From contig WFZW01000065.1 in NCBI GenBank assembly GCA_015489365.1, positions 1-42,339 of the forward strand: a stretch of DNA of 42,339 nucleotides, given 5' to 3'. The stretch is from Deltaproteobacteria bacterium (GTDB taxonomy: Bacteria; Desulfobacterota; Dissulfuribacteria; Dissulfuribacterales; QOAL01). Under the pieces are notes generated by a model. That model was not told the DNA's origin. It saw nothing but the letters and a program-made list of their open reading frames with translations, and searched no databases. The position numbers and the translations under genes are program-made. Each line of letters opens with the position of its first letter. Positions within the stretch are counted from its first letter, which is position 1. Positions 1 to 42,339 of this stretch are shown here, piece by piece.

Positions 1-488
1 ATGGAAAGCAGTGTGCTACAATCGGCAGGGGCCTGGGCCATGGTGACGATTTTTCCTATATCGGCACCAGTTTTTTCTTGTTTTATCAAAATATTACGTA
101 GTTTGTCAAGGCTGGGGGTTCCATTAAAGTCATGATAGGAGATTATGACCTTGGTGCCATGTTTGTGGGCATGCTTGATGAGGGGACCCTTCAGGGAATC
201 GTCAGTACGTAATTCAATGTCGACATAGTCGGCCCCTGCGGCTACCGCCTGTTCAAGTATGGCCACCCTTTCATCTTCGCCGCCTTGGAAATGGCCACCC
301 TCGTTTCTTGGTCGATTTGTAAGGATCAAAGGGCAGGGTTTGTTTTGTATCAATCTTACTAGATTTAGATCGGCCGGGTTGTGCAATGCGTCTAGCCGTA
401 TCTCAAGAACATCGGCCTGCTTCCCAAAGAGGGCTATCTTTCTCGAAAGAAAGTCTGGTTGTGATTCTGCCAGGGGTACACATATCAT
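1..488 (-). CDS. aroD: 3-dehydroquinate dehydratase type I (partial, C-terminus off the window)
   Basis: This is the third step of the shikimate pathway, converting 3-dehydroquinate to 3-dehydroshikimate through a lysine Schiff base. I read 162 codons on the minus strand without a stop. The order of motifs fits the type I family: VLEIRLDAL (about residues 27-35), LTNRPRNEGG, the AGADYVDIEL strand, SYHDFNGTP with the likely catalytic His119, and GADIGKIVTM with the likely Schiff-base Lys146. The window edge cuts the gene near residue 162 of an expected 220-250. I chose the ATG at 488 because it gives the family-like opening MICVPLAES. The frame stays open further upstream, but that DNA belongs to an interspersed repeat. 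It lies downstream of the purH-type gene on the same strand. The family call rests on several motifs and is secure; the start is less so. Confidence 0.85.
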   Translation of the reverse strand, partial: MICVPLAESQPDFLSRKIALFGKQADVLEIRLDALHNPADLNLVRLIQNKPCPLILTNRPRNEGGHFQGGEDERVAILEQAVAAGADYVDIELRTDDSLKGPLIKHAHKHGTKVIISYHDFNGTPSLDKLRNILIKQEKTGADIGKIVTMAQAPADCSTLLS

Positions 489-520
489 AGATGCATCCGA
501 AATCTTGCCACTTGCCCCTT

Positions 521-563
521 TGTGCCCATGGTTAATCAAAAAATGCACATTCGAATAAAAAAG
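521..563 (-). repeat. Family B intergenic repeat, copy B4
   Basis: Read on the minus strand this matches the core of copies B1 and B2: a T-rich run, ATYCGAA, GCATTTTTTGATTA, then CCATGG and a C/A-rich tail. It lies in sense orientation directly before the likely aroD start. The match covers only about 45 bases and the ends are approximate. Confidence 0.55.
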
Positions 564-661
564 AGGGCATAGATCTCATATGTGTTCATAGGGCCCATGG
601 CAGCGATATCCTTAAGGACACGTGCTTTTTCCATATACATGTAGCTGGCAGCTGGCTATGT

Positions 662-1291
662 TTAGTCACCTTGAAAATAGGGATCCGATTCTGGGTCAAT
701 AGAGGCAAGATACCGGCTGATGGCCTCATCGTAGCGGCTGGTTGTCGCAAATACCTTTTTGGCAAGATCAAATCTGGTCTTGAGCGAGGTTGCCCCACCA
801 TTGGCCTTCATATCGTTGAGTACCATTTGGTAATCCTGCGGATCGACGATCACTGTTACGTATTTGAAATTCTTGGCCGATGAACGAAGGAGCGTAGGCC
901 CACCTATATCGATATTCTCTATGGCATCTGCCAAACCGGTACCTTCCTTGGCAACTGTTTTTTCGAATGCATAGAGATTCACAACAACCATATCAATGGG
1001 AACAATGCCATGGGCGTTCATCTGTGCCACATGTGTCTTATTGTCCCTTATGGCCAATATCCCCCCGTGAATCTTAGGGTGTAAGGTCTTTACACGCCCG
1101 TCCATCATTTCAGGAAAGCCCGTGACCTCTGATACGTCCTTTACAGCTACACCGGCATCCCTGATTGTCTTTGCAGTGCCCCCGGTAGAAATAATTTCCA
1201 CTCCCATCTCGTGGAGTTCACGGGCTAGTTCCGTCACTCCGCTTTTGTCCGTAACGCTGATAAGAGCCCTCTTTATCTTGTTCATCATCAT
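662..1291 (-). CDS. purH: IMP cyclohydrolase, stand-alone PurH N-terminal domain
   Basis: It closes the purine ring, converting FAICAR to IMP, the last step of de novo purine synthesis. The 209 residues match only the N-terminal MGS-like cyclohydrolase half of bifunctional PurH. They include [50 protein letters not shown], and [18 protein letters not shown] followed by VTVIVDP. The protein stops after [12 protein letters not shown], where the AICAR transformylase domain would begin in the roughly 520-residue enzyme. The clean ending suggests a genuinely split purH rather than a frameshift, and I see no transformylase sequence downstream. The start is one of three consecutive ATG codons. A tRNA-Pro ends only 26 bases upstream on the same strand, so the two are probably co-transcribed. 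Confidence 0.9.
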
Positions 1292-1317
1292 GCCCCTGGG
1301 TTTCTTGGTTGAAAAAA

Positions 1318-1394
1318 TGGTCGGGACGAGAGGATTTGAACCTCCGACCCCAGCGTCCCGAACGCTGTGCTCTACCAGACTGAGCCACGTCCCG
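1318..1394 (-). tRNA. tRNA-Pro (anticodon CGG)
   Basis: A complete 77-base cloverleaf on the minus strand. The acceptor arms are CGGGACG and CGTCCCG, followed by discriminator A and an encoded CCA. The anticodon stem is CAGCG/CGCTG around the loop TTCGGGA, giving anticodon CGG (codon CCG). The T arm contains GGTTCAAATCC. The overall form resembles proteobacterial tRNA-Pro. The CCA ends 26 bases before the purH-type start on the same strand. Confidence 0.95.
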
Positions 1395-1539
1395 ACACAA
1401 AACTTCTGCAGCCTGCATCCCTGAATCTGCCCCTATTTCTATGCTCAAGGTACATAATTTGAAATAGGACCATCCCTGAGATGTACCTCGAATATGCCCC
1501 AATACAAGGTATCCTTTCATATATTCGGCCCTGGCAACC

Positions 1540-1567
1540 TTGTCAACCGTAGGAAAAGATATATAAA
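1540..1567 (+). promoter_or_regulatory. Candidate sigma-70 promoter
   Basis: TTGTCA at 1540-1545 is followed after 16 bases by TATAAA at 1562-1567. The next plus-strand features are repeat copy A1 and the Mth938-like gene, so it could drive that gene and cobB. The call rests on consensus match only. Confidence 0.4.
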
Positions 1568-1663
1568 CTTCTTATATGTTCTAGGCCCCTTAACTCGCAT
1601 CTTAAGGCATGGCGGCATGATTCAAGGGCGGAACATATGTGCAGGCAGTCGAACAGCAGGAGG

Positions 1664-1748
1664 TTTATCGTAAAAATACAGAGTCTATGAGCTGTATCTT
1701 CATGTATTGGGGGTGCGGCACCAAGGTGCGGGCCGCATAGAAATTTAG
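1664..1748 (+). repeat. Two-hairpin intergenic element, copy A1
   Basis: A full copy of the window-wide element. It starts TTTATCGTAAAAATACAG; hairpin 1 pairs ATACAG with CTGTAT; hairpin 2 pairs TGCGGC with GCCGCA; it ends GCATAGAAATTTAG. It lies in sense orientation 62 bases before the Mth938-like start at 1811. The stretch from 1395 to 1810 holds no other gene that I can support. Confidence 0.8.
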
Positions 1749-1810
1749 TCCAGATCTTTGCCTCATAGATGAAGCATTTATCCCAGGTCTCTAAGCGCAA
1801 GGAGGATCAA

Positions 1811-2161
1811 ATGGTCATCGAATCCTATCGTTTCGGCCAGATAGTGATCGACAACAAGGTGTATACAAGCGATCTCAAGATTATTAATGGGGTGGTAAAG
1901 GATAATTGGTGGCGGTCCGAGGGACACGTGGTATCACCCTCTGATATCGATGATATAATGGCTGCAAGGCCTGATATCGTAATAATAGGCACAGGGGCAT
2001 CCGGGATGATGAAGTTGGCCCCTGGGCTTTCCAAGGCATTTACAGACAAGGGTATAAAGGTAGAGGCCCTGCTTACCAAGCTTGCGGCCAAAAGATTTAA
2101 TGAACTCGTCTCCCGACTTGGGCCTTCAAAGGTTGCCTTTGCCGCACATTTGACCTGTTGA
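1811..2161 (+). CDS. Mth938-like domain protein (DUF498 family)
   Basis: A 116-residue protein of the Mth938/NDUFAF3-like alpha/beta fold. The typical pattern is present: an N-terminal SYRFGQIVIDNKVY strand, the WWRSEGH segment, PDIVIIGTGASG around residues 53-64, then TDKGIKVEALLTKLAAKRFNEL at the end. The biochemical role of bacterial members is not settled. The ATG at 1811 was chosen over an in-frame upstream codon because AAGGAGG sits 6 bases before it. The gene ends 39 bases before cobB on the same strand and probably shares its transcript. Repeat copy A1 lies in its leader. The family assignment is from pattern recognition. Confidence 0.75.
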   Translation: MVIESYRFGQIVIDNKVYTSDLKIINGVVKDNWWRSEGHVVSPSDIDDIMAARPDIVIIGTGASGMMKLAPGLSKAFTDKGIKVEALLTKLAAKRFNELVSRLGPSKVAFAAHLTC

Positions 2162-2200
2162 CCAGGAAGGGCAGCCAAATGACTACCTGCTAGAATTCCT

Positions 2201-3646
2201 ATGCATATGACACCAGGACTGATAATAGCTGGCACCCACAGCGGCTGTGGCAAGACCACCGTAACATTGGCCTTGATGGCCGCACTGAGGAGACAGGGCC
2301 TTTCGGTCGCGCCCTTCAAGGTGGGGCCCGACTTCATAGATCCTGGGCATCACGCCCAGGTATGTAACCGGCCCAGCTACAATCTGGATAGCTGGATGCT
2401 TAAGAAACAATATGTTCGGCACCTGTTTAACAAATCCTCCACGGACGCCAATTGTGCTGTAATCGAAGGGGTAATGGGCCTCTTTGACGGTGCACAGGGT
2501 GATACCCTGGTAGGATCAACCGCTGAAATAGCCATGTGGCTGGACTTGCCAATCCTGTTGGTAGTGGACGCCCGGAGCCTTGCTGGAAGTGTTGCCGCAC
2601 TGGTTCACGGATACATCTCATTCAAAAAATGCCTAAGGTTTGCCGGGGTGATACTCAACAGGGTGGGAAGTAAAAGGCATGCCGAAATCCTGGTCGACGC
2701 TTTGAAGGTATTGGAATTGCCATGGATAGGGTATCTTGAAAGGGATGATAGGATCAATGTGCCTTCAAGGCATCTGGGGCTTGTGACCGCTAACGATTTC
2801 CCTTGGGAACCCGACAAGATGAGAATCTTGGCAGATTGGCTGGAAAGGGGTTGTGATCTCTCTGAATTGTGGAAAATTCTAACGGCCTCAGGTCCTACCT
2901 GGCGGGGTACCAGCCTATCGGATGATAGAGTGGGTGATATGCGCCATATTTATACAGTTACGGAAGCAGATGAGAAAAAGGGTGGTGAAACCGTAAGGAT
3001 TGCTGTGGCCATGGACGAGGCCTTCTCCTTTTATTACCAAGACAATTTGGATCTTCTTCAACAGTATGGAGCAGAGCTGGTCTATTTTTCACCCATTAGG
3101 GATGCAAGGCTACCCAAGGGTATTAGTGGATTATATCTTGGAGGTGGATATCCTGAGCTCTATGGTAAAGTCCTTGGGGAAAACCGAACGCTGATCGAGG
3201 AGCTTGTTCGTCTGGCAAAAAGGGGAATGCCTATCTACGCGGAATGTGGAGGTATGCTCTATTTGTGTAAACGTATCATGCCCTTAGATGGAACGACAGG
3301 GCCCATGGAGATGGCAGGGCTCTTCCCCCTTGATATAAGGATGTATACCAGACGCAGGGCCCTAGGTTATAGGGAGGCTACTATAAAAGGGGATTTCTTG
3401 TTAGGACCAATTGGCGCAACCATGAGGGGACATGAATTTCATTATTCCGACATGGATGTGACAGATGCCCCTGGGAGAAATTGCCTGAGTTTCTGTCTAC
3501 AGGTTAAGGATTCTAACGGAAGGCCAGTCAATCTGCCTGTATTGCGATATAAAAACGTCTTTGCAAGCTATCTACATCTTCACTTTGGGAGTTTTCCCCT
3601 CTCGGCCAGGTACCTGGTAAAAAGGGCAATGCAATATCATAATTGA
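2201..3646 (+). CDS. cobB/cbiA: Cobyrinate a,c-diamide synthase
   Basis: An ATP- and glutamine-dependent amidase that converts the a and c side chains of cobyrinate (or hydrogenobyrinate) to amides during corrin synthesis. The 481 residues comprise an N-terminal P-loop synthetase domain (GTHSGCGKTT at 11-20, then FKVGPDFIDPGHH and the EGVMGLFDG motif) and a C-terminal glutaminase-like domain. The latter has GGGYPELY at 314-321, the likely nucleophile Cys349 in YAECGGMLYL, and a terminal SYLHLHFGS histidine segment. Length and domain order fit the family. A paralogue acting on Ni-sirohydrochlorin (CfbB) is related, but nothing here points to methanogenesis. The ribosome binding site is weak and the start could also be the ATG at 2207. 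No other cobalamin genes are in the window. Confidence 0.9.
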   Translation: MHMTPGLIIAGTHSGCGKTTVTLALMAALRRQGLSVAPFKVGPDFIDPGHHAQVCNRPSYNLDSWMLKKQYVRHLFNKSSTDANCAVIEGVMGLFDGAQGDTLVGSTAEIAMWLDLPILLVVDARSLAGSVAALVHGYISFKKCLRFAGVILNRVGSKRHAEILVDALKVLELPWIGYLERDDRINVPSRHLGLVTANDFPWEPDKMRILADWLERGCDLSELWKILTASGPTWRGTSLSDDRVGDMRHIYTVTEADEKKGGETVRIAVAMDEAFSFYYQDNLDLLQQYGAELVYFSPIRDARLPKGISGLYLGGGYPELYGKVLGENRTLIEELVRLAKRGMPIYAECGGMLYLCKRIMPLDGTTGPMEMAGLFPLDIRMYTRRRALGYREATIKGDFLLGPIGATMRGHEFHYSDMDVTDAPGRNCLSFCLQVKDSNGRPVNLPVLRYKNVFASYLHLHFGSFPLSARYLVKRAMQYHN

Positions 3647-3676
3647 TGACTTGATCTTGCAATCCTTCCAGTTGCC

Positions 3677-3732
3677 CATGGGTGTCCATAGCTAATCAAA
3701 AAAGCATTTTCGGATTAACCTTCATGCGGCCA
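3677..3732 (-). repeat. Family B intergenic repeat, copy B3
   Basis: On the minus strand it reads GGCCGCATGAAGG, then TTAATCCGAAAATGC, then TTTTTTGATTAGC and TATGGACACC. The first part looks like the 3' end of a family A element, fused directly to a family B core. It lies in the 500-base gene-free stretch between cobB and fliK, pointing toward the cobB end. Confidence 0.6.
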
Positions 3733-3784
3733 GGTACATGGTGCCTATCTATTAGGAAAAACCTTCCCCATTGGTTCTTTTCAT

Positions 3785-3872
3785 CCCAAGCCTTCATACA
3801 GCCCGTATTCTCTATGCTACGCCCAGGGCATGAAGATACTGCCCATATGTATACCTTGTTTTCGCAGATAAA
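3785..3872 (-). repeat. Two-hairpin intergenic element, copy A10 (diverged)
   Basis: On the minus strand it keeps the order TTTATCTGCGAAAA, ATATGGGC, AGTATCTTCATG, TGGGCGTAGC, ACGGGCTGTATGAAGG. It is diverged but aligns with the family end to end. It points toward the 3' end of cobB, so it is not in a leader. It forms an opposed pair with copy A2. Confidence 0.6.
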
Positions 3873-4052
3873 CCTTTATGTAGCCCATATTTCCCCCGGT
3901 GCTGCGGCCCTGGAAAGTAAATAGGCTTTTTGCTGAGCGGTTTTTTCAAAATTGAGTTTCTTGGATACGGTATGACTCTTGCAAGTATTTTTCGAAAATA
4001 CATTTTGAACTTAGATCGCATCTTGGTCTTACTGCATCTGCAGGCCGCATGA

Positions 4053-4135
4053 TTTACCGTGAAAATACAGGGTCTATGGGCTGTATCTTCATATATTGGG
4101 GGGCGGCACCAAGGTACGGGCCGCTGGAAGTTTAA
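4053..4135 (+). repeat. Two-hairpin intergenic element, copy A2
   Basis: It starts TTTACCGTGAAAATACAG. Hairpin 1 pairs ATACAG with CTGTAT, and hairpin 2 pairs GCGGC with GCCGC. It ends GGAAGTTTAA 13 bases before the fliK start, in sense orientation. Upstream it shares a GCATCTT...GGCCGCATGA stretch with copy A1, so the unit may extend about 40 bases further 5'. Confidence 0.8.
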
Positions 4136-4148
4136 AGGTGCATAGATT

Positions 4149-5978
4149 ATGGCTACAGCAAACCTGCCAGGGATACAAGAAATCATGTCCCCAGGGGCAT
4201 TGAACATATCGGGTCCATCTGTTGAAACAGACGGGAAATCGTCCCCTGCTTCCCCATTTGAGGATGTAATAAACAAGGCCTTTGTAGGTGGAAGGTCGAT
4301 TAAGGCCGGGGACAAGGGCCTTGCAAGGTTACAGGAGGAAAATAACCAGGAAAAGATGTGTTCCCAGGGTGCATATGCAATGCTCAATGCATTTTATACC
4401 CTGCTGGCCCAGTATGTCAAAACAGGTTCGGAGGGCCTACAAGACGAGGATATTTTGGGTACCTCTTTGTCCCTTGAACTTGACAAGGGATTGATAGACA
4501 AGGGACAAGAGGGGGCTTTGGCCGGTGATATCGGTCGAGAGATCCATTCGGCGACCGACCAGCTTGCCGGGCCCAAGATGTCGGCCATCGCTGAAAATGT
4601 ACGACAGGATAAGATGGCAGATTTTCTAAAGGCATGGGAGGCCTTGAATGGGAAGGCACTAGTAGCTGCTCAAGCGGATACCAGTACAGACGACAACAGC
4701 CTTGCTACACGGATAAGGGCATTCTTTATGCATGTGTTTGCGACGCGGGACAAGGGCATGATATTTGCCGAGGCCGAAGACATTACGCCACCAATAGTTT
4801 CACAGACAGGGCAGCATCAGGAAGGCAGGAAGAACTTATTGCCCTTCGATAATGAGATGTCCCCGCGAGCCCCACTAACAGGCATGCTGTCTTTTCCTGT
4901 CTTAGGATCCATAAGCCGTGCCCAACAGCCGGTGGCGGCCCATGGAAAAGGAGGCCACGATGCAACCAAGCCTAATATGGCGAGAGATCCTGGCGTTGTC
5001 ACCACTAATCATCAAGCCGATCGATCATTCAAGGCCTCACATCACAAGGCGATTCCTCCTGACAAGCAGGCATCAGCCCAGCAAACCGTGGAGACGCCCA
5101 GGCAAGACAACAAATTGGACAATCCAGGCCCAAAGGCCTCTGCCGATGGTCCTGTCGATGAGGCCTTAAGGGAACCAAGACCTGCAAATACAGGCGGCCG
5201 TAAAACAAATGGGCCTTCATTTATCGAATCCAAGGATGGTGTCCGCCAAAGGGCCATCGGTCAGAACGTCGGTAGTCCCTTTAATCAGACCGTAAAAAGA
5301 TCCTTCAGCCATGGTATTCAGGATAGACCTGGGGATAAAATCCTAGATACTGTCACGATGTCCGGTCCAAGGGTTGACAGGCACCAAGATATATCCAAGG
5401 GGATCATTGAGGCCAAGGTCGACACCATCTTGATGCGTGATGAGGACAGAGCCAATGCATCGGACAGGAGCAACGGGGCCATAGGCACCTACAACCATGC
5501 CCATTTACCACCCCTTAAGGGAACGAAAGGGCAACAGGTACCCGGTGGAGTTGATGTGACTGGACAGCTTAGCAAGGGCGTTTCAGAGGCAATAAAATCC
5601 AACCAGGGGCGGCTTGTCCTTCACCTTGATCCACCGGAGCTAGGCTCGGTGCAAATAAGGATAGTTGTAAATCACCACAATGAAATAAGTGCTACGTTTC
5701 TGGCCGAGCACCCTGAAACCAGGCACACGATAGAGCAAAATTTAGGGGGATTGAGGCAGCAACTTGCCAATCAGGGTTTTTCCCTTGGTGACGTGAATGT
5801 CGGATTGGGGCATGGGGGGGGCTTTGGGCATGCCAGAGATCAAGACGGAAGGCAGATATTCGATGGTCCAATCCCTGCTAATGTATTGGAATCCAGGACA
5901 GATGGCCATGCAGCAGCAAGGCAGACCGGGCAGGTCGTTGCATCCCGTTCTGGTAGTAGTGTTCATTTGATAGCCTGA
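4149..5978 (+). CDS. fliK: Flagellar hook-length control protein FliK
   Basis: A secreted ruler that measures the growing hook and switches the export apparatus from hook to filament substrates. Only the C-terminal domain is conserved. Around residues 480-570 there is LVLHLDPPELGSVQIRI, then ISATFLAEHPETRHTIEQN, LGGLRQQLANQGFSL and DVNVGLG, the FliK/Flg_hook core. The 480 residues before it are low-complexity, polar and poor in predicted structure, as is usual for the ruler part. At 609 residues it is rather long for the family. It heads a plus-strand run with flgD (34 bases on) and flgE. Repeat copy A2 ends 13 bases before the ATG and no strong ribosome binding site is visible. Confidence 0.9.
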   Translation: MATANLPGIQEIMSPGALNISGPSVETDGKSSPASPFEDVINKAFVGGRSIKAGDKGLARLQEENNQEKMCSQGAYAMLNAFYTLLAQYVKTGSEGLQDEDILGTSLSLELDKGLIDKGQEGALAGDIGREIHSATDQLAGPKMSAIAENVRQDKMADFLKAWEALNGKALVAAQADTSTDDNSLATRIRAFFMHVFATRDKGMIFAEAEDITPPIVSQTGQHQEGRKNLLPFDNEMSPRAPLTGMLSFPVLGSISRAQQPVAAHGKGGHDATKPNMARDPGVVTTNHQADRSFKASHHKAIPPDKQASAQQTVETPRQDNKLDNPGPKASADGPVDEALREPRPANTGGRKTNGPSFIESKDGVRQRAIGQNVGSPFNQTVKRSFSHGIQDRPGDKILDTVTMSGPRVDRHQDISKGIIEAKVDTILMRDEDRANASDRSNGAIGTYNHAHLPPLKGTKGQQVPGGVDVTGQLSKGVSEAIKSNQGRLVLHLDPPELGSVQIRIVVNHHNEISATFLAEHPETRHTIEQNLGGLRQQLANQGFSLGDVNVGLGHGGGFGHARDQDGRQIFDGPIPANVLESRTDGHAAARQTGQVVASRSGSSVHLIA

Positions 5979-6012
5979 TATGTAATCCGGTTACAAAGGG
6001 AGAGTACGACAG

Positions 6013-6705
6013 ATGGAAAGCGGATTCATCAATAGCCCTGTGGCGAGTCAGGATAAGGTGACAGGTGGTGTTAAATATGAGAAACCCCAGGACCGGAACA
6101 CCCTTGACCGTGAGGATTTTATGAATCTATTCGTGGCTCAACTCCAATATCAGGATCCTATGAATCCCATGGATAGTGAACAGATGGCCTCCCAGGTGGC
6201 CCAGTTCAACATGGTGGATCTCATGTACAAGAACAATGATGCCATCAATAACATGGTAAGGGCCGAGGAGTCGAGGACACAGATAGATGCCGTATCAATG
6301 ATAGGCAGGCGCGTGCGCTACGAAGGAAATAGACTACCCGTTGGTCCCAATGGGCCTTATGCCTTTGAATACGAATTAGATAGGCCCGCAGCCGCTTGCA
6401 AGATAACCATCAAGGATGAATCAGGACGCTTAATAAAACAGTGGGATGCAGGCTCGCAAGGAACCGGGCAACATGACCTGGATTGGGATGGTACTGACAG
6501 CTCCGGGAATGCGGTATCAGGGGCCATGTACATTGTCAGTATTGAGGCCATGGATGAGCAGGGCAACGATTTGGAGACCAAGACCTGGACTACCGGCCAG
6601 GTGAATGCAGTAGCCTTTCCCGATAAAGGGCTACCAGAGCTATCCATAAAGGACGGACCAAGGTTGAAATTCGACCAGATTTCCATGGTGGACGGCACTA
6701 GTTGA
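6013..6705 (+). CDS. flgD: Flagellar hook assembly (cap) protein FlgD
   Basis: FlgD forms the scaffold cap at the tip of the growing hook and is needed to add FlgE subunits. The 230-residue protein has the conserved N-terminal block LFVAQLQYQDPMNPMDSEQM followed by SQVAQFNMVD. The central Ig/tudor-like part has IGRRVRYEG and GQHDLDWDGTDSSGNAVSGA, a typical FlgD hairpin. It lies between fliK and flgE on the same strand, the usual hook-assembly order. GGGAG lies about 10 bases before the ATG. Confidence 0.93.
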   Translation: MESGFINSPVASQDKVTGGVKYEKPQDRNTLDREDFMNLFVAQLQYQDPMNPMDSEQMASQVAQFNMVDLMYKNNDAINNMVRAEESRTQIDAVSMIGRRVRYEGNRLPVGPNGPYAFEYELDRPAAACKITIKDESGRLIKQWDAGSQGTGQHDLDWDGTDSSGNAVSGAMYIVSIEAMDEQGNDLETKTWTTGQVNAVAFPDKGLPELSIKDGPRLKFDQISMVDGTS

Positions 6706-6802
6706 TACCAATGGTCAGGTGCATCACCTGCTCGTCTCTGGTTATAGGCTATTTTTGAATTGCTTGGCACATTCGGGTGCATAATGTCTTGCGTTTGCAT
6801 CG

Positions 6803-6872
6803 ATCCCTGAAAAAGGGATTCGCTTAGGATGGAATTTTAAAAGAAATAAAGGTTTTAAACATACAAGGAGGA
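6803..6872 (+). promoter_or_regulatory. flgE leader: hairpin plus two CsrA-like sites
   Basis: Within the 170-base gap before flgE there is a hairpin (ATCCCT 6803-6808 with AGGGAT 6814-6819). An AGGATGGA motif follows at 6826-6833, and ATACAAGGAGGA at 6861-6872 contains the flgE ribosome binding site. The last agrees with the published CsrA consensus RUACARGGAUGU at 10 of 12 positions. csrA and fliW are encoded in this window. Binding is inferred. Confidence 0.45.
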
Positions 6873-6877
6873 AACAT

Positions 6878-8947
6878 ATGGCTCTCACCAGTTCTTTGTA
6901 TTCAGGCGTAAGTGGCCTCGTAAACATGGGGAATGCCATGCAGGTTATAGGTGACAACATCTCCAACACGAATACCACTGGTTTCAAGGCGGCAAGGGCT
7001 ACCTTCCAGGATATAATGGCCCAGTCCATCAATACTGCCCGAGGTGGTTCCCAGGTAGGCAGGGGCTCTGCCATGTCCGATGTGGCGCCACTCTTTATCC
7101 AGGGTTCCTTTGAGAGCACCTCTTCGCCCACAGATCTGGCCATAGCGGGGAATGGTTTTTTTATGGTGACCGATCCCAAGGTTGAAAACAGCATATATTT
7201 TACCAGGGCAGGTCAATTCCATGTGGACAAGTTGGGATATCTGGTCAACCCTGCAGGCCTCAGGGTCCAGGGGTGGGGCATGGAGACACAACCTGACGGC
7301 AGCGCAGAGATCGTTGGTGCGATAAAGGATGTTCAGTTGACCACGACCTCACCTCCGGTTGCCACTTCACAGTCTACAATAGCGGTGAACCTGGACAGCC
7401 GGGTCTCCGGTCCAGTGGATGCAAGGAGCCTTGAGACCGCCTGGGTGCAGAAAAAAGGTGAGCTTTCCCCTGATGTTGATTATGAATACAAGACTACTAT
7501 TAATGTCTTCGACAGCGTGGGTAATACCCACGAGTTGAGCGTATATTTTGACCGAACCCACCAGGACAGGGAATGGGAATTCCTTGTCACCATGTCCCCT
7601 GAGGAAGATAAGAACATATTCGCCACCGCACCGGACGTTCCCCCGGATAACAGGGGTATCCTTATGCGGGGTTATATCCATTTTACCCCCCAAGGGAGCA
7701 TAGACGGGATATACAGCAAGCATATAGCGGGAATCGGGGAAGTCACTAGCAGTACGAATACCCAGTACGCCAACTCCAGTTTCTATTCCGATGGGACAGG
7801 AACCTCAAAGGTCAACTTCCGCATAGAGGACATAGAGGATCTTCCAACCCCGCTTCCCAATGGAAGTACATATACCATCTCCGACCAGCCCCATGTTTGG
7901 CTGGAAGATGCCACGAATCCAGGGACCTATCAAGACTTCTACGTGGTAGCCTTTGATCCTGAAGATGACGAGCTTACCCTTGCCGATGCAAGTGGTAATC
8001 CGCAGATAGTGGCCAAGTATTCCGCCAATAATGATGAAAACATACAGCGCTTCGGCACAAGGATCTTGAACTTTCACGATCCCAGCGGCGTTGGAGACAT
8101 TGCGGTCAATCAGGACATAGATACGACAAACAACAAGCTAGATCAGCTGGAACTCGATGACCTCTACCGGATCGATCCGAACGATGATACTACATGGATC
8201 GATTTCAACGACTCTGCATATACAATTACTGCCTATGATCATGACAACATGACCGTTACCATAAGGGATAACAGTACCTCGACATCTTCTACCTATCAGA
8301 TACGTCCAACCGACATCCGGGGTGATTGGTTCGATGTCTCCTATGGCAACCATAACTATCCTGAGCTCAAGGCCTATTTCCTGCCCCCAACAGGTCAGGT
8401 TCTTGCAACTACTGGAGAGGACCTGTCTGCCCAGATGATGGAGATTGATTTCGGAGCGTTTGCCACGGTTAACCAGAACAACGATGGAAGTTTTGATCCC
8501 CCCACGAAGTGGACCACCGAGGCGATCACGACCACCCAATACGCAAACCGGTCCAGCACCCTTTTCTATGACCAGAACGGCTTTGGGCCAGGCTTTCTGG
8601 AATCGGTCAATGTCGATTCCGAGGGTATCATATCAGGTAGTTATTCCAATGGGCGCATAATATCGTTGGCCCAGTTGGGCCTTGCCCGCTTCAATAGCCC
8701 AACGGATCTGTCCAAGGAAGGTGGAAACCTATGGCGGGAGACCACGGCTTCAGGCTCACCCATTACCGGTCCGCCTAGGACGAATGGCCTCGGGAGTATC
8801 GCAGCAAATGCCCTTGAACAATCGACCGTAGACATGGGCACTGAATTTGTCAAATTGATCACCACGCAGAGGGCATTTCAGGCAAATTCCAGGGTCATTA
8901 CCACTACTGATGACATGTTGAATGAATTACTAAATATGAAACGTTAA
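6878..8947 (+). CDS. flgE: Flagellar hook protein FlgE
   Basis: The structural subunit of the hook, exported through the flagellar type III apparatus. The N-terminal rod/hook motif includes SLYSGVSGLVNMGNAMQVIG and DNISNTNTTGFK. The C-terminal helix region has QSTVDMGTEFVKLITTQRAF followed by ANSRVITTTDDMLNELLNMK. At 689 residues it is much longer than the roughly 400-residue enteric protein. The extra length lies in the middle, surface-exposed domains, which are rich in D, N and T. The start follows a strong AAGGAGG at 6864-6870. It is the last gene of the fliK-flgD-flgE run and ends 27 bases before an intrinsic terminator. Its leader carries candidate CsrA sites. Confidence 0.93.
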   Translation: MALTSSLYSGVSGLVNMGNAMQVIGDNISNTNTTGFKAARATFQDIMAQSINTARGGSQVGRGSAMSDVAPLFIQGSFESTSSPTDLAIAGNGFFMVTDPKVENSIYFTRAGQFHVDKLGYLVNPAGLRVQGWGMETQPDGSAEIVGAIKDVQLTTTSPPVATSQSTIAVNLDSRVSGPVDARSLETAWVQKKGELSPDVDYEYKTTINVFDSVGNTHELSVYFDRTHQDREWEFLVTMSPEEDKNIFATAPDVPPDNRGILMRGYIHFTPQGSIDGIYSKHIAGIGEVTSSTNTQYANSSFYSDGTGTSKVNFRIEDIEDLPTPLPNGSTYTISDQPHVWLEDATNPGTYQDFYVVAFDPEDDELTLADASGNPQIVAKYSANNDENIQRFGTRILNFHDPSGVGDIAVNQDIDTTNNKLDQLELDDLYRIDPNDDTTWIDFNDSAYTITAYDHDNMTVTIRDNSTSTSSTYQIRPTDIRGDWFDVSYGNHNYPELKAYFLPPTGQVLATTGEDLSAQMMEIDFGAFATVNQNNDGSFDPPTKWTTEAITTTQYANRSSTLFYDQNGFGPGFLESVNVDSEGIISGSYSNGRIISLAQLGLARFNSPTDLSKEGGNLWRETTASGSPITGPPRTNGLGSIAANALEQSTVDMGTEFVKLITTQRAFQANSRVITTTDDMLNELLNMKR

Positions 8948-8974
8948 CTTGGCATTTTGTTCCTATCCATGGTG

Positions 8975-9006
8975 ACCTCCCTGTATCTTGCAGGGAGGTT
9001 TTTTTG
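8975..9006 (+). terminator. Intrinsic terminator after flgE
   Basis: A perfect 9-base-pair stem, ACCTCCCTG (8975-8983) with CAGGGAGGT (8991-8999), has a 7-base loop and is followed at once by a run of T. It ends the hook gene run. Confidence 0.9.
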
Positions 9007-9126
9007 TTGCAAATTGATGTCTAGTTGGCTATGAAATCCTGTGTTTGATTTTTTAAGGGGTCTTTTTAGGGATTGAGATATACGGGACCGTTTCGGAACA
9101 GCGGTTGAAAAATTTTGTCAGGGAAA

Positions 9127-9215
9127 TTCACCGCGAAAATACATCCTGGATAAGGGCTGTATTTTCATAGTCCAGGGAATGCGGGGCCAACATAATGGGC
9201 CGCATGGAAGTTTAG
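9127..9215 (+). repeat. Two-hairpin intergenic element, copy A3
   Basis: Here hairpin 1 has a perfect arm pair, GAAAATACA with TGTATTTTC, where most copies carry one mismatch. Hairpin 2 pairs TGCGG with CCGCA. It ends GCATGGAAGTTTAG 14 bases before the secDF start. Its last bases run into AGGAG, so the element end and the ribosome binding region overlap. The rest of 9007-9126 holds nothing I recognise. Confidence 0.75.
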
Positions 9216-9229
9216 GAGATGAGGAAGTC

Positions 9230-11803
9230 ATGCCTAAAGGATTGCGCTGGAAAATAAGCTTGATGGTAGTGCTGGTGGTGGCGTCAGTATTGATTGTCTT
9301 GCCTTCCTTTTATAAGGATACCCCCCATTGGTACAAAAAATATATCTATGGTGGTGGGCTAAAGCTCGGCCTGGACCTGCAGGGTGGCATGCACCTGATC
9401 CTCAGGGTAGATGTGGATCAGGCGGTAAGAAATGCCGTCAACCTGGCTGCAAGGGACCTACAGGATGCCCTCAGGAGCAATCATATAACAGTGGTGCCCA
9501 GGAAATCCGAAGGACCGGATGAAATAACCTTCTCTGTGCCCAACAAGAGTGCCATCGAGAGGATAAAATCCATAGTGGAAGAGGACTTCCCAAACCTTGT
9601 CATTACACAGATAAATCAGGAAGGAAAGTTTCCTCTGATCACGTTGAAGATCTCCCCGGCCGAAGAAAAATTTATACGCGAGCATGCCGTTGATCAATCG
9701 TTAGAGATCATCCGCAACCGTATAGACCAGTTTGGTGTAACCGAGCCGGTGATTGTACGCCAGGGAACCCAGGAAATCGTGGTCCAGTTACCCGGTGTCA
9801 AGGATCCTAAAAGGGCCATAAAATTGATTGGGCAGACTGCACAACTGGAATTCAAGTTGGTGGATGACGATGCAAGGATTGATCTGGGAGCGCTTATCAG
9901 ACAGGCCAGGGAGGATGGCCGTCTGCCTGCAACCTTTGACGCCAAGACCCTCAATGCTGTTTTGAAGGGTCAGATACCAAGGGGCGATGCCATATATTTA
10001 ATGAAAGAGGTAGATCCCCGCACCGGAAGGGTGCGCAAGGTGCCCATCTTACTTAAAGACAAGACCTTAATGACAGGTGATGCCGTAAAGACTGCCCATG
10101 TCCGTATAGGTGGAACCTTCAACGAGCCCTATGTAGCCCTGGAGCTTACTGACAGGGGGGCCAAGTTGTTTGAAAAAATAACCTCTGAGAATGTAGGGAA
10201 GAGGTTGGCTATAGTCCTCGATGGGGTTGTGCGCTCAGCGCCCGTGATACGGGAACGCATCGGTGGAGGGCATGCCCAAATAACCGGCTCGTTCACCCAT
10301 GAAGAGGCCTCTGATCTTGCCATAGTATTGAGGGCAGGTGCCCTTCCCGCCCCGGTTCACATTATACAGAATGTGACCGTTGGCCCTTCCCTTGGTAGGG
10401 ACTCGATCCAGAAGGGATTGGTCTCAGGTATCATGGGGGCCTGCTTTGTGATCGTCTTTATGGTGATCTATTATCATCTGTCCGGTTTCATTGCGGATAT
10501 AGCCATGCTTCTGAACCTCCTTTTCCTCATGGCGGTTCTATCCCTTTTCCATGCCACCCTTACGTTACCCGGAATCGCAGGTATCATATTGACCATAGGT
10601 ATGGGAGTCGATTCAAATGTCCTTATATTCGAGAGGATGAGGGAGGAAAAGGCCTTGGGCAAGCCGCTCAAGGGCTTTATCGATGGAGGATACGACAAGG
10701 CCTTCTGGACCATCGTAGATGCCCACGTAACCACCCTCATTACGGCCATGGCCTTGTTCCTGTTTGGAACAGGTCCGATAAAGGGTTTTGCAGTAACCCT
10801 ATCGGCAGGTATCATAATCAACCTGTTCACCGCTATCTTTGGTACGCGAATTGTGTATGACTGGTTGCTTGCCAAGAAGGCACTCAAGGATCTCAAGTTT
10901 CTACAGCTTGTCAAAAAGACCTCGATAGACTTCATAGGCAGGAGGTATATTGCCTTTGGGCTGTCCGGTATCCTTGTGCTCAGCGGACTCTTCGCATTTG
11001 TTCAGATCCAGCGTGGGGTGGCAAACCTTGGCGTGGATTTTGCCGGAGGAACAATGGTTCAATATAAGGCTGACAAGCCCTTTACCCTAGATAAGATCAG
11101 ATCAGCCATGGAAAAGGCAGGCATCAAGGGCTATACCCTTCAGGAAGTACCAGGAGAAAACGTGCTCATAGTCAGGGTTAAAAAATCAGAGGCCACGGTT
11201 GGAAACGTTGAAGCACAGATAACCCGTACCCTTAATGAAAAATTATCGTCCATACACTTCGTCATGGAAAGTAAGACGGAAATCGGTTCTACTGTCAGTA
11301 AGGAACTTAGAAAAAAGGCCATCATTGCTATCTTGATCTCCCTGGCCGGCATCATCGGCTATCTGGCCTTCAGATTCAATCTGAGTTTTGGTGTGGCGGC
11401 CGCGGCAGCTACCTTCCACGATGTGCTTGCAGTCCTGGGTATTCTCTATATCCTGGACAAGGAAATAACCCTTCTGACAGTTACTGCACTGCTGACCCTG
11501 GCAGGTTATTCCTTGACGGATACGGTGGTGGTCTTTGACAGGATTAGGGAGAATATTCGTCGGTACCAGAAATTGGCCTTCGATCAGATCATAAACAGAA
11601 GTGTCAATGAAATGCTTGGGAGAACTATCATTACCTCACTTACCACCCTTATCGTGGTACTATGCCTCTTTTTCTTTGGAGGGGTGGTGATTCACGATTT
11701 TGCATTGACCTTGATGTTGGGTATTATCATTGGTACCTATTCGTCGGTATTCGTGGCAAGTCCCATCGTATTTCATTGGCATAAGGGCAAGGCCCCCAGA
11801 TAG
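9230..11803 (+). CDS. secDF: Fused protein-export membrane protein SecD-SecF
   Basis: SecDF uses the proton or sodium gradient to pull preproteins through SecYEG on the outer face of the inner membrane. The 857-residue chain joins both halves. The SecD part has a first membrane segment at about residues 8-27, the D1 motif GLDLQGGMHLILRVD, the periplasmic P1 domain (IIRNRIDQFGVTEP), and GVVRSAPVI before five further segments with GIILTIGMGVDSNVLIFERM. The SecF part restarts at about residue 560 with its own first membrane segment, GVDFAGGTMVQYK, and TLAGYSLTDTVVVFDRIREN. The ATG at 9230 was chosen over an upstream in-frame codon because it follows GAGGAAG and removes a stretch belonging to repeat A3. 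yajC, a common neighbour, is absent. Confidence 0.95.
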   Translation: MPKGLRWKISLMVVLVVASVLIVLPSFYKDTPHWYKKYIYGGGLKLGLDLQGGMHLILRVDVDQAVRNAVNLAARDLQDALRSNHITVVPRKSEGPDEITFSVPNKSAIERIKSIVEEDFPNLVITQINQEGKFPLITLKISPAEEKFIREHAVDQSLEIIRNRIDQFGVTEPVIVRQGTQEIVVQLPGVKDPKRAIKLIGQTAQLEFKLVDDDARIDLGALIRQAREDGRLPATFDAKTLNAVLKGQIPRGDAIYLMKEVDPRTGRVRKVPILLKDKTLMTGDAVKTAHVRIGGTFNEPYVALELTDRGAKLFEKITSENVGKRLAIVLDGVVRSAPVIRERIGGGHAQITGSFTHEEASDLAIVLRAGALPAPVHIIQNVTVGPSLGRDSIQKGLVSGIMGACFVIVFMVIYYHLSGFIADIAMLLNLLFLMAVLSLFHATLTLPGIAGIILTIGMGVDSNVLIFERMREEKALGKPLKGFIDGGYDKAFWTIVDAHVTTLITAMALFLFGTGPIKGFAVTLSAGIIINLFTAIFGTRIVYDWLLAKKALKDLKFLQLVKKTSIDFIGRRYIAFGLSGILVLSGLFAFVQIQRGVANLGVDFAGGTMVQYKADKPFTLDKIRSAMEKAGIKGYTLQEVPGENVLIVRVKKSEATVGNVEAQITRTLNEKLSSIHFVMESKTEIGSTVSKELRKKAIIAILISLAGIIGYLAFRFNLSFGVAAAAATFHDVLAVLGILYILDKEITLLTVTALLTLAGYSLTDTVVVFDRIRENIRRYQKLAFDQIINRSVNEMLGRTIITSLTTLIVVLCLFFFGGVVIHDFALTLMLGIIIGTYSSVFVASPIVFHWHKGKAPR

Positions 11804-11836
11804 TGCCCTGTCCCATTTATAGAATTTAGATGGCCT

Positions 11837-13102
11837 ATGGAACGATTGATTGTCAAGGGTGGCTCATCTTTGAAGGGGCGGACCAGGATCAGTGGGGCCA
11901 AAAATGCCGCCCTGCCGATGCTTGCTGCCACATTACTTACAGGTGGCGAATTTACATTTACCAACGTGCCCATGCTCCATGATGTGACCACCCTGGTAAT
12001 GCTTCTCAAGGACCTTGGAGTGGATGCAGACCTTTCTCCGGGTTCATCGTCCTGCGTCTTGAGAATCGATTCATCATCCCTGAGCAAGTATGAGGCCTCA
12101 TACGAGCTTGTACGCCAGATGCGTGCATCGATCCTTGTCTTGGGGCCCTTAATGGCTAGAGAGGGACAGGCAAGGGTATCTCTACCCGGTGGCTGCGCAA
12201 TCGGAGCCCGTCCTATTGATTTTCATCTGAAGGGGCTTGAACTTATGGGGGCAAAGTTGAAATTGGAAGAGGGCTACGTGGAGGCAAAGGCCGCCAGGCT
12301 CAACGGTGCCCATATCTATTTCGATGTACCTTCAGTGACAGGCACCGAGAATCTGATGATGGCCGCCGTGACAGCAAGGGGTAAGACCACACTGGAAAAT
12401 GCGGCGCGCGAGCCTGAGGTGACGGCACTGGGGAACATGTTGAGGAAGATGGGGGCAAAGATCAAAGGACTGGGGACAGAAACCATATCCATTGAAGGGG
12501 TCAGGTACCTGAACCCAACGGAATGTGACATTATTCCAGACAGAATCGAGGCAGGAACATTTATGATGGCCGTGGCCGCTGCCGGTGGCAAGGTGCTAAT
12601 TGAAGATGTCATTCCCGGGCATCTCGATGCCGTGATATCCAAGTTGAGGGTGGCTGGTCTGCATCTGGACGTAGATAATGACAGGATATTAGTCAAAAAG
12701 AGGGGCAAACTCAAGAGTATCGATATAAAGACCCTTCCCTATCCTGGCTTTCCAACGGATCTGCAGGCCCAGATGATGGCGATTATGTGTTTGGCATCGG
12801 GACTCAGTGTGATCACAGAGACCATCTTCGAGAATCGTTTCATGCACGTGGCTGAGCTAAGACGTCTAGGCGCAGAAATCAAGGTGGAGGGCAGAAGTGC
12901 CATAATAAGAGGGGTAAAGGGGCTCAAGGGTGCCCAGGTAATGGCCACCGATCTTAGGGCCAGCGCGTGTCTTGTGCTAGCAGGGCTAGCAGCCAAGGGC
13001 CCTACCATCATATCCGGTCTTCAACATCTGGACCGGGGTTACGAGGCCATGGACAAGAAACTCGCGGCCCTTGGCGCCAACATAAGCAGGGTAAACGAAT
13101 AG
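11837..13102 (+). CDS. murA: UDP-N-acetylglucosamine 1-carboxyvinyltransferase
   Basis: The first committed step of peptidoglycan synthesis: transfer of enolpyruvate from PEP to UDP-GlcNAc. The 421-residue length matches the family. Visible signatures are the opening [41 protein letters not shown], and the loop [13 protein letters not shown] with Cys120 at the fosfomycin-sensitive catalytic position. Further on come [35 protein letters not shown] and the late [15 protein letters not shown]. It lies 34 bases after secDF on the same strand; the ribosome binding site is weak. Confidence 0.96.
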
Positions 13103-13174
13103 GCGCCCTGGTTCCCTACAGTCCATACCTCGATTCTGTGTCTTCCAGTACATCGGAAACATGGTACAAAAGTA

Positions 13175-13279
13175 GAATGTATTTTTTATCCGGGAATGTA
13201 TCCTTCTTAGCCATAGACACGGGTATACATGGACAAAGGGCAAGATGTTTTAAGCAGAATATTTTCATGTTTCATTGTG
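13175..13279 (+). repeat. Family B intergenic repeat, copy B1
   Basis: It shares with B2 the ordered blocks ATTTTTTATCCG, AATG(T/C)AT, TTAGCCAT(A/G)GACAC, ATACATGGACAAAGG, CAAGATGTT and TTTTCAT, over about 105 bases. It fills most of the 300-base gap between murA and moaA and is sense-oriented toward moaA. No gene is visible in that gap. Confidence 0.65.
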
Positions 13280-13404
13280 CCTGCCTTGCTAGTGGCTATT
13301 ATCATGAAGATGAACACCTTCCCGTTCTACATCTTTTTAGGGATGATACGAAGGTGTAGGCTATAAAGGGTTCATGTTAGGGTAACTGATGCGGGGGTTC
13401 ACCT

Positions 13405-14406
13405 GTGACAGATAAGGTCCGATTAACAGATGGTTTTCATAGGCGCCTCAATTACTTGAGACTTTCGGTTACAGATCGGTGTAATCTCCGTTGCATGTAT
13501 TGCATGCCTCAGACCGCCTTTTCGTGGATGCCAGCCGATGAGATCTTGAGCTATGAAGAAATATTAAAGGTGTGCCGGGTATTGGCCGATCTTGGCGTGG
13601 AAAAGGTACGCCTTACAGGTGGAGAACCCCTTGTACGCAAAGACCTTGAGCGGCTGATAGGCGGCATGGCTGATCTGCCGGGTATAAAGGAACTTTGCCT
13701 TACGACCAATGGGGTACTTCTCGAAAGGTCTGCAAGATCCCTCTACGATGCCGGGATTAGGCACATCAATATTAGCTTGGATTCATTGGTGCCTGGAAAA
13801 TACAAGTATATTACCGGGTTCGATCTGTTCGAACAGGTATGGGCTGGACTACATGCGGCACTGGAGACCGGATTTTCACCTGTGAAGATAAATTGCGTCA
13901 TCATGAAGGGGGTTAATGACGATGAGATAGTTGACATGGCAAGTCTTTGTCTCAGATTCCCGCTGGAGATAAGATTTATCGAGTTCATGCCCATTGGTGA
14001 GGATTCATTTTGGGATCCAGGCCGGCTCATGACGAATGATCAGGTAAAAAAGGTTATAGAGCAGGACCTCGGCACGCTCCATGAGGTTGGTAATCCAGGT
14101 GGTGGGGGACCTGCCGTAATATATACCCTAGATGGTGCCATAGGAAAATTGGGTTTCATAAGCCCCATGAGCCATCATTTTTGCGCAACCTGTAATAGAC
14201 TTCGCCTGACAGCCGATGGACGTTTGCGCCTATGCCTTTTCTCTGACAGGGAGGTAGACATCAGGAGTATCATCAGAAAGGGAATTTCTTTAGAGGAGCT
14301 GGAATCCTTCTTTCGCAAGGTCGTTCTTCTCAAACCCAGGGGATATGAACATCTTGGCAAGTTACAACCTTCATGTTCAAGACAGATGTCCAGCATAGGT
14401 GGATGA
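13405..14406 (+). CDS. moaA: GTP 3',8-cyclase MoaA (molybdenum cofactor synthesis)
   Basis: A radical-SAM enzyme that converts GTP to 3',8-cyclo-GTP, the first step to molybdopterin. The N-terminal cluster is Cys26, Cys30 and Cys33 in CNLRCMYC. The SAM-binding VRLTGGEPLVRKD follows. The second, GTP-binding cluster lies in FCATCNRLRLTADGRLRLC. The protein ends in a double glycine, as MoaA does. At 333 residues it has the family length. The start is a GTG, since the next in-frame Met is inside the cluster motif and a stop lies just upstream. Molybdo- or tungstoenzymes such as formate dehydrogenase are therefore expected elsewhere. A hairpin terminator follows. Confidence 0.95.
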   Translation: MTDKVRLTDGFHRRLNYLRLSVTDRCNLRCMYCMPQTAFSWMPADEILSYEEILKVCRVLADLGVEKVRLTGGEPLVRKDLERLIGGMADLPGIKELCLTTNGVLLERSARSLYDAGIRHINISLDSLVPGKYKYITGFDLFEQVWAGLHAALETGFSPVKINCVIMKGVNDDEIVDMASLCLRFPLEIRFIEFMPIGEDSFWDPGRLMTNDQVKKVIEQDLGTLHEVGNPGGGGPAVIYTLDGAIGKLGFISPMSHHFCATCNRLRLTADGRLRLCLFSDREVDIRSIIRKGISLEELESFFRKVVLLKPRGYEHLGKLQPSCSRQMSSIGG

Positions 14407-14423
14407 GCCTGGTGGACGAGCTG

Positions 14424-14448
14424 GACCTGCTATACTGGCAGGTCTTTT
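14424..14448 (+). terminator. Intrinsic terminator after moaA
   Basis: GACCTGC (14424-14430) pairs perfectly with GCAGGTC (14438-14444) around a 7-base loop, followed by four T. The T run is short. Confidence 0.6.
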
Positions 14449-14497
14449 CAGTAGATTACATTTACATGGCCAGAAGACCCCTTAGCGGATTATGCCA

Positions 14498-14570
14498 TTT
14501 GCTGTGAAAATATATCCTAAGCAAGGGCTATATCTTCGTGTCCAGGGGGGCGGGCCACATGGAAGTTTCG
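14498..14570 (+). repeat. Two-hairpin intergenic element, copy A4 (shortened)
   Basis: It starts TTTGCTGTGAAAATATA and ends CCACATGGAAGTTTCGG. Hairpin 1 pairs ATATA with TATAT, where other copies pair ATACA with TGTAT, so a C-G pair became T-A on both sides. Hairpin 2 has lost part of its first arm. It lies 33 bases before the GcvH-like start, in sense orientation. Confidence 0.7.
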
Positions 14571-14603
14571 GTTTTTTTAATCTTTCATCATTAGGAGGAC
14601 AAT

Positions 14604-15062
14604 ATGTTGATCTTAGAGGATCTCCTCTATACGGAAAACCATCTATGGGTCCGTTCCTCAGAGGGCGACAATAACGCCGTCATAGGTATGACAGACTATG
14701 GCCAGGAACGTATTGGCCCTATTGCTGCCATTGACCTGCCTGCCACAGGCGAGGTGATTGCCGAGTCTGATGTTTTTGGCACAGTGGAAAATATGAAGGC
14801 AGAGGTTACTGAATTGCTTGCCCCTGTATCGGGTAAGGTAAGGGAGGTAAATACAGCGGTTATCGATCAGCCCGACATCATAAACGAGGACCCCTATGAG
14901 GATGGCTGGCTCTTGCAGCTAGAGCTCGCTCAGCCGAAGGAGCTAAAGGACCTTATGACAGCAAAGGATTATGAGGTATATGCAGAAGAACAGAGATTGA
15001 GGGACGAAGAAGAAAGCGCACTGGAGGACCCTGTGGAGGCATTGGAGGTAGAGGAGACATGA
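14604..15062 (+). CDS. GcvH-like lipoyl carrier protein
   Basis: A 152-residue lipoyl-domain protein of the glycine cleavage H family. The core has YTENHLWVRS, IGMTDYGQERIGPIAAIDLP, FGTVENMKAEVTELLAPVSG with Lys65 at the lipoylation position, and ENPYEDGWLL-like NEDPYEDGWLL. Beyond the normal end (about residue 125) is an acidic tail rich in Glu. No gcvT or gcvP is near. It overlaps fabD by ATGA and so is translationally coupled to it. It could serve glycine cleavage with partners elsewhere, or act as a dedicated carrier such as the lipoate-binding proteins known from other pathways; the sequence alone does not decide. AGGAGG precedes the ATG by 6 bases. Repeat copy A4 is in the leader. Confidence 0.85.
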   Translation: MLILEDLLYTENHLWVRSSEGDNNAVIGMTDYGQERIGPIAAIDLPATGEVIAESDVFGTVENMKAEVTELLAPVSGKVREVNTAVIDQPDIINEDPYEDGWLLQLELAQPKELKDLMTAKDYEVYAEEQRLRDEEESALEDPVEALEVEET

Positions 15063-16000
15063 TTGGAAAGATTGCCCTGTGTTTTCCTGGCCAAGGGTCC
15101 CAATATGTAGGTATGGGTAAGGAATTCCTGGATGTCGTTCCAGGTGCCAGGGAGGTCTTCTCTAGTGCGGAAAGGGTTACGGGTATCCCTGTAGAGAGCT
15201 TGTGTATAGACGGCCCTGTCGAGGAATTGACAAAGACCATCAATCTCCAGCCCTGTCTTACAGCAGTTGGGATAATTTGTGCCATGGCCGTCATGGATGC
15301 AGGGATTAAGCCAGATGCAGTGGCAGGGCACAGCTTGGGCGAATATCCGGCCCTGTGGGTCTCGGGTGTTTTGAATATGGATGATACCTTTCGCCTTGTA
15401 AGATATCGCGGTCAATTCATGGAGGATGCTGCCCAAAAAAATCCTGGGGCAATGGCCGCAGTGATCGGGCTTGAGAAAGAAAAATTAGAGGATCTCGTAG
15501 GAGCCGTGGCTGCCTCTGGCGGGGTCCTTTCACTGGCCAATTATAACTCTCCAGATCAAATCGTTATCACTGGTGAAAAACATCTCGTCTCAGAGGCGTG
15601 TAAGGCCGTTAAACAGGCAGGGGGAAGGGCAGTGCCTCTCAAGGTGTCAGGTGCATATCATAGCGATCTCATGAAGGATGCGGCGGATGCCTATTCCCTG
15701 GTCCTGGCAGAATTGGATTTCTCTGCACCTAGGATGCCCTTTTATAGCAACGTTACCGGTAAGGCTGAATATGATCCCGACAAGATCAGGCAACTCATGG
15801 CAAAGCAGATATGTTCTCCGGTCCGATGGAGTCACTCAATAAGCAACATGGCGCAAGATGGCATCGGCACATTCATAGAGGCAGGGCCTAAAAAGGTGCT
15901 GACAAATCTAATACGCAAGTGTCTGCCGGATTCCAACAACTTGTTGATATCTGTTGAAAACCCAGAAGGGCTTCAATCCTTGAAGGAGGAATTGGATTAG
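15059..16000 (+). CDS. fabD: Malonyl-CoA:ACP transacylase
   Basis: It loads malonyl groups from CoA onto acyl carrier protein for fatty-acid elongation. The 313 residues show the opening CFPGQGSQYVGMG, the nucleophile Ser92 in AGHSLGEY, the conserved RGQFMEDAA arginine segment, and His201 in SGAYHS, in the usual positions. GAMAAVIGL and NYNSPDQIVITG are also typical. Its start overlaps the GcvH-like stop by 4 bases, and a small selenoprotein gene starts 3 bases after its stop. The other fab genes are not in this window. Confidence 0.95.
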   Translation: MIGKIALCFPGQGSQYVGMGKEFLDVVPGAREVFSSAERVTGIPVESLCIDGPVEELTKTINLQPCLTAVGIICAMAVMDAGIKPDAVAGHSLGEYPALWVSGVLNMDDTFRLVRYRGQFMEDAAQKNPGAMAAVIGLEKEKLEDLVGAVAASGGVLSLANYNSPDQIVITGEKHLVSEACKAVKQAGGRAVPLKVSGAYHSDLMKDAADAYSLVLAELDFSAPRMPFYSNVTGKAEYDPDKIRQLMAKQICSPVRWSHSISNMAQDGIGTFIEAGPKKVLTNLIRKCLPDSNNLLISVENPEGLQSLKEELD

Positions 16001-16003
16001 TAC

Positions 16004-16195
16004 ATGAAGACAAAAGATATTTCAGGACTACGGTGCAAAAGATGTAATCAGGAATTGGAACTATGCCGCCGTTGAAGGGGTGTCGCCCTTAGGTGTAAGG
16101 GCTGCGGCACAGTCTACCCTTTGAGTGAATATGCAAGGTTCCTGGATGATAAGATGGAACGTATGCTAGCCTTTACCCGTTGTGACAGGATCTAG
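16004..16195 (+). CDS. Small two-CXXC selenoprotein, TGA at codon 24 read as Sec
   Basis: This is a 63-codon frame that conventional calling misses because codon 24 (16073-16075) is TGA. Reading through gives CKRC at 11-14, LELCRR-Sec-RG at about 18-26, then LRCKGCGTVYPLSEYARFLD and a TRCDRI end. This matches my memory of a deltaproteobacterial family annotated as dual CXXC motif small (seleno)protein, whose members have Cys or Sec in the RRxC/U position. A hairpin of bacterial SECIS form begins 9 bases after the TGA. Both halves read as one zinc-ribbon-like protein with conserved pairs on either side. The ATG lies 3 bases after fabD, with AAGGAGGA 14 bases upstream. The alternative is a nonsense-mutated pseudogene. 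The function is unknown, probably redox or metal binding. Confidence 0.8.
16085..16102 (+). promoter_or_regulatory. Bacterial SECIS element in the selenoprotein frame
   Basis: GCCCTT (16085-16090) pairs fully with AAGGGC (16097-16102) around the hexaloop AGGTGT. The loop GGT starts 17 bases after the TGA. In E. coli fdhF the loop is AGGUCU with closely similar spacing, so loop type and distance both meet the rule for SelB recognition. Confidence 0.75.
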
Positions 16196-16245
16196 GGTCT
16201 CGTCAAGTCTGAACTGCCACACCTTCATGCAGCCTTGTATCCTAA

Positions 16246-17538
<1,293 letters not shown>

Positions 17539-17705
17539 TCAAATGGGTAATATATACTTTGACTGTTGCCCTCATTTTGGGGACGATATGACCCAAGGGG
17601 CTGGCAATAAATGTTCCTGCCGACACGTTGCCCAGATCCTTGCGTCTTAATGACTATCTTACAGGATGCCCGGTCTAAATGGGGCAGGGGCACGGATTTT
17701 ACCTG

Positions 17706-17727
17706 GGCTGGTATTTTTACGGTAAAT
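17706..17727 (-). repeat. Fragment of the two-hairpin element, copy A15
   Basis: On the minus strand it reads ATTTACCGTAAAAATACCAG, the 5' end of the family A element, and then diverges. It is sense-oriented in the serS leader, about 180 bases before the ATG. Only the first 20 or so bases match. Confidence 0.4.
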
Positions 17728-17851
17728 GCTGGATAAATACAATAGGAGAGTTCTTGGGATCTTCCATCTAGTGCATCTTTTCATAAATATGATAAGGCCG
17801 TATTGGATGGGAAGTAGGGGCATCCTTATCCATATAAGGCCCTGGCATGGA

Positions 17852-17932
17852 TTTACCGTGAAAATATAGAGTCTATTGACTCTATCTGTATTGGGGGTGC
17901 GGCACCAAGGTACGGGCCGCATGGAAGTTTAG
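17852..17932 (+). repeat. Two-hairpin intergenic element, copy A5
   Basis: It starts TTTACCGTGAAAATATAG. Hairpin 1 has changed to ATAGAGTC paired perfectly with GACTCTAT around TATT. Hairpin 2 is the standard TGCGGC with GCCGCA. It ends GCATGGAAGTTTAG, 50 bases from the stop of the ATPase gene on the other strand, so it faces that gene's 3' end instead of lying in a leader. Confidence 0.8.
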
Positions 17933-17982
17933 ACGAGGAATCCATGCGAAGGGCACCGTCCTGCAACAGGCCAGTGTTATGA

Positions 17983-20325
17983 TCAACGTATGCAGGCTGA
18001 GCGGACCTGCTTCAGGTCTGTTTCCCCGGTAAGCACCTTCCTGATGCCATCCTGTTTCAAGGTGAGCATACCATTTTCCATACCATGCTCCCTTATCTCT
18101 GCAACGCTCGCCTTTTTTTGAATGAGCTTTCTTAGGCCATCATTGGATACCAGCAACTCGTGGATTGCCATCCTGCCCTTATAACCAGTCTTGTTGCAAT
18201 GTGGACAGCCTGTGGGCTTGAACAGGGTGGCCCGCTCCAACAACCCTGGATCCAGGGGCTTGGATGGATTATGCCCATATTCATGGAGTATGAGTTCCTT
18301 TTCCTCGTCACTTGGGGTGTAGGCCGTCTTACATTTCGGGCATAGGCGTTTGACAAGCCTCTGGGCCAGGACACCTAGCAAGGCATCGGCGAAATTGAAG
18401 GGATCCATACCCATGCCGAGCAACCTGGTAACGGTTTCAGGGGCGGAATTCGTATGCAGGGTGGAAAAGACAAGGTGGCCTGTTAAGGATGCCTCGATTA
18501 CGGTATTGGCGGTCTCCTCATCCCTGGTTTCCCCCACCATTATCACATCAGGGTCGGCCCTGAGGAATGCCCTGAGTACCTTTGCAAAGGTGAGCCCTAT
18601 GGCAGGCTTGACCTGGACCTGCCTAAGTCCCTCCTGTACGATTTCAACCGGGTCCTCTGCTGTCCATATCTTTTTTTCAGGCCTATTAATGTATCCAAGG
18701 GCGGCGTGTAGGGTTGTGGTTTTACCTGATCCAGTTGGTCCTACTACCAGTATCAGGCCATATGGCATGCTAAGGAGCCTTTTCATCTCATTGAGGTTTT
18801 CCTCAAGTAGCCCCATCTTGTCAAGGGGCATGGCATCGGATGCGGCTAGTATCCTCAATACGATATCTTCATTGCCCTCGGTGGTAGGCAAGGTGGCCAC
18901 GCGTAGTTCAATAGTCCTGCCGGTTCTGGACCTGAACTTGATCTTGCCATCCTGTGGCAACCTTTTTTCCGCTATGTCCAGATTGGACATGATCTTTATC
19001 CTGGATACGAGCGCCCGTTTATAATTGAAGGGGATATTCTGGTATTTCATACAATCCCCATCGATCCTTAGCCTTACCAAGGCCCCTCTTTTCCCGGTAA
19101 GTGACTCAATATGGATGTCCGATGCATTTCTTAGGAAGGCATCCTCGATAATCTTATTGGCCATTTGTACGACGACGCTATCTGCATCGCTGGCGACATC
19201 TTCATCCTCTTCCTCTTCGGTTTCTTCATCTACTAGCTCAAGCTGTTCGAAGACATCCTCACCATCGCCTCCAACCGAATATTTTCCGTAGAAATAATCG
19301 ATGAATTTATCGATATCCTCCTTCAAGGCCACGGCAAATTCAAAATTTTTGGCCTTGAGTACCCTTCTAATATTATCTATTTTGGTTAGATCGTGAGGGT
19401 TGTCCAGTGCCACAACCAAGACGCCTGCTTCTTCCCTTATGGGGACACAGGCGTTGGAACGGAAGAAGTGTTCCTTTATCCCGTGAATGCAGGAAGGGGT
19501 CCCCCCGACCTCAAGTTCATCGAATTCCACGAATGGGCATCGGTAATATTCACTAAGGGAGCGTCCTATCTCTATGGTGTCAATGTCAAACTGGTTTATG
19601 AGTACATTCTCAATAGTCTTTTTGCCCTGCTTGGCCAGGGCCTTGGCCTGCTCTAATTCCTCTTCGGAGATTATCTCATTTCTTATGAGGTAATAGAATC
19701 TTCCGAATTTTTGAGCGGTTTGAGAGAGATCCTTGAGGCGTTGAGCCGCATTTCTAAATGATGGATCCAGACGGATGATCTGTTCTAGGGCTTCAAGTGC
19801 CTTGGTGACAGCTCCTGTTTTTTCATGGGTCAGGGCCAATTGATAGAGGATCTCCAACCGCTGATCCTTTGAGAGCCGATGGTCATCCAATGCCTTTTCT
19901 AGGTATTCCAATGCGTCGAAGGGCATATCAAGCTTCAAGTAGGATTGCCCTATTTTTGCCCTGATTTCACCTAGTCGGCGCCCGGCCTTCAGTAGGGATT
20001 TCAATTCGTCGATCGCCTCTGCAAGAAATCCGGCCTCTATAAGGCCCATGCAGTTATTATATTCCCGATCGAACTCGTCCTCTTCGGAGTTGGCAGTGGA
20101 ATCCGTTATGCCATTTTGCCGGTGGTCATCGGAATCGCCTTGGATCGCCTTGAGCTGTTCTTCGATCCTTTTTGACAGGTCACTGGGTAGATCATCGCCC
20201 ATCTCCCTCAGAATGTCCTCATAAAGGAGACGGGCCTCTTCCTTCAGGCCATGATGCAGATAGAGTTCTGCCTCTTGTAGTCTTTCTTCAAAGGAATTGG
20301 CAGCAGATAGCTGGCTATCAATCAT
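17983..20325 (-). CDS. GspE/PilB-family ATPase with N-terminal TPR region
   Basis: A cytoplasmic hexameric ATPase that powers type IV pilus assembly or type II secretion. The 780 residues begin with helical TPR-like repeats (about 10-60 and 85-200), absent from ordinary PilB or GspE. Next is the MshE/GspE N-terminal domain (about 205-350), an acidic linker rich in Glu (361-383), then the motor. The motor has the Walker A motif GPTGSGKTT at 529-537, the Asp box around AEDPVE, the Walker B region ADPDVIMVGETRD and the His box HLVFSTLHTN. A tetracysteine zinc site is formed by C662PKC and C707PHC. It overlaps the CheW-like gene by 8 bases, downstream of mglBA. No pilC, pilT or pilin genes are in the window. 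Confidence 0.85.
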   Translation of the reverse strand: MIDSQLSAANSFEERLQEAELYLHHGLKEEARLLYEDILREMGDDLPSDLSKRIEEQLKAIQGDSDDHRQNGITDSTANSEEDEFDREYNNCMGLIEAGFLAEAIDELKSLLKAGRRLGEIRAKIGQSYLKLDMPFDALEYLEKALDDHRLSKDQRLEILYQLALTHEKTGAVTKALEALEQIIRLDPSFRNAAQRLKDLSQTAQKFGRFYYLIRNEIISEEELEQAKALAKQGKKTIENVLINQFDIDTIEIGRSLSEYYRCPFVEFDELEVGGTPSCIHGIKEHFFRSNACVPIREEAGVLVVALDNPHDLTKIDNIRRVLKAKNFEFAVALKEDIDKFIDYFYGKYSVGGDGEDVFEQLELVDEETEEEEDEDVASDADSVVVQMANKIIEDAFLRNASDIHIESLTGKRGALVRLRIDGDCMKYQNIPFNYKRALVSRIKIMSNLDIAEKRLPQDGKIKFRSRTGRTIELRVATLPTTEGNEDIVLRILAASDAMPLDKMGLLEENLNEMKRLLSMPYGLILVVGPTGSGKTTTLHAALGYINRPEKKIWTAEDPVEIVQEGLRQVQVKPAIGLTFAKVLRAFLRADPDVIMVGETRDEETANTVIEASLTGHLVFSTLHTNSAPETVTRLLGMGMDPFNFADALLGVLAQRLVKRLCPKCKTAYTPSDEEKELILHEYGHNPSKPLDPGLLERATLFKPTGCPHCNKTGYKGRMAIHELLVSNDGLRKLIQKKASVAEIREHGMENGMLTLKQDGIRKVLTGETDLKQVRSACIR

Positions 20326-21997
20326 GTCGCCATGCCCTTAAAACAGATTTTACCGTGCACAGGGGAATGGTTTCCTCACCGTTTTTCAAGGTCCCTTCAA
20401 AGGGTCCCTTGACCTCCTGTGTAGGTTTCCATGTCATTTTCCGTGTGCCTTCACTTACAGGTTCAGTATCGGACAGGATCGTGATACCTCTTGAACCATC
20501 GTACATGATTGTCACGATCTTACAGGTACAGTTACCATCATTGTTACCTGCTCCGGCTATAAATTCAGGCTTGATCACAGGGAACTCGAATCGTTTCAAG
20601 ACGTCTTCATCGAGAGCAGCCAGTTGACCCTTGAGCAGGGGCCCTATTTTGGACCACGGCCATTTCTTCAGCCCCTTAAGTGGAAAGGCCGAAAGTGAAC
20701 CCAGCTTTCCCTTCATTGACCAGACCGGAGGACCATAGAAACACACCTCCTTGTCAGGAAAGGCAACCTTCTTTCCACCTAGGCTTATCAGCATAATCTT
20801 GTCCCAAGGTGGTGAAAGTGGCCTTTGTTCAGGGGTATCTGTTGGCATATCGAGGGCCGCAGTATCAGGGAGCCCCAGTTTCTTGCCTGTCAATTTAGCC
20901 AGACGTCTTGCCTCCTTTTCCAGGGTGGACCGTATGCCTTCCTGGAACCTGTGAAGCTTCTCCATCCCTGATGTATTTTTCAGGAGGATTTCTACAGGCA
21001 TTATCTTTTCTATGCACGAGACCAATACATCTAGGTGTTCGTCTAGGACGTGAAGGATCTCATCCTCAGAAGGTGAGGAGGCAATCGATTTAGATTCTGG
21101 TTTGGCTGGACCTTGTAGCTGGGTGGCAGTGTAGGGCAGGGATTCCTCTTTTTTATCACTTACAGATCCGGATTCTTGTGGGTTGTCTGGCATAGAAGAA
21201 AGGGAAGGGGGAGCTTGGACCGTATTGTTTCCTTCTCCATGGTTTTTTAGCTCGATATGTATATCCGTGGCCTTGGTGCCTGGGGTCTTTGTGGGTTCTT
21301 CATCTGTCTCCTCGGGCAGTTCCCCTTCCTTGAGTATCTTTTCAAGTTCCAGGGCAGTGGCATTTAACCCATCGGTCAAATCCTGTGGCAGCGCGGCCCT
21401 GTTGGCCTGAGGTAGTACTGACAGCTGTTTCAGGCCTTCGAGGCCCCTTTTTAATACGACTGGACTGCTGGCAGCTATCGTTTCTGGATGGTCTTCCATC
21501 CTGCTCAGGATATCAAGCATTAAGCGGATGAGGTGTCTGGCTTCGGCGATATCCTTGATGACGGGTTCCGTATTTATACCCTTCAAGGTATCGATTGCAG
21601 CCGCTACCTGCTCAGTGGTAATTTCCCATTCCAGTGTCGATAATTGTTGGTCCAGGGTATCGAGCAACGCGGACAGCTCATCCTTTTCTGCGCTGGTATC
21701 GGGTTTTTCCTCGATTTCGGGTTCGAGTTCTAGCTCGAGTTCCAGGAGGTTTTCCTCTACACCTTCTTCCCCCTTGGATTCAGACGACGGGGCTGGTGGT
21801 GCCAAGATGGAGGGTTCGAGATCTAAATCCGCCTCTGGGGTTATTTCATCGGGCGAGTTGTTCTCTGAGACCTCTTTGACCTCATTTGTCAGGGGATCGA
21901 TCTCTATCTTCCTGGAAGGTTTGAATAGATCATCAATGGTATCTTCGATTTCATCAGTAAGGATGTTGGGGTTGAGGGTATCTTTCTCTTCTGTCAT
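20318..21997 (-). CDS. Acidic protein with a possible C-terminal CheW-like domain
   Basis: A 559-residue protein I cannot name. The first 390 residues are highly acidic and low in complexity (runs of E, D, S and P), with helical stretches such as LSALLDTLDQQLSTLEWEIT. The last 150 residues look folded: IMLISLGGKKVAFPDKEV, then KGKLGSLSAFPLKGLKKWPW, KIVTIMYDGSRGITIL, and a final TIPLCTVKSVLR. The alternation of short strands resembles a diverged CheW or CheA C-terminal fold, but this is weak. I chose the ATG at 21997 because it follows AGGGAG; the frame is open to 22096. It lies between mglA (231-base gap) and the PilB/GspE ATPase (8-base overlap), so a role linking the GTPase switch to the motor is plausible. 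Confidence 0.6.
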   Translation of the reverse strand: MTEEKDTLNPNILTDEIEDTIDDLFKPSRKIEIDPLTNEVKEVSENNSPDEITPEADLDLEPSILAPPAPSSESKGEEGVEENLLELELELEPEIEEKPDTSAEKDELSALLDTLDQQLSTLEWEITTEQVAAAIDTLKGINTEPVIKDIAEARHLIRLMLDILSRMEDHPETIAASSPVVLKRGLEGLKQLSVLPQANRAALPQDLTDGLNATALELEKILKEGELPEETDEEPTKTPGTKATDIHIELKNHGEGNNTVQAPPSLSSMPDNPQESGSVSDKKEESLPYTATQLQGPAKPESKSIASSPSEDEILHVLDEHLDVLVSCIEKIMPVEILLKNTSGMEKLHRFQEGIRSTLEKEARRLAKLTGKKLGLPDTAALDMPTDTPEQRPLSPPWDKIMLISLGGKKVAFPDKEVCFYGPPVWSMKGKLGSLSAFPLKGLKKWPWSKIGPLLKGQLAALDEDVLKRFEFPVIKPEFIAGAGNNDGNCTCKIVTIMYDGSRGITILSDTEPVSEGTRKMTWKPTQEVKGPFEGTLKNGEETIPLCTVKSVLRAWRHD

Positions 21998-22228
21998 AGT
22001 GTTTCTCCCTGAATGAAAAGGGATGACATCTGACCCAGATGAACGAGTCGTCCTTTTTCTTCCTTTTCCGTCCTTGGTCATCTTGTGCCTGTCCATAAAC
22101 GGTCTTTTCGCCTGATCTCGACATCATGGGGAAAATTTTATTCTTTGGGATACTGGCTACATGCCTATGGTAAAATTTTTCAGATGCCTTAACCTCGAGC
22201 GAAAATCCATTTTTCGATAGGCACCAGC

Positions 22229-22843
22229 TTATTTTGCCATCAGGTGCTTTCTGGCCACATGTCGAACCGTCAGTTTACTGATTGCCTTAAGTGTTTCAAA
22301 AACGCCCATGCCCTTGGTGGCTGCTGCCTCGAATGCCATTGTATGTAAGTGACTATTTAGATCCGATTCCAGTTCATCCAACTCCAATGTGGGAATCGGC
22401 GTACTTACGAGATCCCTCTTGTTGTATTGGAGGATGAGCGGGATTTCATTGAAACTTAAATTGTTTTCCATAAGATTTTTTTGTAGGTCCTCAAGGCTTT
22501 CTATGTTTTTCGCCTGCCTGACCCTCAGGGAATCCGCCACGAAAACCAGGCCATCAACTCCCTTGAGGACGAGCTTTCTGGTAGCTTCATAGATTGCCTG
22601 TCCTGGCACTGTATAAAGCTGGATTCGAATGTCGAATCCATTGACCTTCCCAAGATTCAATGGCAAGAGATCAAAAAATAAGGTGCGATCCCCCTTGGTC
22701 TCAATGGTGAGCATCTTGCCCCTGGCACGATCACTCATGGCGTTATATATGTAAAGAAGATTGGTGGTTTTCCCGCACCTGCCCGGTCCATAATAGACAA
22801 TCTTGCAATGGACCTCTTTTTTGCTCAGATCTATGAGGGCCAT
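22229..22843 (-). CDS. mglA: MglA-like Ras-family GTPase
   Basis: A small GTPase that sets cell polarity and controls gliding or twitching motility in Myxococcus-type systems. Of 204 residues, the G1 loop is GPGRCGKTT (19-27). G3 has the MglA-type TVPGQ (78-82) in place of the Ras DxxG. G4 is NKRD at 141-144. The ETKGDRTLFFDLLPL stretch is typical of the MglA switch I region. It starts 2 bases after the MglB-like stop, so the pair is coupled in the order mglB-mglA, as in other bacteria. Confidence 0.92.
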   Translation of the reverse strand: MALIDLSKKEVHCKIVYYGPGRCGKTTNLLYIYNAMSDRARGKMLTIETKGDRTLFFDLLPLNLGKVNGFDIRIQLYTVPGQAIYEATRKLVLKGVDGLVFVADSLRVRQAKNIESLEDLQKNLMENNLSFNEIPLILQYNKRDLVSTPIPTLELDELESDLNSHLHTMAFEAAATKGMGVFETLKAISKLTVRHVARKHLMAK

Positions 22844-22845
22844 AG

Positions 22846-23247
22846 CTAGTTGCAGATTCCAAAGACTTGCTCGATGGTTTTGATAAGTTGGGCTACCCTG
22901 ATCCTTACCAATCCCAATGAGACATCATCGCCAAATATGGTAATAAGTATCAGTGCTGAACCGATCCGGGCGAAATGGATACTGTCCTTTTTCCCCTTAT
23001 GAAACAGCAAAGAGAAGTCGTCTTCTCCTATGAGTTTTGCCATCTGAGAGGTGGCTCCGAAGTTTGCTGCTGCTAGGGCTGCCAGGGATGTGGTGTCGAG
23101 ATCATTACGTTTTTTCCCACAACTGGCGACTATGTTCCCAGCTTCATCAATGAGTAAAACCGTATGCACCCCGGCCTTGATCAAGGACTTGTCTATTTGA
23201 ATCTTTGCCTTTTCTAGAACCGGACCTGTAACTACTAAATCAGCCAT
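22846..23247 (-). CDS. mglB: Roadblock/LC7 protein, MglB-like GTPase partner
   Basis: A 133-residue single roadblock domain. Its profile is a first helix (LEKAKIQIDKSLI), the strand VHTVLLIDEAGNIVASCG, the helix SLAALAAANFGATSQMAKLI, paired strands FSLLFHKGKKDSIHFARIG and SALILITIFG, and a last helix. MglB dimers act as GAP for MglA at the cell pole. Direct coupling to mglA supports the call over other roadblock proteins. It is the first gene of the minus-strand group. Its 600-base upstream region, shared with the divergent HDOD gene, is filled with family A and B repeats. Confidence 0.85.
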   Translation of the reverse strand: MADLVVTGPVLEKAKIQIDKSLIKAGVHTVLLIDEAGNIVASCGKKRNDLDTTSLAALAAANFGATSQMAKLIGEDDFSLLFHKGKKDSIHFARIGSALILITIFGDDVSLGLVRIRVAQLIKTIEQVFGICN

Positions 23248-23320
23248 GATTGATGGTCCCTGCCATGTTCAGGGGATCTTAAACGGGTCAGTAACCCTCT
23301 CCATACCCTGAAAAGTTATT

Positions 23321-23360
23321 ACCTAAACCTTTTGCGGCCCGAGCGTTTGAGGCCGCATCC
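23321..23360 (-). repeat. 3' half of the two-hairpin element, copy A14
   Basis: On the minus strand TGCGGCC pairs with GGCCGCA, followed by AAAAGGTTTAGG, matching hairpin 2 and the end of family A. The first half is not recognisable. It is sense-oriented toward the MglB-like gene. Confidence 0.5.
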
Positions 23361-23634
23361 GGGTCACGAGAACGAATAAATTGTCTTTGTATCCAAGGAA
23401 TAAAGTATATATCTTGGCTTCTGCCCCAGCCTTGAGGCAGGCTTGAAAATTGTCAACACCGTTAGTTTCGTTTTGTGTCCCACCATCGATCTACCCGACT
23501 TATCGGAAAGCTGAGGAAAAAGATAAAAGGGGATACCTCTATTCCCTCAAGTTCGTGACTTTTCCCGCCGATAATATGATAAACGTACGCACCTTACCTG
23601 CCTTTCGATTGGAAGGGGGGATCGGCTGTTCTGT

Positions 23635-23743
23635 GAATATTTTTTATCCGAAAATGCATTTTTGATTAGCCATGGACACACAAGGACATACATGGACAAA
23701 GGCAAGATGTTCCCAGATATGCATTTTCATACTTCACTGTGTC
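23635..23743 (+). repeat. Family B intergenic repeat, copy B2
   Basis: The best-preserved copy together with B1: ATTTTTTATCCGAAAATGC, TTTTTGATTAGCCATGGAC, ATACATGGACAAAGGC, AAGATGTTCCCAG, then TTTTCATACTTCACTG. It is followed 18 bases later by family A copy A11, and both point toward the HDOD gene. Confidence 0.65.
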
Positions 23744-23761
23744 CGTACTGGGAATGGCAGT

Positions 23762-23803
23762 CATCGTGAAAATACATCTCTTGGATAAGGGCTGTGTATT
23801 CAT
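23762..23803 (+). repeat. 5' half of the two-hairpin element, copy A11
   Basis: ATCGTGAAAATACAT, then GGATAAGGGCTGTGTATTCA, matches the first hairpin of copy A3. Hairpin 2 and the usual end are missing. It lies 62 bases before the HDOD start in sense orientation. Confidence 0.55.
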
Positions 23804-23865
23804 ATTAGGAGGTGCGATATTGATTGTATTGGTCACATGAGATTGATTGAGGGGGTTGCCATACC

Positions 23866-24717
23866 ATGAGCATATCCATGGCCAAGAGGCTGGATAAGGT
23901 GGAGGATTTGCCATCCTTGCCCCACACCTTACACAAGGTATTGGAGGGACTCGATAGCGTTTCTGCATCTGCTAAGACATTGGAAGGTATAATTCGTGAA
24001 GACCCGGTGCTTACTGCAAAGATACTCAAGATGGCCAATTCCCCTTTTTATGGAATCCAGGGCGAGGTAAGCAGCATAGCAAAGGCGGTTGTAGTCTTAG
24101 GTTTTGAAGAGGTTCGCAGTCTGGTGATAGGACTTTCGCTCACCGGAGCGTTTGGAGGAGACTTGGGGGTGGAAGAATTCGATGCCCAGAGCCTGTGGCT
24201 TCATTCCATCGGTGTTGCCAAAACGGCCCATATGTTGGCGACCCATGTGAATGGATGCGTGCCGGATGAACTGTTTACTGCAGGCATAGTTCATGATCTG
24301 GGGCGTTTTTTGTTGTGCCTGTATTTCCCAAAGGAATACAAGGTGATCCTTGGGCAGAAAAGGCAAAACGGTCTGCCTCTGTTCAAGGTTGAGGAATCCT
24401 GCGGGCTGAGCCATGCCGAGGCAGGGGCATATCTTGCAAAGAAATGGGCTTTGAGCGATATGTTGGTAAACGTGGTTAGGTATCACCACCATCCTGGTAG
24501 TGCGGGTACCTACTCCGTGCCGGCATCAATCGTCTTTTTGGCCGACGAATTGTGCCATAAATTAAAGATCGGCTGGGATGCTAAGGGTGAAATAGGCACG
24601 GTGTTGGTGCCAAAGGCACTGGGACTTGCCCCAGAGATAATAAAAAAGATTGCGCGTAAGATTAAGAAGGAAAAGGAATCCATAGAGGCTAGTTGGAGCA
24701 AGGTCCTGTCTGGATGA
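23866..24717 (+). CDS. HDOD domain signalling protein
   Basis: A 283-residue protein of the HDOD family, which is related to HD-GYP phosphodiesterases and commonly acts in motility and regulatory signalling. The domain begins at about residue 12 (DLPSLPHTLHKVLEGL). It continues with DPVLTAKILKMANSPFYG and ISSIAKAV-like SSIAKAVVVLGFEEVRSLVIGL, then AGIVHDLGRFLL, which keeps a His-Asp pair. It ends near HHHPG and ASIVFLADELCHK. The C-terminal lysine-rich tail is short. GAGGGGG lies about 11 bases before the ATG. It is the first gene of a run of receiver proteins ending in CheA, which suggests a part in the same pathway. Confidence 0.88.
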   Translation: MSISMAKRLDKVEDLPSLPHTLHKVLEGLDSVSASAKTLEGIIREDPVLTAKILKMANSPFYGIQGEVSSIAKAVVVLGFEEVRSLVIGLSLTGAFGGDLGVEEFDAQSLWLHSIGVAKTAHMLATHVNGCVPDELFTAGIVHDLGRFLLCLYFPKEYKVILGQKRQNGLPLFKVEESCGLSHAEAGAYLAKKWALSDMLVNVVRYHHHPGSAGTYSVPASIVFLADELCHKLKIGWDAKGEIGTVLVPKALGLAPEIIKKIARKIKKEKESIEASWSKVLSG

Positions 24718-24813
24718 ATGTAAACATTCGACGTAGCAGGTGTCCCTTTGTTGAAAGGATAGCTGGCAGACGGCCTTGTTTTCACGGTTTAGGTTACAAG
24801 AAAAGGAGCCAGC

Positions 24814-25854
24814 TTGTCCATCGACAAAAATGCACCGATAAAGACCCTAATAGTTGATGATACTGCCTTCATGCGAAAGGCCCTTACTGAAATACTGTCA
24901 GGGCGCAACGGGATAGAGGTAGTGGGGGTAGCACGTCATGGTAAGGAGGCCCTGGAGATCGCCGAATCGCTTGACCCAGACGTTATAACCCTTGACGTGG
25001 ATATGCCTGTGATGGATGGTCTTACCACCATAAAACATTTAATGGTCAGGAAACCAAGACCTGTTGTCATGGTGAGCGGCTTAGCGGATCATGGCAATGT
25101 TACACTTGAAGCCCTCAGGTTAGGTGCGGTGGATTTCTTCCCCAAGCCCTCAGGTACGATTTCCCTTGACATGCATGAATCCGCCCATGGGTTTGCCAAG
25201 GTGGTGGCAAGGGCGTCAACGATAAATCTTGGTGCCATTCAGAGGGCTAGACTCTCACCAAGATGCGATAGCAAGCCTGTAGAAAAACGGCGACCTGAGG
25301 GGCTTCTCGTTCTTATTGCCCAGGAAGGTGCCAGTGCAAGTTTCATACGGCTCATTTTCAATATAGATCCATTGCACCCAATCTCCATAGTTGCCATCCA
25401 GGCAGTGGCATCTGGGGTCCTGTCATCCTTTTGCAACGCGCTAAACAGGATCGTTCCCTGGGAAATTACAATGGGAAACGGCGCGAAATTGCAGACCGGT
25501 ATGTGTTTTCTGGCAGGGGCAAATAGAGGTCTGCGTATTGTGGGCAATGGAGACGGACCAGCCATTGAAACACAAGATGGTGCAGATGCCTACCGTCCGT
25601 TCCTCTCGGAGGCTGTGGGGCTGTTTGGCCATCGCTGCATGATAGCAATCATGGGAGGGGCCGATGCCGTGGCAATGGAAGGACTTTCGAGGATCACAAA
25701 TAGTGGGGCCTCCATACTGGCCTTGTCACCTGATAGTTGTGTCTACGGACGTCTTCCCCGGGCAGCGATAGAGGCGGGTATAGCCAAGAGCGTGTATTCG
25801 GAAAGTGATCTTTGGAGGGAAGTTGACGCATTTGGCAGGAGGCTAGCTAGGTAG
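24814..25854 (+). CDS. Receiver plus degenerate CheB-like domain protein 1
   Basis: A 346-residue CheB-shaped protein. The receiver domain (about 9-125) has the acidic pair D15-D16, phospho-acceptor Asp61 in TLDVDMP, and Lys111 in FFPKPSG. The C-terminal half (about 163-346) follows the methylesterase fold, but the triad is gone. The GASTGG serine loop reads IAQEGAS, and the QHMP histidine motif reads QAVA. The GMGxDG region is rearranged to MGGADAVA. The late motif VYGRLPRAAIEAG (CheB VYGMPxAAIExG) still proves the descent. The start is TTG at 24814, which follows AAGGAG by 5 bases; no other in-frame Met occurs before residue 20. It is the first of three such genes in a row. Confidence 0.88.
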   Translation: MSIDKNAPIKTLIVDDTAFMRKALTEILSGRNGIEVVGVARHGKEALEIAESLDPDVITLDVDMPVMDGLTTIKHLMVRKPRPVVMVSGLADHGNVTLEALRLGAVDFFPKPSGTISLDMHESAHGFAKVVARASTINLGAIQRARLSPRCDSKPVEKRRPEGLLVLIAQEGASASFIRLIFNIDPLHPISIVAIQAVASGVLSSFCNALNRIVPWEITMGNGAKLQTGMCFLAGANRGLRIVGNGDGPAIETQDGADAYRPFLSEAVGLFGHRCMIAIMGGADAVAMEGLSRITNSGASILALSPDSCVYGRLPRAAIEAGIAKSVYSESDLWREVDAFGRRLAR

Positions 25855-25942
25855 CCTTGTTAATCAATGGGTTTTGGCAGGTTATCTGAGCCCTAACTAT
25901 CATGTATTGGCATTATTACCTATACAAAAAGGAAGGAAGGCG

Positions 25943-27016
25943 ATGACTTCTAGTTATGCTACACAGTGTAGCAAGAAAAGGATAAAGGTCCTTGTAGTTG
26001 ATGACTCACCCCTTATGTGCAGGGTGATAAAGGAGGCCCTCAAGGATGATGAACAAATGGAGGTTGTGGGACACGCATTAAACGGGCAAGAGGCCTTGGA
26101 AATACTCTCTGGGGGTGAGGTGGACGTATGCACCCTGGACGTCTATATGCCCGGGATGAATGGGCTTACCGTCTTGAAAAACATAATGATTCGATTCCCG
26201 CTGCCAACACTTATGGTTAGTGCATTTACTGCTGATGGCTCTAGGATCACCTTTGATGCCCTGAGATATGGCGCAGTGGATTTTTTCCAAAAACCAACCA
26301 GACAAAACGGTGGGGATATCCTGAAACAGGCCGCTGTGTTGCAATCGAGGGTAAGGCGCGCTGCAAGAACCCAGGTGGAGGCCGCTCGTTATCTGAGGCT
26401 AAAACCCATATCAGGTCCCGGATCTTCCAATGGCCATGCGGTCTATCCCTCCAGGGACCAGGCCGCCGTGATAATAAACGCTGGGACCGGTGGATATTCA
26501 TCCATTCTATCCCTTTTGCCAAATATGAAGGCCAGGCCCAGGGTACCTTTGATAGTCTCCATGGGAGTACCAGAAACCTGCCTTAATGCATTTCTGGAAT
26601 ATCTTAAGAAATACGTGGTGTTTGACCTGGTAAGGGCAGGCGAGAGGCAGTATCTGGATGCAGGGAAGGCCTACTTTTTGTGCTCAAATGAGGCGGCAAT
26701 CCTGGAGAAGGAAAACGGCAGGTATCTATTGGTGGTAAAGGACCATCAGGACCTGGCCAGCCATGAAGGCGCTATAGATTTGCTTCTGTTTTCAGCCAGT
26801 GAATATCTGGGCGAGGGCACCTTGTCGATATTTCTTTCTGGTGACGGGACCCATGGCCTGAGTGGGGCCAGGGAGGTGATCAGAAACGATGGCACCGTAT
26901 TGGTACAGCGGCCCGAAACCTGTCTTGCTCCGGAACTTCCACAGGCACTAATAAATGAAATCGACAGTGATATCTGTTCACTAAACGAACTTGCGGCCAG
27001 GGCATTTGCCTGGTAA
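25943..27016 (+). CDS. Receiver plus degenerate CheB-like domain protein 2
   Basis: A 357-residue relative of the preceding gene. The receiver has D20-D21, Asp66 in TLDVYMPGMNG, and FFQKPTR. In the CheB-like half the serine loop is INAGTGG, so Ser is replaced by Gly. The histidine motif is VSMGVP, without His. The aspartate motif is SGDGTHG, with His where Asp should be. The overall fold is still clear from LLLFSASEYLG and TLSIFLSGDGTHGLSGA. Methylesterase activity is therefore unlikely; a regulatory or scaffolding role is inferred. The ATG at 25943 was chosen because GGAAGGAAGG stands just before it. It is 88 bases after protein 1 and 22 before protein 3. Confidence 0.88.
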   Translation: MTSSYATQCSKKRIKVLVVDDSPLMCRVIKEALKDDEQMEVVGHALNGQEALEILSGGEVDVCTLDVYMPGMNGLTVLKNIMIRFPLPTLMVSAFTADGSRITFDALRYGAVDFFQKPTRQNGGDILKQAAVLQSRVRRAARTQVEAARYLRLKPISGPGSSNGHAVYPSRDQAAVIINAGTGGYSSILSLLPNMKARPRVPLIVSMGVPETCLNAFLEYLKKYVVFDLVRAGERQYLDAGKAYFLCSNEAAILEKENGRYLLVVKDHQDLASHEGAIDLLLFSASEYLGEGTLSIFLSGDGTHGLSGAREVIRNDGTVLVQRPETCLAPELPQALINEIDSDICSLNELAARAFAW

Positions 27017-27038
27017 CCGGCGATTGAAAGGTATATCC

Positions 27039-28478
27039 ATGGCCTTCGAGCTTGCAAATAACGGATCTCTGGGTGACCCTCTTATTTCAGAGGGCCATCA
27101 AGGAAGTTTTAAAGGTTGGCTTGAAGGTCTTAGTATGCCCGATATCGTTCAGCTGGCATGCCTTGGGGGGAAGGATTACGTCCTCGAAGCTGAAAGTGGT
27201 ACGCGCAAGGGCTTCATATACTTTTCATCTGGAGAGGTGGTACACGCTTCCACGGCATCATTGGAGGGACAGGATGCGTTCTTTGAGATGATGGCATGGG
27301 GTGAGGGAAGCTTTCATCTGGCGCCAGGCAAAACGGATCGGGTATCCATCGAGGTACCTTGGAACTTTCTTTTGATAGAGGCCCTGAGGCGTAGCGATGA
27401 GGACAGCAGTATTGAAGAAGAGCAGGGACCTACAAGGGTCTTGATCGTAGAGGACTCCAACATGGTCACCAAGGCCCTTAACAGGATATTGAAGGAAGAT
27501 CTCGGGGCCGAGGTCATAAAGATCGCAGAAAATGGTAAAGAGGCCCTTGACATCTTGGCAAACGAGACACCAGATCTTGTTACCCTGGATATCAATATGC
27601 CGGTCATGGGAGGAGATCTGACCTTAAAGCATATAATGGTCAAATCTCCTGCACCTGTCGTACTGATTTCAGGATACCGTGCGGAAGATTTTCCTAAGGT
27701 AATGGAATTCTTGCGGCTTGGCGCGGTAGATTTCATTGCAAAACCGGAAATAGGTGAAAACTGGGATGTGGTCAAGGAAAGACTGCGGAAGCTAGTGAAC
27801 CATGCCAAGGGGTTCAAGATCAAAAATATACGTAGGGCAAGACAGCCCAAGTCACCCCGGATAAAGGCAGAACCAGGGCTCCCTGCCGGCGAGCTGGTTA
27901 TACTCGTAGGTGGTGCCGGCGCCTTGCTGGAGATCCAGAAGATAATACCTGTCTTGTGCCAGAGGGTTCAAGGTTCCATAGTTGTATTTCAGGATATGTG
28001 CCACAATATCATATCGTCCTTTTCCTCCTATCTTGATAGGTATGCACGGCATACGGTTTTACCCCTAGGCGAGGGTGCCCCGTTGCTTAGTAATCAATGC
28101 TGGGTCACGGACTGGCAAGGTTCTTGGGAAATAATTTCCGATGACAACGGTGCAGCCATATCCCAGGTCCAGGCCAATAGCAGGCTTATCGATATGGAAA
28201 ATCTACTCATGTCATCGGCGAATATCTTTAGGGAAAAATTGACCGTTGTAATCCTGAGCGGGGCAGATATCGAAATGGAGATAGGGCTTGAGACCGTGAC
28301 CTCCCAGGGTGGCAGGATCCTGTTGCAGCTTCCAGAGACCTGTTTGTGCCCTCAGCCCATGGAAAAGATCAAGGCCATGGAACTTGAGGATGAATGTTTC
28401 GAGCCGGAAGGATTCCAGGATATGTTTTCAGGCCCTGGGCCTCTGGAAGACAGGCATGGCGAGGATAATCATGGCTAG
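27039..28478 (+). CDS. PATAN (DUF4388) - receiver - degenerate CheB-like protein 3
   Basis: A 479-residue three-part protein. Residues 20-115 form a PATAN/DUF4388 domain: GWLEGLSMPDIVQLACLGGK, GFIYFSSGEVVHAS, AFFEMMAWGEGSFHL. The receiver (about 132-255) has D138 in VEDSN and Asp184 in TLDINMPVMGG. The last part is a CheB-like domain more worn than in its two neighbours: VGGAGAL for the serine loop, FQDM for QHMP, and LSGADIEMEIGL for the aspartate motif. In cyanobacteria, PATAN-receiver proteins are known to act on type IV pilus motor ATPases. A PilB/GspE-type ATPase is encoded in the divergent group here. The gene overlaps the following CheY gene by 8 bases. Confidence 0.85.
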   Translation: MAFELANNGSLGDPLISEGHQGSFKGWLEGLSMPDIVQLACLGGKDYVLEAESGTRKGFIYFSSGEVVHASTASLEGQDAFFEMMAWGEGSFHLAPGKTDRVSIEVPWNFLLIEALRRSDEDSSIEEEQGPTRVLIVEDSNMVTKALNRILKEDLGAEVIKIAENGKEALDILANETPDLVTLDINMPVMGGDLTLKHIMVKSPAPVVLISGYRAEDFPKVMEFLRLGAVDFIAKPEIGENWDVVKERLRKLVNHAKGFKIKNIRRARQPKSPRIKAEPGLPAGELVILVGGAGALLEIQKIIPVLCQRVQGSIVVFQDMCHNIISSFSSYLDRYARHTVLPLGEGAPLLSNQCWVTDWQGSWEIISDDNGAAISQVQANSRLIDMENLLMSSANIFREKLTVVILSGADIEMEIGLETVTSQGGRILLQLPETCLCPQPMEKIKAMELEDECFEPEGFQDMFSGPGPLEDRHGEDNHG

Positions 28479-28836
28479 GGTATTGGTAGTAGAGGATTCA
28501 AGCTTCATGCGCAAACGGATAGCTAAGGCGTTAACAGATGCTGGTCACGATGTGGTAGGGCAGGCCCGCGATGGGGAAGAAGGTTACAAACTCTATCGAA
28601 AGATTAGGCCAGATGTGGTGGTCACGGACGTTACGATGAGAGGTGTGGATGGAATAGCCGGGGCACGGATGATAAGGGACTATGATCCTGAAGCACTGGT
28701 GATCTTCATGAGCCTCGTAAATGATCCTGCGGTAAGATCTGAGGCCGCAAGGATCGGCGCAGAGGGCTTTCTGGCCAAGGATCAGCATGACAGGTTGATA
28801 GAATTGATAGGTAATTGTTGTCGGAAGGCACGATAG
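28471..28836 (+). CDS. cheY: CheY-like single-domain response regulator
   Basis: A 121-residue receiver with no output domain. It has the acidic pair Glu8-Asp9, phospho-acceptor Asp53 in VVTDVTMRGVDG, Thr/Ser at the switch position (FMSLV) and the conserved Lys in FLAKDQ. It is the diffusible-regulator type found in chemosensory systems. It overlaps protein 3 by 8 bases and precedes cheA by 27 bases, so it is almost certainly a CheA target. Confidence 0.9.
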   Translation: MARVLVVEDSSFMRKRIAKALTDAGHDVVGQARDGEEGYKLYRKIRPDVVVTDVTMRGVDGIAGARMIRDYDPEALVIFMSLVNDPAVRSEAARIGAEGFLAKDQHDRLIELIGNCCRKAR

Positions 28837-28863
28837 ACATACCAGGATATCCCCGAGGGCGTT

Positions 28864-31605
28864 ATGAAACAATTGGATCAAGAAATGTTACAGGATTATG
28901 TGATCGAGGCACAGGAAAATTTGCAAGAGCTTGAACCCAACCTATTACTCCTCGAGCAGGAGCCTGAAAATATCCCCCTGTTGAATGATTGTTTTCGAAA
29001 TATGCATAGCATAAAGGGCGCAGCCGGATATATGGGTCTTGAAAGGACCAGCACCCTGGCCCATAGAATGGAAACACTATTTGACCAGGTGCGTCAAGGA
29101 AAGCGGCACCTGGATGAGGGGACAATGAATCTGGCCTTCGAGGCACTGGATAGGTTGAAGAGCCTTGTGGCTGATGTGGCTGAAAAGGGCAGGGAACTTA
29201 CTGATATTTCCAGTATGATAGCCAGGCTCGAAGGTCTGGAGGACGTCCCTGCTAGGCAGGATAGGCAGGAAGCTAGCCCTGTGGAGGATTCATCGGAAAA
29301 CATGGGGGATGACACGATAGTCGAAGTAGACGATGACCAGGAGTTGCTCTGTATATATAGGGACGAGATGAAGAATCTCTACGGAGAGCTTGAGCGTCTG
29401 GCAAACTCGCATGATGCCTCTCTTCATGCCATCAACGGCATTGTCAGGGACATGATAAGGGTGACCAACTATGTTGGAGACCAGGATTTAATGGATGCCC
29501 TGGAGGCCGTTGCTGGATCAATTGACGAGAATGCCACTGCCACTGCTGACAAGCTGGATGTATCAGATATTATCGAACGTATCCATATGATTATCGAAGA
29601 GGGACTCGACATATGCCTTGAATCAGGCCTAGATACATCTGAATCGCAAGATAAGATAGAAGAAGACGATGAATTATATGGGATTTTTCTTGATTTCGTA
29701 GCTGAGGTCTCGGGTCCATTGGCCAATGTCCCAAGTGATCCTGACGAGGAATGGCTTGAGGCATGCAGTAGCGCCATCGAACGCCTCAAGGCCTCGGCCC
29801 ATTATATGGATTATGGAGAGGTACTGGCGATATTAGATGAATGGGGCGAGAGATTAGCTGAAATATTGTCAGAAAGCGGGAATAGTGGAAAACTCGATAC
29901 TGCACCATTAAGAGAACTTTGGCACCGACTTCTAGATTTGCTTCCAGGTCTTTCGGCCAAACTGGATGCACAGGGGCCCGAACCTGGAATGGTACCTAAG
30001 GGTATGGAAAAAACATCAGAAGAAGGCCCCTCTGTAATGGAACTTGAAGAGGCTATCGACGACCTATTTGCCGATGTTGAGACAGGGGAATCGGATACCC
30101 CGTTTGCATCACAAGTCACCAGTAGCCCCTCTAAGGTGCATGAAGCAAGGATTGATCCCTCTAAGAGCGGGGAAGAGATCCCGCCCCAACCTGCCATCCA
30201 TGGATTACATGATAACGGTTCCGCGTCACAGGATGCCGCCAGGAAGGATTCTGCCAATTCTACAAGACCTCGCTCGGCATCCAAGGATCGATCATCAAGG
30301 GGGTCTCAACTTGTAAGAATCGACTTGAACAAGGTCGAGGGGCTTCTTGGGGATGTGGGGGAGCTAGTAGTCCTGCGCTCGGCACTTGTGCAGCTTTCCC
30401 AGGAGATCAAGGGGCTCTATGGCCAGTGGCTTGAAGGACATATCTTGAGTAGCAAGGAACTCAAGCCATTTAAGGGCATAATGGTCCGGCTGTCCGAGCA
30501 TACATCCGCACTGGGCAGGGTAGTCAACCAGTTGCAGGATGGGGTCATGAGGATGAGGATGCTTCCGGTGAGTAGGCTTTTCAACCGTTATCCCCGTATG
30601 GTTCGTGATCTGGCCTTGAAACTTGGCAAAAAGGTTGAGCTTGACATGGAAGGCCTTGAAACAAACCTAGACAAGAGGGTGATAGAACAGATGGCCGATC
30701 CCCTCCAGCATATCATCAGGAATGCCATTGGCCATGGTATAGAACCTCCTGAACTTAGAGAGAAATTGGGCAAACCTGCCGCAGGACGCCTTAGGCTTTC
30801 TGCTCACCAGGAGGGAAATTTTGTCGTTATCAGCGTGATGGATGATGGCAAGGGACTGGACAGGGCTGCTATCCTGGAGAAGGCTGTAAAACAGGGCATA
30901 ATTAATCAGAATATTGGGTTGTCGTTTACAGATGAACAGGTCTGGAACATGATCTTTTTACCTGGGATTTCTACTGCCAGAGAGGTATCGGAAACCGCAG
31001 GTCGTGGTGTAGGCATGGACGTAGTGAGGCGCAATGTGGAAAGGCTGGGTGGAACTATTACCCTCCGTTCACAACAGGGCCAAGGGACCGAGATTCTTAT
31101 CCGTATCCCGCTGACACTGGCCATTATAAAGGCCCTCCTTGTGGGTATTGGCGAGCAGGTAATGGCCGTGCCGCTTGCATCTGTAAAGGAGACATTCAGG
31201 ATCTATCCTGACGAAATCAGTTCCATCGAGGGTTACGAGATTATCTCTGTCCGTCAGGATACGCTGCCACTCATTCGACTGGCAAATGTCTTTAGAGGTA
31301 CCGGGGCCAGCGCCAACCCAGAGAAATTGTTCGTGGTCAGGGTAAAACAGGGTGATATAGAGGCCTGCCTCGGGGTAGAGTCATTAAAAGGCCAGCAGGA
31401 GGTGGTTATAAAGCCGTTGGCAGAATATCTTACGGATCAGCCGGGTTTCTCAGGGGCTACCATTTTGGGCGATGGATCTATTGCACTCATCCTGGATATT
31501 CCAGTGGTTCTCCAGCGGGCGAAGGAGTTTACCTTGCGGCGTCAACAGGTCATGGAACAGGCTTCGATGGACCTGGGGCAGGTTGCAAGCAGGCTCATAC
31601 ATTGA
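28864..31605 (+). CDS. cheA: CheA-type chemosensory histidine kinase with extra HPt-like domains
   Basis: A large CheA of 913 residues. The first HPt domain (about 5-115) has His48 in NMHSIKGAAGYMG. Two further helical stretches (about 155-250 and 270-365) resemble HPt domains that lack the phospho-acceptor: RDMIRVTNYVG and ERLKASAHYMDYG. A 110-residue polar linker follows. The dimerisation domain is at about 483-575 (LNKVEGLLGDVGELVVLRS). The kinase core has the N box IIRNAIGHGIEPPE, VMDDGKGLD and TAGRGVGMDVVRRNVE. It ends with a CheW-like domain (about 755-890). The order is that of CheA proteins in alternative pathways such as Pil/Frz-like systems. No MCP, CheW gene of normal form or CheR lies nearby. 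Confidence 0.92.
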   Translation: MKQLDQEMLQDYVIEAQENLQELEPNLLLLEQEPENIPLLNDCFRNMHSIKGAAGYMGLERTSTLAHRMETLFDQVRQGKRHLDEGTMNLAFEALDRLKSLVADVAEKGRELTDISSMIARLEGLEDVPARQDRQEASPVEDSSENMGDDTIVEVDDDQELLCIYRDEMKNLYGELERLANSHDASLHAINGIVRDMIRVTNYVGDQDLMDALEAVAGSIDENATATADKLDVSDIIERIHMIIEEGLDICLESGLDTSESQDKIEEDDELYGIFLDFVAEVSGPLANVPSDPDEEWLEACSSAIERLKASAHYMDYGEVLAILDEWGERLAEILSESGNSGKLDTAPLRELWHRLLDLLPGLSAKLDAQGPEPGMVPKGMEKTSEEGPSVMELEEAIDDLFADVETGESDTPFASQVTSSPSKVHEARIDPSKSGEEIPPQPAIHGLHDNGSASQDAARKDSANSTRPRSASKDRSSRGSQLVRIDLNKVEGLLGDVGELVVLRSALVQLSQEIKGLYGQWLEGHILSSKELKPFKGIMVRLSEHTSALGRVVNQLQDGVMRMRMLPVSRLFNRYPRMVRDLALKLGKKVELDMEGLETNLDKRVIEQMADPLQHIIRNAIGHGIEPPELREKLGKPAAGRLRLSAHQEGNFVVISVMDDGKGLDRAAILEKAVKQGIINQNIGLSFTDEQVWNMIFLPGISTAREVSETAGRGVGMDVVRRNVERLGGTITLRSQQGQGTEILIRIPLTLAIIKALLVGIGEQVMAVPLASVKETFRIYPDEISSIEGYEIISVRQDTLPLIRLANVFRGTGASANPEKLFVVRVKQGDIEACLGVESLKGQQEVVIKPLAEYLTDQPGFSGATILGDGSIALILDIPVVLQRAKEFTLRRQQVMEQASMDLGQVASRLIH

Positions 31606-31645
31606 AAGTCCGGATCCATGGGGATTGAGGCCATGACAAGCAGGC

Positions 31646-34009
31646 CTATTTAAGCCCTTTCCTACCGATCTGTGTCATGATATCCATCATCATCCTGATA
31701 TGCTGGGCCTGGTCGATCCTCTTATCGGTAGCAATCCTTTCCCATAGGGATACATCAGACATGTATTTATGACATCCCATGCACGTCCCGCCCTTTCTCA
31801 TGGCATCAAGCTCTTGCTTATTAAATGCCCGACTCAATGGCCAATGCGTGCCAACGGTTACGAGCTGCGTGCCGTTTGCATCCAGAATCTTTGACCAGTC
31901 AAAGGTCAATTGAGGTATCGCTGGGATCTGAATCTGATAGTGACGAGGTATGATCTTATCCGTCCTGGCGTTCATTAAATCTTCTACTACGTTCTTGTCG
32001 TATCTTCCAAGTGTACCACCGGATATGCCGAGCCCCATTGCCTTTGGATCCACATGGCAGGATTCGCATGTGCGGGCCTGTCTCTGCACGGTATGGGGTT
32101 GAACTGGAGACATGTCGATTGCCAGGGGTACCCTTTTTTGGCCAATGAACCTTGCCTCATCCGGGCTCTTTTCAATCCGGTTGTGGACAAGGGTTTCCCC
32201 GTTAGGACCTATTACGGTATAAACTACCTGACATCCCGGCATGAGGGGGGATATCCTACCTTCGCCATTGTAGCCGATAATTGGCACCTCCCAGCGAAGA
32301 TAGGATCTTGATTCTGAAACCTTTCCCGGGGATTCAAGGCCGCTGGTACCAAGCGGGGCATCGGGAGTAGTCCCGTTTTCCATGTGGGCATTACCATTTG
32401 CAGTCCAATCGGTTCCCATGGGTATATGTCCTGCATTTGAGGCATAGCTCACCTTTACGTGGCAGCCATAACATTGGGGGACCCATGATGCATGGCAGCT
32501 ATAACATTCCATCTTGTCCATATGGGTCTTGACCGAGACCATGGCCGTTTTTGCCGACAGGGTCTTCCAACCGTTTCTTATGGCAATATCCTTCAACAGA
32601 GGGACCTTGAAATCCTGTCCCGTGGCAGAATGAAGTATTACGCTGTTGGACCTGCGGATGACGTTACCCAAGGGGTTTCCTCTGGCGCTAAGTATGAAAC
32701 CATCCTCAGGTGCATAGGGAAAGCCGAATTCGTCTTCGGGTCGATTCTTCTTCAGTCCTACACCCCTGGGCCTGTTATTCAAGATCTTTCCAGCTTCATC
32801 CCCGAAACCTATGGGCAACTCCCATGGATAATCCGTGGGGGTCCCGTGGCAATCGGTGCATTCGATTTCTACCTGTGCCAAGGTAGTCCCGGCGATGTTT
32901 CCATCACCATGAACATCGATACTGGTATGGCAATCCTGGCATAAAAGGCCCCCTTTTGGGTTTCCTTTTCGACTCCTGTATTGATGATGAAGGTCGTCAG
33001 AGATGAAAAGATAGGTTTTGGTATGGAGCTTCGGCTGTTTTTTGCCGTGCTTGTCATATGGAGATCCATATGGAAATTCCATCAGGCCCTGGAACGATAC
33101 ACCAATCCGTTTGCCACGGTTATGGCAGGTATTGCAGGTTTCTACAGGGATACCTCCTGTCCTCCTGGTACCAACCAGTCTGTGCTTCAATATGTGGCCG
33201 GGTTCAGTTTTGTCTATGCTTTTATCCTTACCCTCGTAATAGCCATCATTGGCATAAAGAATATGGCAGGCACTGCAACCCATTCCCCTATAATCGCCCC
33301 GCTTTTCCCTGCCACGTACTCCAACGTGACAGCGTTGACATTCATGGCGCTGATAGGTCAAGGCGGCCAAACGTGGGTCTCGTTTGATTTCATTGGGATC
33401 GGCAGAGGGGAGCCTGGTAAGGCTATGGGGATATTGCCTTGGATACTTACCGATCTGTAGCTGCATGTAGTCCTTGTATGCCTTGCTACCTACCATAGGT
33501 ACAGGGCCGTCGGTATCCTTTATTTCATAGTTGCCATAGGGTACTTGGCAGTTTCTAGTCTTCTTGAATCCCCAAGTATGTAAATTGCCTGAGATCTTTC
33601 CAGCTTCGGTGTTCATGAGTGAAAGTTTGACACGGCGGATATAACCTGGATGGCAAAGTCCACAGGTGTTTTGGGCGATCCATATGGAGCCGGGATCAGG
33701 GTAAAAGGTCTTGGGGCCTCCGGCATTTTCAAGGCCCTCTGGTGTACCGCTATGGGCAATGGACTTGACTGAGTTCTCCTTGGGATTGCCGCCATGACAC
33801 ACGACACACCCTGCAGGATCGTCATACTTCATCCCTAGGGCCTTGATGGAGCGGGCCATATTAGAATCAGGCGGCATTATATTCTCTATGCCTTGATGGC
33901 AACCCTTTGTATTACACGCTGCGGTAGCAATTTCGGCTAGCATGTAGGTGCTGGGCAAAAATAGCAATGCTATTGTTAAAATATGTAAAAAGTAAGCCCT
34001 CTTATCCAT
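31646..34009 (-). CDS. Periplasmic multihaem c-type cytochrome (12 haem motifs)
   Basis: A 787-residue protein with an N-terminal signal peptide (hydrophobic residues 6-24, likely cut near ATA-A). It has eleven CXXCH motifs (Cys at 68, 116, 224, 245, 292, 357, 384, 502, 513, 648, 743), plus one CX4CH, CNTKGCH at 32-38. There is no C-terminal anchor, so it is soluble or surface-attached. The haems fall in clusters separated by a 110-residue gap at 390-500 and a 130-residue gap at 518-647; the latter looks like a beta-rich domain. I do not recognise a named family. It stands alone, convergent with cheA, with no quinol oxidase or porin next to it. A promoter-like TTGACA and repeat copy A9 lie in its leader. 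An electron-transfer role is certain; the donor and acceptor are unknown. Confidence 0.88.
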   Translation of the reverse strand: MDKRAYFLHILTIALLFLPSTYMLAEIATAACNTKGCHQGIENIMPPDSNMARSIKALGMKYDDPAGCVVCHGGNPKENSVKSIAHSGTPEGLENAGGPKTFYPDPGSIWIAQNTCGLCHPGYIRRVKLSLMNTEAGKISGNLHTWGFKKTRNCQVPYGNYEIKDTDGPVPMVGSKAYKDYMQLQIGKYPRQYPHSLTRLPSADPNEIKRDPRLAALTYQRHECQRCHVGVRGREKRGDYRGMGCSACHILYANDGYYEGKDKSIDKTEPGHILKHRLVGTRRTGGIPVETCNTCHNRGKRIGVSFQGLMEFPYGSPYDKHGKKQPKLHTKTYLFISDDLHHQYRSRKGNPKGGLLCQDCHTSIDVHGDGNIAGTTLAQVEIECTDCHGTPTDYPWELPIGFGDEAGKILNNRPRGVGLKKNRPEDEFGFPYAPEDGFILSARGNPLGNVIRRSNSVILHSATGQDFKVPLLKDIAIRNGWKTLSAKTAMVSVKTHMDKMECYSCHASWVPQCYGCHVKVSYASNAGHIPMGTDWTANGNAHMENGTTPDAPLGTSGLESPGKVSESRSYLRWEVPIIGYNGEGRISPLMPGCQVVYTVIGPNGETLVHNRIEKSPDEARFIGQKRVPLAIDMSPVQPHTVQRQARTCESCHVDPKAMGLGISGGTLGRYDKNVVEDLMNARTDKIIPRHYQIQIPAIPQLTFDWSKILDANGTQLVTVGTHWPLSRAFNKQELDAMRKGGTCMGCHKYMSDVSLWERIATDKRIDQAQHIRMMMDIMTQIGRKGLK

Positions 34010-34062
34010 CGAAACTACCTCCTAGGTACAATGCCAACCTTTTCTACCAACTTTCATGCAAA

Positions 34063-34131
34063 CTAAACCTTCTACGATACCCCCGATATATGAAGATACA
34101 GCCATAATGCAGGGTATATTTTCATGGTAAA
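34063..34131 (-). repeat. Two-hairpin intergenic element, copy A9 (hairpin 2 deleted)
   Basis: On the minus strand it runs TTTACCATGAAAATATA, ATGGCTGTATCTTCATATAT, CGGGGGTATCG, GAAGGTTTAG. The second hairpin has been shortened away. It is sense-oriented in the cytochrome leader, 53 bases before the ATG, and begins about where a transcript from the adjacent promoter would start. Confidence 0.7.
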
Positions 34132-34140
34132 GTTCTGCAT

Positions 34141-34169
34141 GTAAATTTTTAATTTAATTATCTTGTCAA
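34141..34169 (-). promoter_or_regulatory. Candidate sigma-70 promoter of the cytochrome gene
   Basis: On the minus strand a perfect TTGACA (34169-34164) is followed after about 17 bases by an AT-rich -10 region (ATTTAC or AATTTA). The -10 match is poor, but the region is the most AT-rich part of the gap. Confidence 0.4.
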
Positions 34170-34333
34170 CTGTATCATTCTGCCATGGCCAAGTCCAGGT
34201 GGCTTCAGGTGCCTTATGGGGCTCTGTCAAGGTCATGTCATTTTCTATAATCAGGCACATAGGAGGGCTATAATGAAATATGAGGATGCCCTTTTGGGAA
34301 TATTGGGTCTTTCGTTCGTGTAGGTCCTGCGTA

Positions 34334-34360
34334 TTCATGGTTAATCAGAAATGCATTTTA
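34334..34360 (-). repeat. Family B fragment B5 abutting copy A6
   Basis: On the minus strand it reads AAATGCATTTCTGATTAACC then ATGAA, the family B core. It runs head to head into the start of copy A6 on the plus strand; the two share the TTTAC bases. Confidence 0.5.
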
Positions 34361-34442
34361 CCGTGAAAGTACAGAAGACTATGGGCTGTATCTTCATGTA
34401 TTGGGGGTGCGGCACCAAGGTACGGGCCACATGGAAGTTTTG
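34357..34442 (+). repeat. Two-hairpin intergenic element, copy A6
   Basis: It starts TTTACCGTGAAAGTACAG. Hairpin 1 pairs GTACAG with CTGTAT (one G-T pair). Hairpin 2 pairs TGCGGC with GCCACA with one mismatch. It ends CACATGGAAGTTTTGG, 62 bases before the gene at 34505. The 495-base gap 34010-34504 is otherwise filled by A9, B5 and the promoter. Confidence 0.75.
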
Positions 34443-34504
34443 GGCTAAGTGTTGCTTAACGAGGTTATGTACGTTAAGGCTAGAAAGTACAGGGGATCTC
34501 TATC

Positions 34505-34990
34505 ATGGAAAAAAACAAACCGGTTGAAAAGCACTTCATCCCTGCCTTAAGAGAGGGGGTGGATCTTGTAAGGATGATCCTTTTTGTGCGATTGAAGAGG
34601 TATCTGGCCGATAGATACCCGCATGAGGAATCTGGTTATATAGCCATGTTGTCAGGGGCTATGATCAATCGCCTTTTCGATACTCCAAATCCAGAGAGAC
34701 AATTTGCCGGGTTTGCAGCGGCAAATTCTGAACGGATCGAGAAGGAATTAGGTAATATTGCAACGGAATTTGCCGATCTGAGGATCCTTCTTACCGATGC
34801 CCTACGGATTCATTTTCTTTGCAATTATCAGGAAGACCTGGATAATGGAAACCAGGAAATGCTGAGCAGAGCCAGGGATTATGGCCTACTTATGGAGGAG
34901 CGGCCTGTGCCGCTGCCTAAGGGTTTTATGAATCTGGTCTATAGGGTTGGAAGGGCCTACGGGCTCATAAGATCCCAAGAAGATTCCTAG
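34505..34990 (+). CDS. Helical protein of unknown function
   Basis: A 161-residue protein I do not recognise. It is predicted almost wholly alpha-helical, without signal peptide or membrane segment. Features include FIPALREGVDLVRMILFVRL, YIAMLSGAMINRLFD, FAGFAAANSERIEKELGNIA, and a proline-bearing VPLPKGFMNLVYRVGRAYG near the end. Charge and hydrophobicity alternate normally and codon use resembles its neighbours, so it looks real. It converges on fliW, overlapping its stop by 4 bases, and sits beside the flagellar regulators. A copy of repeat A6 is in its leader. Confidence 0.75.
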   Translation: MEKNKPVEKHFIPALREGVDLVRMILFVRLKRYLADRYPHEESGYIAMLSGAMINRLFDTPNPERQFAGFAAANSERIEKELGNIATEFADLRILLTDALRIHFLCNYQEDLDNGNQEMLSRARDYGLLMEERPVPLPKGFMNLVYRVGRAYGLIRSQEDS

Positions 34991-35463
34991 GGCTGATTAC
35001 AGGTTGTCGATGACACATGCAAGCCCTTTTTCAGGCGGATCTCAAATTGTACTGGATACCTCTTGGGATCTAGAACAAGCTGTCTTGCCAGCATATTCCT
35101 GCAATTGACGATGATGGGACCTAGTAGGTTGACCGTAACCTTGGGTGGTACATCACTTCTCTGTTTTCTTACGGTGACCAGGACCAACGTTTCTATGGAG
35201 TTGGTATCCCTTATATCCAAATCTTCAATGATTTCATCAGGGATGTTGAAGCTATAATCCGGACATACGAAGGCTGGATTAATGGTTATAAAGGCAAGTT
35301 CAGGCCTATCAATGCACTGTAACCAGGTAAACGGGGAGCCATCCCTGTGTGGAAGTAGTACAAAGCGTCTGTCTTCTTTGAAACCTGGTATACCTTGTTT
35401 GAAGGTGATTATCTTACTTTCATCTATTTCCAAGTTTCCAAAGCGGCTGGTATCGATTTTCAT
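34987..35463 (-). CDS. fliW: Flagellar assembly factor FliW
   Basis: FliW binds flagellin and, when free, binds and inhibits CsrA, tying flagellin translation to export. The 158 residues show the family pattern: TSRFGNLEIDESKIITFKQG with IPGF, the WLQCIDRPELAFITINP stretch, then LVLVTVRK, VTVNLLGPIIVN and ARQLVLDPKRYPVQ. It lies downstream of csrA on the same strand, the usual pairing. The 307-base gap between them contains repeat copy A7 and an inverted repeat CATGTG-AC-CACATG at 35589-35602. Confidence 0.93.
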   Translation of the reverse strand: MKIDTSRFGNLEIDESKIITFKQGIPGFKEDRRFVLLPHRDGSPFTWLQCIDRPELAFITINPAFVCPDYSFNIPDEIIEDLDIRDTNSIETLVLVTVRKQRSDVPPKVTVNLLGPIIVNCRNMLARQLVLDPKRYPVQFEIRLKKGLHVSSTTCNQP

Positions 35464-35690
35464 AGCTGCGGCATCTTAAGAGCCTATTTTGTTTCCGTAT
35501 CCGTGTGGCCTTGTATGTATGCGGTTCCAAGCGGCCGTTGGGCCCCTTTTCGTATCTTGAGTATTTGAAGATACAAGTTAATACGTGTCATGTGACCACA
35601 TGTAGACAACAAATTTTTAGCTTTGATCTTGTGATCAGTTGGGCCTTTGCCCTGTAGGCCATCTCAACAGGCAATATTGGCAGGAAATCC

Positions 35691-35770
35691 AAACTTCCAT
35701 GCGGCCCGTACCTTAGTGCGCCCCCAATACATGAAGATACAGCCCATAGACTCTGTATTTTCACGGTAAA
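35691..35770 (-). repeat. Two-hairpin intergenic element, copy A7
   Basis: On the minus strand it begins TTTACCGTGAAAATACAG immediately after the csrA TGA. It has ATACAG/CTGTAT and GCGC...GGGCCGCA hairpins and ends GCATGGAAGTTTGG. It is sense-oriented between csrA and fliW, 227 bases before fliW. Confidence 0.8.
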
Positions 35771-36001
35771 TCAGGCATTAATCCTGAAGGGCAATTCGCT
35801 ATCTTCTATATCGGTAGTTGAGCTGGCAGCATTAATGTTTTCTTCTAATATCTTTTGCAAGACCTCTTCCCGGTATACTGACAGCCCCTTGGGGGCCTTT
35901 ATGCCAACGCGTACCTGGCGACCCCGTATTTCCAATATGGATATCTCTATATCGTCGCCTATTAGGATCTTCTGGCCTGACTTTCTTGCTAAGATAAGCA
36001 T
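35771..36001 (-). CDS. csrA: Carbon storage regulator CsrA
   Basis: An RNA-binding dimer that represses or activates translation through GGA motifs; in flagellate bacteria with FliW it controls flagellin. The 76 residues begin [20 protein letters not shown], with the family motif [18 protein letters not shown] around residues 31-48. The tail is slightly longer than in short CsrA proteins. I chose the ATG at 36001, because MLILARK is the standard opening and GGAGG lies 5 bases before it. It sits between flgL and fliW. Its TGA stop abuts repeat copy A7, and repeat A8 lies in its leader. Confidence 0.95.
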
Positions 36002-36084
36002 GATGCCCTCCATGGCACTCGGGTACAGGGATCTGCCAGGGCCCTGGCAGGTTATCTATCAACATGATAGCATTTCTTGTCTGG

Positions 36085-36168
36085 CCAAACCTTCATGCAG
36101 ACCATACCCCTTGGGTCGCACCCCTGACATGAAGATGGAACCCATGCGAGCCTGTATTTTCGGATAAA
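36085..36168 (-). repeat. Two-hairpin intergenic element, copy A8 (diverged)
   Basis: On the minus strand it runs TTTATCCGAAAATACAGG, CATGGGTTCCATCTTCATGT, CAGGGGTGCGACC, GGTATGGTCTGCATGAAGG, TTTGG. Hairpin 2 has changed to TGC-GACC with GGTC-T-GCA, keeping pairing with one bulge. It is sense-oriented, 83 bases before csrA. Just upstream is GCATAAAGG, possibly the end of another unit. Confidence 0.65.
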
Positions 36169-36227
36169 CCTTTATGCTGCATTCACAAGGTGCGTACTAG
36201 TATGTACGGCCACAGTACCTGTAGGTA

Positions 36228-37124
36228 TTACAGGAAATCCACCAGGCTAAGGTTCATAACCCTTGAGGCCGAGGCAAGTGCAGCTTTATAGCCCGTATCA
36301 AGGGCCTTTAGATCAGATATTGCCTTTATGATATCCGTATCTTCTATGGACGAAAGCAAAGTCTTGTCCGTAAGCCCTAGTGTATCCGTAATATCATCCC
36401 GGTTATCAAGATCGTTTTGTATGGCGCCAAGCACTGCGCTCTGGTCACTTATGTGGGTGATGACCTTGTCTAGATCCCCAAGGGCGATTTCTATATCAGG
36501 GCGGCTATCTGCCTTTAGCGCGTCGTAGAGTTGGTCCAGCGTCTCAAAGATTCCACTTTGAACCAAGGCGGTCTGCCCATCGATGTTTATCTTCAGTTGC
36601 TGGCCCGAGGCCACATCTACAGAGAAATCCTCCTGATTACCCAGATAGGTAACGTGGCCATCCCTATCCAGGGAAAATGGGCGTTGGCCTGGTCGATAAC
36701 CGGTTGTCTTTGAACCTGCCAGCACGTATCTATTCCCCATCTTTGTATTTGCCAAGGCCACTATCTCATCACGAATGGCCTTGACCTCAGAGGCAATAGC
36801 CTTCCTGTCATTAGAATTTTGTATATCATTTGCCCCTTCAACCGCGAGTTCCTTGGCCCGGCCCAGGCGATCTGTGATTTGTCTGAGCGCCGTTTCAGTA
36901 GCCTTTGCCCATCCCTTGCCATATGAGATGTTTCTCTTGTATTGATCTATTTCGGACAGTGTGCCCCTTACCTCCAACGCATGTGTCAATTTTACCGGGG
37001 CATCTGAAGGCATACGATAGATCTTGCCCGAGGATATACTGCTGTTTGTCTTGGCCTGTTTCTCCACCAATCTCGAAAGATCCGTGTTGATCTGGTCATA
37101 AAGTGTGTTCATCGTTACCCTCAT
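36228..37124 (-). CDS. flgL: Flagellar hook-associated protein 3, FlgL
   Basis: The second junction protein joining hook to filament. The 298 residues have a flagellin-like N-terminal helix: MRVTMNTLYDQINTDLSRLV, then SSGKIYRMPSDAPVKLTHAL, and ALRQITDRLGRAKELAVEGA. The C-terminal helix region is ALDTGYKAALASASRVMNLS followed by LVDFL. NRYVLAGSKTTGYRPG is a typical FlgL segment. Length is normal. It lies 176 bases after flgK, and csrA follows. The MRVT opening fits the family start. Confidence 0.93.
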   Translation of the reverse strand: MRVTMNTLYDQINTDLSRLVEKQAKTNSSISSGKIYRMPSDAPVKLTHALEVRGTLSEIDQYKRNISYGKGWAKATETALRQITDRLGRAKELAVEGANDIQNSNDRKAIASEVKAIRDEIVALANTKMGNRYVLAGSKTTGYRPGQRPFSLDRDGHVTYLGNQEDFSVDVASGQQLKINIDGQTALVQSGIFETLDQLYDALKADSRPDIEIALGDLDKVITHISDQSAVLGAIQNDLDNRDDITDTLGLTDKTLLSSIEDTDIIKAISDLKALDTGYKAALASASRVMNLSLVDFL

Positions 37125-37223
37125 AACTTGCCTCCGGCAATCTCTATACTGATAATCCCTGCAACATTTCTAGTAATCCATGCGCATAAATACGATACTT
37201 TATAGGTTGGATCCTTCTTTCCA

Positions 37224-37287
37224 TGGGTGCGTTGCCAAGGATTGGGTACTTGAGATATGTCTTGGGTATGGGCCGCATAATGCCTTA
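37224..37287 (+). repeat. Possible 3' part of the two-hairpin element, copy A13
   Basis: GGGTGCGTTGCCAAGG followed by GGGTATGGGCCGCATAATG resembles hairpin 2 and the end of family A. The match is weak. It points at the 3' end of flgK on the other strand, ending about 14 bases from its stop. Confidence 0.35.
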
Positions 37288-37300
37288 AGAAATCCTTCTA

Positions 37301-40120
37301 TCATTTGGTTTCCAGCAGGGTCATGAACATTTCATCAGCGGCCTTGATCAGCTTGGCAGCCGCCGTATAGGCATGTTGGAATTTTATGAGATCCGCCATC
37401 TCTTCATCTAGCGAGACTCCAGAAACCTCGTCCCTCCTGGCCTGGAGTTGGTCAACGGTTGCCCTGCTGAAATCATAATCCTGTTGGAATCCCCGTGAAT
37501 GGATACCCACGGTACCTATTAGTCCTTGATATGCCTCGCCTATGGTGGCATTGTCCAAGTCGGCAATTGGCTGCCTGTTAAGCCCCCTTATGGCCAGGGC
37601 GTTTTGATTGTTGGCCGGTGATAGGTCTCCACCAGCAGGGGTGTTAAGCCCCATATGCGCCAGTAATCCCGTGGTATCATCCAAGAATCTCAGTGAAGTG
37701 GTATTGCCTTCGGCAGAGATGCGAAGACGGCCATCCACTACCTCTGCGCTTATGCCGCTGTTACTGTCTATGGCTGCTGCGATATCTTCTAGAGATTCCT
37801 GGACCCGACCCAGGCCATCTGCAGTGAGGGCAACGTTGACCTGCGTGGCCGCCCCTTGGTTATCCGTAAGCTCAATGATCAAATTGCCCGGGGAAACATT
37901 GGTATCATAGGAGGAAACAGGATCAAACGTACGTTCCACGTGGAAAGTGCCCTTGAGATTCGAACCGGACACAGGAGATGCCATACCAAGGTATTCAAGG
38001 AAGTGGGTATCACCTGTGGCCGCATCATCTATAGACACGCTCCAGCCTGGCCTATCCGTGGATATCTCTAACAACCCTTCCTTTATGGTAGCATCTATCC
38101 CATCGATTTGATTTATCTGCTCAACGACATCCTTCAGTGAGGTAGTGTTTCGGTCGATAGTGATATTCTTCGTTGTCTGTACGCTGCCCTGCGGGTCTAT
38201 TAACGATACGTTGACCGTACCATTTTGAATAGAGATGCCAAGGGGCCTGGCTGGTTCCCTGGCAGATACAGTGCTGATGGCTGTGCCGGCCCCTGACGCC
38301 CCTACCTGGGCCGCGGCAATCAGGCGAGGGTCTTCCTGGATCTTCTCATTGATTCCTATGGTAGCTGCATCGTATCCTGTGAAAAAGCTATTCAGCCCAA
38401 GGGCCGACGTGGCGCCTGATGTGTCCCTTCCAAAGGCAAAGGAACCAACGATGTTGGGATCATCCACACCTATTACGAGCCTCCCATTGAGGATACGTGC
38501 CCTGAGGCCATTTATGCCATCTATTGCTGCACGTAGGTCCTCTAGGGACGTGCCCCCACTTCCCTCCGTAACCTGTATCCGTACAGGGTCATTGACGAGC
38601 GGGGTAGAGGGATCATTGTCTATGACGTCCCCACTAGGTCCATAGAGCCATATCTCGAATTCCCCGTCATGGATATCCTCTGAAAATTCAAGCCCTGAGG
38701 ATTTCAATGAAATTGGTTCCGATGGATTTATTGCCTCATTGGTAGCCGTGGTCTCCTGGAGCCTTATAAGTCCTACCCCTTGCGCATGTTGGCTGTTGAC
38801 TGTTTTGATCAATTCCCTGCCAATCCTGTTTAATTGTTCCACATAATTTAGGGGATAGGAGCCATCGAATTTACCCAGGTCCAGTCCGATTACACCGCCC
38901 GAGATACCATCTACCTGGAAGGATATGGGGTGATCCCCTGGGCTTAGGTCTTCAATATTCAACCTTCCATCCTGTGTTACACTAACCCTTACCTGGGCAG
39001 ACGGGGATGCGTTCAGGAATCGGTTTTCGACGAATGTTGCAAAGTCCGCCAATGTGCCACTGATGCCATCGCTATCATAATCAGTGCCGCTATCATAACT
39101 CCCTGTGACAGGCAACCCCTCCTGGGTCGTACCAGAAATGGATATGGTGAATGGGCCTGTCTCGGTAACACCGTCGATGTCTCCCCAAAGCGTACTCATC
39201 TTGACCGCCTTTCCACCTGTTGTGTTGATCTGCGAAGAGGTGAGTATAGAGGTATCTCTTGGGGAAATTCGGCTCTTTATCTCGATCCAACCTCCTAGCT
39301 CGCCATTTTCAACATCGCTGGTGGTCAATTCTACGCTTTGTCCATCCTTCCCAGACCAGTATACCTTTCCTTCGCGAAAATCCAGTTGCCAGGCACTATC
39401 CCCCTCTACTAGGGGATTGCCTTGGCCTATCAAAACGGTCACCGATCCCCTTTCCGTCTCAAAGTAGTGGATATCGGTGAGGCCAGAAAGTTTCTTTATC
39501 AGATCATCCCTTTGGTCCCGGAGATCATTGGCAGAGTGCCCACTGGCCTCTGCGCTTACAATCTGGACATTCAGCTCGGCCACCTGCTTTGATAGCTGGT
39601 TGATGTCCTTGATGTTACTGTCTATATTCAAATCTACATCGTGGGACATCTGGATGAGCGAGTTGTATTTGTCCCTTAATTGATCCACTAAAAGTGATGC
39701 GCGTTGAAGCAAGGTAGTCCTTTCGGCCATTGCCTCGGCATCGTTTGAAACGTCATCCCATCCTGCCCAGAATTGATTCATCAATTCATTAAGCCCATTT
39801 TCATCCACCTCATTGAGGACCCCTTCTATGAGCTTCATACCAGATTGCCTGGTTTCAAGACCAGACATTACCGAGGTCTTATCAAAGAGTGTGTTCGTAA
39901 TAAATCTATCAAAGTCCCTGGTTATCTCCACCGCCTTTACGCCATTGCCAAGGGGACCGATATACGAAGGGGAGGGGGTACGGGCCTCCAGTGTCACCTC
40001 CTGACGTGAATAGCCCCTTGTATTGACATTGGCCACGTTGTGCCCTGTGGTCTGCAGATTGGTTTGGTGTGTAAGAAGTCCTACCTTTCCTATGTTAAGC
40101 AGGCTCGATAAACCGGGCAT
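37301..40120 (-). CDS. flgK: Flagellar hook-associated protein 1, FlgK (enlarged)
   Basis: The first junction protein between hook and filament. The N-terminus has LLNIGKVGLLTHQTNLQTTG then HNVANVNTRGYSRQEV. The coiled D1 helices run to about 210 with ANDLRDQRDDLIKKLSGL. The C-terminus has GVSLDEEMADLIKFQHAYTA followed by AAKLIKAADEM. At 939 residues it is far longer than the usual 450-650. The extra length is a row of related beta-rich modules at about 320-405, 485-585, 633-715 and 745-830, each ending in a G(R/L)L(R/N/V/E)I strand and resembling the flagellin hook IN motif. It overlaps flgN by one base. Confidence 0.93.
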   Translation of the reverse strand: MPGLSSLLNIGKVGLLTHQTNLQTTGHNVANVNTRGYSRQEVTLEARTPSPSYIGPLGNGVKAVEITRDFDRFITNTLFDKTSVMSGLETRQSGMKLIEGVLNEVDENGLNELMNQFWAGWDDVSNDAEAMAERTTLLQRASLLVDQLRDKYNSLIQMSHDVDLNIDSNIKDINQLSKQVAELNVQIVSAEASGHSANDLRDQRDDLIKKLSGLTDIHYFETERGSVTVLIGQGNPLVEGDSAWQLDFREGKVYWSGKDGQSVELTTSDVENGELGGWIEIKSRISPRDTSILTSSQINTTGGKAVKMSTLWGDIDGVTETGPFTISISGTTQEGLPVTGSYDSGTDYDSDGISGTLADFATFVENRFLNASPSAQVRVSVTQDGRLNIEDLSPGDHPISFQVDGISGGVIGLDLGKFDGSYPLNYVEQLNRIGRELIKTVNSQHAQGVGLIRLQETTATNEAINPSEPISLKSSGLEFSEDIHDGEFEIWLYGPSGDVIDNDPSTPLVNDPVRIQVTEGSGGTSLEDLRAAIDGINGLRARILNGRLVIGVDDPNIVGSFAFGRDTSGATSALGLNSFFTGYDAATIGINEKIQEDPRLIAAAQVGASGAGTAISTVSAREPARPLGISIQNGTVNVSLIDPQGSVQTTKNITIDRNTTSLKDVVEQINQIDGIDATIKEGLLEISTDRPGWSVSIDDAATGDTHFLEYLGMASPVSGSNLKGTFHVERTFDPVSSYDTNVSPGNLIIELTDNQGAATQVNVALTADGLGRVQESLEDIAAAIDSNSGISAEVVDGRLRISAEGNTTSLRFLDDTTGLLAHMGLNTPAGGDLSPANNQNALAIRGLNRQPIADLDNATIGEAYQGLIGTVGIHSRGFQQDYDFSRATVDQLQARRDEVSGVSLDEEMADLIKFQHAYTAAAKLIKAADEMFMTLLETK

Positions 40121-40752
40121 TAAATTCCACCATCCTGTTTTCCATGAAGTTGATTGATCTGGTATGAGCAGACCCCATGCCTGTACAGATCGCCCCGGAC
40201 CTGGGTGTTGACGCCTGGGCTATCGTGCCGGGCCCTTGCCGTGGTGCCGTTGTCTTTATCACCAGGTCGTGCATAGGTTGTGTAATTTTCGTGTCCCCTT
40301 TTACCACACAGGATTTCGATAAGCTGTCTCCCAAGATTCATCTCCTGCGTGATCCATTTCAGGGTTGCCTTGTTGGTCCTGTATGCCTGGGCCTTGGCAA
40401 GTTCCAGCCTTGTCTTCCAACGCGTGAATCTATCTACCTCCATGGGATGAAGGATATCCCTTAGTGCAACTAAGGAGGGCGTGTTATTTATCCCTCGATT
40501 CGTGAGTATTTGCCGGGCCAGGAAATCAAGATCCGATTCAAGCCCCTTGATCCTTTGTGCCAGCGCGTTCTTTGAACCGATGATGGTCCATAGGGATTTG
40601 AGATCTCTCGATAGCAGGATCTTCCTCTCCCTATCAAGGATGAGGTTTAGTTGTTGCCATGCCTTGAGGGTCTGATCACATAATATCCAAAATCTTTTGG
40701 GCATGGTAACAAGATGGCATGTAGTCGGATTCGATAGATGGTTACCTGTCAT
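40120..40752 (-). CDS. flgN: FlgN-like flagellar export chaperone
   Basis: FlgN binds FlgK and FlgL and delivers them to the flagellar export gate. The 210-residue protein is mostly helical, with the family pattern LKAWQQLNLILDRERKILLS, LKSLWTIIGSKNALAQRIK and LRDILHPMEVDRFTRWK. It ends in a low-complexity polar tail rich in G, H, R and Q after residue 155, longer than in most FlgN. The call leans on position: it lies between flgJ and flgK, overlapping both (11 bases with flgJ, 1 base with flgK). The start could also be the ATG at 40704. Confidence 0.78.
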   Translation of the reverse strand: MTGNHLSNPTTCHLVTMPKRFWILCDQTLKAWQQLNLILDRERKILLSRDLKSLWTIIGSKNALAQRIKGLESDLDFLARQILTNRGINNTPSLVALRDILHPMEVDRFTRWKTRLELAKAQAYRTNKATLKWITQEMNLGRQLIEILCGKRGHENYTTYARPGDKDNGTTARARHDSPGVNTQVRGDLYRHGVCSYQINQLHGKQDGGI

Positions 40753-41077
40753 TACTAAGCCTTTTTCCTGTCTTGGTGCTCAACTGCCTATAAAGCATGT
40801 CACCGATACCGATTCCCCTTTGTGCCATCGCCTGGGCAAGCCTTTCATCGAACATGCCCTTGTATATATCCTCTTGCAATCCTCCATCTAGAAGACCGCT
40901 TTTAGGCACTGTACGGCGCATGGATTGAAGTAGTTTGTTGAGGAAGATGGCCTCAAAGCCGGTGCAGGCCTTTCTTAGGTCCTCGTTGTCCTTGTCGGCC
41001 TTTAATACGTCCTGAAAATCACGTTTTCGGGTTCCATTGATGAGTAAGTGAGCAGGAATCAATGACAAAGGTTCCAT
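40742..41077 (-). CDS. flgJ: Rod-binding protein, FlgJ N-terminal domain only
   Basis: A 111-residue protein matching the rod-scaffold half of FlgJ: LRKACTGFEAIFLNKLLQSM, RRTVPKSGLLDGG, DIYKGMFDERLAQAMAQRGI, and GIGDMLYRQL. The peptidoglycan-hydrolase half of enterobacterial FlgJ is absent, as in many other bacteria, so rod penetration must use another lytic enzyme. It lies 89 bases after flgI and overlaps flgN. A family A repeat on the other strand fills the gap to flgI. Confidence 0.9.
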   Translation of the reverse strand: MEPLSLIPAHLLINGTRKRDFQDVLKADKDNEDLRKACTGFEAIFLNKLLQSMRRTVPKSGLLDGGLQEDIYKGMFDERLAQAMAQRGIGIGDMLYRQLSTKTGKRLSNDR

Positions 41078-41088
41078 AATCTTGTACG

Positions 41089-41170
41089 CCTTTTCCCCTG
41101 TAAAGATACGCCTTGGGCGTGTTTTCCTTTGGTTTGCAGCCCATGGGCTAAGGCCGCATAAAAATTTTAG
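41089..41170 (+). repeat. Two-hairpin intergenic element, copy A12 (diverged)
   Basis: Hairpin 1 has become GATACGC paired with GCGTGTT around CTTGG; the base pairs differ from other copies but pairing is kept. Hairpin 2 is TGCAGCC with GGCCGCA. It ends GCATAAAAATTTTAG, and that last block contains, on the minus strand, the TAA stop of flgI (41167-41169). It points toward the flgI 3' end, antisense. Confidence 0.65.
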
Positions 41171-42327
41171 ATAATCTCCAGGTCCGCCTGTAGGGCGCCG
41201 GCAGCCTTGACCGATTGCAGGATGGAAATCAGGTCCCTGGGGGTCACCCCCACTGCATTGAGCGCCCTTACAAGTTCGCCTATGGTTGTTCCCGATCTCA
41301 GGACAACCAGCTTGCCGCCTTGCTCCTTGGCATTTATTTCGCTCTTGGGGGTGACTACCGTCTGCCCCTGGCCAAATGGTTGCGGTTGAGAAACTTGCGG
41401 GGTTTCCTTGATCTGTATGCTCAAGTTTCCATGGGCTATTGCCACCCGCGATACCCGTACCTGCTCTCCCATTACTACCGTGCCGGTGCGCTCATCCAGT
41501 ACTACCTTTGCCTTGGTGTCAGGGTCTATCTCCAGGTTCTCGATGGAGGCCATAAGCCCGACTGCATTACCTTGATATTCCGGTGGCACCGTCAGGTTCA
41601 CTGTCTCCGCATCGACAGGACGGGCGAGGTCGGCGCCGAGGGTATCGTTTATGGCCTCGGTTATCCTGGTTACCGTGGTGAAATCTGGGTTGTTCAAGCT
41701 GATTTTTATACTGGATTTTCCATTGAGATCGAAGGGAATTTCCCGTTCCACCGTTGCCCCATTGGGAATCCGGCCTACGGTAGGATGATTTTTCTGTACC
41801 CCCGTTCCGGATGCCCCCTCCACGGCGAATCCACCTATGCTGAGTGGTCCCTGTGCAAGGGCATAGACCTTACCATCGACCCCCTTAAGCGGTGTAAGCA
41901 GCAGGGTTCCTCCCTGGAGGCTCTTGGCATCGCCCATTGAAGAGACCACTACATCTATCCGTTGTCCTATCTTGGCAAATGGCCTAAGCTTGGCGGTTAC
42001 CATTACACCAGCAACATTTTTAACCTTCACCTGCTTCGGGTCTACATTAATGCCCATGCGCTCCATCATGTTGACTATGGACTGGGTGGTAAATTGTGCC
42101 TGGGTGCCATCGCCCGACCCATTCAGCCCTACCACCAACCCGTAGCCAACCAGTTGATTGATTCGCATACCCTGGAGGGTGGCAATATCCTTTATCCTGG
42201 CCGCCAACACCTGGCTAGTCTCGCCTGTTGAGGACAGCACTAGGGCAAAAAATACCCATGTCTTGAAAAGGGCCAGGATGATTTTTCCGGCCGTACGTTG
42301 CGCTGAATATTTTTGCTGGTTTGACAT
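41167..42327 (-). CDS. flgI: Flagellar P-ring protein FlgI
   Basis: FlgI forms the ring around the rod in the peptidoglycan layer. The 386 residues have a basic N-terminus and a hydrophobic signal segment (about 14-33). Then come RIKDIATLQGMRINQLVGYG, LVVGLNGSGDG, FTTQSIVNMMERMGINVDP, VMVTAKLRPFAKIGQRIDVV, and SSMGDAKSLQGGTLLLTPLK. The C-terminus has RTGTVVMGEQVRVSRVAIAH and LVRALNAVGVTPRDLISILQ. A P-ring implies a Gram-negative envelope with periplasm. It heads the minus-strand cluster in this window; flgH and other upstream genes would lie beyond the right edge. Confidence 0.95.
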   Translation of the reverse strand: MSNQQKYSAQRTAGKIILALFKTWVFFALVLSSTGETSQVLAARIKDIATLQGMRINQLVGYGLVVGLNGSGDGTQAQFTTQSIVNMMERMGINVDPKQVKVKNVAGVMVTAKLRPFAKIGQRIDVVVSSMGDAKSLQGGTLLLTPLKGVDGKVYALAQGPLSIGGFAVEGASGTGVQKNHPTVGRIPNGATVEREIPFDLNGKSSIKISLNNPDFTTVTRITEAINDTLGADLARPVDAETVNLTVPPEYQGNAVGLMASIENLEIDPDTKAKVVLDERTGTVVMGEQVRVSRVAIAHGNLSIQIKETPQVSQPQPFGQGQTVVTPKSEINAKEQGGKLVVLRSGTTIGELVRALNAVGVTPRDLISILQSVKAAGALQADLEII

Positions 42328-42339
42328 GGTCTTTCTACC

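Follow-up and report, generated by a model that had tools for sequence, protein, structure and literature searches.

A conserved gene block of Dissulfuribacterales that probably connects a CheA chemosensory system to MglAB and a PilB-type ATPase

The question raised by the locus described here is whether a CheA-type chemosensory operon and an operon for the polarity switch MglA and a pilus-type motor ATPase, which lie back to back, are parts of one system. The window, i.e. the whole stretch of DNA that was analysed, is the 42,339-nt contig WFZW01000065.1 of assembly GCA_015489365.1, from a genome of the order Dissulfuribacterales in the phylum Desulfobacterota (GTDB lineage). The host group consists of mostly uncultured bacteria of the sulfur world. 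The block under study spans 13.6 kb (17983–31605) and contains ten genes in two divergent operons. Their number, order and divergent arrangement are as stated in the original prediction, which was made from the sequence alone, and the domains assigned there are borne out by Pfam.

Composition and conservation of the block

The leftward operon, on the reverse strand, encodes the roadblock protein MglB, a likely GAP (22846–23247; 133 aa; Pfam Robl_LC7, 3.9e-13), the small GTPase MglA (22229–22843; 204 aa; Pfam Arf, 4.2e-07), an acidic protein of 592 aa that is read here as a putative pseudo-CheA adaptor (20318–22096; pI 4.81, in agreement with the predicted acidity), and a PilB-type assembly ATPase of the type IV pilus/type II secretion class with N-terminal TPR and MshEN regions (17983–20325; 780 aa; Pfam T2SSE 1.4e-120, MshEN 7.4e-16, TPR_2 2.5e-07). 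The pseudo-CheA gene sits between mglA and the ATPase gene. Its stop codon overlaps the start of the ATPase gene. The rightward operon, on the forward strand, encodes an HDOD protein (23866–24717; 283 aa; Pfam HDOD 3.7e-55, HD 1.5e-12), two proteins with a receiver and a CheB-like domain, RR1 (24814–25854; 346 aa) and RR2 (25874–27016; 380 aa), a third such protein with an additional PATAN (DUF4388) domain, RR3 (26991–28478; 495 aa), a CheY-like single receiver (28471–28836; 121 aa; Pfam 4.3e-23) and a CheA kinase of 913 aa (28864–31605; Pfam Hpt, H-kinase_dim, HATPase_c and CheW). In the latter, P1 is followed by two further segments modelled as helical bundles, a linker with the motif AIDDLF, and the domains P3, P4 and P5.

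Both operons have a 618-bp intergenic region in common (23248–23865). It had been described as filled with repeats, but a single tandem repeat of 28 bp and a small number of short, imperfect ones were detected in it, and it is not repeat-rich; analysis of this gap with TRF, a repeat search, a promoter scan and Rfam gave nothing beyond weak, chance-like matches. A sigma-28-like site in the gap occurs at 2 of 21 loci, those of the window and of the sister genome G001, and is thereby confined to the window's genus. The block lies between two groups of flagellar genes (fliK, flgD and flgE at 4149–8947; fliW to flgI at 34987–42327), and the earlier emphasis on a missing flagellar switch partner is misleading in this respect.

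Judged by their conserved active-site residues, the parts of the block look active where activity is expected. In the MglA orthologs the P-loop GKT is present in 34 of 34 sequences, as are Gln82 and the N, K and D of the NKxD motif, and Arg53 is found in 33 of 34; the intrinsic catalytic roles of Arg and Gln are those described in PMC4316618. MglB scores 58.5 bits with the NCBIfam MglB model, below its cut-off of 200. The ATPase shows the features expected of PilB, i.e. a T2SSE domain with MshEN, a Walker A motif and a zinc-type Cys motif, with the Walker A lysine kept in all 38 orthologs and the cysteines in 36–37 of 38, the remainder being gaps. The CheA contains the P1 histidine, P3, P4 with its N and G boxes, and P5; His48 and the kinase boxes are kept in 18 of 18 rows. 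The phospho-accepting aspartate is likewise invariant in RR1 (20/20), RR2 (21/21), RR3 (20/20) and CheY (16/16). By contrast, the CheB-like domains lack the Ser-His-Asp triad: the catalytic histidine is missing in RR1 (19/20), RR2 (21/21) and RR3 (20/20), and in RR3 the serine is replaced by glycine in 20 of 20 sequences. RR1, RR2 and RR3 are therefore not methylesterases, and their earlier description as pseudo-enzymes holds.

The synteny of the block was compared across 41 genomes of the order, comprising 42 loci, 38 of which contain mglA. Nine loci were dropped, four for lack of mglA (L067, L068, L074, L078) and five because the sequence stops no more than 2.3 kb upstream of this gene (L069, L071, L073, L075, L077). 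Both divergent halves are kept in 23 of the 33 judgeable loci, in 10 of 11 families, as the original prediction had expected of a real block; cheA is present in 22 of these 23, the last one being cut by a contig end. Of the other ten loci, six have nothing of the CheA half, one retains HDOD alone, and three retain a remnant of CheA, in one case together with RR2; this half has been lost or reduced in whole lineages. In the eleventh family (G028) the CheA half lies elsewhere in the genome, and cheY was not detected. A gene order kept across ten families is more than chance, and the comparison supports the view that the two groups form one conserved unit.

A profile of the acidic protein was also compared with 395 genomes of the phylum. 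It finds matches in 97, of which 81 do not belong to the order; twenty of these 81 were fetched, and in many of the remaining 61 the match is limited to the P1-like region. Sixteen of the 20 loci hold mglA in the stretch (the exceptions being L232, L241, L242 and L243), in 13 cases directly beside the pseudo-CheA gene. The complete series mglB, mglA, pseudo-CheA and TPR ATPase is found in 7 of the 20, and three more show pseudo-CheA and ATPase genes together with mglBA within 8 kb. An HDOD gene lies divergently beside mglB in four of the outside loci, and in G343 two genes for REC-CheB-like proteins and a CheA gene do so. In view of this recurrence the unit is probably older than the order. 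In the titles, abstracts and passages of the open-licence literature no recognisable description of the operon was found.

A putative kinase-less CheA and a motif in common with CheA

The acidic protein had been called CheW-like. It matches no family of Pfam or NCBIfam, and hhalign comparisons of its profile with those of CheW and CheA are weak (probabilities of 1.7% and 6.2%, respectively). One of ten homologs scanned, from elsewhere in the phylum, passes the Pfam CheW cut-off (27.4 versus 23.5 bits), and a second one scores 18.2 bits, below it. Since homology to CheW at the sequence level is negative or weak, the case rests on the predicted structure and on the Pfam match of this one homolog.

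In the AlphaFold2 model (mean pLDDT 71, with long acidic stretches of low confidence) an N-terminal helix of the type xxAIDxLF is followed by a P1-like bundle without histidine, a helical hairpin and a P5/CheW-like domain. The bundle, residues 131–261, superimposes on CheA P1 with a VIA Z-score of 14.8 (2.7 Å over 123 residues), yet a designed repeat protein reaches 14.1, and helical matches in VIA can be unspecific up to a Z-score of about 13; for this reason equal weight is given to the P5-like match and to the order of the domains. The C-terminal β-domain, residues 427–592, matches CheA P5 with a Z-score of 11.8 and CheW with 10.1 in VIA, so that the predicted fold favours the CheW-like label that the profile comparison does not. 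The best eight Foldseek matches of the whole model are CheA and CheW chains (E-values of 8.6e-05 to 3.4e-03). Two long helices at 344–403 form the hairpin, which by order and shape only may correspond to P3. Pfam detects no HATPase_c domain and the model has no P4 segment. The P1-like region lacks a conserved histidine, with columns that contain His in at least 8 of 30 rows occurring only at positions 354 and 382. As modelled, the protein is better read as a CheA without a kinase, lacking both P4 and the phospho-acceptor, than as a CheW, and it is referred to as pseudo-CheA on these grounds.

A motif of the form AIDxLF is common to the N-terminus of pseudo-CheA and the linker of the block CheA. 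In pseudo-CheA it occurs in 30 of 30 sequences of the order and, by a strict pattern, in 13 of 16 outside it, as against 7% of shuffled segments; in the CheA linker it occurs in 13 of 15, as against 9%. A narrower pattern is matched in 34 of 39 pseudo-CheA rows and 7 of 22 CheA rows, with three of these seven matches elsewhere in the CheA remnants described below. The N-terminal motif of FliM binds CheY-P, and FliM of the window's genome begins MTQVLSQDEIDALLGG. The AIDxLF motif might dock CheY; a binding partner encoded in the mgl/PilB half is no less likely, because the motif persists at loci without the block cheY (L042, L044). Comparison of the peptide with the PDB gave no match. The motif is the best lead that the sequences offer to a docking site common to pseudo-CheA and CheA.

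The N-terminal part of CheA may also contribute to binding. Helical segments are predicted at residues 157–248 and 260–337; they may be two extra HPt-like bundles, but the fold comparison mostly covered P1. In three genomes (G039, G040 and G041, with 0, 0 and 1 MCP matches, respectively) CheA is reduced to its N-terminal 266–293 residues, with the histidine replaced by glutamine, and the remnant adjoins mglB at the same place as the full-length CheA. The loss of the kinase, together with the retention of the first domain and a second conserved segment, hints at a binding role of the CheA N-terminal part toward the mgl/ATPase half.

Receptor and output

Neither an MCP nor a CheR gene is present inside 17983–31605, as had been noted, but the genome encodes a dCache-HAMP MCP elsewhere, on contig C46, where it adjoins CheW. 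In three genomes of three other families the same MCP lies directly beside the TPR ATPase gene, accompanied by CheW in two (G027 and G020) and alone in the third (G021). CheW adjoins the MCP in 23 of 29 MCP loci, thpR in 17 and the TPR ATPase in 3. The neighbourhood larC-cinA-thpR-cheW-mcp, which in the sister genome G001 does not include the ATPase, suggests that the MCP-CheW pair was once part of the block. An MCP beside the CheA group elsewhere had been proposed as an argument against the coupling of the two groups; the MCPs found next to the ATPase supply the missing input instead, and do not refute the coupling.

Among 46 genomes of the order, 32 encode block CheA and 33 the MCP, and the phyletic patterns of the two agree in 45 (Fisher p 1.4e-10, without correction for shared ancestry). 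CheA was scored as block-type when its best piece reached at least 414 bits, other CheA classes staying at or below 294; G020 was counted from two contig pieces. The single exception, G017, also lacks the acidic protein, which is found in 42 of the 46 genomes, and an assembly gap is therefore likely. Apart from G017, the absences fall in families f2 and f5 and in one 66%-complete genome.

Several observations would fit a CheA half that is an ordinary branch of flagellar chemotaxis, placed next to the mgl/pilus operon by chance. The block is flanked by flagellar genes, fliW, csrA, flgL and flgK lie beside cheA in G027, the sigma-28-like site is present in the window and G001, and CheA correlates with FliG, which is found in 33 of 46 genomes (28 with both, 9 with neither, 9 in disagreement; p 7.6e-4). 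Such an origin is nevertheless improbable in view of the genomes that disagree: CheA and MCP are kept without a FliG match in G004, G025, G031 and G033, while FliG occurs without block CheA in G017, which also lacks the acidic protein, and in G022, G029, G036 and G045, from which the MCP is absent as well. In G004 (98% complete) the only MCP and the only CheA are those of this system, and PilM and two PilT-family genes are present; the window's genome, moreover, has other CheA clusters with CheW, CheR and CheB. Because the block is retained in genomes where FliG has no match, a pilus is the more likely output, and a flagellum would not be needed. The filament in question might also be another one, or a secretion pseudopilus, powered by the ATPase under the control of MglAB and CheA, rather than a retractile type IV pilus. 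The ATPase scores nearly equally with PilB and GspE models (508 and 499 bits) and passes neither cut-off; with the curated PilB model TIGR02538 it reaches 508.3 of the 675.65 bits demanded, and for this reason it is called PilB-type and is not filed as PilB. No pilC or pilin gene was seen beside its gene. This variant is hardly probable either, since the T2SS-type (GspE) ATPase of the window's genome and the MSHA-like ATPase of the complete genome G023 are each encoded in their own operon, the best PDB match of the TPR ATPase is the type IVa pilus PilB of M. xanthus (3jc8), and PilT-family genes are present in 44 of 46 genomes. In G023 both the pilMNOPQ operon and the pilT region are without PilB. 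Candidates for the pilus ATPase are the TPR ATPase and a second orphan, TfpB-like ATPase on contig C70; the latter could be the true PilB.

In a further reading, mglAB, pseudo-CheA and PilB would form a module for polarity and pili that is complete in itself, and the neighbouring CheA half would regulate something else, such as gene expression by way of HDOD and the pseudo-CheB proteins. Six of the 33 loci indeed have the mgl half but no CheA half and a seventh has HDOD alone, the two halves are unlinked in G028, and several loci outside the order have mglBA and pseudo-CheA without a detected CheA half; the mgl/PilB half can thus work without it. A complete separation of the two modules is unlikely all the same. 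Their divergent synteny extends across the order, pseudo-CheA carries array-type P1-like and P5-like domains and would itself be chemosensory in kind, the AIDxLF motif is common to it and the CheA linker, and the CheA remnants in three MCP-poor genomes sit at the same place as the full-length protein.

A possible route from array to pilus motor

On balance, the ten genes probably form the centre of a single chemosensory pathway, which would act on a type IV pilus motor by way of the polarity switch MglA. The sequences themselves show the genes and their conserved active-site residues, the synteny, the co-occurrence with a receptor and the presence in genomes without a FliG match, while pseudo-CheA is a predicted fold; every protein contact, the flow of phosphate, the pilus as output and the control of the pole are inferred in the following scheme. 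The membrane MCP of contig C46 with its CheW would recruit CheA (28864–31605), which would autophosphorylate and pass the phosphate to CheY and RR1–RR3. These would act on a second module composed of MglA-GTP/MglB, pseudo-CheA and the TPR-bearing ATPase. With its P5-like domain pseudo-CheA may dock into the array, and it may keep the MglA/PilB module close to the latter, by analogy with FimL in the Pil-Chp system, and MglA-GTP may bind the TPR part of PilB, as with SgmX in Myxococcus, and so switch on pilus extension at one pole. The mgl/ATPase half survives in genomes without the PATAN protein at that place, which makes the latter non-essential to it. Of the original prediction, the real and conserved unit stands, with the pilus as its more likely output, but its input side, for which a receptor exists, was underrated and the acidic protein was misnamed.

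The system resembles Frz with MglA, MglB and RomR in combining a CheA-type kinase with MglAB and type IV pili. In M. xanthus the Frz kinase acts through response regulators on MglAB and sets where the pili are active (PMC3441718, PMC7668184), reaching MglA through RomR (PMC3441718, PMC4316618). Passages of PMC4316618 place the Myxococcus mglA away from the genes of its partners, whereas here they share one block. FrzE is a CheA with a C-terminal receiver (PMC3441718), while Pfam detects no Response_reg domain in the block CheA; a kinase-less CheA and a TPR-PilB are, unlike in Frz, encoded with mglAB. An MCP-CheW-CheA array that steers type IV pili is likewise described for Pil-Chp of Pseudomonas and Acinetobacter. 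For its kinase ChpA, nine or more phosphotransfer domains are described, along with a receiver (PMC12632253), compared with one Hpt and no receiver found by Pfam here. FimL, homologous to the N-terminus of ChpA, holds PilG near the pole (PMC10519157, PMC9596432), and PilG recruits PilB (PMC10519157, PMC9596432) as well as FimX (PMC10519157); pseudo-CheA has a P5-like domain in addition, and the parallel is one of analogy only. The TPRs of SgmX bind MglA-GTP and influence the formation of pili (PMC7668184), similar to the activation downstream of MglA-GTP suggested here, except that the TPR region is now fused to the ATPase. RR3, a PATAN and receiver protein encoded near pilus-control genes, is reminiscent of cyanobacterial regulators but differs from them in its fusion to a pseudo-CheB domain. 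In cyanobacteria, PATAN response regulators act on PilB1, whereas the mgl/PilB half persists without the PATAN protein in several genomes. MglA genes have been noted near PATAN genes (PMC4316618). Given the lack of a CheA receiver, the kinase-less CheA and the TPR-bearing ATPase encoded with mglAB, the system differs from Frz and Pil-Chp in the features tested, while probably working like both.

A bolder and more tentative proposal, possible but on the doubtful side, is that the kinase-less CheA forms part of the array structure. Its P5-like domain would be part of the CheA/CheW rings, its AIDxLF helix and P1-like bundle would hold MglA/MglB and TPR-PilB, and the array would serve as a polar platform that switches the pilus motor. 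If this is true, the block would represent a widespread class of chemosensory output that does not depend on flagella and has no name yet, as the series mglB-mglA-pseudoCheA-PilB recurs across the phylum. In Myxococcus and Pseudomonas, where the path from arrays to pilus motors is still to be worked out, its parts are scattered over the genome or joined by several hubs. In the present system, conserved gene neighbourhoods indicate the receptor, kinase, receivers, GTPase switch, adaptor and motor, and the whole chain is accessible to pairwise binding assays and complex prediction. Genomes that have lost the receptor along with the kinase domain, or in which FliG has no match, offer a natural means of telling a pilus output from a flagellar one.

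The intergenic region between the divergent operons

The divergent gap, which separates mglB (− strand) from the HDOD gene (+ strand), contains a site at 23547-23574 (+), upstream of the HDOD gene, that reads TCAAGTTC-N12-GCCGATAA and is sigma-28-like in its match to the consensus. A sigma-28-like site is also present upstream of the HDOD gene in the sister genome (G001), making two of the 21 intergenic regions examined including that of the window, and was not found in the remaining 19. In the same gap, approximately 65 bp (about 23474-23540) are nearly identical to G001, with less similar flanking sequence; an Rfam search returned no family at threshold.

Neighbouring and additional genes

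At the end of the block, cheA is convergent with a gene (31646-34009, −) encoding a 787-residue protein of the multihaem cytochrome type, with many CxxCH motifs. Two genomes of family f5 contain a second, diverged gene for the TPR-type ATPase, at L184 (G022:C6) and L186 (G036:C275), and no mgl gene was detected near either copy. Another ATPase of the window's own genome (L100:8918-10801, G000:C99) carries an MshE-type c-di-GMP-binding motif in its N-terminus, where a PATAN match is sub-threshold.

In the window's genus, the MCP gene, which lies outside the block, has as its neighbour a gene (L101:1-849 and L108:9250-10167) whose product, assigned by eye to the periplasmic binding-type proteins, is perhaps a ligand-binding partner. 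In the sister genome, the reading frame of this MCP gene (L108:6693-9083, G001:C31) contains one in-frame stop (TAA) that interrupts it.

The HDOD protein

The six His/Asp positions checked in the HDOD protein (23866-24717), i.e., H113, H143, D144, H183, H207 and H208, are intact in all 20 HDOD rows, and the protein also matches Pfam HD. Because of these retained residues and the HD match, the HDOD protein might be an active HD hydrolase.
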